From an uncultured Holophagaceae bacterium (GTDB taxonomy: Bacteria > Acidobacteriota > Holophagae > Holophagales > Holophagaceae), in assembly GCA_903937385.1 (NCBI GenBank), contig CAIZZF010000017.1:1-41719 (forward strand): 41,719 nt of DNA. Direction: 5' to 3'. Of the stretch, positions 1-41,719 are shown piece after piece; within the stretch, counting starts at the first letter, position 1; each line of letters starts with the position of its first letter. The notes below the pieces were generated by a model. It saw only the letters and a program-made list of their open reading frames with translations. It was not told the origin of the DNA and did no database searches. Both the position numbers and the translations under genes were made by a program.

Positions 1-47
1 GACTGTTAATCACTAGGTCGGGGGTTCAAATCCCTCCTCCGGAGCCA
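1..47 (+). tRNA. tRNA-Asn(GTT): tRNA-Asn (GTT), 3' part
   Basis: The window opens inside a tRNA. Visible are the anticodon loop CTGTTAA (3-9) with anticodon GTT at 5-7, the variable region, a T-arm with loop TTCAAAT, the 3' acceptor strand CTCCGGA, discriminator G and encoded CCA at 45-47. The 5' half lies outside the window. GTT decodes asparagine codons. The CCA end is also part of a long inverted repeat (44-86). Confidence 0.9.
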
Positions 48-116
48 ATACAAAAGGGGTCCCACCGGGACCTCTTTTGTATTGGCTGTGAGAAAAGGAG
101 GATTTGGACCCCCGAG
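18..116. repeat. imperfect palindrome containing the tRNA 3' end and an inverted T-arm copy
   Basis: Bases 44-63 pair with 67-86 as a 20-bp stem with one G-T wobble and a 3-nt loop (64-66), starting within the tRNA GCCA end. The symmetry continues outward. Bases 93-116, read on the minus strand, repeat the tRNA T-arm (18-40) with one substitution and one deletion. This probably serves as the tRNA terminator hairpin, although no T-run follows. The inverted T-arm copy suggests a past duplication or integration at the tRNA 3' end. Confidence 0.75.
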
Positions 117-740
117 GAGGCTCCGACTCCGCGACCGAGCGCAGCGAGGAGCGGGAGCGCCCTGCGGGGCAGGGCTCGTCAGGCGGAGGGGCTGTCGGAG
201 CAGAAACAAGCGCGAGTGGCTAGCCGGCAACGGGGTTCGAATCCCGGCACTGAGGCGAGTGCCGCTGCGTGTGCCGGGAGAGGCGACCATTCGTGTCAAT
301 GGCTCCAGGATAGCTGGGCGAGCTTTGATCGAGAATCGCGTATACGTGATTAAGCTTATGGCCTGAAAAATGACACGGTCTAACAAGAATGCGTGGCTAG
401 AGTGACTCGTCGATCTATCTCTGTTGGGCCCCCATGGATAGGAGGCAACCGTGCCCGAGCTCACCAGTCTAGAGAAAAACAAATGATGCTAATGGTCCGG
501 CAGGAGGTGGACCTGTGATGACGATTGCTCTTGGTGTTTCGAGGCCTGGGGCAACACGGGCGGAACTCTTAAAGTGAAATAATCGAATCAGTCAAAGTTC
601 GCACCTTCGATGTGTGTCCAGAAGCAAAAACAATTCATGAAAAATAATAAAGTAAGTGCCATAGCTCGTCGAAACGAGAAAAGTATCATGAAAAAGAAGA
701 CGTATAGATTGTCTATAGAATTATTTCTATGGTGATTATA
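117..740. other. gene-free stretch between tRNA-Asn and the first operon
   Basis: No convincing coding region is visible. A second T-arm-like segment (about 230-248, loop TTCGAAT, one stem mismatch, no CCA) looks like a tRNA remnant. From about 480 onward the sequence becomes clearly AT-richer than the rest of the window, typical of a promoter region or a junction. A small dyad, ATAGAA at 715-720 and TTCTAT at 725-730, sits just before the ribosome binding site of the next gene. The open frame antisense to the tRNA here is an artefact. Confidence 0.5.
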
Positions 741-750
741 GGAGACTTAG

Positions 751-2445
751 ATGAAGATGCCTTCCCTGCGGGCAAGACTGGTTCCGTCCTGTGTGCTGAT
801 CCTTGGAGCAGGAGCATCCGCCTTCTCCCAGAACATCGTCACTGTCACAGGGCACGGGGAGGCGTTGCTTGATGCCAAGGATAAAAAGGCAGCCGGTGAA
901 GTTGCCCTTAGACGCGCTAGGGACGCTGCCCGTACTGATGCCGTGGAGCAGGTCATTGCCAAGGTCTATGGGAGGAAGGAACTGCTTGGGCCGAAAGCTG
1001 ATGAAATCATTCTCAAGATCGCCCAACGCTCCGAGGGTGCGATCGAGGAGCGTATCGAGAAGGTCGCAGAGATTCGCGACGGGAAGGCCATCGCGGAGAT
1101 TGCATTTCTCTTCAATCGACAGAAGATCCGGGAGCAGCTCGAGGAACTCCATGGTATTTCCCTGACTCGGGAGGCCGAAGGGAAGCTGAAGGTATATGTC
1201 GTCGCCTACACGGTGGAGGGCATGGACAGTGACCGCAGCACTCCCGTTCTCCTGCGCGATGAAGTCACGGACAACCGTCAGAACGTTCAGCGCAGCAGTT
1301 TCGCGGGCAGTCGCACGGATGCTTCCACCAAGGCGGCTTCATCCTCAGCGTCCTTTCAGGGGTCAGACAGCTCCTCGAATAGCGGTGAGAATAAACAGCA
1401 GTCAGAAGGCCGATATGAGGGCTCCAGCTCTGTTTCCGGTTCCTTCAAGGAATCCGAGAGTGCCAGTGCGCGCGCCCAGGCAGGCAGAGCCAAGGCCGGG
1501 GTCGACTACGAATCGAGTTCGCAGGGCAAGATTGCTGCTGATTCCAAGGTCAAGGCCGGGCATTCGGAGAGTGGCAGCCAGAAGTGGGATAACCGTAGCG
1601 CCTCGGCGGTGGACGCTCGCAGCGCTCAGGCCAGCGCTTCATCCAACTATCAGCAGCGGAGCGCCTCGGGGTCCAGTTACAACGACACCAGCACCCAGTA
1701 CCACAGCCTGAAGATCTACGCGGATACCACCAAAAAGGGTGCGGGTAGCACCAACGAGCTCAAAGGTCTGCTGGAGGAAATGCTCCGGAACGCCGGCATG
1801 GACCTCAACGACCTCGACGACATCAGGGTCGTGAACAGGGACTTCAAGAGCACGGAGGACCTCAAGAGCTATCTGCTCCGGGAGCTCAAGTCCAGGAGCG
1901 ACGTACCCAAAGACGCTTTTGTGGCTTATGCCATCAATAGCCTCACGCCCGTTGATACGAAGGGCTCCCAGTATTCCTCGACCGTATCCTTCCATATCCG
2001 CCGCATCGGCGACGGCTACAGCCTGTGGAACAAGGAAACCGTGGGAAAGTCCCTGGGGACTTCGACCAGCGATACTGCACGACTCAAGGCCACGGAGAAC
2101 GCTCTTCGGCAGGTCGGCACGCACGCTGGCCCTGAGCTGACCACGGCTATCCGGAAGTGGCAGGCAGAAGGTGCAAATCGGACGAAGGCCCAGGCCGCTG
2201 AATACCTGATCCAGGTCAACGACGCCGCCAACCCCATGGTTGTTTCCAAGTTGATGACAGCCCTCAGGGATGCCGGTCTGGCGCCAGAGCGCAGCTATGA
2301 CGGAGCGGCCCGCTCCGTGACCATCAAGGTGCTGCTGAACGGCAAGCGCGGCCAGGACGCCAAGAATGCCATCGACCCGCTGCTCGACTCGTTCGAGTTC
2401 GAAACCGAGGATGCTTCTAAGACAGTGCTCCGCGTGAAGCGGTGA
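751..2445 (+). CDS. exported protein with FlgT/LPP20-like N-terminal domain and Ser-rich linker
   Basis: 564 residues with a Sec signal peptide (about 1-26, ending near ASAFSQ). Residues about 28-140 have the pattern of the FlgT N-terminal / LPP20-like fold: a VTVTGHGEA start, then many Ala/Arg helical positions and a strand ending IAFLFNRQ. Residues about 180-320 are a low-complexity Ser/Ala/Gln/Gly linker without Pro. Residues about 320-564 form a second globular region of alternating helices and strands, not recognised. The start is supported by GGAG at 741-744. The next gene overlaps the stop by 4 bp (GTGA), so the three genes up to 5293 form one operon. The flagellar-protein resemblance is weak and no flagellar gene is nearby, so a cell-envelope role is inferred and no function is assigned. 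Confidence 0.8.
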   Translation: MKMPSLRARLVPSCVLILGAGASAFSQNIVTVTGHGEALLDAKDKKAAGEVALRRARDAARTDAVEQVIAKVYGRKELLGPKADEIILKIAQRSEGAIEERIEKVAEIRDGKAIAEIAFLFNRQKIREQLEELHGISLTREAEGKLKVYVVAYTVEGMDSDRSTPVLLRDEVTDNRQNVQRSSFAGSRTDASTKAASSSASFQGSDSSSNSGENKQQSEGRYEGSSSVSGSFKESESASARAQAGRAKAGVDYESSSQGKIAADSKVKAGHSESGSQKWDNRSASAVDARSAQASASSNYQQRSASGSSYNDTSTQYHSLKIYADTTKKGAGSTNELKGLLEEMLRNAGMDLNDLDDIRVVNRDFKSTEDLKSYLLRELKSRSDVPKDAFVAYAINSLTPVDTKGSQYSSTVSFHIRRIGDGYSLWNKETVGKSLGTSTSDTARLKATENALRQVGTHAGPELTTAIRKWQAEGANRTKAQAAEYLIQVNDAANPMVVSKLMTALRDAGLAPERSYDGAARSVTIKVLLNGKRGQDAKNAIDPLLDSFEFETEDASKTVLRVKR

Positions 2446-4544
2446 ACCTCAGGCTGCTCTGGGTGTTCACGATGGCTCTGAGCCTGCTGGCCCAGGGCGT
2501 CGGGGCCAACCCATCCGTAAAATTCCTCCTGGCCGACCAGGTTCTGGTTGCGGACCCGGCGGCTACTCTGGAACCTGACCTTGGCTCGCAGATCCTCAAG
2601 CAAGTACGGGATCGATTCGAGGTGGCCTTTCCGGGACAGTGCAGGGATTTCGAGGGTGGGCAGATGGAACCCGGGGACCGGATTGTCCTCGTGCTCCCCG
2701 TTCTCAATGGGGTTCGGTTGGTGGAGACGGTCAAGGCCGGTTCCATCCATGTCTTTGAGGCCGTGGTGGTGGGTTCCCTCAACGTGATCGATCCCTGGAC
2801 GGATGCCACCCTGTATTCGGCCACCCGGATGCTCAAGACAGAGGTGCAGCTGGGTGGAAGCCGCCTCGACCAGAAGGAGGCCCGACTCCGGGAGGCCTTC
2901 CGCGATGCCGGGACTCAGTGGGCGACAGCCTGCGTCCAGGAGATTAAAGATCGCTGCCAGCCCTTCGTGCTCTCAGGGGCCCTGCTGGAACCCCCACCTG
3001 GGCTGAAGACCGGAGGGGTTTGGCCGTTCGGAGCCAGTCGGGGAGTTCGAGGGATGCCGATCTCCCGAAGCAGCAGGACGAGCTTTCAGCTTCAAACCGT
3101 CCTCCCTGCCTACTCCATCATCCAGACCGCTCTCCCCACCAACGAACTCTTGCCGGTCGGTGAAATCGTCGAATTGACGGTGGTGGAGCGTCCCGCCGAG
3201 CGAGGTGAAAGGCTGGTGAGCCTCAGGGGCGCGGAGTTGTCCCTGAAGGGGGTGCAGCACTCCATCACGGCTCAGGACGCTGCCGCATTCCTGCCCAGGG
3301 ACATCCTCCTCTCGATGGCGAGGGAATACCTGACCAAGGGGCAAGCGCTTCGAATCCTGCCCGTGGCGCTCCCCGAACAGGCCGCGAAGCAGTGGGAGTT
3401 GATCAGAGAACAGGCCAACGCCCGGTTTTCGAGGGTCAGAGAGTCCGGCCAGAGCGTCTCGGTCAGCCGTGACTCCAAGACCGAGGAATCCCTTGCCAAC
3501 CCCGATCTGACGGTGGAGTTCCGGATTCTCAATGTCTACCACGGGACACGCCGCCAGGAAAACGGTGTGGTCCAGCACCTCTACCGGTGCCAGCTGGGCG
3601 CCACCGTCCTGAAATTTGAAAAAGACCTGAAGAACCCCTCCTTCAACCAAGAGGGGACGCCACCTGCCATCGTGGCCGCACTCGATCACACCGAAGAGAT
3701 TCCCCTCGAGGAGCTGCCTGGCATTCGCAAGATCGACCAGAGGGCAGTCTGGTTCTCCCTCTGCCGGAATGCCATGATCGGACTCGCGGAAAAGCTGAGG
3801 GCCAGGCTGGAGAAGGTCCCCCACAACCTGCCGACTTATCACGAAGGAAGGGTCGAGGCCTCGGGTCAGATCCAGTGGCTGGGAAGAAAGCCAAGCCCAG
3901 GCCAACCCCTGGACTGGCTGCGCCCTGGTGGCGAGCTGAGGGGCCCCGATGGGCGCTCTCTCGGCGTGTTCTTCCAGCCACTCAGACCTGTGCAGGGCAT
4001 CCGTCCCACCCTGCACAGCCTGGGTGCCGAGAAACTCAAGCCTGGAGATCAGCTGCGGTTCAAGGACATGGCCCTGCAGAAAACCCCGGTTTGGCTCATG
4101 CCCCCCGAACTGGATAAGGAGAGTGGTCTCGGATTGGAAGAGGCGCACCTATACCTGGCCATGGAACTGCTCCGCCAGATCCCGAACTTCCAGTTCGTCA
4201 AGGTTGAGGACTTGGAGCAGGCTGCTGGCCCAGCCAAAGGGCTCAAGGTCATGCTGTCGGCCTGGACGGAGAAGGTGTCCCTCGGCAAGACCACCTTGAG
4301 CGCCCAGGCCCGGATCCGCCTCCTGAAGGTGCCTGAAGGCCCAGAGCCGTTATTCAAGGCTGGTGTGCAGGTCGAACACCAGATTGAGGAGGAGCAACAG
4401 GGCGGCACGTCGTCGGGGCTCAAACCATTGGACCAAAGAGCTCGGAAACTCAAATTCCTGAAGGAAAGCATCGATCGCCTGATCCAACTGGCCCTCCAGA
4501 AGGGCCTCCCCGAAACCATGCAGCGGCTAACGCCGGAGGAATAA
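2442..4544 (+). CDS. exported hypothetical protein, 700 aa
   Basis: Starts at GTG overlapping the previous stop (GTGA), which implies translational coupling. The N-terminus is a signal peptide (LLWVFTMALSLLAQGVGA, cleavage near residue 22). Residues 23-180 contain beta-strand-rich sequence, two Cys in this part (FPGQCRDF and TACVQEIKDRC area) and an alternating pattern around 90-130 resembling a small alpha/beta domain. The rest is mixed, with no transmembrane segment and no repeat I can name. I do not recognise the family. It shares its operon and export signal with both neighbours, so the three products probably act together in the periplasm or at the outer membrane. Codon use is less GC-biased than in genes after 6 kb. 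Confidence 0.75.
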   Translation: MNLRLLWVFTMALSLLAQGVGANPSVKFLLADQVLVADPAATLEPDLGSQILKQVRDRFEVAFPGQCRDFEGGQMEPGDRIVLVLPVLNGVRLVETVKAGSIHVFEAVVVGSLNVIDPWTDATLYSATRMLKTEVQLGGSRLDQKEARLREAFRDAGTQWATACVQEIKDRCQPFVLSGALLEPPPGLKTGGVWPFGASRGVRGMPISRSSRTSFQLQTVLPAYSIIQTALPTNELLPVGEIVELTVVERPAERGERLVSLRGAELSLKGVQHSITAQDAAAFLPRDILLSMAREYLTKGQALRILPVALPEQAAKQWELIREQANARFSRVRESGQSVSVSRDSKTEESLANPDLTVEFRILNVYHGTRRQENGVVQHLYRCQLGATVLKFEKDLKNPSFNQEGTPPAIVAALDHTEEIPLEELPGIRKIDQRAVWFSLCRNAMIGLAEKLRARLEKVPHNLPTYHEGRVEASGQIQWLGRKPSPGQPLDWLRPGGELRGPDGRSLGVFFQPLRPVQGIRPTLHSLGAEKLKPGDQLRFKDMALQKTPVWLMPPELDKESGLGLEEAHLYLAMELLRQIPNFQFVKVEDLEQAAGPAKGLKVMLSAWTEKVSLGKTTLSAQARIRLLKVPEGPEPLFKAGVQVEHQIEEEQQGGTSSGLKPLDQRARKLKFLKESIDRLIQLALQKGLPETMQRLTPEE

Positions 4545-5293
4545 TGAAACGCATCGCAGCACTCCTGACCTTGATCTTCCTCGCCACCCCAGCTCAGGCT
4601 CAAGGCCTGGGTGGGTTGTTTGGCGGGAAGAAAGATGACTCAAGCGCAAGCCAGAAGGGCGCAGTGAAAGCCCCGTCCATGGAGGATGCCCTCAAGCAGA
4701 GTGCGGAGCTGATTACCTACGTGGGAATTGCCACGGAGCTTGGGATCAGCGCCCTCGATCAGATCCGGCAAGCCTATCCCCCGGGACGGTTTCCCAAGAT
4801 CGATGTCCTGTGCAACAGACAGGCTGAAGCCAAGAAAAACGGGAAGAACATCGACCTCGATTCAGAGACCAGCAAGTCCTTTTCTGACATCGGGCCTGAG
4901 ATCGACAGCATGGAAAAGGAATACAAGGACTATAAGAAGGACAAGACTGCCAACTTTGGCAAGGCCTACGGAAAGCTAGGCCTGGCAGCCCTGGCTGACG
5001 GTGTTGCCACCCTTCGCGTTCAAGACACGATGAAGGGCCTCCAGGGGGGCCTGGATGAAATTGCCAAGAACCCTTTCAAGATCACCCAGGCCGGTAAGCT
5101 GAAGGCCCAGATCGCCACTCTGGCCGCCATTGGCACCATGCTTCCGGTGCAGCTGAAGTGCTTCCAGGGTGTGCGAGGCATATCCAAGAGCGTGGCTGCC
5201 GCCGAGAAAATCAAGCTCAGCCCTGATCTCAAGGCAGAGGATCTCGGGTCTATTGAAAAGCTTCAAGCCAGCAGCAAAGAGCTGCTTGATTAG
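4544..5293 (+). CDS. exported hypothetical protein, 249 aa
   Basis: Start ATG overlaps the previous stop by one base (TAATG) and is preceded by CGGAGGA at 4533-4539, a strong ribosome binding site. The signal peptide ends near AQAQG (about residue 20), followed by a Gly-rich stretch GLGGLFGGKK and a Lys/Ser segment. Residues about 45-249 are predicted largely helical, with charged Lys/Asp/Glu-rich parts around 110-150 and a more hydrophobic part around 160-215 containing one Cys. No domain is recognised. It is the last gene of the operon, followed by a hairpin at 5332-5366. A periplasmic accessory to the two larger proteins is the only role suggested by context. Confidence 0.75.
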   Translation: MKRIAALLTLIFLATPAQAQGLGGLFGGKKDDSSASQKGAVKAPSMEDALKQSAELITYVGIATELGISALDQIRQAYPPGRFPKIDVLCNRQAEAKKNGKNIDLDSETSKSFSDIGPEIDSMEKEYKDYKKDKTANFGKAYGKLGLAALADGVATLRVQDTMKGLQGGLDEIAKNPFKITQAGKLKAQIATLAAIGTMLPVQLKCFQGVRGISKSVAAAEKIKLSPDLKAEDLGSIEKLQASSKELLD

Positions 5294-5331
5294 TTCGCAA
5301 CACATCTAAATAGAATTCAAATTGTTTTGCA

Positions 5332-5366
5332 TAGGCCGTGGGCAATGGGTCATTGCTCACGGCCTA
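5332..5366 (+). terminator. hairpin after the three-gene operon
   Basis: A 15-bp stem (5332-5346 with 5352-5366, one G-T wobble) closes a 5-nt loop GGGTC. It lies 39 bp after the stop of the 4544-5293 gene. No T-run follows, so intrinsic termination is likely but not certain. Confidence 0.55.
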
Positions 5367-5468
5367 GAACGATGAATTGAAGCCAAAGGCCATCCACGGG
5401 ACCCCGGCCCCTCCCCTTGGCCATCCCCCTGGTTCCCGCGTAGACTAGCCGCCATCCCCAGGGTCCCC

Positions 5469-5666
5469 ATGAGCGGTTGGAGCTGCCAGTTCGAGGTCAA
5501 GGGCATCTGCCTGAAGGTGGATGGGGCGATCTGCCGCCCGGGCATGAAGGGCTGCATCCTGCAGGGCAAGGTGACCTTTCACGACGGCGAGACCCCCGCG
5601 CCCGAGTGGCCCGCCGGGCACCCCCGGCACAACCCGTTCACCGCCGAGCGGCCGAAGCGCCCCTGA
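5469..5666 (+). CDS. small Cys-containing protein, 65 aa
   Basis: A short protein with four Cys in its first half (SWSC-like start, GIC, AIC, KGC), spaced CX7C, CX7C and CX6C, and a conserved-looking GMKGCILQGKVTFHDG core. The C-terminal 20 residues are Pro/Arg/His-rich and look disordered. The spacing suggests a small metal-binding or disulfide-stabilised domain. There is no signal peptide. No clear Shine-Dalgarno sequence precedes the ATG, which lowers confidence. No function is assigned. Confidence 0.55.
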   Translation: MSGWSCQFEVKGICLKVDGAICRPGMKGCILQGKVTFHDGETPAPEWPAGHPRHNPFTAERPKRP

Positions 5667-5687
5667 GGCCGCTGGCCCTTCTGTGGC

Positions 5688-5942
5688 TCAGGACTCCCCG
5701 CCGTAGAGTCCGGTCAGCACCTCGGTCCGATCGGACAGCCGATAGGTCTGGCCCCAGGCCTCGGCGGCCTGGGTGGCGGCTTCCTCCGTCGTGAAGAGAG
5801 CGGGCAGGGGGGAGTCCGGATCCGCCGTCACGAGCTCTTCGAGGACGCTGGCATCGGGGTAGTGGTAGGCCACGACGCCCACCCAGCAGCGCGGGTCCGG
5901 GGCCCAGCGGCGTGCGGAACCGGTGCTGCGGGTGGGGAACAT
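5688..5942 (-). CDS. small hypothetical protein, 84 aa
   Basis: Minus-strand gene with ATG at 5940-5942 preceded by AGGAG at proper spacing (plus-strand CTCCT around 5949). The sequence has natural composition: WVGVVAYHYPDASVLEEL, then an acidic Pro-rich turn and a helix TTEEAATQAAEAW. It lacks Cys clusters, a signal peptide and membrane segments. The open frame extends upstream to 6320, but that part crosses the promoter region of the opposite gene and reads as noncoding. No family is recognised. Divergent from the gene at 6137. Confidence 0.55.
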   Translation of the reverse strand: MFPTRSTGSARRWAPDPRCWVGVVAYHYPDASVLEELVTADPDSPLPALFTTEEAATQAAEAWGQTYRLSDRTEVLTGLYGGES

Positions 5943-6136
5943 GAGCGGACTCCTGCATGGCTGGCCAAGGAGGCGATCCGAAGACAGAAATCTGCGGGCA
6001 GCGCCGTCTCTCCTGGGCATTTTCTCATGCCCGTCATGGGTGGGCGCTTGCGCCCCGGCGACGCGGGTTGCAAAGGGCCGAAGGCCGGGTATCGTTCTTG
6101 GAATCGGGGCCGTGCCCCAGCACAGAGGAGAACTCG

Positions 6137-6334
6137 ATGCGGAAAATTCTGGCGATTGCCCTGGTGAGCACGTTTGCTTTCGTGGCGTTCGCCGCAGACA
6201 AGAAGCCTGATTCCAAGAAGGCTTCTGACTGCGGTCAGGACTGCTGCAAGAAGAGCCAGGCTGATTCCTGCAAGGACAGCAGCGACTGTGGCAAGAAAGC
6301 CGGCACGAAGAAGGAAGCACCCAAGAAGGGCTGA
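6137..6334 (+). CDS. small exported Lys/Cys-rich protein, 65 aa
   Basis: ATG at 6137 with GAGGAG (6125-6130) upstream. Residues 1-20 form a signal peptide (ILAIALVSTFAFVAFAA). The mature part of about 45 residues is extremely Lys-rich, with five Cys (DCGQDCC, SCKDSSDC) and Ser/Asp between them. Such small exported Cys/Lys proteins could bind metals or be cell-surface peptides; this is inference. A textbook terminator follows at 6356. The frame is open further upstream, but the signal peptide and ribosome binding site fix this start. Confidence 0.75.
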   Translation: MRKILAIALVSTFAFVAFAADKKPDSKKASDCGQDCCKKSQADSCKDSSDCGKKAGTKKEAPKKG

Positions 6335-6355
6335 TCCCCCTCCTGCCTCACTGGC

Positions 6356-6387
6356 GAGAGCCCCGCAGCTGCGGGGCTCTTGTTTTC
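6356..6387 (+). terminator. rho-independent terminator
   Basis: Perfect palindrome: AGAGCCCCGC (6357-6366) pairs with GCGGGGCTCT (6371-6380), followed by TGTTTTC. It lies 22 bp after the stop of the small exported protein gene. Confidence 0.9.
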
Positions 6388-6440
6388 TCCGCGCAGCCCT
6401 TCGCAACCCATCCTGCTAGGGTCTTCCCTGGAGGGACCCC

Positions 6441-6932
6441 ATGGCCTTCATCCTGCACCAGGGCTACCTGCCCGGCTGCATCGGCCGCGTGGCAGAGCTG
6501 CACGCCACCTACTACAGTGCGCGGGTGGGCTTCGGCCTCTTCTTCGAGAGCAAGGTGGCCCGGGAGCTGGCGGCCTTCTGCGAGGCCTTCCAGGAGGGCC
6601 GAGATGGCCTGTGGTTGGTGCTGGTGGACGGCCGGGTTGAAGGCTCCCTCGCCATCGATGGCTCCCGCGCCGAGACCGAGGGTGCTCACCTCCGGTGGTT
6701 CATCGCTTCGGATGCCGTACGCGGCACCGGGGCGGGCAACGCCCTGCTCGAGGCCGCGGTGGCGTTCTGTCGGGACCGGCACTACGCCAGCCTCTACCTC
6801 TGGACCTTCGATGGCCTGGCGGCCGCGCGGCACCTCTACGAGAAGGCCGGGTTCAGGCTGGTGCAGGAGCAGCAGGGCAGCCAGTGGGGCAAGCCGGTGA
6901 CTGAACAGCGCTTCGAGCTGCGGCTGGGCTGA
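6441..6932 (+). CDS. GNAT family N-acetyltransferase
   Basis: 163 residues, the normal size for a single GNAT domain. Acetyl-CoA binding motif A is visible as FIASDAVRGTGAG with the R-G-T-G-A-G loop at 94-99, and motif B as YEKAGF at 133-138. The N-terminal part (GRVAELHATYYS) resembles the GNAT half of MarR-GNAT fusions, so the substrate may be an amino acid or small amine; this is inference. Ribosome binding site GGAGGGA at 6430-6436. Single gene, with no operon partner except possibly the downstream membrane protein. Confidence 0.88.
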   Translation: MAFILHQGYLPGCIGRVAELHATYYSARVGFGLFFESKVARELAAFCEAFQEGRDGLWLVLVDGRVEGSLAIDGSRAETEGAHLRWFIASDAVRGTGAGNALLEAAVAFCRDRHYASLYLWTFDGLAAARHLYEKAGFRLVQEQQGSQWGKPVTEQRFELRLG

Positions 6933-7038
6933 GGGCCGACCCCCGCCCATCCTGGCTATCCTCTTTCATGTCCCCCGGTCCCTGCGATGCCCTGCGCCTC
7001 GCTTGGGGCAGGGCCGGATGTTTCGACCGGAGCCGCGC

Positions 7039-7551
7039 ATGACCTTCAAACCCATGACCTATCTCGTCAGCTTCACGGCCTTTGTCATGCTCTTCATGGG
7101 CCTGGGCGGCTGGGTGGGCTACACGAAGCTGGCGGAGCACTTCCTGGCGCAGGCCTACCTGGAGGCGCTGCCCATCCGCCTCAGCGTGCAGCGGGATGAG
7201 AAGGGCGCCCTGGTGCTCTGGCAGGACAAGGTGGCCCTGCAGGCCGGGGTGTCGGCGGGGATCACCGCCAGCAACCGGGCCCAGCCGATCCTCATCCAGT
7301 TTGTCGAGGAGCCGGCCCCCGCGACGCACGCGGCCACCGGGAGCACGGGCATTCCCCTGGCGGCCAATGAGCGCACCGAGGATGTCCGGCTGGACCCGGC
7401 CAACCGCTACCTCTACGCCCGGGTGTTCGCGACCTCCACCATTCCGGACAAGGAAACGACCTGGCTCTACAAGTACGACCTGCAGAAGCGTCAGATCGTG
7501 CGCCGGACCTCGGTCAATCCGATCCTGTTGCCGGCCCCCTTCCGGCCCTGA
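7039..7551 (+). CDS. hypothetical single-span membrane protein
   Basis: Start chosen at ATG 7039 (GGAG at 7029-7032); the frame is open to 7003. 170 residues. One N-terminal membrane segment (about 7-30, LVSFTAFVMLFMGLGGWVG), then a soluble part probably in the periplasm, containing beta strands and a C-terminal segment (TTWLYKYDLQKRQIVRRTSVNP) resembling a propeller or lipoprotein repeat edge. No family is recognised. It sits 39 bp upstream of a DcuS-type kinase, but nothing in its sequence ties it to that system. Confidence 0.7.
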   Translation: MTFKPMTYLVSFTAFVMLFMGLGGWVGYTKLAEHFLAQAYLEALPIRLSVQRDEKGALVLWQDKVALQAGVSAGITASNRAQPILIQFVEEPAPATHAATGSTGIPLAANERTEDVRLDPANRYLYARVFATSTIPDKETTWLYKYDLQKRQIVRRTSVNPILLPAPFRP

Positions 7552-7590
7552 GTCGGCGGACTTCCCCGCCCCTCAGGAATCCACCCTAGG

Positions 7591-9204
7591 ATGGTGCTTA
7601 CCATGCCTCGGATGCGTCCCCTCCTCCAGCTCAGGGCCAGGATCACCCTCCTGGTGAGCCTGATTCTGGGTCTGGCCCTGCTGGTGACCGGCGTCCTGGT
7701 GGACTGGAAGATGGAGCAGCAGGCCCGGGATGCCCTGGGCGAGAAGGTGGTCCTGCTCTCGCGCATCATGGCCGAGTCAGAGGTGGTGCGGGACGGGCTC
7801 TCGGGCCGCCGGCCCCAGGGTCAGGTCCAGGAGCTGGCAGAGAAGGTCCGGCTCGCCGCCGGCGCTGACTACGTCGTGGTCGTGGACATGAATGGCATTC
7901 GGCTCTCCCACCCGACCCTGTCGCAGATCGGCGCCCGGTTCGCTGGCGGCGACGATGCGGAGGTCTACCGGGGGCGCTCCTATCTCTCGGTCGCGAAGGG
8001 CACCCTCGGCGTCTCCCTGCGGGCCTTCACGCCGGTGTGGCAGGGCGACCGTCAGGTGGGCGCCGTGGCCGTGGGCCTGCTCAAGTCCGGGGTGGACCGC
8101 GCCATTCTGAGCGTGCAGAAGCGCATCCTGTTCGGGGGGATCTTCGGGTTCGCCGCAGGCATCCTGGGCGCCATGTATCTGGCCGGGCGCATCAAGGGGA
8201 TCCTCATGGGCATGGAGCCCCAGGAGATCTCCACGCTGCTGCAGGAGCGCAACGCCATGCTGCACTCGGTGCGGGAAGGGATCATCGGGGTGAACCGGGA
8301 CCTGGTGGTGACCATCGTCAATGAGGAGGCCCTGCGCCTCTTCGCGCTGGCGGGCAGCCACCGCGAGCTCGTGGGGCAGAATGTCGAGGAGGTGCTGCCC
8401 AGCTCCCGGCTCCGGACCATCGTCGAGACGGGCCAGGCGGAGTACGACCAGGAGGGCGACATCCTGGGGCTGAAGATCCTGACGAACCGAGTCCCTGTGC
8501 TGGTGGAGGGCCGCATCACCGGGGCCGTGGCCACCTTCCGCGACAAGACGGAAGTGAACCGGCTGGCCGAGCAGCTCACCGGCGTCCGCTTCTACGCAGA
8601 TGCCCTGCGCGCCCAGGCCCACGAGTTCATGAACAAGCTCCACGTGATCCTGGGCCTGGTGCGGCTGGAGGAGTACGAGCGGCTCAAGAGCTACATCACG
8701 GGCGTGGCTGGGCGGCTCGACGACGAAGTGGGCTTCGTGGTCCAGCGCGTCAAGGATCCGGTGGTGGCGGGATTCCTCCTCGCCCGGTTCTCCTCGGCGC
8801 GGGAGCAGAACATCCTCATGCGCCTGGACCAGGAGGCCTCGTTGCCCCCCTGTCCCGACGATGCCGCCTCCCATGACCTGGTGACGGTGCTGGGCAACCT
8901 GCTGGAGAACGCCGTGGAGGCCATCGGCGCGGGCACCCGTCGCGAGATCCAGGTGTCACTGCGGCCCGAGGGCACGCAGGTGCACCTGTCCGTGGTGGAC
9001 AGCGGCCCCGGCCTGCCCGAGGAGGTGCTGGCCAAGGCCTTCACGCTGGGCTTTTCCACCAAGGGCGAGAACCGCGGCTTCGGCCTCTGGCAGGCCGCCC
9101 GCACCATCGAGACCCGTGGCGGTCGCCTGCGGGGCGAGAACCGGGAGGGCGGCGGCGCCGCGTTCACGGCCTCCTTTACGCTGTTCCCAGGGGAGGACCC
9201 ATGA
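7591..9204 (+). CDS. DcuS/CitA-type sensor histidine kinase
   Basis: 537 residues with the full DcuS/CitA order: TM1 about 14-38, periplasmic PDC/Cache sensor about 39-178, TM2 about 179-205, cytoplasmic PAS about 215-330, then the H-box RAQAHEFMNKLHVILGLV with phosphorylated His344, N-box GNLLENAVEA near 435, and G-boxes DSGPGLPEE and STKGENRGFGLW. This subfamily senses C4-dicarboxylates, citrate or related carboxylates outside the cell. The stop overlaps the start of the response regulator (ATGA), and dctA follows 430 bp further on, so it probably controls carboxylate uptake. The start is uncertain between 7591 and 7603. The ligand cannot be read from the sequence. Confidence 0.92.
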   Translation: MVLTMPRMRPLLQLRARITLLVSLILGLALLVTGVLVDWKMEQQARDALGEKVVLLSRIMAESEVVRDGLSGRRPQGQVQELAEKVRLAAGADYVVVVDMNGIRLSHPTLSQIGARFAGGDDAEVYRGRSYLSVAKGTLGVSLRAFTPVWQGDRQVGAVAVGLLKSGVDRAILSVQKRILFGGIFGFAAGILGAMYLAGRIKGILMGMEPQEISTLLQERNAMLHSVREGIIGVNRDLVVTIVNEEALRLFALAGSHRELVGQNVEEVLPSSRLRTIVETGQAEYDQEGDILGLKILTNRVPVLVEGRITGAVATFRDKTEVNRLAEQLTGVRFYADALRAQAHEFMNKLHVILGLVRLEEYERLKSYITGVAGRLDDEVGFVVQRVKDPVVAGFLLARFSSAREQNILMRLDQEASLPPCPDDAASHDLVTVLGNLLENAVEAIGAGTRREIQVSLRPEGTQVHLSVVDSGPGLPEEVLAKAFTLGFSTKGENRGFGLWQAARTIETRGGRLRGENREGGGAAFTASFTLFPGEDP

Positions 9205-9917
9205 TCCGCGTCCTGCTGGTCGAAGACGATCCCATGGTGGCCGAGCTCAATCGGATGTTCCTGAGCCGTGTGGCGGGGTTCGAGATCGTGGCCTCCGCGC
9301 GCAGCGGCACCGAGGCCCTGGAGGCCCTCCGGAGCCATCCCGTGAACCTGCTGCTGCTGGACATTTTCATGCCCGGACAGAACGGCCTCGAGCTCATGGA
9401 GGAGATCCGGCGGCAGGCCCTGGATGTGGATGTGATCTTCGTGACCGCCGCCCGGGACACCGCGACCATCAGCAAGGCTCTGAAGCTGGGCGCCGTGGAC
9501 TACCTCATCAAGCCCTTCGAGTTCGAGCGGCTCAAGGAGGCCCTGGACCACTACCGGGAGACCCACCACATGATCCGGGATGGGGAGGCCCTGGACCAGG
9601 AGGAGCTGGACAAGCGCCTAGCCCGGCGGCCCGCCGAGGCGCGGGGGACGGACGTGCTGCCCAAGGGCCTGGATCGGAACACCCTGGCCAAGCTGCTGGA
9701 GGCCATCAGTGAGTGGCCGGTGGAGCCGCCCTGGTTCACCAGTGAAGAGGTCGGCCAGCAGGTGGGCATCTCGCGGGTGTCCGTGCGGAAGTACTTCGAG
9801 TTCCTCTGCACCCTCAAGGTGCTGCGCATGGAACCCGGCTACGGCACCGGCGGGCGCCCCGTGCACCGGTTCCTGCTGCAGCGGTCCCACCTGCGCGAGG
9901 CCCGGCGGTTCATCTGA
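9201..9917 (+). CDS. DcuR/CitB-type response regulator
   Basis: 238 residues. Receiver domain 1-120 with acidic pair E8-D9-D10, phosphoacceptor D54 (LLLLDIFMP), Thr near 82 and Lys in LIKPFEF. A linker leads to a C-terminal helix-turn-helix of the CitB/DcuR type (FTSEEVGQQVGISRVSVRKYFEFL). Overlaps the kinase stop by 4 bp. Expected to activate the downstream dctA gene when the kinase senses its ligand. Paired kinase, receiver and transporter order matches C4-dicarboxylate systems in other bacteria. Confidence 0.93.
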   Translation: MIRVLLVEDDPMVAELNRMFLSRVAGFEIVASARSGTEALEALRSHPVNLLLLDIFMPGQNGLELMEEIRRQALDVDVIFVTAARDTATISKALKLGAVDYLIKPFEFERLKEALDHYRETHHMIRDGEALDQEELDKRLARRPAEARGTDVLPKGLDRNTLAKLLEAISEWPVEPPWFTSEEVGQQVGISRVSVRKYFEFLCTLKVLRMEPGYGTGGRPVHRFLLQRSHLREARRFI

Positions 9918-9963
9918 GCGCCATGCCGGTGGCTCGGCGTCCGGGTTGGGATGAAAAAGAGCT

Positions 9964-10205
9964 CACCACGAAGACCACAAAGACAGGAAGGGGCGTCGTC
10001 ACATCCCGCACGGGTCCGCCTCGGGCGGCTTCCGGCCCAGCCGGAAGTGATCCCGGGGGTGCCGAAGTCGCACCCCAAGCTACGCAGCCTCGGCGCCCCC
10101 GGGATTCAACCCGTGCTGAACGAGTGGCAGCCCCCAGGGGTTGCGCGCAAGGTGGCCCCTCCCGAGGGGCCATGCTTTCTTGGTGCTCTTGGTGCCTTGG
10201 TGGTG
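9964..10205. repeat. intergenic inverted-repeat element A
   Basis: The left end (9964-9985) is built of short direct repeats of the CACCACGAAGA / CCACAAAGACA type. The right end (10177-10205) is their imperfect inverse (CTTGGTGCTCTTGGTGCC, then TTGGTGGTG). The body carries the cloverleaf at 10008-10116. The right end closely resembles the ends of element D (36492-36550). It looks like a nonautonomous mobile or REP-like element, since no transposase is present. Confidence 0.65.
10008..10116. repeat. cloverleaf-folding repeat, copy 1
   Basis: 109 bp. The outer 8-bp stem (10008-10015 with 10109-10116) encloses three hairpins: 5 bp with 3-nt loop (10016-10028), 8 bp with 3-nt loop (10029-10047) and 16 bp with 24-nt loop (10050-10105, one T-G). 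The second copy at 28848-28956 has the same length and fold, with paired compensatory changes. Strand and molecule (DNA or RNA) are unknown. Confidence 0.8.
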
Positions 10206-10256
10206 ATCCCCATGCTTTGAGGAACGGCCGAAATGGAGGGACCGGACGGGTCCGCT

Positions 10257-10289
10257 TACAATAGTTCCAATACCTGGAATCAACTTCCA
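10257..10289 (+). promoter_or_regulatory. candidate dctA promoter/operator
   Basis: A TACAAT hexamer (10257-10262) could be a -10 box, but no good -35 lies 17 bp upstream. Directly after it, TTCCA (10265), TGGAA (10275) and TTCCA (10285) alternate with exact 10-bp periodicity, so half-sites fall on the same DNA face. This is a candidate operator, plausibly for the DcuR-type regulator; that link is inference. Confidence 0.4.
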
Positions 10290-10347
10290 GAACGACCGGC
10301 TTCTGCCCCGACCCGCCAGGATAGTCATAGAAACCCTGGAGGTCTTT

Positions 10348-11658
10348 ATGATGAAGCGTGCTGCAACAAAGCTATACAACTGGGTCGCCTTCATGATCAT
10401 CGTGGGCGCGGTCCTGGGTCACTTCTACCCCGTCGTTGCGGTGAAGATGCAGCCCTTGGCTGACGGCTTCATCAACCTCATCAAGATGCTCATCCCCCCG
10501 GTGATCCTCTGCAGCGTGGTGCTCGGGATCGCGGGCTCCGGCAGCATCAAGAAGGCCGGTCGCGTGGGCGGCAAGGCCCTGCTCTACTTCGAGGTGGTCA
10601 GCACCCTGGCCCTGGTGGTGGGCCTCGTGATGGCCAACGTCTTCGGCCCTGGCCGCAGCTTCCACGCGGACCCCTCCAAGCTCGATCCCAAGCTGGTGGC
10701 GGGCTACGTGGCCCAGGCGCAGCACATGACCATCACCGAACACCTGCTGAAGATGATCCCCAAGACCATGTTCAGCGCCTTCACCGATGGCGACATCCTG
10801 CAGGTGCTGCTGATCTCGGTGCTGCTGGGCTTCTCTGTGGCCGCCATGAAGGACGAGTTCAAGCAGCCCCTCATCAAGTTCCTGGAGAGCGTCAGCAAGA
10901 TGTTCTTCGGCGTCATGCACCAGATCCTCTACCTTGCCCCCCTGGGCGCCGGCGCCGCCATCGCCTACACCATCGGCAAGTTCGGCCTGAAGTCCCTGGT
11001 GCCCATGGCCCAGCTGATCCTGCTCTTCTACGCCACCTGCGCCCTCTTCATCTTCGGAGTGCTGGGGATCATCGCCCGCATCGCCGGGTTCAACATCTTC
11101 AAAGTGGTGGGCTACATCAAGAGTGAGCTGCTGCTGGTGCTGGCCACCAGCTCCTCCGAGTCCGCGCTGATCCCCCTCATGGAGAAGATGGAGCGGCTGG
11201 GCCTGTCGAAGTCCATCGTCGGCCTCGTCATCCCCACGGGCTACTCGTTCAATCTGGACGGCACCAACATCTACATGACCCTGGCCTCGCTGTTCATCGC
11301 CCAGGCCCTGGGCATCGAGCTCACGCTGGGCCAGCAGATGGGCATCCTCGTGGTGGCCATGATCACCAGCAAGGGCGCCGCCGGCGTCACCGGCTCCGGC
11401 TTCATCACCCTGGCCGCCACCCTGGCCGTGGTGCCCGGCATCCCCGTGGCCGGCATGGCCCTCATCCTGGGCATCGACAAGTTCATGTCCGAGGCCCGCG
11501 CCATCACCAACCACATCGGCAACTGCCTTGCGGCTGTGGTCATGGCCAGCTGGGAGAACGAGCTGGACTGGGACAAGTTCCACGCCACCCTGGACCGCAA
11601 GGGAGAGGCCGAAGACCTCATCACCCCGGAGCCTGTCCTGGCCGCCGAAGCGGAATAG
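10348..11658 (+). CDS. dctA: C4-dicarboxylate/H+ or Na+ symporter (DAACS family)
   Basis: 436 residues, the usual DctA/GltP length. Family hallmarks are visible: the Ser-rich reentrant loop TSSSESALIPLMEKM near 267-281, the PTGYSFNLDGTNIYM motif near 295-309 (substrate and cation binding), and the second hairpin GAAGVTGSGFITLAATL. Eight transmembrane helices fit the profile. The product imports succinate, fumarate, malate or similar acids across the inner membrane. Ribosome binding site GGAGGT at 10338-10343; ATG at 10351 is an alternative start. The DcuS/DcuR-type pair lies upstream, and a strong terminator (11671-11708) closes the unit. Glutamate/aspartate as substrate cannot be excluded, since the families overlap. 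Confidence 0.9.
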   Translation: MMKRAATKLYNWVAFMIIVGAVLGHFYPVVAVKMQPLADGFINLIKMLIPPVILCSVVLGIAGSGSIKKAGRVGGKALLYFEVVSTLALVVGLVMANVFGPGRSFHADPSKLDPKLVAGYVAQAQHMTITEHLLKMIPKTMFSAFTDGDILQVLLISVLLGFSVAAMKDEFKQPLIKFLESVSKMFFGVMHQILYLAPLGAGAAIAYTIGKFGLKSLVPMAQLILLFYATCALFIFGVLGIIARIAGFNIFKVVGYIKSELLLVLATSSSESALIPLMEKMERLGLSKSIVGLVIPTGYSFNLDGTNIYMTLASLFIAQALGIELTLGQQMGILVVAMITSKGAAGVTGSGFITLAATLAVVPGIPVAGMALILGIDKFMSEARAITNHIGNCLAAVVMASWENELDWDKFHATLDRKGEAEDLITPEPVLAAEAE

Positions 11659-11670
11659 ACCGACCCAGAT

Positions 11671-11708
11671 CGACAAAGCGCGGGGGCTGAGGCCCCCGCG
11701 CTTTGTCG
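11671..11708 (+). terminator. rho-independent terminator after dctA
   Basis: 17-bp GC-rich stem (11671-11687 with 11692-11708), loop TGAG, beginning 12 bp after the dctA stop and followed by TTCTTC. Confidence 0.85.
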
Positions 11709-11884
11709 TTCTTCGCGCAATGGCGTGGGCCAGCGTGGAGACCTTGATGGCTTTCTTCCTCTCAGACAGCATTCTGACCCGAACCTGATCATCCCCGGCC
11801 CAGGTGCACCTCCCTTGGGGCGCAGGGTCCTGGGAAAATGCGGATTCACCCGTGAGGAACGGTGAGGGCCTGTGAGAAGGAACT

Positions 11885-14107
11885 TTGGCCCGTCGCCGTC
11901 GCACCGTTCCTCACCGGTTTTCTTTGGTTTTCCTTGTCCTTCTGGCCCTGGCACAGGGAGCAGACCGGGCTCGGGTGGAGGAGCCTCTCCTCATCTCAAC
12001 AGGTCCCCCTGAGTCGCTGGGAGACAGGCTTGGCCCCAGCGGTTATTTCACACCCCTGGCCTGCAATCGATCCCCCAAGTTAAGCCAGGAAGTTGCTTTA
12101 CTAAGTGAACTGGGCAAGGGGCTGCCGCGTTGTGGTGAGGTGCGGGTCACAGACACCCGGGGCCGGTTGGTGCCATCATCGGCCCGACTCCAAGGCCAAG
12201 ACGTGGGTATCTCCGCACCTTCATCCCCTCTCTCCCTCCACCTCCTGGCGGTGGGGGTACCGGCCTCGGCTCGGGCGGAGATCGTGCGGGCGCTGGTGGC
12301 GGAAGGGGAACCCAGCCCCACCTGCATCGACATCACGCGCTGGAACGAGACGGAGCTGGAGTCCTTCATCTGCGGCCCGGCGGACGCGCTGCTGCTGTGG
12401 CCCACCAAGGCCACAGAGCGGTGGCTCAGCCGGGTGAAGACCTTCCGGTCCCAGCACCCGCAGCTGCCGGTGCTCGTCCGTCTGCCGACCGAGGACTCCG
12501 CCCGCGTCGAGGACTTCCTGCGGGAAGGCTTCCACGAGACCTGCGTGCGCCCGGCCCAGGTGCCCGGAGCCCTCCGCCGCGCCCGGGCCCGGCTGACCGC
12601 GCTCCGCACCCAGGCGCAGTTCCACGCTGGCCCGCCCCGGGGCGAGGAGGCGGCCAACCGCTTCGATGGGCTCTTCCAGAACCTCTACGACTGGATCTAC
12701 GTGGTGGGGATCTCTGAGCAGGGGGAGATGACCTTCGAGACCGTGAACCCGCCGCTCCACGCCGGGGGCAGCTTCCTGAACCCGGACTTCGCGGGCCGGG
12801 CGCCGGCGGAGTGCCTCTCCCACGGCAGCGCCGAGCAGCTGATCAAGCACTTCGAGCGGGTCGTGCAGGAGGGGACCCCCCTGCAGTTCGAGGAGGAGCA
12901 TCCGGTTGGGGGCCAGACCCGGACCTTCCAGACGATCCTCACCCCGGTGCGGAACAAGTGGGGCCGGATCCACCGCATCGCCGGCATCTCCCGGGACATC
13001 ACCGCCCTGAAGGTGGCTCAGGCCGAGCTGCGCGCCAGTGAGGAGCGCCTCAACTACGCCCTGGAGGGAACCCAGCAGGGCCTCTGGGACTGGGATCTGG
13101 AAACCGGCAGCGTCTACCGCAGCCCCCGCTGGTCCGGGATGCTGGGCTACCCGCCCGAGGTCGTCGGACCCACCATCAAGGCGGGGCTGGACCTGATCCA
13201 TCCCGAGGACCGGCTGCAGATGGAGGCCGCCCTGAACGCCCACCTGGAGGGACGGCTTCCAGGCGTGCAGGCGGAGTATCGGCTGCGCACCCAGTCCGGC
13301 GACTGGCTGTGGGTGTTCGACGCCGGCAAGGTCGTCGCCTGGCGCGGAGACGGCCGCCCCGCCCGCATGGCGGGCATGTGCACGGACATCACCGAGCGGC
13401 GGCGGGCGGAGGAGTCGCTGCGGGCTCTGGTCGGGGGCGTGGTGCACGAGATCCGCAACCCGGTCTACGGCATCTCCATCAACCTGGATGCCCTCGAGGC
13501 CACCTTCGGCGAGGAGCCGCGCTACCGGCCCTTCCTGGTGGCGCTGCGCGAGAGCGCCGAGCGCATCCAGGGGCTCATGAACGACCTGCGCGACTACGGC
13601 GAGCCCCGGACCCTGAACCCTGAGCCCTGCCGGGTGCGCCACCTGCTCGATGACGCGGTGCGCTCCTGCGAGGCCCTGAGGCTCACCCGGCACAGCACGG
13701 TCCGGCTGGCCCTGGAGGACGAGGGGCTAGTGCTGCCCCTGAATGCCCGGCGCATGCACCAGGTGTTCCGCAACCTCGTCGAGAACGCGCTGCACCACTC
13801 GCCCGAGCACGGGACAGTCTCCATCCGGGGGCGTCACCTCCGGGACCAGGGCCATCCCTGGTGGGCCTTCACGGTGGAGGACGAGGGCGCGGGCTTCGAG
13901 CCGGAGAGCATCGCCCGGGCCTTCGAGCCGTTCTTCACCCGCCGCAAGGGCGGCACGGGCCTGGGGCTCTCCATCGTGAAGCGGGTGGTGGAGGAGCATG
14001 GCGGCACCGTCGAGGTGGAGAACCGCTCCGGAGCCGGGGCCCGGGTTATCGTGAAGCTCCCCGCTCCCCGTCGCCGCATGGAGCTGATCGGAGAGCCGCT
14101 TGCCTAA
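11885..14107 (+). CDS. PAS-domain sensor histidine kinase with degenerate receiver domain
   Basis: Domain order: a hydrophobic N-terminus (about 10-30), an unclear segment to about 112, a receiver-like fold at about 115-235 in which the phosphoacceptor Asp is replaced (DALLLWPTK), PAS about 255-375 ending in a PAC motif (GRIHRIAGISRDITALK), a PAS_3-type PAS about 388-510 (GLWDWDLETG, then WLWVFDAGKV and CTDITERR), HisKA with VVHEIRNPVYG and His521, and HATPase_c about 625-735 (NLVENALHH, DEGAGFEPE, GGTGLGLSIV). The proposed start is TTG at 11885 with AAGGA just upstream. Codon bias before about 12200 is weaker, so the true start could be internal and the protein cytoplasmic. Overlaps the NtrC-type regulator by 8 bp, so they form one two-component pair. 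The signal is unknown. Confidence 0.88.
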   Translation: MARRRRTVPHRFSLVFLVLLALAQGADRARVEEPLLISTGPPESLGDRLGPSGYFTPLACNRSPKLSQEVALLSELGKGLPRCGEVRVTDTRGRLVPSSARLQGQDVGISAPSSPLSLHLLAVGVPASARAEIVRALVAEGEPSPTCIDITRWNETELESFICGPADALLLWPTKATERWLSRVKTFRSQHPQLPVLVRLPTEDSARVEDFLREGFHETCVRPAQVPGALRRARARLTALRTQAQFHAGPPRGEEAANRFDGLFQNLYDWIYVVGISEQGEMTFETVNPPLHAGGSFLNPDFAGRAPAECLSHGSAEQLIKHFERVVQEGTPLQFEEEHPVGGQTRTFQTILTPVRNKWGRIHRIAGISRDITALKVAQAELRASEERLNYALEGTQQGLWDWDLETGSVYRSPRWSGMLGYPPEVVGPTIKAGLDLIHPEDRLQMEAALNAHLEGRLPGVQAEYRLRTQSGDWLWVFDAGKVVAWRGDGRPARMAGMCTDITERRRAEESLRALVGGVVHEIRNPVYGISINLDALEATFGEEPRYRPFLVALRESAERIQGLMNDLRDYGEPRTLNPEPCRVRHLLDDAVRSCEALRLTRHSTVRLALEDEGLVLPLNARRMHQVFRNLVENALHHSPEHGTVSIRGRHLRDQGHPWWAFTVEDEGAGFEPESIARAFEPFFTRRKGGTGLGLSIVKRVVEEHGGTVEVENRSGAGARVIVKLPAPRRRMELIGEPLA

Positions 14108-15449
14108 GCCCAAGATCCTGATCATCGAGGATGACCCCGCCGTGCGGCACGGCATGGCGGCCTTCCTGCGCGCCAACGAGCTGGAGGTCGATGAGTCCGA
14201 GACCTGCCAGCGGGCCACGGAGCTGTTCCGCAGCGGCAGCTACGACGTGGTGGTGGCGGACTACAGCCTGCCGGATGGCACCTCGCTGGACCTGCTCCCC
14301 CAGTTCAAGCGGCTCAGCGAGGACACGCCCTTCATCATCCTCACGGCCCACGGCTCCATCGACCTGGCCGTGCGGGCCATCAAGGAGGGGGCCGAGCAGT
14401 TCCTCACCAAGCCCGTAGAGTCCAAGGCGCTGCTGGTCCTGGTCAAGCGCCTGCTGCAGCAGCAGCGCCTCCGCAAGAAGCAGGAGGTGGCCACCCGCGA
14501 GCAGGCCGGACCCCTGGATCCCTTCCGCGGCGTGAGCGCCGGCATCCGCCGCCTGGAGGAGCAGGCCCGCCTGATGCTCGAGTGGGACAGCCCGGTGCTC
14601 ATCCTGGGCGAGACCGGCGCGGGGAAGGGCATCCTGGCCCGCTGGATTCACGCCCAGGGCCCCCGGCGGGAGGAGGCCTTCGTCAACCTCAACTGCGCGG
14701 GCCTCACGCGGGAGCTGCTGGAGTCCGAGCTGTTCGGTCACGAGCGGGGCGCCTTCACGGGAGCTGTCGCGGCCAAGCAGGGCCTGCTCGAAGTGGGCCA
14801 CCGGGGCATCGTGTTCCTGGATGAGATCGGGGACATGGACCCGGCGATCCAGCCCAAGCTGCTGAAGGCCCTCGAGGAGAAGACCTTCCGCCGCCTGGGC
14901 GACGTGCGCGACCGCGTGGTGGACATCCGGCTCATCGCCAGCACCAACCTGGATCTGGAGGACATGGTCCGGGCGAAGAAGTTCCGGGACGACCTCTACT
15001 ACCGGGTCAGCACCCTCACCCTGCGCATCCCGCCCCTGCGGGAGCGGCCGGAGGACATCCCGGTGCTCGCGGCGAACATCCTCAAGGGCGTCTGCAACCG
15101 CATGGGCCGGGCCGAGGTGCGGCTGAGTCCCAGGGCCGAGGCGGCGCTGCGGGACTACGGCTGGCCCGGCAACATCCGGGAGCTGGCCAACGTGCTCGAG
15201 CGGGCCATGATCCTGCAGAAGGGGGAGAGCCTGGACGCCCCCGACCTCGGCCTGGATGGGCGGCGAACCCTCCAGGTCCCCGCCGAGGGGGAGATGGTCA
15301 CCCTGAAAGAGATGGAGAAGCTCCACATCGAGCGGGTCCTCCAGCGCAGCGGCGGCAACGTCGCCGAGGCCGCCCAGGTCCTCGGCTTGGCCCGGCGGAC
15401 CCTGTATGACCGGCTGAAGCTCCTGGGCATCCCCACCGGCAAGGACTGA
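14100..15449 (+). CDS. NtrC-family sigma-54-dependent response regulator
   Basis: 449 residues. Receiver 1-120 with E-D-D at 10-12, phosphoacceptor D54 (VADYSLPDG) and Lys in LTKPVES. AAA+ domain about 140-380 with Walker A GETGAGKG near 171, the sigma-54 contact loop GAFTGA near 217, Walker B IVFLDEIGD near 238 and an arginine-finger region (FRDDLYYRVSTLTLRIPPLRER). Fis-type HTH at 400-445 (NVAEAAQVLGLARRTLYDRL). The start is TTG overlapping the kinase stop. The protein should open sigma-54 promoters from an upstream site. Two such promoters with matching sites occur at 15558 and 19542, the first site directly after this gene's stop codon. It is therefore the prime candidate activator for both. 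Confidence 0.93.
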   Translation: MPKPKILIIEDDPAVRHGMAAFLRANELEVDESETCQRATELFRSGSYDVVVADYSLPDGTSLDLLPQFKRLSEDTPFIILTAHGSIDLAVRAIKEGAEQFLTKPVESKALLVLVKRLLQQQRLRKKQEVATREQAGPLDPFRGVSAGIRRLEEQARLMLEWDSPVLILGETGAGKGILARWIHAQGPRREEAFVNLNCAGLTRELLESELFGHERGAFTGAVAAKQGLLEVGHRGIVFLDEIGDMDPAIQPKLLKALEEKTFRRLGDVRDRVVDIRLIASTNLDLEDMVRAKKFRDDLYYRVSTLTLRIPPLRERPEDIPVLAANILKGVCNRMGRAEVRLSPRAEAALRDYGWPGNIRELANVLERAMILQKGESLDAPDLGLDGRRTLQVPAEGEMVTLKEMEKLHIERVLQRSGGNVAEAAQVLGLARRTLYDRLKLLGIPTGKD

Positions 15450-15482
15450 GCGAAAACCCGCACTTCGGGTGCGGAATCCCGC
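15448..15482 (+). promoter_or_regulatory. upstream activator site 1
   Basis: GAGCGAAAACCCGCA, 7 nt, then TGCGGAATCCCGC. It overlaps the last bases of the regulator gene. The same layout recurs at 19432-19466: CCCGCA and TGCG form a dyad with 7-nt spacing, and AACCCGC / ATCCCGC repeat 20 bp apart. From its CCCG to the -24 GG is 103 bp, as at site 2. Probable binding site of the adjacent NtrC-type regulator. Confidence 0.75.
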
Positions 15483-15557
15483 AACACAGGGTCGGCCAGG
15501 TCTGGTCAGCGCGGTTGTAATTCGATGATTTTTTGTAAGTTAACCAATGGGTCAGGA

Positions 15558-15575
15558 ATGGCTCGGCCCTTGCTC
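15558..15575 (+). promoter_or_regulatory. sigma-54 promoter 1
   Basis: ATGGCTCGGCCCTTGCTC: invariant GG at 15560-15561, 10 bp, then GC at 15572-15573, a near-consensus -24/-12 element (TGGCnCGGCCCTTGCT). Expected start of transcription near 15585. An AT-rich stretch at 15514-15550 between activator site and promoter could be bent, for example by IHF. Drives the 15667-19391 genes. Confidence 0.85.
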
Positions 15576-15666
15576 TAGACCCTGGCCCCGGAAACTTGGG
15601 GCTCTGGCTGTGTCTTCTCAACCGGAAGCTGTCCGCGTTCTCACAATCCGTCCCGGAGGTTCCAGC

Positions 15667-16614
15667 ATGTTCAGGCAACTCAGGCACCTTCTGTTTGTCT
15701 CGGTGGCTGCGGTGGCAGCCTTGGCCGGGAACGGCCAGGACCCGCTATTCAAGCGCCAGATCCAGGCGCATCCCGCGCCGCAGCTCGAGGACGTCAGCGG
15801 CCGCGAGTACAAGTTCCTGCTCGACCCGGCCAAGGCCAAGGGCACCCCGGCCGAGGCCTTCAAGGTGATCTGGGACCAGGTGAAGGCCACCGCGGCCAAG
15901 CAGGGTTTCACGGTCACGGAGAAGGACAAGACGCCGCTGAAGATCGAGCTGACCACGAAGGAATACCTGGATACGCCGGATCAGGCCCTCTGGAAGCGCG
16001 GCTACCTCATCCGCATCACCACGAAGTTCAAGGCCGGGGTCGCCGATGCGAGCGGCAAGGTGACCGTGAAGGCCATCTTCGAGGACCTGGCCAAGACGCT
16101 GGCGACGCCCCTGGACGTGGTGGGGGTGAAGGGCGAGGAGGAGTGCCAGGACAACGTGGGCGTCGGCAAGGGCGGCGTGCTGGTTGGCTACGTGGAGAAG
16201 GGCGCCAGCTTCAGCGTCGCCACCGCGGACCTGGGGAAGATGACCCTGGGGGACTTCGCCAAATACATGCCTGAGCTGCTGAAGCTGGGCCTGCCCGGCA
16301 CAACCCAGCTGGTCTCAAGCAAGGCCTACTCCTACCGGGTCCGGCCCGGCTATGTGGTGCTGCCGGGTACAGAGCCCTGCGGCGTCTCCATGGAAGGCTG
16401 GGCACTGAAAGAGGATGGCCCCATCTTCCTCTACGACTTCTCGTTCGGCTACGACGGGTTCACGGCCTACGAAAATCCCCAGACCCACCTGCAGGGCGAG
16501 CTGTTCCTGGAGAAGGTCCTCCACGGCGGGCTGGCCGGTCTGGCCCTGACCGATGACGGCAAGTGGGGCGGCTCCAAGGTGCGCGTCTTCATGAAGCGGC
16601 CCATCAGCAAGTAG
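15667..16614 (+). CDS. exported CYTH/triphosphate-tunnel-like protein
   Basis: Start at ATG 15667 with GGAGG at 15656-15660, downstream of the sigma-54 start site; the frame is open further upstream. 315 residues. Signal peptide about 1-22, then a region with CYTH-fold features: REYKFLLD at 46-53 (only the second Glu and the Lys of the usual ExExK are kept), YLDTPDQALWKRGYLIRITT typical of the CYTH strand-turn-strand with RxR-type basic residues, a KVTVK strand, and LFLEKVL near the end. Three Cys lie in the mature part. CYTH proteins bind or hydrolyse triphosphate groups inside a beta tunnel; a periplasmic member is unusual. First gene of the sigma-54 unit, with a periplasmic pyrophosphatase two genes on. 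Activity is not certain given the altered first motif. Confidence 0.7.
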   Translation: MFRQLRHLLFVSVAAVAALAGNGQDPLFKRQIQAHPAPQLEDVSGREYKFLLDPAKAKGTPAEAFKVIWDQVKATAAKQGFTVTEKDKTPLKIELTTKEYLDTPDQALWKRGYLIRITTKFKAGVADASGKVTVKAIFEDLAKTLATPLDVVGVKGEEECQDNVGVGKGGVLVGYVEKGASFSVATADLGKMTLGDFAKYMPELLKLGLPGTTQLVSSKAYSYRVRPGYVVLPGTEPCGVSMEGWALKEDGPIFLYDFSFGYDGFTAYENPQTHLQGELFLEKVLHGGLAGLALTDDGKWGGSKVRVFMKRPISK

Positions 16615-16657
16615 CGCTCTTCCTCTCACCTCGAAACCTCGAAGGAGAACCTCCAAG

Positions 16658-17509
16658 ATGCGAACGTCCCTCTCGACCTTCCTGCACCGGGCCGCGCTGG
16701 CCTGCGCCTTCCTGCCCCTGGCGGGCCAGGATGCTGAGCTGCTCGACAAGCAGTTCGGCACCCTCCAGCAGCCGGCCTACATCAAGCACTACGAGGCCAC
16801 CAAGAGTGGCAAGGTCCTGCTCAACCCCTACCTCCAGGTCGCGACCAAGGAGTACCCGGGCCTGCTCAACCCCAAGCACTCACCCTACAACTGGGTGATC
16901 GACGCGGAGGGCCGCGTGGGCATCATCCAGGAGGCTGCCCATCCCTACGGGCGCACCTACGACAAGGGCTTCTACCGGCCCGAGGACAAGTCCAAGCGGA
17001 AGCCCGGCACCACTGAGAACTATGGGCATGTCTCGGCGCTGGCAGGCGGCATGGGCCGCATCAGTGGCGAGATCCTCTACGACAAGGGCACCAACAGCTT
17101 CACCCTGAACAACAAGTCCGGCCGCTACTCCAAGAACAACGAGGACCGGACACCCGAGCAGATGGTCAACGCGGCGAAACTCATCCGCGAGGTCGTGGAT
17201 CCCGGCTCCGCCACCTGGGGACCCGTCTACTACCTGCTCGAGTACAGCCCCGAGAATGTGCGGGAGGAGAGCCTCAAGCGCCCGGACCTGGCCTATGACG
17301 ACGCCAAGACCAAGAGCCGGCCCCACCTCGTGGTGATGCCCGCCGCCCCGGCCGTGCCCAAGGCCGAGAAGCCCGTGGCCAAGGCCGAGGAACCCGCCGT
17401 GAAGCCTGCCGCCGAGCCCAAGACGGTCGAGGCCGCGCCCAAGGTCGAGCCGGTCAAGGGGAAGAAGGCCAAGAAGCCCAAGGCCGCCAACAACGATGAC
17501 CCGTCCTGA
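16658..17509 (+). CDS. exported hypothetical protein with Lys/Pro/Ala-rich tail
   Basis: 283 residues. Signal peptide to about residue 23 (ALACAFLPLAGQ). Residues 24-210 are globular, with several aromatic motifs (SPYNWVIDAEGRVGIIQEA, then GEILYDKGTNSFTLNNKSG). The latter resembles the G-x-I..I-N-N-x-S-G-x-Y segment found near the C-termini of various secreted enzymes and toxins. Residues about 222-283 are a low-complexity AEKPVAKAEEPAVKPA-type tail ending KGKKAKKPKAANNDD, strongly basic, which could bind a polyanion such as polyphosphate or the cell surface. The domain is not recognised. GGAG (16643-16646) upstream. Lies between the CYTH-like and pyrophosphatase genes in one operon. Confidence 0.7.
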   Translation: MRTSLSTFLHRAALACAFLPLAGQDAELLDKQFGTLQQPAYIKHYEATKSGKVLLNPYLQVATKEYPGLLNPKHSPYNWVIDAEGRVGIIQEAAHPYGRTYDKGFYRPEDKSKRKPGTTENYGHVSALAGGMGRISGEILYDKGTNSFTLNNKSGRYSKNNEDRTPEQMVNAAKLIREVVDPGSATWGPVYYLLEYSPENVREESLKRPDLAYDDAKTKSRPHLVVMPAAPAVPKAEKPVAKAEEPAVKPAAEPKTVEAAPKVEPVKGKKAKKPKAANNDDPS

Positions 17510-17556
17510 GGCTTGCTGACCCCCCGTTTCGAACCCCTTCAAGGAGTTGAGCCAAG

Positions 17557-18354
17557 ATGCGAAAGATGATGCTCGAAAAACCCATCGCCACGGCCCTCGG
17601 ACTGGGCCTCGCCCTCTCGGTGGGCTGGGGCTTCGCCACCCTCCCGCTCTCCGGCGCGGAGACCGCCCCCGGGGTGACCCCTCACGTGTCCGTGCTGAAG
17701 GGGGAGAAGAACTTCTTCACCGGCTATGACACCCACAACCTCGACGGCACCGTGAACGTGGTCATCGAGATTCCCGCGGGCACCACCGCCAAGTACGAGG
17801 TCAGCATCAAGACGGGCCTCATCGAGCTGGAGCAGAAGAATGGCGCTCCCCGGTTCGTCCAGTACCTGGGCTACCCCTGTAACTACGGCAACATCCCCCG
17901 CACGATCCTGCTGAAGGAAAAGGGCGGGGACGGCGATCCCCTGGACGTGCTCGTGCTGGGCGCCTCGGTGCCCACTGGTTCCGTGGTGAAGACCCGCCCC
18001 CTCGGCGTCCTGAGCCTCATCGACGGCGGCGAGATCGATGACAAGGTGCTCGTCGCCTTGGAGAACAGCCCCTTCGCCAGCTGCCGCAGCATGGAGGACC
18101 TCGAGGCCAAGTTCCCCGGCGTGACCACCATCCTGAAGACCTGGTTCACCTCCTACAAGGGCCGCGACAAGAAGGGCAACCTGATCCTCAGCTCGACGGG
18201 CTTCAAGGGCCGCGCCGAGGCCATCCGGCTCATCGGAGACTCCGCGCTGGACTACGAGCGCTCTGTCATCACCGAGGCCGACAAGCGGGCCCTGGACGAG
18301 AAGGGCAATCCCCGGCTCTATCGCTGGCCGGGCGCGAAGAATCTCGGCGAGTGA
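17557..18354 (+). CDS. ppa: exported inorganic pyrophosphatase (family I)
   Basis: 265 residues; family I bacterial enzymes have about 175, and the surplus is an N-terminal export signal (about 1-35) plus insertions. Active-site residues are present: E71-I-P and K79-Y-E, Y106-P-C-N-Y-G, the metal-binding D125-G-D-P-L-D130, and D156-x4-D161-x-K163. It should hydrolyse pyrophosphate to two phosphates with Mg2+. Family I enzymes are normally cytosolic, so export to the periplasm is the unusual point and implies extracellular or periplasmic PPi as substrate. AAGGAG upstream at 17540-17545. Neighbours are exported CYTH-like, Cache and histidine-phosphatase proteins. Confidence 0.9.
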   Translation: MRKMMLEKPIATALGLGLALSVGWGFATLPLSGAETAPGVTPHVSVLKGEKNFFTGYDTHNLDGTVNVVIEIPAGTTAKYEVSIKTGLIELEQKNGAPRFVQYLGYPCNYGNIPRTILLKEKGGDGDPLDVLVLGASVPTGSVVKTRPLGVLSLIDGGEIDDKVLVALENSPFASCRSMEDLEAKFPGVTTILKTWFTSYKGRDKKGNLILSSTGFKGRAEAIRLIGDSALDYERSVITEADKRALDEKGNPRLYRWPGAKNLGE

Positions 18355-18378
18355 CGGATCAAACCTCTGGAGACCCTC

Positions 18379-18828
18379 ATGAAAAATGCCATTCTGCTCG
18401 TCCCCATCGCCCTCTTCGGAACGGTCCTGGTCGCCCAGGACACCAAGGAGGTCGAGGCCTTCGTCAAAGAGGCCGTGGCCTTCGCCAAGGGGCACCCGAA
18501 GGAGGCCTTTTTGAATGAAGTGAGTCGTCCGATGGGCCGCTTCAACGTCCAGAAGACCAAGCGGCTCTACCTCACGGTCTACGACCTTGAGGGCAAGGTC
18601 ATCGGACACGGGAAGAAGACCCAGGAAGTGGGCGCGAACCAGTTCGCCGCCAAGGACAAGGCCGGCAAGCTCTACATCCAGGAGCGCATCGAGCTCGCCA
18701 AGAAGAAGGGGGGCGGCTGGGTGGAGGAATCGAAGATCAACCCCGCCAACATGCAGACGCAGCAGAAGCGGACCTTCGTGGGTTTCCACGGAGGAATGGT
18801 CATCTGCTGCGGGATGTACGAAGGATAA
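18379..18828 (+). CDS. exported single-Cache-domain protein
   Basis: 149 residues. Signal peptide to about residue 19, then one Cache (sCache_2-like) domain: EAFVKEAVAFAKGHPKEAF at the start, YLTVYDLEGKVIGHGK in the middle strand pair, KLYIQERIELAKKKGGGWVE and a C-terminal strand with CCGMY. Such stand-alone periplasmic Cache proteins bind small molecules and may present a ligand to a membrane kinase. It is 25 bp after the pyrophosphatase gene with GGAG upstream, so co-transcribed. A role as a sensor accessory for the 11885 kinase is inference. Confidence 0.85.
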   Translation: MKNAILLVPIALFGTVLVAQDTKEVEAFVKEAVAFAKGHPKEAFLNEVSRPMGRFNVQKTKRLYLTVYDLEGKVIGHGKKTQEVGANQFAAKDKAGKLYIQERIELAKKKGGGWVEESKINPANMQTQQKRTFVGFHGGMVICCGMYEG

Positions 18829-18858
18829 CCAGCCTTTCCGAGCCAGCATTACGATCAA

Positions 18859-18880
18859 GGGGGCGGCTCAGGCCGCCCCC
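18859..18880 (+). terminator. GC hairpin between Cache and phosphatase genes
   Basis: GGGGGCGGC (18859-18867) pairs with GCCGCCCCC (18872-18880), loop TCAG. No T-run follows. It may partly terminate or protect the upstream mRNA and lower expression of the next gene. Confidence 0.5.
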
Positions 18881-18896
18881 AGCTCTGTGGGGAATC

Positions 18897-19391
18897 ATGC
18901 TCAGAAAGCTGCTGTTGTCCTTCCTTCTGATCCTGGGCCTCGACGCCCAGGAATCGGTAGTTGTCTTCCTGAGGCACGCCGAAAAGACCCGCCGTGGGGA
19001 CATGGCTGAGCTCTCGCCGGCGGGGCATCGCCGGGCTGCGGCCCTACCGCTGGATCTGCTGCCCTATCGGCCCGTGGCGCTCTTCGCGTCGGATCGGCGC
19101 CGGACGCAGCAGACCCTGGCGCCCCTGGCGGCCCGACTGGGGCTCCCCGTCCAGATCTACGAAAGGGGCCAGGAAGCGGCACTGAGCCAGCGCCTCCGCC
19201 TGTTCTACGAGGGGAAGACGGTCATTGTCTGCGGGCACTCGGACACCCTGGGTGCGATGGTGGGGGCGCTGGGCCATGAGCCCGAGTTTCCCGAGATCCT
19301 GGGCTTCGACCGCTACTGGGTGCTCCGCATTCCTGCTGGCCAGGAGCCCCCTAGCCTGGAAGAGCACCGCCAGAAGCACCGCCCCCGGTGA
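18897..19391 (+). CDS. exported histidine phosphatase superfamily protein
   Basis: 164 residues. Short signal peptide (LLLSFLLILGLDAQ). The histidine-phosphatase core follows: VVFLRHAEKT with catalytic H27 and R26, FASDRRRTQQT with the second active-site Arg, and VCGHSDTLGAM with H114. The small size matches the SixA/PhoE-like group rather than acid phytases. It should remove phosphate from a phosphomonoester in the periplasm. The substrate is unknown. Last gene of the unit from sigma-54 promoter 1, directly before the second activator site. Its ribosome binding site is weak (GGGGA). Confidence 0.85.
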   Translation: MLRKLLLSFLLILGLDAQESVVVFLRHAEKTRRGDMAELSPAGHRRAAALPLDLLPYRPVALFASDRRRTQQTLAPLAARLGLPVQIYERGQEAALSQRLRLFYEGKTVIVCGHSDTLGAMVGALGHEPEFPEILGFDRYWVLRIPAGQEPPSLEEHRQKHRPR

Positions 19392-19431
19392 GCCGACCCT
19401 GGTGAGTCGACCCTGGCTTTCGGGTTGTGCC

Positions 19432-19466
19432 GAGCGGAAACCCGCAAGGGCTGTGCGAATTCCCGC
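19432..19466 (+). promoter_or_regulatory. upstream activator site 2
   Basis: GAGCGGAAACCCGCA, 7 nt, then TGCGAATTCCCGC. It aligns without gaps to the site at 15448-15482 (same dyad, same 20-bp repeat of the CCCGC core) and lies at the same 103-bp distance from the -24 GG of its promoter. This is strong evidence for a shared regulator. Confidence 0.75.
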
Positions 19467-19541
19467 GCGGCTCGGCGTGACCTGCGCCGGGGCAGTGCGG
19501 CCTATCTGCTGCAGGCATGATAATTAACCGAACGGTAAAGA

Positions 19542-19559
19542 ATGGCGCGGCCCTTGCTG
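19542..19559 (+). promoter_or_regulatory. sigma-54 promoter 2
   Basis: ATGGCGCGGCCCTTGCTG: GG at 19544-19545 and GC at 19556-19557 with the required 10-bp spacing. It differs from promoter 1 at only a few positions. Drives the porin gene at 19658. A TAATTAACCG segment at 19521-19530 lies between site and promoter. Confidence 0.85.
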
Positions 19560-19657
19560 TGGTCCTGCGGCCCTTGGTGTGAACCAGGGCAACCTCTCCA
19601 ACCCCCCACCCGCAAGCCGGACTGGCCTGCGTTCCCAAGCTCACCTAGGAGCGACCC

Positions 19658-21040
19658 ATGAAACGTCTCATCACCCCTCTGGCCCTCATCCTGCTGGCCG
19701 GCCCCGCCTTTGCCCAGTCCTCCGCGGACCAGGAAAAGCGCATCGCGGACCTCGAGAAGAAGATCGAGAAGCTCGTCAAGCTCGACACCAAGAAGGAAGA
19801 GCCCAAGGACACCAGCTTCAGCGTCAAGTTCGGTGGCCGCATCCACCTGGACTCCGTCTACTTCAACGGCGGCCAGAACCGCCTGCCCGATGGCACCTTC
19901 ATGCGCCGCGCCCGCATCAGCTTCAAGGTGAACGCCGGGGCCGACTGGGTGGGCGAGGGTGATGTGGACTTCGCCGAGAGCGCCGTCAACATCAAGGACA
20001 TGTGGGTGGGCTACACGGGCTTCAAGGACACCCTCATCCAGATCGGCCAGTTCAAAGAGCCCTTCGGCATGGATACCCTGACGTCCTCGAACAACACCAT
20101 GCTGATGGAGCGTTCCTACAGCGACATCTGGACCCCTGACCGGCACGTGGGCGTGGCCTACTCGACCTGGGGCGACCGCTGGATGGTGAAGGGCAGCTTC
20201 TTCGGCCAGGCCATCGACGACACCTCTGACGCCCAGGAAGCCGCGGACCTGAACACGGATTCCACCGGCCTCCTGAAGTCCTACAAGATCATCGACAACC
20301 ACGGCTACGGTGGCGCCCTCCGCGCCGTGTGGCTGCCCATCAAGGTGTCCGACTCCAAGTTCGTGCACCTGGGCGTGGCCGGCGTCGAGCGCAAGCCCAA
20401 TGCCGCTGCCCCTGGCGTGTATGCCGTCGACTTCTCCGGACGTCCCGAGCAGAACAAGGTGAGCCGGGCCAAGTTCGTGGGCGCGGCCGTCACCAACGTC
20501 GACAACTGGAAGCAGACCGCCCTGGAATTCGCCGGCCTCTGGGGACCCTTCTCCTGGCAGAGCGAGTATCAGCAGACGAAGGTGGCCCGTCGTGGCACCC
20601 AGATGCTGGCCTGGTCTGGCACGGCGCTGGTGGCCACCACGGCCGCCCAGCAGCTGGCCAGCACCGTGGACCACACCTTCTCCACCTACTACGGCCAGGT
20701 CTCGTGGATCTTCGGTGGCCAGCGCACCTATGACATCGCCGACGGCATCTTCAAGCCCGTGAAGGCCTCCAAGAACGGAGCCCTGGAAGTGGTGCTGCGC
20801 TTCAGCCAGATGAACCAGGACGACCTGACCGCCATTGACGCAGTCAAGGGCGGCATCGTGAAGAACACCACCCTTGGCCTCACCTACTACGTGAACAAGA
20901 GCCTCCGCTTCATGGCCAACTACACCAAGGTGGCCCCCAACGAGAACTCCGCCCCGAGCGCTGCCTACAGCCCCACGGGCAAGAAGATCTACAGCGACAA
21001 CTTCAACTTCGCCTCTGTCCGCATGCAGGTGAACTTCTAG
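19658..21040 (+). CDS. phosphate-selective porin O/P family outer-membrane protein
   Basis: 460 residues. Signal peptide ending at AFAQ (about 20), a short coiled coil (DQEKRIADLEKKIEKLVKL) typical of OprP/OprO trimers, then a beta-barrel region: FGGRIHLDSVYFNGG, RRARISFKVNA, YTGFKDTLIQIGQFKEPFGMD, SDIWTPDRHVGVAYS, alternating strands throughout, and C-terminal Phe. Members form anion-selective channels; OprP takes phosphate and OprO pyrophosphate/polyphosphate. AGGAG precedes ATG. It stands alone under sigma-54 promoter 2 and is followed by a hairpin. Together with the exported pyrophosphatase this suggests entry of condensed phosphates; the true substrate cannot be read from sequence. Confidence 0.9.
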   Translation: MKRLITPLALILLAGPAFAQSSADQEKRIADLEKKIEKLVKLDTKKEEPKDTSFSVKFGGRIHLDSVYFNGGQNRLPDGTFMRRARISFKVNAGADWVGEGDVDFAESAVNIKDMWVGYTGFKDTLIQIGQFKEPFGMDTLTSSNNTMLMERSYSDIWTPDRHVGVAYSTWGDRWMVKGSFFGQAIDDTSDAQEAADLNTDSTGLLKSYKIIDNHGYGGALRAVWLPIKVSDSKFVHLGVAGVERKPNAAAPGVYAVDFSGRPEQNKVSRAKFVGAAVTNVDNWKQTALEFAGLWGPFSWQSEYQQTKVARRGTQMLAWSGTALVATTAAQQLASTVDHTFSTYYGQVSWIFGGQRTYDIADGIFKPVKASKNGALEVVLRFSQMNQDDLTAIDAVKGGIVKNTTLGLTYYVNKSLRFMANYTKVAPNENSAPSAAYSPTGKKIYSDNFNFASVRMQVNF

Positions 21041-21054
21041 GTTCTCCCACGGAC

Positions 21055-21091
21055 CGCTGGAAGGGTCATTCGGTTCATGACCCTTCCAGCG
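21055..21091 (+). terminator. hairpin after the porin gene
   Basis: Perfect 15-bp stem CGCTGGAAGGGTCAT (21055-21069) with its complement (21077-21091), loop of 7, starting 14 bp after the porin stop. No T-run follows. Confidence 0.65.
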
Positions 21092-21148
21092 AGTTGCGAG
21101 CCATCCTCCGATGGCCAGAAGCAATCTGTCGCCTCGTTTGGGTTCCCC

Positions 21149-21754
21149 ATGAGCAGCGCCGCTCCTGTATACATGCCCCGGTGGGAATGGCGGACCTTCG
21201 CGCCGCGCGCTGACGCGCGACTGAAGGGCCACCTTGGCACTCCGGTGCTAAGCAAGGCCAGCGCCCATGAAACAAGCATCCTGTGCGCCAGGAGCAAGCA
21301 CGATGTCCTGATCCGGGGTGAGGTCCTCCGCCTCAAGTGGCGCAAGCAGGTCAGCCCCAGTGGCCTCGAGCTCTGGGACCTGGTGCTCTCCGAGGCCTTT
21401 CCGTGTTCCTCCGAGGTGCTGCTCCGGTTGTTCGACGCCTGGGTGCTCCCGGCCCCCGCCCTGGACCGGAACACCTACTCCAAGACCCAGTTCCTGGGCG
21501 AAGTCCTGCCGCAGCACCTGGAACTGAAGCCCATTGAGATCGAAACACGCTCTGAGACCTTCCTGCTCGACGGCATCACCTGCGAGCTGACCCAGCTCAC
21601 CGCGAACCACGTGGAGCTGGAGAGCTTCTGCATCGAGCATGAGGATCCGGCCCTGGTGCTCCAGGTCCTGCATCACCTCGGTCTCCAGGGGCGGCGCAAC
21701 ACCAGCTACCCCCAAGGCCTCAAAGCCGCCTTCAACCTACCCCCCCAGCACTGA
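21149..21754 (+). CDS. divergent CYTH-like protein A, cytoplasmic
   Basis: 201 residues from ATG 21149; another ATG at 21173 is possible, and neither has a good ribosome binding site. There is no signal peptide. Signature pieces: WEWRTF near the start (E-x-R in place of ExExK), HETSILCARSKHDVLIRGEVLRLKW, ELWDLVLSEAFP, FLLDGITCELTQL, VELESFCIEHED and LGLQGRRNTSYPQGLKAAF. The same pieces in the same order occur in the 26011-26649 protein, so the two are paralogues. The strand order with paired basic residues is that of CYTH/VTC-like tunnel proteins. It lies 21 bp before a canonical CYTH gene. Triphosphate or polyphosphate binding is inferred. Confidence 0.7.
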   Translation: MSSAAPVYMPRWEWRTFAPRADARLKGHLGTPVLSKASAHETSILCARSKHDVLIRGEVLRLKWRKQVSPSGLELWDLVLSEAFPCSSEVLLRLFDAWVLPAPALDRNTYSKTQFLGEVLPQHLELKPIEIETRSETFLLDGITCELTQLTANHVELESFCIEHEDPALVLQVLHHLGLQGRRNTSYPQGLKAAFNLPPQH

Positions 21755-21775
21755 AATCCTGAACGGAGACTCGGC

Positions 21776-22249
21776 ATGGCCAAGGAAATCGAACGGAAAT
21801 ACCTCGTCAACCTCGCGACCTGGGTGCCCCAGAATGCCGGCACCCACTTCAAGCAGGGCTACCTGAACGCCCAGAAGGAGCGGGTGGTCCGCGTCCGCAT
21901 CGAAGGCGCCAAGGCCAAGCTCACCATCAAGGGCATCACCACCGGTGTGACCCGGGCCGAATTCGAGTACCTGATTCCCGTGGAGGATGCTGCCATCCTG
22001 TTGGACAATCTCTGCGAACAGCCGCTCATCGACAAGCACCGCCACAAGGAAGTCCATGGCGGCAAGACCTGGGAGATCGATGTCTTCCATGGCGATAATG
22101 AAGGGCTGGTCGTCGCCGAGATCGAGCTGGCCTCCGAAGACGAGAAGATTGACTTCCCTGCCTGGATCCGGGAGGAAGTCTCCAGCGATCCCCGCTACTT
22201 CAACTCCAACCTCCTGAAGCATCCTTTCAAGGACTGGACGAAAGCCTAG
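21776..22249 (+). CDS. CYTH domain protein (class IV cyclase/inorganic triphosphatase type)
   Basis: 157 residues, the size of single-domain bacterial TTM enzymes. The diagnostic ExExK motif is E4-I-E6-R-K8 (KEIERKYLV). Basic tunnel residues follow in RVVRVRIEGAKAKLTIKG, then FEYLIPVEDA, WEIDVFHGDNEGLVVAEIEL (acidic metal-binding strand) and a C-terminal NSNLLKHPF, all typical. Characterised relatives of this length hydrolyse tripolyphosphate or make cAMP from ATP. The phosphate-themed neighbours favour triphosphatase activity, by inference. CGGAGA upstream. Followed by a hairpin terminator at 22261. Confidence 0.92.
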   Translation: MAKEIERKYLVNLATWVPQNAGTHFKQGYLNAQKERVVRVRIEGAKAKLTIKGITTGVTRAEFEYLIPVEDAAILLDNLCEQPLIDKHRHKEVHGGKTWEIDVFHGDNEGLVVAEIELASEDEKIDFPAWIREEVSSDPRYFNSNLLKHPFKDWTKA

Positions 22250-22260
22250 GTTCCCCTCAC

Positions 22261-22286
22261 GCGGGTCACCCTCCACGGTGACCCGC
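22261..22286 (+). terminator. hairpin after the CYTH gene
   Basis: GCGGGTCACC (22261-22270) pairs with GGTGACCCGC (22277-22286), loop CTCCAC, followed by CCTTTAT. Lies between the CYTH and anion transporter genes. Confidence 0.7.
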
Positions 22287-22303
22287 CCTTTATAGGTTCA
22301 CGC

Positions 22304-23869
22304 ATGGCCGCCGCAGTCCCCACGCCATCCACCCAGCCTTCGCTCCGGGACCTCCTGGACATGGAGAAGATGACCCTCTCCTCGAAGACCCGGGAGGCGC
22401 AGAGCTCCAACGAGCGCTGGATGCGCTACCTGGGATTCCCGGGCGGGATCCTGCTGTTCCTGGCCATCCTCTACCTGCCCGCCGGGGCGGGGGCCAGCGC
22501 CTCCGCCCAGGCCGGAGCGGCCTGCTTCGCCCTGGCCCTGGTGTGGTGGGTGACCGAGCCCTTCCCGACCTACGTCACCTCCCTGGTGCTGATGTTCCTG
22601 CTGCTGGTGACGCGGACCTCCAATGCCAAGGCCATCATGGATGTGCTGGGCATGGAGGTGATCTGGCTCAACCTCCTGGCCTTCATCCTGAGCTCGATGC
22701 TGGTCAAGACCCGCCTCGCCAAGCGCATGGCACTCTGGCTGGTGCTGCGGTTCGGGCACAAGGCCAGCTGGGCCCTGCTGGCCTTCGTGGTCCTGCAGCT
22801 GGTGCTGGCCCCGCTCATCCCGGCCACCGCCGCGCGCTGCGTGATGACCTTGCCCCTGATGATCGTGGTCGCCACCATCTATGGGTCCACGGAAGCCACC
22901 CCGAACAACTTCGGCAAGAACATGATGCTGCTGAACCTGGGCTGCATCTCGGTGCTCTCCTCCGTCACCATGACCGGCAGCTCCGCGAACCTCATCGCCG
23001 TGGGCCTCATCCAGAACATGGGCGGCCACCGGGTCTACTACATGGACTGGATGATGCTCGGCGCTCCCGTAGCCATCGTCACCATGCTGCTCATGTGGAT
23101 CCTCGGCCAGAAGCTGCTCTTCCGCATCAAGCCCGAGGAGCAGGTGCCCCAGCTGGAGGGTGGCCTGGGCCTGGTCCGGGAGCAGTACGAGTCCATGGGC
23201 GCCTTGAGTTTCCAGGAGAAGAAGGCCATTGCGATCTTCGGCATGGTGCTCTTCCTCTGGATGACAGACATCTTCCACATGCGCTGGTTCGGAGTCGAGA
23301 TCAGCGCCCCCTTCGCCGCGCTGCTGGGCGCCGTGGTGGTGCTGTTCCCCCGCTGGGGCATCCTGTCCTGGGCCGAGGCGGACATCCCCTGGCACCTGCT
23401 GATCTTCAGCGCCGGCGCCTACGCGGGCGGTCTGGCCCTGGATGACACAGGCGCCGCCGAGTGGGGCGTGCGCATGCTCTTCGGCGGCATGAACCTGCGG
23501 GGCGTGCCCTTCGGCTTCACCTACACCGTTGTGATCGCCGTGATGATGTACAGCCACCTGCTCACCACGTCCAAGACCGTGCGCACGCTCATCATGATCC
23601 CCATCATCATCACCATGGCCAAGGCCCTGGGCTGGAACCCTGTGTCCCTGGCCCTGCCCGCCGCGCTCTGCATCGACTGGGTGGTGGGCCTGCCCATCAG
23701 CGGCAAGCCCAACGTGATCCTGTTCTCCACCAACCAGTTCACCGTCGGTGACAACTTCAAGCACGGCATGCTCACCTGCACCATCGGCGTGATCATCCTT
23801 GTGCTCTCCGGCGCGACGTGGTTCCACTGGCTGGGCATCACGCCGGCCTTCTGGGCGGTGGCGCCATGA
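22304..23869 (+). CDS. DASS/SLC13 family anion:Na+ symporter
   Basis: 521 residues with a cytoplasmic N-terminal tail of about 60 and roughly 11-12 transmembrane segments. The two SNT-like signature regions of the divalent-anion/Na+ family are TGSSANLIA near 223 and SGKPNVILFSTNQF near 465. WWVTEPFPTYVTSL in the first hairpin and PATAARCVMTLPLM also fit. Members carry dicarboxylates, citrate, sulfate or phosphate. With dctA already upstream and phosphate-related genes on both sides, an inorganic or phosphorylated anion is plausible, but not shown. The stop overlaps the next gene (ATGA). Confidence 0.88.
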   Translation: MAAAVPTPSTQPSLRDLLDMEKMTLSSKTREAQSSNERWMRYLGFPGGILLFLAILYLPAGAGASASAQAGAACFALALVWWVTEPFPTYVTSLVLMFLLLVTRTSNAKAIMDVLGMEVIWLNLLAFILSSMLVKTRLAKRMALWLVLRFGHKASWALLAFVVLQLVLAPLIPATAARCVMTLPLMIVVATIYGSTEATPNNFGKNMMLLNLGCISVLSSVTMTGSSANLIAVGLIQNMGGHRVYYMDWMMLGAPVAIVTMLLMWILGQKLLFRIKPEEQVPQLEGGLGLVREQYESMGALSFQEKKAIAIFGMVLFLWMTDIFHMRWFGVEISAPFAALLGAVVVLFPRWGILSWAEADIPWHLLIFSAGAYAGGLALDDTGAAEWGVRMLFGGMNLRGVPFGFTYTVVIAVMMYSHLLTTSKTVRTLIMIPIIITMAKALGWNPVSLALPAALCIDWVVGLPISGKPNVILFSTNQFTVGDNFKHGMLTCTIGVIILVLSGATWFHWLGITPAFWAVAP

Positions 23870-24588
23870 GGTCCCTCCGCCTCGGCGCGGCGCTCCTCGC
23901 CGCCTCAGCGCTGGCTCTCGCCACGGAGCTTCCGTCCTATCAGGTGCGCCTTACGGCCGCTCGGGATGGCTCCGGGCAGGCCATGGCCACGGTCCTCGTG
24001 GGCCACTGCCCGGCGGGCCTGCTGGTCCTGCCGCTGGGATTCTCCGCCCCGGAAGACCTCAAGCTCGAAGAGGCCCCGCCCGGCACCCGCCTGGAACTGG
24101 GGGCCCGGGACACCGTCAGCTCCCTGCGGTTCCAGCTGCAAGCCCCTATCGAGGCCCCGGTGGCATTGCGCTTCTCCTTTCGGGTAAAGCAGGTCCTGCA
24201 GGCCCTGAAGACGGCCCCGGGGGAGAAGGGCGCCCTGCCCGCGGGCAGCCGCCTGTTCCGGCACGGCTTCGTGAACACCCAGGAGACGCCCATCAGCCTC
24301 TACCGGCTGGAATTCCAGTTCCCGGAGGACCTGATTGCCCAGGCCGTGCGGGAGCAGCTCCCCAAGCTGGAGAAGCAGGAGACCGGCCCCCGGGTGCTGC
24401 TCTCGGCTCTGGAGGGTCGGCAGGCCGCGACCCTCACCTACGCGAATGTCCACCAGGGGGATGCCACCTCCATGGCCGTCGAGCTGGTGCCGCGCCAGCG
24501 CTCCCTGGTCTGGCTGATCGCCGGGGTCACCCTGGCGGGCCTCTACCTCTTCCACTTCCGGGATCTCGTCGCCAAAAAGGCGTCCTGA
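23866..24588 (+). CDS. periplasmic protein with C-terminal membrane anchor
   Basis: Start ATG overlaps the transporter stop (ATGA), so the two are translationally coupled. 240 residues: signal peptide to about residue 19, a beta-rich periplasmic region (about 20-205), then one C-terminal membrane span (about 211-228, LVWLIAGVTLAGLYLFHF) and a short basic tail DLVAKKAS. The topology places the main domain outside the inner membrane beside the transporter. Family not recognised. It may be an accessory or substrate-delivery subunit of the anion transporter, inferred from coupling only. Confidence 0.75.
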   Translation: MRSLRLGAALLAASALALATELPSYQVRLTAARDGSGQAMATVLVGHCPAGLLVLPLGFSAPEDLKLEEAPPGTRLELGARDTVSSLRFQLQAPIEAPVALRFSFRVKQVLQALKTAPGEKGALPAGSRLFRHGFVNTQETPISLYRLEFQFPEDLIAQAVREQLPKLEKQETGPRVLLSALEGRQAATLTYANVHQGDATSMAVELVPRQRSLVWLIAGVTLAGLYLFHFRDLVAKKAS

Positions 24589-24636
24589 GCCATCGTCCCA
24601 TCCGCGTCCCCGTTCAGGCCGCCTCCGGAGCTCTCG

Positions 24637-25926
24637 TTGCTGCCACCCCAGTTCGTACCCTTCCTGCTCACGGTCGCCATCAGCACGCTGATCGGCATCG
24701 GGCTGAGGGACTACTACGAGCAGGAAGGGAAGCGGGACACCTTCGGCACCGTCCGGACGTTCATCTTCCTGGGGCTCCTGGGCCACATGCTCTACCGGAT
24801 TCCCGTCATCGGAGCCTATGCCTTCCTCGTCGGCATGGTTGTGACGGGCCCCTTCCTGCTGGTCTACTACAACAACAAGGTGAGCCAGCAGAAGAGCCCG
24901 GGACTCATCGGCGTCCTCATTGCCCTGCTGACCTACAGCGTCGGCCCCGTGGTCATCCACGAGCCCCACTGGTACCTGGTGGCCTTCGCCATCACCATCC
25001 TGTTCGTGCTCCACTCCAAGGGCCGCATCCGGCAGTTCACGGACCGCCTCGAGACCGGTGAGGTGGTGACGGCCTGCAAGTTCCTGGCGATCGCGGGCGT
25101 TGTCCTGCCCTTGATTCCCTCGGAGCTCCCAACGGCGGGCATCCTGGGGAGGGTCTTCGCGATCCTCCCGGTCGGTCCCCATCAGATCTGGATGGCAGTG
25201 GTCGTCACGACGGCCATCTCCTACCTCGGCTACGTGCTGCAGACCTACCTCTACCCGAAGAAGGGCCTGCTGCTGACGGGGCTCATCGGGGGACTCTACT
25301 CCAGCACCATGACGGTCCTCGTGCTCTCGAAGAAGACCCGGGCCCAGGAGGGCCAGGCCCGCGAGGCGGCGGCGGCCATCATGCTGTCGACCCCTACCAT
25401 GTACCTGAGGATCCTCTTCCTGGTGGCGGCCTTCATGCCCTCCGGGGCCCTCCGCCTGCTGCCCCCGTTCCTCCTGTTTTCCCTGCTGGCCGGCGCCTAT
25501 GCCTGGTGGCTCCGCCGGGGCACCGAGCTGGAACTGATGGCGACACCCGCTGGCTCCGAGGTGGAGATGAAGGAGCGCAATCCCCTGGAGCTGAACTCGG
25601 CCCTGCTGTTCGCGGTCATGTTCGTCACGGTGGCCGTGATCACCAAGTTCGTCCTGCTGCACTTCCAGGAACTGGGCCTGCGGATGCTCTCCTTCCTGGT
25701 GGGCGCCTCAGACATCGTGCCCTTCATCGTCTCTGTCCTGCAGGGGAACCTCGGCATCGGAGCCGGCCCCATCCTGCAGGCCATCGTCATCGCGACGGCC
25801 TCCAACAATGTCATGAAGGCCGCCTACACCTTCGGGTTCGGGCATCGCACCACCGCCCGCCTGACCGCCGTCGGCATGTCGGGTATCGCCGCCCTGTCCT
25901 TCCTCTACGCCGCGTTGGTCTTCTAG
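24637..25926 (+). CDS. MgtC/DUF4010 family membrane protein, copy 1
   Basis: 429 residues starting at TTG with GGAG at 24627-24630. The N-terminal third has the MgtC/SapB-like pattern ISTLIGIGLRDYYEQEGKRDTFGTVRTFIFLGLLG (read as motif G-I-G-L-R-D ... F-G-T-V-R-T). About 11-12 membrane spans follow, with conserved-looking LETGEVVTACKFLAIAGVVLPLIP and a C-terminal half FLVGASDIVPFIVSVLQGN plus ATASNNVMKAAYTFGFG. The 26776 gene is a close paralogue. DUF4010 function is unknown; transport or sensing of an ion is possible. Confidence 0.85.
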   Translation: MLPPQFVPFLLTVAISTLIGIGLRDYYEQEGKRDTFGTVRTFIFLGLLGHMLYRIPVIGAYAFLVGMVVTGPFLLVYYNNKVSQQKSPGLIGVLIALLTYSVGPVVIHEPHWYLVAFAITILFVLHSKGRIRQFTDRLETGEVVTACKFLAIAGVVLPLIPSELPTAGILGRVFAILPVGPHQIWMAVVVTTAISYLGYVLQTYLYPKKGLLLTGLIGGLYSSTMTVLVLSKKTRAQEGQAREAAAAIMLSTPTMYLRILFLVAAFMPSGALRLLPPFLLFSLLAGAYAWWLRRGTELELMATPAGSEVEMKERNPLELNSALLFAVMFVTVAVITKFVLLHFQELGLRMLSFLVGASDIVPFIVSVLQGNLGIGAGPILQAIVIATASNNVMKAAYTFGFGHRTTARLTAVGMSGIAALSFLYAALVF

Positions 25927-26010
25927 GCCCTGCGGATCCTTGCCTCCCCTGGCTTCCAGGGAACCCCCGAGCGGATAACCCCTCCATCCACCCCTCCACA
26001 GGAGCACCCC

Positions 26011-26649
26011 ATGACCGACGTATTCGCCAAGAACGCCGCCACCAGTGCCGCCGACGCCCTGAAGATCATCCCCCGCGCAGAGTTCCGGGTCTTCGGCCCA
26101 GGCGTCATCGAGCTCGTGAAGGGGAAGATGTGGAACGGGAAGACGGTCCTCTTCCAGGCCCGGCGGATGCCGGCCGAGACCTACTTCCTGTCCGCGAACA
26201 CCAACGAGGCCAACGTGAAGGTGCGGGACGGGCTCCTCGACATCAAGACCAAGACCGGCGAGACCCCCGACGGCTACGAGATCTTCCAGCCCCGGGGCAA
26301 GTTCCAGTTCCCCGTCAAGCAGGGGGACCTGGCCACGATCCTGTCGCACCTCAAGGTCGAGGCGAAGCTCAAGCAGGACATGTACACCATCGACGAGTTC
26401 ATCGCCCTGGCCCGGAAGCACGCGGACCTGGTGCCGGTCACCGTGGAGAAGATGCGGTACGGCTTCACCATCGACGGCATCATCTGCGAGTACGCCCAGG
26501 TGTGGTTCAACGGCGCCATGGTGGAGACCGCCTGTGCCGAGAGCGAGAACTACGAGGGCATGCGCCAGGTCATCGAGGGCCTCGGCCTGAAGGAACTGCC
26601 GAACACGAACTACCTCAAGGCGGCCAAGCGCGTCATGGGCATGGTCTAG
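26011..26649 (+). CDS. divergent CYTH-like protein B, cytoplasmic
   Basis: 212 residues; GGAG at 26001-26004. No signal peptide. AEFRVFG corresponds to WEWRTF of protein A (21149). ETYFLSANTNEANVKVRDG plus LLDIKT, the GKFQFPV strand, FTIDGIICEYAQV, VETACAESENYEG and LGLKELPNTNYLKAAK match protein A in order. The pattern K-V-R-D-G-L-L-D-I-K with alternating charged residues is that of CYTH/VTC-type tunnels. It sits between two DUF4010 membrane genes, which recalls VTC-type domains paired with membrane partners in polyphosphate metabolism. Triphosphate binding is inference; the classic first Glu of ExExK is replaced. Confidence 0.7.
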   Translation: MTDVFAKNAATSAADALKIIPRAEFRVFGPGVIELVKGKMWNGKTVLFQARRMPAETYFLSANTNEANVKVRDGLLDIKTKTGETPDGYEIFQPRGKFQFPVKQGDLATILSHLKVEAKLKQDMYTIDEFIALARKHADLVPVTVEKMRYGFTIDGIICEYAQVWFNGAMVETACAESENYEGMRQVIEGLGLKELPNTNYLKAAKRVMGMV

Positions 26650-26775
26650 TCAAGTTCCAGTCAGCACTGCCCCTGGGGCGGCCAGCAGTTGGGGGGGAGC
26701 CGCCCCGGGGTTCATGGATGGGCACTCCTGCCACCCTGGCCTCAGTCCCCACTGCCCCCCACTCCGGAGTTCCGC

Positions 26776-28122
26776 ATGTTCCCACCCCAGGTCGCGCCCT
26801 TTCTCCTGACCCTGGCCATCAGCACGCTGATCGGTATCGGTCTGCGCGACTACTACGAGAGTGAAAAGAAGTTCGACACCTTCGGCACGGTCCGCACCTT
26901 CGTGTTCTTCGGCATGCTCGGCTTCATGCTCTACCAGATTCCGACCATTGGCCCCTTCGCCTTCCTGCTGGGCATGGCTGCGGTGGTGCCCTTCCTGCTC
27001 GTCTACTACAGCAACAAGGTCCGGCAGAAGAAGAGCCCCGGGCTCATCGGCGTGCTGATCGCGCTGATGACCTACACCACCGGGCCCGTGGCCCTCAACC
27101 AGCCCCACTGGTTCCTGGTGCTCTTCGGTGTGTCCATCCTGTTCGTCCTGCACTCCAAGGGGAAGATCCGCGTCTTCACGGACCGGCTCGAGACCGGCGA
27201 GGTGGTCACGGCCTGCAAGTTCCTGGCGATCGCCGGAGTAGTGCTCCCCCTCATCCCCAGCGCACCGCTGGGCGCCGGCCTCGTGGCCCAGGTCTTCGAC
27301 TCGCTCCCGGTCACGCCGCGGCAGATCTGGATGGCGGTGGTGATCACCACGAGCATCTCCTACTTGGGTTACGTGCTGCAGACCTACCTGTTCCCCCGGA
27401 AGGGCCTGCTGCTCACCGGCGTGATCGGCGGCGTCTACTCCAGCACCGTGGCGGTGCTGGTGCTGGCCAAGAAGTCCAAGCGCAGCCCAGGCCACGACGA
27501 GGAGGCGGCCGCCGCCATCCTGCTGGCTGTCTCGATGATGTATCTCCGCCTGCTGGTCCTCGTCGCGATCTTCCGCTTCCGCTCGGCCCTGCAGGTGGGG
27601 CCGGCCCTGGTGGTCCTGGCCCTGCTCGCGGCGGCCTACGGCATCTGGATCAGGCGCAAGAGCCTGGAGCCGGTCCTGGTGCCCGTGGAGGCTCCGCTGA
27701 GCACGCCGGAGGCGCTGCTCGATGCCGCGACCGACTCTGTGCCGGGCGAGGCCGAAGAGCCGGCCCTGCGGAAGAACCCCCTCGAGATCAACTCCGCCCT
27801 CTTCTTTGCCTTCATGTTCGTGGCGGTGTCCCTGGCGACCAAGTACGCCCTCAGCCTCTACCAGGGCATGGGCCTCCGGATGCTGTCCTTTGTGGTCGGC
27901 TGCTCGGATATCACGCCCTTCGTGGTCTCCGTGCTGCAGGGCAACCTGGGCATCGGCACGGCCCAGGTGCTGCAGGCCATCGTCATCGCCAGCGCCAGCA
28001 ACAACATGCTCAAGGTGGCCTATACCTACATGTTCGGCACCCGCCGCACCGCCAACCTGGCAGCCATGGGCATGGTCACCCTGGCCGTGCTGTCGGTCCT
28101 CTACGCCATCACGCTGATTTAG
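26776..28122 (+). CDS. MgtC/DUF4010 family membrane protein, copy 2
   Basis: 448 residues; ATG 26776 with GGAG at 26766-26769 (the frame is open to 26689). It closely parallels the 24637 protein: ISTLIGIGLRDYYESEKK, FGTVRTF, RLETGEVVTACKFLAIAG, QTYLFPRKGLLLTGVIGG, then FVVGCSDITPFVVSVLQGN and ASASNNMLKVAYTYMFG. It differs mainly by an extra acidic insert at about 315-340 (TPEALLDAATDSVPGEAEEP). A recent tandem duplication around the CYTH-like B gene is likely. Function unknown. Converges on the 28125 gene with a 2-bp gap and no visible terminator. Confidence 0.85.
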   Translation: MFPPQVAPFLLTLAISTLIGIGLRDYYESEKKFDTFGTVRTFVFFGMLGFMLYQIPTIGPFAFLLGMAAVVPFLLVYYSNKVRQKKSPGLIGVLIALMTYTTGPVALNQPHWFLVLFGVSILFVLHSKGKIRVFTDRLETGEVVTACKFLAIAGVVLPLIPSAPLGAGLVAQVFDSLPVTPRQIWMAVVITTSISYLGYVLQTYLFPRKGLLLTGVIGGVYSSTVAVLVLAKKSKRSPGHDEEAAAAILLAVSMMYLRLLVLVAIFRFRSALQVGPALVVLALLAAAYGIWIRRKSLEPVLVPVEAPLSTPEALLDAATDSVPGEAEEPALRKNPLEINSALFFAFMFVAVSLATKYALSLYQGMGLRMLSFVVGCSDITPFVVSVLQGNLGIGTAQVLQAIVIASASNNMLKVAYTYMFGTRRTANLAAMGMVTLAVLSVLYAITLI

Positions 28123-28124
28123 GG

Positions 28125-28583
28125 CTACAGGCTGTCCGTCCCCGAAAACAGGGCCTTGAGGTCCAGCGAGGGCGTGTGGGTTTGGGTGGCCAGGGACACA
28201 TACTTCCGGGCGAGCATGTCCTTGCCGGTGCCGAGGACGGTGCCCACGAGGCCCAGGGCTTCAGCCTGGTCGGCTGCGGGCAGGGTCTTCAGGATCTCCA
28301 GCCAGAGCACCTCTTCGAGGACGTTGTAGGCCGTCTGCACCTCGGCCAGGTCCACGCCCGCCTCAAAGCGCGCGGTGGCCACGGCGCTGGCGTGGCTGAT
28401 GACCGGGGCCAGGTTCCGCTCCAGCACGGCGGTGATGACGAGGCCCAGCAGGGTGCCGAGCCGCCCGCGGATCTCGTCGGCGCCGGCCGCTTCGTAGTGC
28501 TCCAGGTGGGACCGGTGCAGGGAGGCGATGGCCTTGGCCAGGATCTCCTCCCGGTGGCTGAGCAGGATGTTCTCGAGGCCCAT
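28125..28583 (-). CDS. stand-alone RsbRD N-terminal-type sensor domain
   Basis: 152 residues, all helical. The pattern LLSHREEILAKAIASLHRS, DEIRGRLGTLLGLVITAVLERN and GVDLAEVQTAYNVLEEVLW matches the RsbT co-antagonist N-terminal domain (a non-haem globin-like fold). The STAS domain that normally follows in RsbR proteins is absent, so this is a single-domain sensor or a regulator acting through a partner elsewhere. GAGGAG precedes the start codon. A GTTGACC dyad lies upstream (28654-28684). Confidence 0.75.
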   Translation of the reverse strand: MGLENILLSHREEILAKAIASLHRSHLEHYEAAGADEIRGRLGTLLGLVITAVLERNLAPVISHASAVATARFEAGVDLAEVQTAYNVLEEVLWLEILKTLPAADQAEALGLVGTVLGTGKDMLARKYVSLATQTHTPSLDLKALFSGTDSL

Positions 28584-28653
28584 GGGACGCTCCTCAGTGC
28601 GGTGAGCCTCCGCGTGCCTTCATGGCGCGGGCGCTTCCGCAGGTGTCTCCATT

Positions 28654-28684
28654 GTTGACCCATCGGTCAGTGATCTAGGTCAAC
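28654..28684 (-). promoter_or_regulatory. dyad upstream of the RsbRD_N-type gene
   Basis: GTTGACC (28654-28660) and GGTCAAC (28678-28684) are perfect inverted copies with 24-bp centre spacing, 71 bp upstream of the minus-strand start. Candidate operator; no regulator is suggested by the window. Confidence 0.35.
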
Positions 28685-28740
28685 CTGGGCTGGGGCGAGG
28701 CAGATCGATTCGCAAGGCAAAGAATACAAAAGCTTTTTAC

Positions 28741-29100
28741 CACCGATGAACACCGATTAAAAGCTGATCAAGCAAAGAGAAACAGCCACTGAGAAATGCC
28801 CTTGCCGGTGATTCCAGTGATAGCAGTGATGGGCTGTGGCAGACCCCGCATGGGCCCGCCGGAGGCGGCTTCCGGCTGGGCCGGAAGTCATCCAGGGGCG
28901 CCGCTACCGCGCCCCCCAAGAGGCGCGGCCGCGGCGCCCCTGGATAGAGCCCATGCGCAGGTGGGTCCCAGAGCCTGATGCTTTATCACCGTAATCACTG
29001 GAATCACCGGCTGAAATCTCTTTTCATCCCAACTCAGGCGTCAGCGCCGGGGTTGGGGTCTTTATCGGTGTTCATCAGCTTTTCTCGGTGTTCATCGGTG
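28741..29100. repeat. intergenic inverted-repeat element B, with nested inner element
   Basis: Outer ends: 28741-28768 (two CACCGAT units, then TAAAAGCTGAT) and 29074-29100, inverted copies differing at a few positions. An extra partial unit lies at 29064-29073. Inside, GCCGGTGATTCCAGTGAT (28804-28821) is perfectly inverted at 28994-29011. Inside that is the cloverleaf (28848-28956). AAAAGCTTTTT just before the left end also precedes element C. No transposase is encoded. Confidence 0.75.
28848..28956. repeat. cloverleaf-folding repeat, copy 2
   Basis: 109 bp, same length and fold as 10008-10116: outer 8-bp stem (28848-28855 with 28949-28956), hairpins at 28856-28868, 28869-28887 and 28890-28945 (15 perfect bp). 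The long hairpin loop holds an extra 7-bp stem CCGCGCC/GGCGCGG. Differences from copy 1 fall in pairs, for example outer stem C-G to T-A and T-A to C-G. Confidence 0.8.
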
Positions 29101-29134
29101 GCAAAAGATCCCTTTTCTCTGGCTGCAATCAGCC

Positions 29135-30751
29135 TCAGAGATCCCCGATGGCGGCCACGACGCGGGTCCAGAGGTCGCTGCCCTGGGTGCCGTTGGTCAG
29201 GATGACGAGGCCGGTGCCCCGGCTGGGCGAGAACTGGGAGAAGCAGCGGAAGCCCGTCATGTTGGAGCCGCCGTGGTGGGCGATGTCGCCCTGGTCCGTG
29301 GCGTTGAGCGACCAGCCCAGGCCCCAGAAGACCGCCGTGCCGCGGGCGGCGCCCGGCCGCTCCACGGGGTCGCGGACGTCCAGGCGGACCTGGTGCGCCA
29401 GCGCCTCCCGGACCGAGGCCTGGGCCAGCAGCTTCGACTCGCCCCGCTCGGCCTGCATGACCTCGAGCAGCAGGCGGGCGTAGTCCTCGGCACTGGTGTA
29501 GAGGGAGTAGGCCGCATTGGGGTGCTGATACTTCGAGGTGGTCAGCACGGTCCCGTCGTCGCGGTGGCCGGTGGCCTGGCGGGCGCCCAGGGCCGGGGTC
29601 CAGGCGAAGCCCGTGGCCGTGAGCCCGAGCGGCGCGAAGAGGTCCCGGGTGGCCCAGGCATCCAGGGGCTGGCCCGTGACGCGCTCAAGCACCCGCTGCA
29701 GGTAGAAGATCCCCTCGCCGGAGTAGCTGAACCGCGAGCCCGGCGCGAACTGCAGCGGGATCGGCCCCTCCCTTTCTTCGCCGCCCGGCCGCCAGTTGGG
29801 GAAGCCGGAGGTGTGGGAGAGGGCCATCCGGGCCGTCACCTTGAGGCGTTCCGGCTGCTCGGGCAGGAGCTGTTCCGGCGCGTAGGTCGCCAGGGGCTGG
29901 TCGAGGTCCAGGCGGCCCCGCGCCACCAGCTGCAGCGCCAGCAGGCCGAAGATGGGCTTGCTCATGGAGGCGGCCTCGAAGACGGTGCCGGCGGTGATGG
30001 GCTCCCGGGTCTGGGCGTTGCGGACGCCGTAGCCCCTGGACCAGACCAGGCGCCGGTCCTGGATCAGGGCCACGGCCACGCCGGGCACGTGCAGCTCGGT
30101 CATCAGCGCGGGCACAAGCCGGTCCAGGCTGGCCGCCAGGGCCTTCTGCGTGAGCTGGCTGGCCCGTCCCGCCGGGTCCACCTGCCGCAGGGCCAGGGCC
30201 GCCGCCGCCCGGACGGCCTCGTCCCGGTCGCTGAGCAGGCGGGTGAGCTCCGGTGCCGCCGACCGGGCGGACGGGCCGAGGCCGCCCAGGGCCACGGCGG
30301 CGGCCTGGCGGACGTGCTCGCTGGGATCAGCCAGGGCCTTGTTAAGGGCTGGCAGGGCCGCCAGGGCCGGAGAACCGACTCGGCCGAGAGCGATGGCTGC
30401 GGACCAGCGCACCTCGCTGCTCGGGCCTTCGAGGGCCCGGGCCAGGGCCGGGACGGCGGCTGCGCCGAGCCGGCCGAGGGCCAGGGCGGCCGCACCCCGC
30501 AGGTAGAGGTCCTCGTCGCCCAGGGCCGCCACCAGAGCCTGGACCAGGGCCGGGGTCTCGGGGCCGAGGTCGCTCAGGCCGGCCAGAGCCGCCTCGCGCC
30601 GCCGGGGGTCGGGGTCCCCCAGGGCCCGGAGCAGGCTTTGCGGAGCGCTCGCGGCGGGCGGCGTCTGGCCGCCCAGCGGCAGGGCCAGACCCGCCACCAG
30701 GAGCAGCGCGGCCGCGGGTCGGCATCGAGGGGGGGCAGGGCGAAGGGCCAT
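29135..30751 (-). CDS. HEAT-repeat / class C beta-lactamase-type serine hydrolase
   Basis: 538 residues from ATG 30751. Signal peptide about 1-29. Residues about 38-195 are HEAT/PBS-type repeats (LGDPDPRRREAALAGLSDLG, then four or five copies of the AAxALGxLG pattern). Residues about 205-530 are a beta-lactamase/penicillin-binding fold with S262-M-S-K265, a Tyr motif (FSYSGEG) and HHGGSNMTG as the KTG equivalent. Such periplasmic enzymes are DD-peptidases, esterases or D-amino-acid amidases; true antibiotic resistance is not implied. It follows the aminotransferase gene by 7 bp, so both are one operon. The HEAT part may bind a partner protein. Confidence 0.88.
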   Translation of the reverse strand: MALRPAPPRCRPAAALLLVAGLALPLGGQTPPAASAPQSLLRALGDPDPRRREAALAGLSDLGPETPALVQALVAALGDEDLYLRGAAALALGRLGAAAVPALARALEGPSSEVRWSAAIALGRVGSPALAALPALNKALADPSEHVRQAAAVALGGLGPSARSAAPELTRLLSDRDEAVRAAAALALRQVDPAGRASQLTQKALAASLDRLVPALMTELHVPGVAVALIQDRRLVWSRGYGVRNAQTREPITAGTVFEAASMSKPIFGLLALQLVARGRLDLDQPLATYAPEQLLPEQPERLKVTARMALSHTSGFPNWRPGGEEREGPIPLQFAPGSRFSYSGEGIFYLQRVLERVTGQPLDAWATRDLFAPLGLTATGFAWTPALGARQATGHRDDGTVLTTSKYQHPNAAYSLYTSAEDYARLLLEVMQAERGESKLLAQASVREALAHQVRLDVRDPVERPGAARGTAVFWGLGWSLNATDQGDIAHHGGSNMTGFRCFSQFSPSRGTGLVILTNGTQGSDLWTRVVAAIGDL

Positions 30752-30758
30752 CAGGCAC

Positions 30759-31619
30759 CTACTCCAGGTGGTCCTTCTTGAACTCCCGGTACAGGTCCTG
30801 GAGGCGAGCCGTGACCGGACCCATGTGCCCCCCACCGACGACAGCGCCATCGACCTCCACCACGGGCATCACCTCGGAGACGGTGCTGGAGATGAAGGCC
30901 TCGTCTGCCGTGAGGAAGTCCTGGAGGTAGAGGCGCTGCTCATGCACCTCCAGGCCATGGGCGCGGGCCAGGCCCATCACGCACTGGCGGGTGGTGCCCG
31001 GCAGGATGTTGTCCAGCTCCGGCGTGATCAGGACGTTGTCGCGGACGCAGAAGATCGTCGAGCTGGGGCCTTCGGTCAGGTAGCGGCCCCGGTCGTCGTC
31101 GCGATAGAAGAGAGCCTCGAAAGCGCCCTTTTCCTTCGCGTACTGCTTGCCCAGCACGTTGGGCAGCAGGTTGATGGACTTGAGGTGGCAGTAGCCCCAG
31201 CGGATGTCCTGGAAGGTGACGGTCTTGATCCCCACGGACCAGCAGCCCTCGGGCATCTTCCGGAGGGGAATGAGGACGATGAAGAAGTTGGGCCGCACAC
31301 CCTCGGGGAAGGGGTGATAGCGGGGCGCCTCGCCGCGGGTGATCTCCAGGTAGAGCTCACCGTCCTGGATGCCGTTGCGGCGCGCCAGCTCGCGGCAGGC
31401 TCCCAGCAGCTCCTCGGCGGTGTAGGGAAAGTCCATGCCGAGGAAGGCCGCACTCTCGCTCATGCGCCGGATGTGCTTCCCGAAGAGCAGGAACTTGCCG
31501 TCCACGCAGCGGATGACCTCGAACAGGCCGTCCGCGAAGCAGAGCCCCCGGTCCTGGATGCTCAGGAGCTTCTCCGTCTCCTGGTGGAAGCCCCCGTTGA
31601 AGAAAATCTCTCGACCCAT
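30759..31619 (-). CDS. class IV aminotransferase, D-amino-acid transaminase type
   Basis: Start ATG 31619 with GGGAG upstream; 286 residues, the size of Bacillus Dat. PLP-fold class IV features: FADGLFEVIR, RRMSESAAFLGM, LKSINLLPNVLGKQYAKEKGAFEALF with the Schiff-base Lys in LKS, TEGPSSTIFCV and a C-terminal TADEAFISSTVSEVMPVVEVDG. Members transfer amino groups between D-amino acids and 2-oxo acids, or make branched-chain amino acids (IlvE). The KSLNLL-like motif and length favour D-amino acids. The partner gene is a DD-peptidase-type hydrolase, consistent with peptidoglycan D-amino acid metabolism (inference). Confidence 0.85.
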   Translation of the reverse strand: MGREIFFNGGFHQETEKLLSIQDRGLCFADGLFEVIRCVDGKFLLFGKHIRRMSESAAFLGMDFPYTAEELLGACRELARRNGIQDGELYLEITRGEAPRYHPFPEGVRPNFFIVLIPLRKMPEGCWSVGIKTVTFQDIRWGYCHLKSINLLPNVLGKQYAKEKGAFEALFYRDDDRGRYLTEGPSSTIFCVRDNVLITPELDNILPGTTRQCVMGLARAHGLEVHEQRLYLQDFLTADEAFISSTVSEVMPVVEVDGAVVGGGHMGPVTARLQDLYREFKKDHLE

Positions 31620-31741
31620 GGACGCAGCTCCCTCGCGTGGTGGGCTCCATTTTTTCACAGAGCCACTGCGGGGTGACAAATAAAATGGTCACATGGGTTC
31701 GATTTGATGCTTTTTATTATCAAACCACCTGCAGGGCCAAG

Positions 31742-32713
31742 TCAGATCACCCAGTCGCTGGGTACGTCCTGCTTGAACTCCTGGGGCTGGTGGTTGCGGT
31801 ATTGCAGCTCGGGGTTCTTGACGGTGACGCGGGTCTGAGGCGGCACCGTCTGGGTGACGAACACATTGCTGCTGATGACGGCCTCCTCCCAGATGACAGT
31901 CTCGCCGCCCAGGATCGAGGCTCCGGAATAGACCGTGACGCGGTCCTTGAGGGTGGGGTGGCGCTTCACGCCCTTGAGGGACTGGCCGCCCCGGGTGGAG
32001 AGGGCCCCCAGGGTCACGCCCTGGTAGATCTTCACGTATTCGCCGATGACGGTGGTCTCACCGATGACCACGCCGGTGCCGTGGTCGATGAAGAAGTAGG
32101 CGCCGATGGTGGCGCCTGGGTGGATGTCGATGCCCGTGAGGGCGTGGGCGTACTCGCTCATGATGCGGGGGATCAGGGGCACCTGGAGCTGGTGGAGCTC
32201 GTGCGCGATGCGGTGGACCGTGAGGGCGAAGATGCCCGGGTAGGAGAAGATCACCTCGTCCGTGTCGATGGCGGCGGGGTCCCCTTCGAAGGCCGCCTGC
32301 ACATCGGTGGCCAGGATGGCGCGCAGCCGGGGAACGGCCTCCAGGAAGGCGTGGACGATGTCTTCGGCAGCCTGCTCGAAGTCCTGGGCGGGGCTGCCGT
32401 GGCGGTCGGCCTGGTGGCGGAGGACGTTCTGCACCTGCTCGAAGAGCCGGGTCCGGATGTCCCCCAGCAGCTCGCCCACGTAGTATTCCAGCGTTCGGGT
32501 GGACAGGTTTTGCTTGCCGAAGTAGCCCGGGAAAAGCAGCTCCCGCAGCTTCTTGACAAGGTCGATCACCGCGTCCCGGCTGGGCAGCGAGCCCGCGTCG
32601 ATGTGCCGCGTCCGGGGCTCGGCCAGGTCGCTGGCCACGATGGCGGCCACCAGGTTGGAGAAATCCTCCGAGGCCGACTGCTTTCTCCAGAGGCGGGCGG
32701 GTTCGCTGCTCAT
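31742..32713 (-). CDS. cysE: serine O-acetyltransferase
   Basis: 323 residues from ATG 32713 (GGAG upstream). A helical N-terminal region of about 190 residues (longer than E. coli CysE) precedes the left-handed beta-helix of hexapeptide repeats: HPGATIGAYFFIDHGTGVVIGE, IGEYVKIYQGVTLG, HPTLKDRVTVYSGASILGG, with catalytic His in FIDH and the acceptor loop after VTLGALS. It makes O-acetylserine from serine and acetyl-CoA for cysteine synthesis. The extended EpsC-like form is common in non-proteobacteria. Its start overlaps the DUF4395 stop by 4 bp, within the metY-DUF4395-cysE order on the minus strand. Confidence 0.93.
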   Translation of the reverse strand: MSSEPARLWRKQSASEDFSNLVAAIVASDLAEPRTRHIDAGSLPSRDAVIDLVKKLRELLFPGYFGKQNLSTRTLEYYVGELLGDIRTRLFEQVQNVLRHQADRHGSPAQDFEQAAEDIVHAFLEAVPRLRAILATDVQAAFEGDPAAIDTDEVIFSYPGIFALTVHRIAHELHQLQVPLIPRIMSEYAHALTGIDIHPGATIGAYFFIDHGTGVVIGETTVIGEYVKIYQGVTLGALSTRGGQSLKGVKRHPTLKDRVTVYSGASILGGETVIWEEAVISSNVFVTQTVPPQTRVTVKNPELQYRNHQPQEFKQDVPSDWVI

Positions 32714-33168
32714 GGGTGCTCCAGGGAAACGCGGCTGGCGGTGAAGGTGGCCTTGAGCAGACTGTAGACCCTGCAGCCCACACAGAAGCCGAGGAAGGCT
32801 TCCAGCGCCGCGCACAGGATCAGCACGGCACCAAGGGCCAGGGCCGGCCGGGGGTGGTGGAAGAACAGCGCGAGCGCGATGCCCAGAGAAAAGGCCGCGC
32901 CCACCAGCGCCGCGAAGCGCTTGGGGCCGGCATTGATAGGTCGGGGCGACAGTCCTGCTGCTGTCCGCAGGGCCTTCGCGGCCTGCGCCACGGGACTCCA
33001 GGCACTCCAGCCGCGGCTGCGGAGGCCGAAGTCGATGGCCAGCAGCAGCGGCAGCCAGGCTTGGCCGAGTCCCAGGCTGGCCAGGGTGAGCAGGATGATC
33101 AGGCCCGCGCCGATGCGCGTGGCCCGATCATCGATGACCTCGGGGGAGATGGGGCAGGACTCGGTCAT
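32710..33168 (-). CDS. DUF4395 membrane protein
   Basis: 152 residues with four membrane segments in two hairpins (about 20-48 and 84-130). CPISPEVIDDRATRIGAGL at the start, NAGPKRFAALVGAAFSLG, and the closing FLGFCVGCRVY with CxxC are DUF4395 marks. Function is unknown; the CxxC and its place between metY and cysE suggest a link to sulfur or thiol transport. Overlaps cysE by 4 bp and follows metY by 6 bp, so co-transcribed. Confidence 0.85.
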   Translation of the reverse strand: MTESCPISPEVIDDRATRIGAGLIILLTLASLGLGQAWLPLLLAIDFGLRSRGWSAWSPVAQAAKALRTAAGLSPRPINAGPKRFAALVGAAFSLGIALALFFHHPRPALALGAVLILCAALEAFLGFCVGCRVYSLLKATFTASRVSLEHP

Positions 33169-33174
33169 GGCGGC

Positions 33175-34464
33175 TCAGGCGAGGGCGAGCCCGTCCTCGA
33201 GGGCTTCGAGGAGGTCGTCGATGTGCTCGATGCCGATGGAGAGGCGCACCAGGTCTGGCGTGAGGCCGCTGGCCCGCTGCTGGGCTTCGGTGAGCTGGGA
33301 GTGGGAGGTGCTGGCGGGGTGCAGGATGAGGCTCTTGGCGTCGCCCACGTTGGCGAGGTGCGAGAACAGGGTGATGCCGTCGATGAGCTTCACCGCCGCC
33401 TCCTGGCCGCCCTTGATGCCGAAGACCACCACGCCGCCGAAGCCCTTCTTCAGATACTTGCTGGCGAGGGGGTGGCTGGGATCCTCGGGCAGGCCCGGGT
33501 AGCGCACCCAGGACACCTTCGGGTGCTTCTGCAAGAACTTGGCCACGGCCAGGGCGTTCTCGCTGTGGCGGACGATGCGCAGGGGCAGCGTCTCCAGCCC
33601 CTGGAGGAAGAGCCAGGAGTTGTCGGGGGCGATGGCCGCGCCGAGGTTGCGCAGGGGCACGGTGCGGGCGCGGAGGATGAAGGCCAGGGGTGCCAGGGGC
33701 TCGGGCAGGTCGTGGGCCCAGCGCAGGCCGTGGTAGTTGGGATCAGGCTCCGAGAACAGCGGGTGCCGGCCGCCCTTCCAGTTGAACTTGCCGGAGTCGG
33801 TGATGATGCCGCCGATGCCGGTGCCGTGGCCACCGATCCACTTGGTGAGCGAGTTCACCACGATGTCGGCGCCGTGGGCGATGGCCTGCAGCAGGTAGGG
33901 CGTGGAGAAGGTCGCGTCCACGATCAGGGGCAGGCCGTTGCGGTGGGCCACGGCGGCGATCTTCTCGATGTCGGCCACCTCGAGGACGGGGTTGCCGATG
34001 GTCTCGATGAAGATGGCGCGGGTCTTCTCGGTGATGGCCTGCTGGAAGCTCTCCGGGTCCTTGGGATCCACGAAGGTGGTCGTGATGCCCAGGGCGGGCA
34101 GGATCGAATCGAACTGCGTGTAGGTGCCGCCGTAGAGGTTGTTGGCGGCGACGATGTGGTCGCCCACCTGGGCCAGCGTGATGATGGCGTAGAAGATGGC
34201 CGAGGTGCCGGAAGCCACGGCCAGGGAGGCGGCGCCGCCCTCGAGCTGCGAGATGCGCTGCTCCAGCACATCCGTGGTGGGGTTCATCAGGCGCGTGTAG
34301 ATGTTGCCGAGCTCCTTCAGCGCGAAGAGGTTCGCCGCGTGCTCGGTGTTCTTGAACACGTAGGAGCTGGTGCGGTGGATGGGCACGCCGCGGCTGAGCG
34401 TGACGGGATCCGGGGACTGGCCGCCATGCAGGGCGACGGTCTCGGGGCGGTAGGCCTTGGTCAT
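33175..34464 (-). CDS. metY: O-acetylhomoserine sulfhydrylase (Cys/Met PLP enzyme)
   Basis: 429 residues from ATG 34464 (CGGAG upstream). The family shows as ALHGGQSPDP near the start, VPIHRTSSYVFKNTEHAANLF, NIYTRLMNPTTDVLEQRI, the PLP Lys in NSLTKWIGGHGTGIGG and a C-terminal HPASTSHSQLTEAQQ. The length and the Y-T-R-L-x-N-P plus T-K-W signature fit MetY, which makes homocysteine from O-acetylhomoserine and sulfide. First gene of the metY-DUF4395-cysE unit; an AT-rich promoter region lies upstream. No SAM riboswitch precedes it. Confidence 0.92.
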   Translation of the reverse strand: MTKAYRPETVALHGGQSPDPVTLSRGVPIHRTSSYVFKNTEHAANLFALKELGNIYTRLMNPTTDVLEQRISQLEGGAASLAVASGTSAIFYAIITLAQVGDHIVAANNLYGGTYTQFDSILPALGITTTFVDPKDPESFQQAITEKTRAIFIETIGNPVLEVADIEKIAAVAHRNGLPLIVDATFSTPYLLQAIAHGADIVVNSLTKWIGGHGTGIGGIITDSGKFNWKGGRHPLFSEPDPNYHGLRWAHDLPEPLAPLAFILRARTVPLRNLGAAIAPDNSWLFLQGLETLPLRIVRHSENALAVAKFLQKHPKVSWVRYPGLPEDPSHPLASKYLKKGFGGVVVFGIKGGQEAAVKLIDGITLFSHLANVGDAKSLILHPASTSHSQLTEAQQRASGLTPDLVRLSIGIEHIDDLLEALEDGLALA

Positions 34465-34851
34465 GGGGAACTCCGGGAAGGGGGTGAGGGGTGACAGCCG
34501 AAGACCCAAGGCTAAAAGCGGAAAATTAAATAGTCAATCAAAATAATTAAAATGATTATGTATTGTTTAAAACGCACAGCCGCCGAGGCCAGCAGATAGG
34601 CCTGTCGGCTTGGGTGGAATGGCCACTGAAAAGCTTTTTTAGCCACCGATGAACACCGATGAACACCGATGAACACCGATTAAAAGCTGATAAAGAAAAA
34701 GCTATTAATATGAAAACAGCTATTTTTATCAGGCATTTATCGGTGTTCATCGGTGGTAGGTAGTTGCTTCGCTTGAGACGCCGCCGCCCAGTCCAAACCT
34801 CTCGTTGGAACCCGCTTTTGACAGCTGACAGCTGATAGCCGACACCCACCC
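34465..34851. other. intergenic region between metY and the next PLP gene
   Basis: 387 bp. The stretch 34520-34575 is very AT-rich and probably holds the metY promoter on the minus strand (TTGACT and TTGATT hexamers, no unique -10). Element C lies at 34644-34755. Short GACAGCTGACAGCTGATAG-type direct repeats lie at 34818-34837. No gene. Confidence 0.55.
34644..34755. repeat. intergenic inverted-repeat element C (short form)
   Basis: Left end: three CACCGATGAA units and CACCGATTAA in tandem (34644-34683), then AAGCTGAT. Right end: ATCGGTGTTCATCGGTG (34739-34755), inverted. About 50 bp AT-rich interior, no cloverleaf. It shares the end sequence and the upstream AAAAGCTTTTT with element B, but has two more tandem units on the left. 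Confidence 0.75.
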
Positions 34852-36126
34852 TCAGGTGAAGGTCAACGCCCGGGCCAGGTCCTCGCGGAGGTCCTGGACG
34901 TCTTCGAGGCCCACAGACAGGCGGATCAGGTCGTCGCTGATGCCGGCGCGCTTCCGGGCTTCGGGGGTCATGGACGCGTGGGTCATGGACGCGGGGTGGG
35001 CCACCAGGGACTCCACGCCGCCCAGGCTCTCGGCCAGGGTGAACCAGCGCAGGCCGCGCAGGACGTGGTTCAGGCGCGCGTTGCCGCCCTCCTTGAGCTC
35101 GAAGCTGAGCATGGCGCCGAAGCCCTTCTGCTGGCGCTTGGCGAGGGCGTGCTGGGGGTGGGTGGGCAGGCCCGGGTAGTGGACCTTGCCCACGGCGGGG
35201 TGGGCCGCCAGGAACTCCGCCAGCACCTGGGCGTTGGCCTCGTGCTGGCGCATGCGCAGGGGCAGCGTCTTGAGGCCGCGCAGCACCAGGAAGCAGTCGT
35301 GGGGCGCCTGGGAGGTGCCCAGCAGGTTGTTCACGCTCTGGATCTGCTGGGTGAGCGCCAGCCGGCCCGGGGCCGCCACCACGGCGCCGCCCACCACGTC
35401 GCTGTGGCCGTTGAGGTACTTCGTCGTGGAGTGGATGACCAGGTCCGCGCCCAGGTCGAAGGGGCGCTGGAGGAAGGGCGAGAGGAAGGTGTTGTCCACG
35501 GCCACCAGGCAGTCCGGCTGGGCGTGGGCGAGGGCGGCCACGGCGGCGATGTCCGTGAGGCGCAGCAGGGGATTGGAGGGCGTCTCGATCCAGACCATGC
35601 GCGTGTTGGGCTGGAAGGCCGCCTGCACCGCGGCGAGGTCCGCCAGGTCCAGGTAGGTGACCTCCAGGCCGAAGAAGCGCTTGGCGTGCTCCAGCAGGCG
35701 GAAGGTGCCGCCGTAGCAGTCCACGGTGCTGATCAGGTGGCTGCCGTGGGGCAGCAGGTTCAGGGCCACCAGGATGGCGCTCATGCCCGTGCTGGTGCAG
35801 GTGGCGCCGTGGCCGCCCTCCAGCAGGGCGATGGCCTCCTCCAGGGCCGCGCGGGTGGGGTTGCCGCTGCGGGTGTAGTCGTAGCCCGCGTTGGTGCAGA
35901 TGTCCTTGAAGGCGAAGGTCGAGGAGAGGTACAGCGGCGGCATCACGGCGCCGTAGGAGGGATCCGGCTGCACGCCGCCGTGCACGCACTGGGTGGCGGT
36001 GCCCGCGCCCGGGATCAGCTCAGGCCGCTGGAGCCAGCCGGCGCCGCCGTCGCGCACGGGGGGCTGGATCGTGAAGTGGTAGGCCGGGTTGCCGGGGACG
36101 TTGGTATCAAGGAATTGTTCGCTCAC
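34852..36126 (-). CDS. cystathionine gamma-synthase/lyase family PLP enzyme
   Basis: 424 residues. The start is GTG at 36126 with AGGAGG five bases upstream; an out-of-frame ATG immediately followed by TGA overlaps it (ATGTGA). After a 45-residue N-terminal extension the Cys/Met family core begins: TQCVHGGVQPDPSYGAVMPPLYLSSTF (motif H-G-G ... P-P-L-Y), YDYTRSGNPTRAALEE, PLP Lys in STTKYLNGHSDVVGG, and ESLVAHPASMTHASMTPEAR. It cleaves or forms cystathionine; MetB, MetC or MccB activity cannot be separated by eye. A SAM-I riboswitch with terminator controls it, which favours a role in methionine synthesis. Confidence 0.9.
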   Translation of the reverse strand: MSEQFLDTNVPGNPAYHFTIQPPVRDGGAGWLQRPELIPGAGTATQCVHGGVQPDPSYGAVMPPLYLSSTFAFKDICTNAGYDYTRSGNPTRAALEEAIALLEGGHGATCTSTGMSAILVALNLLPHGSHLISTVDCYGGTFRLLEHAKRFFGLEVTYLDLADLAAVQAAFQPNTRMVWIETPSNPLLRLTDIAAVAALAHAQPDCLVAVDNTFLSPFLQRPFDLGADLVIHSTTKYLNGHSDVVGGAVVAAPGRLALTQQIQSVNNLLGTSQAPHDCFLVLRGLKTLPLRMRQHEANAQVLAEFLAAHPAVGKVHYPGLPTHPQHALAKRQQKGFGAMLSFELKEGGNARLNHVLRGLRWFTLAESLGGVESLVAHPASMTHASMTPEARKRAGISDDLIRLSVGLEDVQDLREDLARALTFT

Positions 36127-36177
36127 ATGAGCCTCCTGGGAGAGAAGGACGATCGTCGTTCCATGGCGATAATCAAG

Positions 36178-36203
36178 CAGGGGCCCGATGGCTCGGGCCC
36201 CTG
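36178..36203 (-). terminator. riboswitch expression-platform terminator
   Basis: CAGGGGCCCGA (36178-36188) pairs with TCGGGCCCCTG (36193-36203), loop of 4. On the minus strand it is followed by CTTGATTATCG. Lies between the SAM-I aptamer and the ribosome binding site, as expected for premature termination at high SAM. Confidence 0.8.
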
Positions 36204-36221
36204 CGCTGGTCAGTTCATGAC

Positions 36222-36326
36222 ACTTCAGCATCTCTCCGCGAAGACTCGCGGCAGGAATTGGCACCTTGCTCTCGCAGGTTGCCAAGGTTTCACAGGGCCC
36301 GTCCCTCCACCTTTCTGGATATCGCG
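36222..36326 (-). ncRNA. SAM-I (S-box) riboswitch
   Basis: Read on the minus strand, the aptamer core is plain: AGAAAGGTGGAGGGACGGG, then CCCTGTGAAACC, TTGGCAACC, a variable arm, and AAGGTGCCAATTCCTGC. These are the conserved S-box segments, including the kink-turn and pseudoknot partners. High SAM should stabilise the aptamer and allow the terminator at 36178. It regulates the downstream Cys/Met PLP enzyme gene. Boundaries of P1 are approximate. Confidence 0.92.
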
Positions 36327-36356
36327 TGATGAAACTGACAAAGACCTGGAACCCCC

Positions 36357-36385
36357 AGTATCCAGTGGACTGGCAATTCTGCCAA
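36357..36385 (-). promoter_or_regulatory. sigma-70-type promoter for the SAM riboswitch transcript
   Basis: On the minus strand TTGGCA (36385-36380) and GATACT (36362-36357) are separated by 17 bp. Transcription would start near 36350, about 25 bp before the aptamer. Confidence 0.65.
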
Positions 36386-36491
36386 GAGGGGCACCAGGTC
36401 AGGTCCCTCATGACGATTTGATCGCAGAGAAAAAGGATCACCACCAGGGTTCTGTTTGTCCCGCGTATCGGCGCAGCCGATACCGGGAAGG

Positions 36492-36550
36492 CACCAAGAC
36501 ACCAAGCACTGAAAAGTTCAAGATCAGTTGCCCTTCTTGGTGTCTTGGTG
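36492..36550. repeat. intergenic inverted-repeat element D (minimal)
   Basis: CACCAAGACACCAAG (36492-36506) is repeated as a perfect inverse at 36536-36550 with a 29-bp interior. The right arm matches the right end of element A. It lies 34 bp after the usher stop codon and could act as its transcription terminator. Confidence 0.7.
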
Positions 36551-36584
36551 GCAAAGCCAGTTTCCTTTTCACGGAGGAAATGGC

Positions 36585-39173
36585 TCACCCCTCGGGCACC
36601 AGGTCCACGAGGAGGCCCAGGAGCTGGCTGCCGGAGGGGTCGATCTGCACCGGGAGGGGCTTGGCCTGCTTCAGTTGGCGCTTACTCAGCCAGGTGGCGG
36701 GGATCTGCAGGCGGTAGCTGCCGGGCGGGATGTCGGCGAAGTCGAAGTAGCCGTCGAAGGAAGATACCTGCCGCTGGATGACGCGGTCCTTGGTGTCCAC
36801 CAGCTCCAGGGTGACGCCAGCCAGGACCTTGGTGCCCGCGGCACTCCGGGTGCGCAGGGTGCCCGCCACCTCGCCGAAGGCCACCACCGGGAAGGTGGCC
36901 TGCAGGGGCAGGCCGGGCCGGGCCACGAAGCGCAGGCCCTTGCGGACGGGCTGCAGCGAGGGATCCTCCAGGTCGTTGACATTCAGGGCCAGGTTCACGT
37001 CCCGGTTGGCGGGCAGGTGCATCAGCAGGGCGTGGCCGGTGGCGTCGGTCTTGGTCTCGTGGGGGACGCCGTCCACCAGGAAGCCCACGCCTTCGACGGG
37101 CTTCTCGCCGGCGTCCATGATGCCGTTGCCGTTGCGGTCGATGAAGACCAGGACCGCGGCGCTGCCCCCGGAGGCCACGGGCCGGGGATCGGTGTGCCAC
37201 TTCTTGGTGGAGGGATCCTGGCCGAGGCTGGTCCGGAGCTGGACACCGACAGTCCAGCCGCCCTGGCGGGCCCAGCCGATGCTGCCGCCGAAGTCCAGCC
37301 CGCGCAGGGTGCTGCGCAGGCCGGCATTGAGCCGGAGCTGGCGGCTGGCCAGGGACTGGGACACGGCCAGCTGCAGCTGGTGATTGCCCGCCCAGAGGGA
37401 GTCCATGGAGACGGCCAGGGTGTCGAGGGTGCCCTTGGGGCTGAGGGAGTAGCTCGCCTGGCCCTGCACCATCCAGCTGCCCAGGATCTTGCGGCCGAGC
37501 AGCTCTCCGGCCAGGTTCCGCGAGCCCGCGTAGTCCTGGAACATCAGGCTGTTGGTGAGGTAGAGCCCCTGGTAGTTGTGACCTTCCTTCAGCGCCACCT
37601 GGGACTCGGACAGCCCCGTGCTGAACTTGTCCTGCTTGACCTCGAGCCGCACGTTGCTGAGCCCCTCGCCCCAGGTCTGCAGGCCGCCCGAGAGGCTCCC
37701 CTGGGTGCGGCTCTTGAGGAAGCCGCGGTCTGCCTGGAGCACCTCGCTGCTGAAGCTGCGGCCTTCGAGGTGGCGCAGGTTCCACACCAGCCGGTCCCAC
37801 TTGCCCTTGAGGCTGGTCTCGAAGAGATCGCCGCCCTGGGCGTCGTGGGACCAGTCCGCCTGGTAGCCCACGCCGGAGACCTGGCCCCGGGCCCCGGTCT
37901 GGGTGTAGGTCTTGGCGGCGCTGCCGAAGGGATAGTCCACCACCGAGAGGAAGGGCACGAAGGAGCGGTTCACGCCCCAGTCGAAGGTGGCCTGGGCGCG
38001 GGAGGCGCCCTTGCCCTCCGGGTGGTCGTAGGAGAGCTTGTAGCGCAGGAAACCGCCGCTGCCGAGGCCGGGCTCGGACAGCACCGAGAGGCGCTCCTCC
38101 CGGCGCTGGCCCAGGGGGCCGTGGAAGACCAGCACGAACTCGTTGGCGCCCGGGTCCAGGGGCACGTCCGGGAAGGCGTAGCGCCCGTCGGCCCGGCTGC
38201 CCTGGTAGCCCTTCAGGATGCCGTTGTGGAACAGCTGCACGTCCCAGTCCAGGGGCAGCTCGCCCTGGAAGCTCTTGCGGTCGAAGTACTGATCCTGGTT
38301 CAGGGCGAAGTTGCTCAGCAGCACGCCGTTGCCGGTGGTGCTCTTGCTGACGTATTCAACGCCCTGCACATCCAGGCGGCCGGCGGTCACCTCCCGCGCC
38401 CCCAGGGGGCCGAGGAGCTTGCCATCGGGGTCCCGACGACCCAGGCTGCCGCGGAACAGCGTGCCCGGGCTGGTGAAGTCGGTGTTCAGGTAGGCGGTGG
38501 CCTGGGACCACAGCAGGTCCGCGGACATGAAGGTGGTGGCCGTGCCCGCGCCGTGGGCCTTGCCGTCCTGCCGGTTCGCCGCCCAGCCCAGGCTCTGGTC
38601 CACGAAGGGGGCCGCGATGGGCGCGTAGGGATGCGCCTGGGGGTCGTAGGAGATCCGCACCGGCCCGTGGCCCGAGGAGAGCGCCGCGTCCTTCTCTCGC
38701 TTCCAGCGGGCCTGCACTGGCAGCTGGCGCAGGGGGCGGATCTCGAGGGTGGCGGAGTCCGCGTTCAGCTTGGACAGGAGGGGCAGCCAGGACGTCAGGG
38801 ATCGCAGCTCCACGAAGCACTCCTCGCCCTCGAAGAAGACGGTGTCAGCCGCGAAGGTGAAGCTCTTCCCCTCGGCCTGCACCGTGCGCTGCTTCAGATC
38901 CAGCTTGAAGCGGTTCTTCTCTTCGATGACGAAGCCTTCCGCGACGGCCGCGATGGGGTCCACGGTGATGGCCAGATAGAGCTGGCGGGCCAGCTCGCCA
39001 AGCGGCACCCAGGTGGTGTCGCCCTGCTGCTGCACCAGGAGGGGATCCCCCATGGCCTGGATACCCACCTGCACGGTCAGGATGCTGATCTTCCGGGGCT
39101 CGGCCGGCTTGCTCTGCCCAAAGAGCGCTGCCACCAGGCAGACTCCGAGCAAGGTCTTGCGCAGGTCCAACAC
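36585..39173 (-). CDS. fimbrial usher-like outer-membrane protein
   Basis: 862 residues, usher-sized. GTG start at 39173, no clear ribosome binding site, 15 bp after the chaperone stop. Signal peptide about 1-19. An N-terminal periplasmic region (about 25-150) precedes a long beta-barrel-like stretch with the usher hallmark FQGELPLDWDVQLFHNG, DGRYAFPDVPLDPGANEF and VFHGPLGQRREERLSV around 300-360. Near 670-690 is an SdrD-B-like Ca-binding motif FIDRNGNGIMDAGEKPVEG, followed by two carboxypeptidase-regulatory-like beta domains to the C-terminus (SSFDGYFDFADIPPGSYRL). It should secrete and anchor DUF4402 subunits delivered by the 39189 chaperone. It differs from classical PapC ushers by the Ca-binding and regulatory-like C-terminal domains. 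Confidence 0.8.
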   Translation of the reverse strand: MLDLRKTLLGVCLVAALFGQSKPAEPRKISILTVQVGIQAMGDPLLVQQQGDTTWVPLGELARQLYLAITVDPIAAVAEGFVIEEKNRFKLDLKQRTVQAEGKSFTFAADTVFFEGEECFVELRSLTSWLPLLSKLNADSATLEIRPLRQLPVQARWKREKDAALSSGHGPVRISYDPQAHPYAPIAAPFVDQSLGWAANRQDGKAHGAGTATTFMSADLLWSQATAYLNTDFTSPGTLFRGSLGRRDPDGKLLGPLGAREVTAGRLDVQGVEYVSKSTTGNGVLLSNFALNQDQYFDRKSFQGELPLDWDVQLFHNGILKGYQGSRADGRYAFPDVPLDPGANEFVLVFHGPLGQRREERLSVLSEPGLGSGGFLRYKLSYDHPEGKGASRAQATFDWGVNRSFVPFLSVVDYPFGSAAKTYTQTGARGQVSGVGYQADWSHDAQGGDLFETSLKGKWDRLVWNLRHLEGRSFSSEVLQADRGFLKSRTQGSLSGGLQTWGEGLSNVRLEVKQDKFSTGLSESQVALKEGHNYQGLYLTNSLMFQDYAGSRNLAGELLGRKILGSWMVQGQASYSLSPKGTLDTLAVSMDSLWAGNHQLQLAVSQSLASRQLRLNAGLRSTLRGLDFGGSIGWARQGGWTVGVQLRTSLGQDPSTKKWHTDPRPVASGGSAAVLVFIDRNGNGIMDAGEKPVEGVGFLVDGVPHETKTDATGHALLMHLPANRDVNLALNVNDLEDPSLQPVRKGLRFVARPGLPLQATFPVVAFGEVAGTLRTRSAAGTKVLAGVTLELVDTKDRVIQRQVSSFDGYFDFADIPPGSYRLQIPATWLSKRQLKQAKPLPVQIDPSGSQLLGLLVDLVPEG

Positions 39174-39188
39174 GGTGGCAGGGATGGG

Positions 39189-40055
39189 CTACGGGGCGAT
39201 GAACTGGGTTTCCGCCAGCACGCTGCCGCGCTCCGGATGGACAAAAGTCAGGCGGAGCTTGGAGCCCGACGGCACCTGGAGGCCGCCCAGGGGGATCTCC
39301 ATGGTGCGCTCGGGCAGGGGCGGATAGACCGCGATGCCGCGCCACTCAGCCACTCTGACGTCCTTGGCGCCGGGGTTCAGCTGGGTGATCTGCACGTTGC
39401 CGAAGACAGACTCCTTGCCGCCAAGGCGCTGCAGGGCGAACTTCACCAGGGTGCGGCCATCGGCTTCGCGGGCCACCACCACCGGGGAGAAGCCGGGCGT
39501 GGTGGGGGTGTCCCCCTGGCGCACGATGATGGGGATGGAGACGCCATAGACCGGGGTGAGCTTGATGGCCACGCCATTGGGTTCCTTGGGGTCGACCTCG
39601 GCCGGGGCGGCGTCTTCTTTGGGCACCGCGCGGATCAGCAGGTGGGCCCGGTATTCGCCCTCGGCCAGGTCGGCGGGGCGGCGCACCAGGATGCGCACCG
39701 TCTGCTGCACGCCGGGCTCCAGGGTGATCTGCTGGGGCGCGTAGCGGATGATCTCTTCGGCCACGGAAGGTCCTTCGGACGGCACTTCCTTGAGCTCACC
39801 CTTGGGGTTCATCTCCATGCGGATGTAAGTGAGACGGTAGGTGGCCGGGGCGCTGCCGGTGTTGAGGAGGGTCAGCTGGGCAGAGCGCAGCTTGGCATCG
39901 AAGACCAGGCGGGTGGGGGCCACCAGCAGGTCCCCGCCCACCGCCTTGGGCAGGGGGGGGGGTGCCTGGGCCAGGAGGCCCGTGCCCAGGCACAGGGAGA
40001 GCGCCAGGAGCAGGGTTCGGGTGAGGCTGTTCAGGGTGCCGCGCGTCGGGTTCAT
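39189..40055 (-). CDS. PapD-like periplasmic fimbrial chaperone
   Basis: 288 residues from ATG 40055; an in-frame ATG at 40085 is the alternative and neither has a strong ribosome binding site. Signal peptide to about residue 30. Two Ig-like domains follow: LLVAPTRLVFDAKLRSAQLTLLN and APATYRLTYIRMEM as the first PapD strands, then IRYAPQQITLEPGVQQTVRILVRRP (F-P-x-x-V-x-L-x-P-G type motif), a hinge and the second domain VYGVSIPIIVRQG. About 50 residues longer than PapD. Conveys subunits to the adjacent usher. Upstream lies a 10-bp hairpin (40093-40116). Confidence 0.85.
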   Translation of the reverse strand: MNPTRGTLNSLTRTLLLALSLCLGTGLLAQAPPPLPKAVGGDLLVAPTRLVFDAKLRSAQLTLLNTGSAPATYRLTYIRMEMNPKGELKEVPSEGPSVAEEIIRYAPQQITLEPGVQQTVRILVRRPADLAEGEYRAHLLIRAVPKEDAAPAEVDPKEPNGVAIKLTPVYGVSIPIIVRQGDTPTTPGFSPVVVAREADGRTLVKFALQRLGGKESVFGNVQITQLNPGAKDVRVAEWRGIAVYPPLPERTMEIPLGGLQVPSGSKLRLTFVHPERGSVLAETQFIAP

Positions 40056-40092
40056 CGTGGGATCCAGTCGGGAAGGGATGGTCATCCAAAGG

Positions 40093-40116
40093 CGCGGAGC
40101 GGTTGCCCGCTCCGCG
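40093..40116 (-). terminator. hairpin in the chaperone leader
   Basis: CGCGGAGCGG (40093-40102) pairs with CCGCTCCGCG (40107-40116), loop of 4. Lies just upstream of the chaperone start on the minus strand, so it may attenuate transcripts entering the chaperone-usher genes rather than end a gene. Confidence 0.5.
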
Positions 40117-40649
40117 TTGAAGGTCTTGCTTCATGGGGCCGTGGCCCGAATAGCCGTGCAGGAAAGAGGGAGGAAGAAGTGCTTGGGCCGCAGTCACGCA
40201 GGAGCTATCCGGAACAGGCGTGAGCGGGCTGGGTGGGGCTGCTCCAGAAGGGCCATCCTCATGGAGAGGTTGTTGTCGTGCTGATAAAGACTTATCAAGT
40301 CCTGTGCCAGAATTGAAAAATTTATAACATCTTATATTTGTTCATTTAAAATTTAGAGCTCAGAAAAATATTATCTAGAATCTGGAAATGGGATGGAATC
40401 TTCTGGATTCTGGAAGTTCGAGAGCTGGGCCTGGGCACCCCGTTATCCTCCCCCTCCCACGGGCTTCACGCCCACAGGGCCCATGCCCCTGCTACCAGGG
40501 CCAGGAGGACCAAAAAAAGGCAAAGGAAACCGGTGAGAAACGGTGATAACGGCCGCTGGCCGCAGCTTTGCAACACCTCGGTTGGCTATTCTCAGACGGA
40601 ACGCGCCGCCGCTCATCCGGCCGCCTGCCCGCGCTTGGCCCCTATGCCA
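40117..40649. other. intergenic region between DUF4402 and chaperone genes
   Basis: About 530 bp with no gene. The stretch 40285-40400 is markedly AT-rich and includes the dyad GATAA/TTATC (40283-40296), so it is the likely promoter region of the chaperone-usher genes. A minus-strand TGGCAC..TTGAT at 40309-40294 resembles a sigma-54 element but lacks the invariant GC. The rest is GC-rich without clear signals. Confidence 0.5.
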
Positions 40650-40684
40650 ACTCGGCTCCGATCCCGCAGGAATCAGAGCCGAGT
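40650..40684 (-). terminator. terminator after DUF4402 gene 1
   Basis: ACTCGGCTC (40650-40658) pairs with GAGCCGAGT (40676-40684). The inner part pairs further to a 16-bp stem with a 3-nt loop and two wobbles. It begins 23 bp after the stop on the minus strand. A related hairpin follows the second DUF4402 gene. Confidence 0.75.
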
Positions 40685-40706
40685 CTGGGCGTGCGTTGGG
40701 GTTGGT

Positions 40707-41231
40707 TTAGTTGTAGGCGACGGTCACGGAGAAGCTGCCGCTGTAGAGGCCGGCGGGCTGGTTCGCGGCCACGCTCAGGTTGGCGCCGACACTCAGGCCG
40801 TAGGCGCCGGCTCCGTCCAGCAGGAAGGCGGCCCCATAGGTTGTGAAGGCGTCGACGGTCATGCTGTTCGCACCCGAGGTGATCTGGATGCTGCCGGGCA
40901 GGCCAACGCTGAAGGAGGTGTTCGGCTCGCCGGCCACGTCGAAGGAAGCGGCGGAGACGCCCGCCGCACTGGCGAGGACCGCGCCACCGGAGGCGGTGCG
41001 CACACCCGCGGGATCGAGCTTGACGGTGCCGGCGGTGGGGGTGGCGATCATCGCGCCGAAGTTCAGGTCCGAAGCCTTCGCGATGGAGATGGGCTGGTAG
41101 ATCTTTGCAGAAGCCGTGGCGGTGGCGCTGGCGGTAGGGGCGCCGACCACAGGGGTGGCAGCACCGGCGGCGAACATCGGGGCGCTGGCGATGACGAGCA
41201 GGGTGGGGAAGAGGGAGCGGGCAACGCGCAT
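40707..41231 (-). CDS. DUF4402 domain protein, likely fimbrial/surface subunit
   Basis: 174 residues from ATG 41231 with CGGAG upstream. Signal peptide to about residue 25, an Ala/Thr-rich stretch (PTASATATASAKIYQPISI), then the DUF4402 beta-sandwich: LNFGAMIATPTAGTVKLDP, GEPNTSFSVGLPGSIQI, MTVDAFTT and the C-terminal PAGLYSGSFSVTVAYN. DUF4402 proteins accompany PapD-like chaperones and ushers and are thought to be pilus or spore-coat-like subunits. Ends with YN, a strand that could be donated to the chaperone. Closely similar to the neighbouring copy at 41446. Confidence 0.88.
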   Translation of the reverse strand: MRVARSLFPTLLVIASAPMFAAGAATPVVGAPTASATATASAKIYQPISIAKASDLNFGAMIATPTAGTVKLDPAGVRTASGGAVLASAAGVSAASFDVAGEPNTSFSVGLPGSIQITSGANSMTVDAFTTYGAAFLLDGAGAYGLSVGANLSVAANQPAGLYSGSFSVTVAYN

Positions 41232-41388
41232 GGAAAACTCCGGAATCAAGTTGCACCAGTCAGGTGCGAAAGGGGGATGGGATCTTCCAGGAGGCCGATC
41301 CTCGGTGGAGGGTTGAGGTGCTGGCCGTAGAGGCCAGGGCGCTGGCGCGGGAGCCTGAGGGCCGGTCCACGTCAGGCCCCTTCGCAGG

Positions 41389-41422
41389 CTCGGCTCTGAC
41401 CCCCGGAGGAGTCAGAGCCGAG
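41389..41422 (-). terminator. terminator after DUF4402 gene 2
   Basis: CTCGGCTCTGAC (41389-41400) pairs with GTCAGAGCCGAG (41411-41422), loop of 10. The sequence between stop codon and hairpin matches that of gene 1, so the duplication includes the 3' flank. Confidence 0.75.
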
Positions 41423-41445
41423 TCTGGGCGTGCGTTGGGGTTGAT

Positions 41446-41719
41446 TTAGTTGTAGGCGACGGTCACAGAGAAGCTGCCGCTGTAGAGGCCGGCGGCCTGG
41501 TTGGCGCCCACGCTCAGGTTCGCACCCACGGCCAGCGCGTGCGCGCCGGTTCCGTCGAGCAGGTAGGCGGCGGCGTCGGTCACGAAGGTGTCAACCGTCA
41601 TGCTGTTCGCACCCGAAGCGATCTGGATGCTGGTGGGCAGGGCCACGCTGAAGGAGGTGTTGGGCTCACCGGCCACGTCGAAGGCGGCGGCAGAGACACC
41701 CGCGGCGCTGGCGAGAACC
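41446..41719 (-). CDS. DUF4402 domain protein, partial (5' end outside window)
   Basis: The frame runs off the window edge; about 90 C-terminal residues are present. They match the gene at 40707 almost throughout (SGANSMTVD, then VGANLSV and the end AAGLYSGSFSVTVAYN), with substitutions mainly in the middle (VTDAAAYLLDGTGAHAL against TTYGAAFLLDGAGAYGL). This is a tandem duplicate subunit gene. The apparent ATG at 41674-41676 is internal. Confidence 0.85.
   Translation of the reverse strand, partial: VLASAAGVSAAAFDVAGEPNTSFSVALPTSIQIASGANSMTVDTFVTDAAAYLLDGTGAHALAVGANLSVGANQAAGLYSGSFSVTVAYN

Follow-up and report, generated by a model that had tools for sequence, protein, structure and literature searches.

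A predicted tunnel-fold protein pair with ExRxF in place of ExExK in a Holophagaceae bacterium, and the modular gene cluster of its family

The locus and its gene content

The window (the whole stretch of DNA analysed, 41,719 nucleotides from an uncultured Holophagaceae bacterium of the phylum Acidobacteriota) carries two related genes, TTM-R1 (protein P0001) and TTM-R2 (protein P0003), among genes for a porin, a CYTH protein, an anion transporter and membrane proteins (Table 1). Both open reading frames are present where the first-pass annotation had reported them; it had also placed the first beside a canonical CYTH gene and the second between two DUF4010 genes, and the Pfam matches of these neighbours bear this out. 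The start of P0001 is likely at 21149, since most same-family homologues have an MSxAxP-like N-terminus and the orthologue in genome G022 has an in-frame TAG upstream, which favours this start. The likely ATG of P0007 at 26776 is internal to the open reading frame 26689-28122.

Table 1. Features of the window around the two TTM-R genes
Feature	Coordinates	Strand	Remarks
Inorganic pyrophosphatase (P0010)	17557..18354	+	PF00719, E 1.4e-34
sCache_2 protein (P0009)	18379..18828	+	PF17200, E 1.7e-9
Histidine phosphatase superfamily protein	18897..19391	+	PF00300, E 3.7e-10
Phosphate-selective porin O/P family protein (P0008)	19658..21040	+	PF07396, E 7.9e-44
Perfect 13-bp inverted repeat, 7-nt loop	21057..21089	+	between porin and TTM-R1
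TTM-R1 (P0001)	21149..21754	+	diverged ExRxF tunnel-family copy, between porin O/P and CYTH
CYTH protein (P0002)	21776..22249	+	canonical; EIERK and AEIEL motifs; PF01928, E 3.8e-14
DASS/SLC13-type anion transporter (P0004)	22304..23869	+	PF00939, E 2.5e-59; altered motifs PAT, SKTVR, KPN
Small unannotated protein (P0005)	23866..24588	+	ATG overlaps DASS stop
DUF4010 membrane protein a (P0006)	24637..25926	+	PF13194, E 8e-48
TTM-R2 (P0003)	26011..26649	+	all near-invariant residues of the family kept; a DUF4010 gene on either side
DUF4010 membrane protein b (P0007)	26776..28122	+	PF13194, E 3.1e-44

The position of P0001 is the usual acidobacterial place of the family. A porin O/P gene was found in 18 of 20 regions from the phylum, which were hand-picked among sequence matches (one of them, L184, overlaps L055). 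Each of the nine own-family regions has a pyrophosphatase match upstream of its porin, just 31-36% identical in two of them. The synteny set omits two own-family carriers of both TTM genes, G003 and G030, whose contigs are split. Judged by eye, the N-terminus of P0010 is hydrophobic and signal-like, and P0005 has a signal-peptide-like start and a hydrophobic stretch at its C-terminus. A small unannotated protein (cluster c50) also follows the DASS gene in loci L062 and L066; homology to P0005 is not claimed.

Fold and family of the two proteins

P0001 and P0003 are 30% identical over 191 aa (BLASTP, E 3e-21), and a search of the own genome with P0003 retrieved, besides itself, P0001 at E 1.2e-14 and one other match at E 0.09. 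The likeness claimed for the pair is not due to chance. Both proteins have ExRxF where CYTH enzymes have ExExK, as had been noticed from the letters alone, and the motif is present in all 23 rows covering it among 24 rows that were not chosen by pattern (P0001 and P0003 included). The ordered set of shared motifs described earlier stands with slight corrections: what was given as VExxCxE reads LESFCIE in P0001, and NTxYxxxLK reads NTNYLKAAK in P0003.

Structure prediction gave confident models (pLDDT 91.5 for P0003 and 87.7 for P0001) whose first matches are TTM structures, in agreement with the fold that had been proposed. The P0003 model was closest to 1yem (Z 12.5) and matched human ThTPase 3tvl at Z 12.0; for P0001, mouse ThTPase 5a64 came out on top (Z 12.6). 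CYTH, ThTPase and TTM chains form the top rows in both comparisons and also head both Foldseek lists. Both predicted models, neither of them backed by a solved structure, meet the criterion of the TTM superfold, an antiparallel beta tunnel with a C-terminal plug helix. The structures matched by the P0003 model include the SaTTM-ATP complex 7nsd; the VTC chains among the rows listed reached Z 7.5-7.9, and Med18 about 8.5, against 12.5 for CYTH.

In a profile-profile comparison, CYTH was the best but weak match of the family profile (E 0.0011, 59 columns), and VTC, represented by only 6 rows, gave E 0.14; CYTH and VTC, known to share the fold, reached merely E 0.016 in the same test. Against solved structures the family profile matched the CYTH-type 1yem (E 0.19) and 2dc4 (E 0.67), both below significance and mixed with interferon and DnaD-like chains, and single-sequence searches of solved structures with P0001 or P0003 gave nothing useful. 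A full-length profile alignment forced with CYTH yielded low-confidence columns, so that strand order is the basis of the residue equivalences to CYTH in all but the last third; R11 of the family (see below) was likewise paired with the second Glu of ExExK by strand position, not by superposition. No Pfam model fell on the tunnel part of 31 distinct members, P0001 and P0003 included, and no NCBIfam model on that of the 12 members scanned. In the same 31 members neither PF01928 (CYTH), at E up to 1, nor PF09359 (VTC) gave a match, with the reservation that HMMER filters drop most matches above 0.1; a search for VTC in the own genome was also negative. A confident assignment to an unrelated fold, which would have refuted the proposal, did not emerge. 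The description "uncharacterised TTM subfamily" proved right: TTM structures match first, no Pfam or NCBIfam model matches these two proteins, and CYTH is reached only weakly. With the fold taken from predicted models, it is well supported that P0001 and P0003 belong to a bacterial TTM family that is widespread but has no name, and for which we coined the label TTM-R.

A pattern derived from a 7-row alignment, and itself containing ExRxF, recovered 317 confirmed stretches of the family. The best 80 of them fall into 15 phylum-level groups by record title; this choice is biased to close relatives, and ExRxF is conserved there by construction. Some carriers are named and not of metagenomic origin, among them the records of Treponema parvum ATCC 700773 and Pyramidobacter sp. 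C12-8. In the numbering of L043 (the identical L053 was excluded), the near-invariant residues are E9, R11, F13, E37, N48, K50, R52, D57, K59, E70, K77, K129, R131, E142, E159 and Y183; all 79 rows found by the pattern keep each of these 16, as do 16 or 17 of the 17 others outside the P0001 group, with R7 to F13 falling inside the search pattern. Near-invariant polar positions number about 19. E159 is Glu in all 79 pattern-found and in 23 of the 24 other rows, and a Glu two residues further on occurs in only 25 of the 79, its register to the CYTH ExE being uncertain.

Like the CYTH proteins (ThTPase, SaTTM, YgiF, AtTTM3), which are its best structural and profile relatives, TTM-R combines the tunnel fold with basic residues spread over several strands and with a C-terminal Tyr/Lys region that is conserved. 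It differs from them in having ExRxF, in the non-conserved second Glu after E159, in the extra near-invariant E37, D57 and K77, and in escaping the Pfam model. The VTC polymerase domain (PF09359) has the same superfold, but TTM-R contains no membrane or SPX part, and its match to VTC is weaker in both profile and structure.

The two paralogues are unequal, a point that the first-pass annotation had missed, as it had the conserved phosphate-linked cluster described below. P0003 keeps the near-invariant family residues, and P0001 has lost several basic ones. Among the pairs listed, dN/dS is 0.13-0.49 for P0001 and 0.13-0.20 for P0003; by this sequence-based estimate P0001, though devoid of several tunnel residues, is still under purifying selection. 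For a recent duplication of the pair the evidence is mixed: the tree places P0003 among rows from elsewhere in the phylum and sets P0001 apart, yet holding all nine own-family rows together was not rejected (p-AU 0.109), and long branches in the larger tree could be misleading. In the own genus both TTM genes and the orthologous DASS gene occur jointly, with 9 of 37 genomes having all of them and 28 having none.

A modular cluster with a hydrolase and anion transporters

The window, in which TTM-R1, CYTH and DASS genes are consecutive, meets the definition of the TTM-R cluster and is its acidobacterial version. Across the 80 loci the hydrolase partner was Ppx/GppA in 58 and canonical CYTH in 19; three loci had neither and none had both. 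Ppx or CYTH was thus present in 77/80 loci, and was the next mapped gene after TTM-R in 74/80; at the density of Ppx in the window's own genome, 0.22 would be expected. The hydrolase neighbours keep their motifs, with ExExK in 37 of 38 CYTH matches in a survey of 100 loci. One TTM-R (L046) is fused to Ppx, and the three loci without either hydrolase, all from WOR-3, have PhoU_div-PiT. An anion transporter of the Tct (62/80) or DASS (10/80) type was found in 72/80 loci, and a phosphate-transport or MgtC gene in 48/80. On the tree, the fewest changes needed are 3 for the partner (49 rows) and 2 for the transporter (43 rows). These counts accept a gene anywhere in the locus and on either strand; several loci end at contig edges, so that absences are lower bounds, and relatives within one phylum are not independent. 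The neighbour cluster c11 was read as antisense shadows of Ppx genes, and its count was replaced by the profile survey. In 10 loci, all titled as Cloacimonadota, there is an ArsR-like gene upstream; an arsenic reading was set aside, without any arsenic-gene search as a basis.

The DASS transporters of the cluster are altered. P0004 meets the family profile but not the two SNT motifs, which bind carboxylate in DASS proteins according to the available part of PMC7553777. All 27 cluster DASS proteins lack Asn in the first motif ([SP]AT) and show SKTxR as their second motif, followed further along by KP; SKTxR and KP were found in 0/10 DASS paralogues. These controls were hand-picked from weaker search matches, and only 4/10 of them have SNT in the second motif themselves. 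The register of the first motif relative to them is off by one residue, and no cluster protein has Asn there; the DASS protein of L061 (<400 aa) was excluded from the count.

Polyphosphate kinases were surveyed in 43 genomes of the 80 loci, L074 and 36 other loci remaining outside. PPK1 turned up in 12 genomes (11 of them over the cut-off), PPK2 in 14; neither was found in 27, and VTC was lacking too in 26, with the RecA control present in 42 (41 over the cut-off). Incomplete drafts weaken these absences. In the own genus 45/47 genomes have PPK1 (42 of them over the cut-off), whether or not they carry TTM-R, and for this reason a role of TTM-R as the missing polyphosphate synthase was kept only as a rival.

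Possible role of TTM-R

The reading that we prefer, at a probability of roughly 0.45, is that TTM-R binds or senses short-chain (poly)phosphate without cleaving it, in the service of phosphate or anion transport. The tunnel would bind a condensed phosphate, be it PPi, PPPi or polyP, with no hydrolysis through the usual two-metal mechanism, and in the bound state the protein would control, or hand its ligand to, the transporter and hydrolase encoded alongside. In the own genus the working binder would be P0003, with P0001 as a partner subunit that has diverged but is under selection, comparable to the tunnel-domain paralogues that catalytic Vtc4 has in the yeast VTC complex. The activity of TTM-R is inferred without bench data; its ligand, the absence of hydrolysis and the regulatory link are likewise inferences, with no ligand, binding or transport data behind them.

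Several observations point to a binder or sensor: the predicted fold with its near-invariant charged residues, the hydrolase neighbour of one or the other type with its motifs kept, the one fusion to Ppx, the frequent Tct or DASS and Pi-transport or MgtC genes, the DASS motif changes, and the joint presence of both TTM genes and DASS in the genus. To these is added the Arg in place of the second ExExK Glu; in AtTTM3, Glu-4 is among the further metal sites, with Glu-2, Glu-90 and Glu-171 (PMC4641920, available portion). The first-pass annotation had suggested a "binding rather than catalytic" form. This fits, because Arg invariably takes one acidic position of ExExK and the adjoining gene encodes a canonical hydrolase; it is not demonstrated, because the many near-invariant polar positions would suit an enzyme as well. 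Against our reading also stand the predominance of Tct proteins, which usually carry carboxylates, over DASS, the fact that P0003 does not adjoin the CYTH gene in the window, the WOR-3 loci without hydrolase, and the departure of the control DASS paralogues from SNT.

The same polar residues, together with the genomes devoid of both kinases, leave room for TTM-R to be an enzyme whose chemistry has changed, such as a polymerase or phosphotransferase of the VTC type making PPPi or polyP from ATP and Pi, whose product Ppx or CYTH would degrade; Vtc4p polymerises polyP without the acidic patch, as far as the accessible text of PMC4641920 goes. The closer profile match to CYTH than to VTC, the low Z of the VTC chains listed and the near-universal PPK1 of the own genus speak against it, and we consider it unlikely. 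A little less likely still is that TTM-R merely recruits substrate for the adjoining Ppx or CYTH, as the CHAD module might in CYTH-CHAD proteins, where a short-polyP hydrolase is combined with a second polyP-related module and CHAD binds polyP (PMC4641920 and PMC6537752, each in part). The Ppx fusion and the next-gene position of the hydrolase are in its favour, but a single family would need to serve two different hydrolase families, the WOR-3 loci have TTM-R with PhoU_div-PiT and neither hydrolase, and the constant transporters are left unexplained. The second module in TTM-R clusters, unlike CHAD, has the tunnel fold and pairs with Ppx too.

A nucleotide ligand, (p)ppGpp or ATP, would tie nutrient uptake to the stringent response through GppA, which belongs to the neighbour family (PF02541), and other TTM tunnels do bind nucleoside triphosphates, as in 7nsd. 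We regard this as improbable, as the alternative partner is a canonical CYTH protein, for which the sources seen in part gave no (p)ppGpp role (none was specifically sought), and the phosphate transporters and DASS changes point to inorganic phosphate. No more probable is a fully non-catalytic structural protein without a small ligand. The eukaryotic Med18 and Med20 are TTM folds seemingly without activity, and AtTTM1 and AtTTM2 lack ExExK and ExE (available parts of PMC8233210 and PMC4641920); all four are eukaryotic and occur in other contexts, and Med18 scored below CYTH. The selection on P0001 despite its lost tunnel residues would agree with such a role, but P0003 retains the charged set, which is also near-invariant in the remaining rows not belonging to the P0001 group.

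For the binder or sensor reading, a precedent is the Na+/Pi symporter Pho91, which we take to be a member of the DASS family. SPX is a helical domain unrelated to the tunnel fold and is fused in cis, whereas the tunnel protein of the TTM-R loci is the product of a separate gene (in trans), with a ligand that is only inferred. Pho91 pairs a transporter with a PPi-responsive module, being stimulated by PPi and polyP3, with the PPi effect requiring the SPX domain; PPi itself is not taken up, which counts against our reading (PMC6449605, as far as its available text goes). A wider and clearly more doubtful extension would make the cluster the bacterial equivalent of the SPX-DASS/VTC logic known from eukaryotes, that is, a modular short-chain polyphosphate uptake-and-sensing system. 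In it the tunnel would read (or synthesise) PPPi or polyP, Ppx or CYTH would clear them, and the lysine-modified DASS or Tct would transport Pi or a condensed-phosphate anion through the membrane, alongside partners of the PiT, NaPi or MgtC type.

Among the papers listed by full-text searches of one open library, none had a title or opening of an abstract on the TTM-R family or cluster. To our knowledge, how bacteria sense internal phosphate and short polyphosphate, and whether condensed phosphate is imported at all, are poorly understood. A conserved family without a name, present in 15 phylum-level groups together with a polyphosphate hydrolase and phosphate or anion transporters, offers a concrete and testable entry to these questions. 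It is also an example of a tunnel fold in which ExRxF has replaced the hallmark motif beside a gene that retains the canonical form.

As to the expression of the locus, promoter and terminator scans gave no signal above chance. The region 21041-21148 has a folding energy of -47.7 kcal/mol (z -4.07), and the inverted repeat within it is possibly an attenuator or a processing hairpin.

The TTM-R pair and its predicted fold

Both ORFs, P0001 (TTM-R1) and P0003 (TTM-R2), lie on the forward strand and are 30% identical over 191 residues (E 3e-21). A search of the own genome with P0003 returned only P0003 itself and P0001 as significant matches; the tree leaves unsettled whether the pair arose as a local duplication. 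Neither protein matched Pfam at E up to 1 or NCBIfam at E up to 0.1, and the tunnel part of 31 distinct TTM-R members, these two included, had no Pfam match beyond chance level. Judging from the sequences, the P0001 start is best put at 21149, because near homologues share this beginning and the orthologue in genome G022 has an upstream in-frame stop.

The AlphaFold models of P0001 and P0003 (alignments of 24 and 26 rows) were confident, with pLDDT of 87.7 and 91.5 and pTM of 0.79 and 0.85, respectively. Structural comparison of the P0003 model placed CYTH-type structures first: 1yem (Z 12.5, rmsd 3.5, 150 aligned), human ThTPase 3tvl (Z 12.0, rmsd 3.8, 174 aligned) and SaTTM 7ns9 (Z 12.0, rmsd 4.1, 162 aligned); Med18 (Z near 8.5) and VTC chains (7.9 and 7.5) scored lower among the matches listed. 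The top match of the P0001 model was mouse ThTPase 5a64 (Z 12.6, rmsd 4.0, 175 aligned), and Foldseek agreed (best E 4.4e-6 for P0003 and 2.6e-6 for P0001). In profile-profile comparison, TTM-R was closest to CYTH but weakly so (E 0.0011, 59 columns, probability 20.6). VTC, represented by 6 rows, scored E 0.14, five unrelated families lay at 0.13-0.73, and CYTH compared with VTC scored 0.016. Taken together, the data support the first-pass annotation in describing the two proteins as paralogues forming a divergent CYTH-like subfamily, the fold resting on predicted models and a weak profile match.

Conserved residues of the putative tunnel

CYTH enzymes have ExExK as their hallmark, and AtTTM1/2 are described as lacking both ExExK and ExE (PMC8233210). 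The proposed replacement of ExExK by ExRxF was upheld by all 23 covering rows among 24 not chosen by pattern; in the 79 pattern-found rows the motif is conserved by construction, since the search pattern included it. At unbiased positions, N48, K50, R52, K59, V127, K129, R131, E142 and Y183 (numbering of the relative L043) are invariant in these 79 rows and in 17/17 other rows outside the P0001 group, and E37, D57, E70, K77 and E159 in 79/79 and 16/17. The P0003 set comprises E24, R26, F28, E56, N68, K70, R72, D77, K79, E90, K97, K147, R149, E160, E177 and Y201.

The P0001 group (seven rows) has lost K50, D57, K77 and R131 throughout and R52 in four rows; at position 129, four rows have Lys and two Arg, P0001 itself having Thr. 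It keeps E9, R11 and F13 (6/6 covered rows) as well as K59, E70, E159 and Y183. The dN/dS values of P0001 in the printed pairs (0.13-0.49) indicate that purifying selection still acts; those of P0003 were 0.13-0.20.

TTM-R thus lacks ExExK, and a full ExE is doubtful because the Glu two places past E159 is not conserved (25/79 pattern-found rows). In AtTTM3, Glu-2, Glu-4, Glu-90 and Glu-171 form further metal sites, mutation of Glu-2, Glu-4 or Glu-169 strongly reduces hydrolysis, and Vtc4p is without this patch (PMC4641920). The earlier suggestion of a binding rather than catalytic form is plausible, though unproven.

Conserved partners and a possible role

A relative occurs in 22 of 396 genomes of the phylum sample, own genome counted. 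When a 7-row alignment was run against the genome_contigs collection (84,980 species), 317 of 343 pattern hits were confirmed, and the best 80 of these were kept. By record titles, these best 80 of 317 fall into 15 groups, including Acidobacteria, Bacteroidetes, Ignavibacteria, Synergistota, spirochaetes (e.g., Treponema parvum), Firmicutes, Cloacimonadota, Neomarinimicrobiota, WOR-3 and Chloroflexota. One highly divergent ORF resembling TTM-R (L188, genome G292), whose branch is very long, stands alone without the surveyed cluster genes.

Pfam matches of representative sequences gave the neighbours their names, and profiles over stop-to-stop frames on either strand were used to count them. 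Among the best 80 of 317 loci, 58 carry Ppx/GppA without CYTH, 19 CYTH without Ppx and none both; the remaining three, all WOR-3, carry PhoU_div-PiT. The gene mapped next after TTM is Ppx in 58 loci and CYTH in 16. At own-genome density (one Ppx per genome), 0.22 Ppx would be expected by chance in the 822 kb of loci. Tct genes occur in 62 loci and DASS in 10, never together; of the eight loci with neither, several are truncated at contig ends. A gene for phosphate transport or MgtC (PiT, PhoU_div, Na/Pi, MgtC) is found in 48/80 and porin O/P in 15/80. The partners retain their motifs: GeeE and GGGS in the consensus of 59 Ppx sequences, ExExK in 37/38 CYTH hits. The tree requires at least three changes of partner (49 rows) and at least two of transporter (43 rows); Bacteroidetes/Bacteroidota-titled records include both partner kinds. 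In genome G169, TTM is fused to Ppx (PF02541, E 2.4e-53; TIGR03706, E 2.2e-62, short of the cut-off for that model). These surroundings make the finding larger than the pair alone had suggested.

Single loci differ in detail. Two further loci carry two TTM-R genes each: in L123 (Synergistaceae) these form a tandem ahead of Ppx, and in L059 (Acidobacteriota) they flank a porin and a pyrophosphatase. The Bacillota clusters L064, L065 and L068 end in an MgtC gene pair, a possible counterpart of the two DUF4010 genes in the window. Near several clusters (L053-L132; e.g., L110 1863-2765, L116 1960-3417), a PF12974 phosphonate-binding-like protein and a histidine kinase may be sensors of the imported compound.

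Most likely, the TTM-R tunnel would bind a condensed phosphate while lacking the typical second metal site, the accompanying hydrolase (Ppx or CYTH) would remove this ligand, and the transporter would be either the controlled target or the ligand source; ligand and binding are inferred. Pho91 offers a precedent for a condensed phosphate acting on a transporter: PPi and polyP3 raise the current of this Na+/Pi symporter, the PPi effect requiring its SPX domain (PMC6449605). The same source reports no significant Na+-dependent PPi uptake, so caution is due in assuming PPi import by the cluster DASS. PPK1 and PPK2 are both missing in 27 of 43 TTM-R genomes; TTM-R is not simply their replacement, because nearly all genomes of the window's genus have PPK1.

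In DASS transporters, SNT motifs bind the two carboxylates (PMC7553777), and SLC13A2 and SLC13A1 aligned with P0004, the DASS protein here, carry SNT or SN-type motifs. The 27 aligned DASS proteins of the clusters (P0004 plus 26 more, several being close orthologues) all have [SP]AT instead of the first SNT and SKTxR instead of the second, with KP further on. Ten paralogues chosen from the genus, with 22-27% identity to P0004, have neither SKTxR nor KP (0/10) and keep SNT in 8/10 at the first motif and 4/10 at the second; a basic residue directly after the first motif also occurs in them and is uninformative. These differences argue for a substrate other than a dicarboxylate and a putatively more basic site; a phosphate anion is an inference from context.

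The cassette and its distribution in the genus

The gene that separates P0001 from DASS, P0002, does encode a CYTH protein (Pfam, E 3.8e-14), as the first-pass annotation had it. Seven regions from the own family contain both TTMs and share the window's gene order: pyrophosphatase, porin, TTM-R1, CYTH, DASS, P0005 (small, unannotated), DUF4010a, TTM-R2, DUF4010b, in agreement with the placing of P0003 between two DUF4010 genes; DUF4010a is missing in two of them, and in two the pyrophosphatase is just 31-36% identical. Two further regions (G415, G143) lack TTM-R1. TTM accompanies porin O/P, CYTH and DASS or Tct in 18 of 20 phylum regions fetched; of the other two, one is the fusion to Ppx and one an isolated divergent ORF. 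Therefore, P0001 occupies the family's usual place and P0003 that between the DUF4010 genes.

The cassette travels together within the genus: of 37 genomes tested both ways, nine combine both TTMs with the DASS (>=90% identity), and 28 have neither TTM and either no DASS match or only ones below 30%. A tenth DASS-bearing genome (G464) falls outside the 37, its TTM side not being covered.

Features of the window by position
Feature	Position	Strand	Remark
Cache/SpoOB-type sensor kinase and response regulator	within 7591-15449		adjoining the symporter
Sodium:dicarboxylate symporter	10348-11658		
Second kinase and sigma-54 response regulator	11885-15449		upstream of the cluster
Inverted repeat	21057-21089		perfect, 13 bp, 7-nt loop; between porin and TTM-R1
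TTM-R1 (P0001)	from 21149	+	
TTM-R2 (P0003)	26011-26649	+	
HEAT repeats fused to beta-lactamase-family domain	29135-30850	-	PF00144
Long ORFs, several overlapping	31637-41327		no Pfam match at 1e-5; not all necessarily real genes

A kinase also lies upstream in some other clusters. The porin/TTM-R1 intergenic region folds far better than its shuffles (z -4.07), and the inverted repeat within it could set differing expression of the porin vs. the downstream genes.
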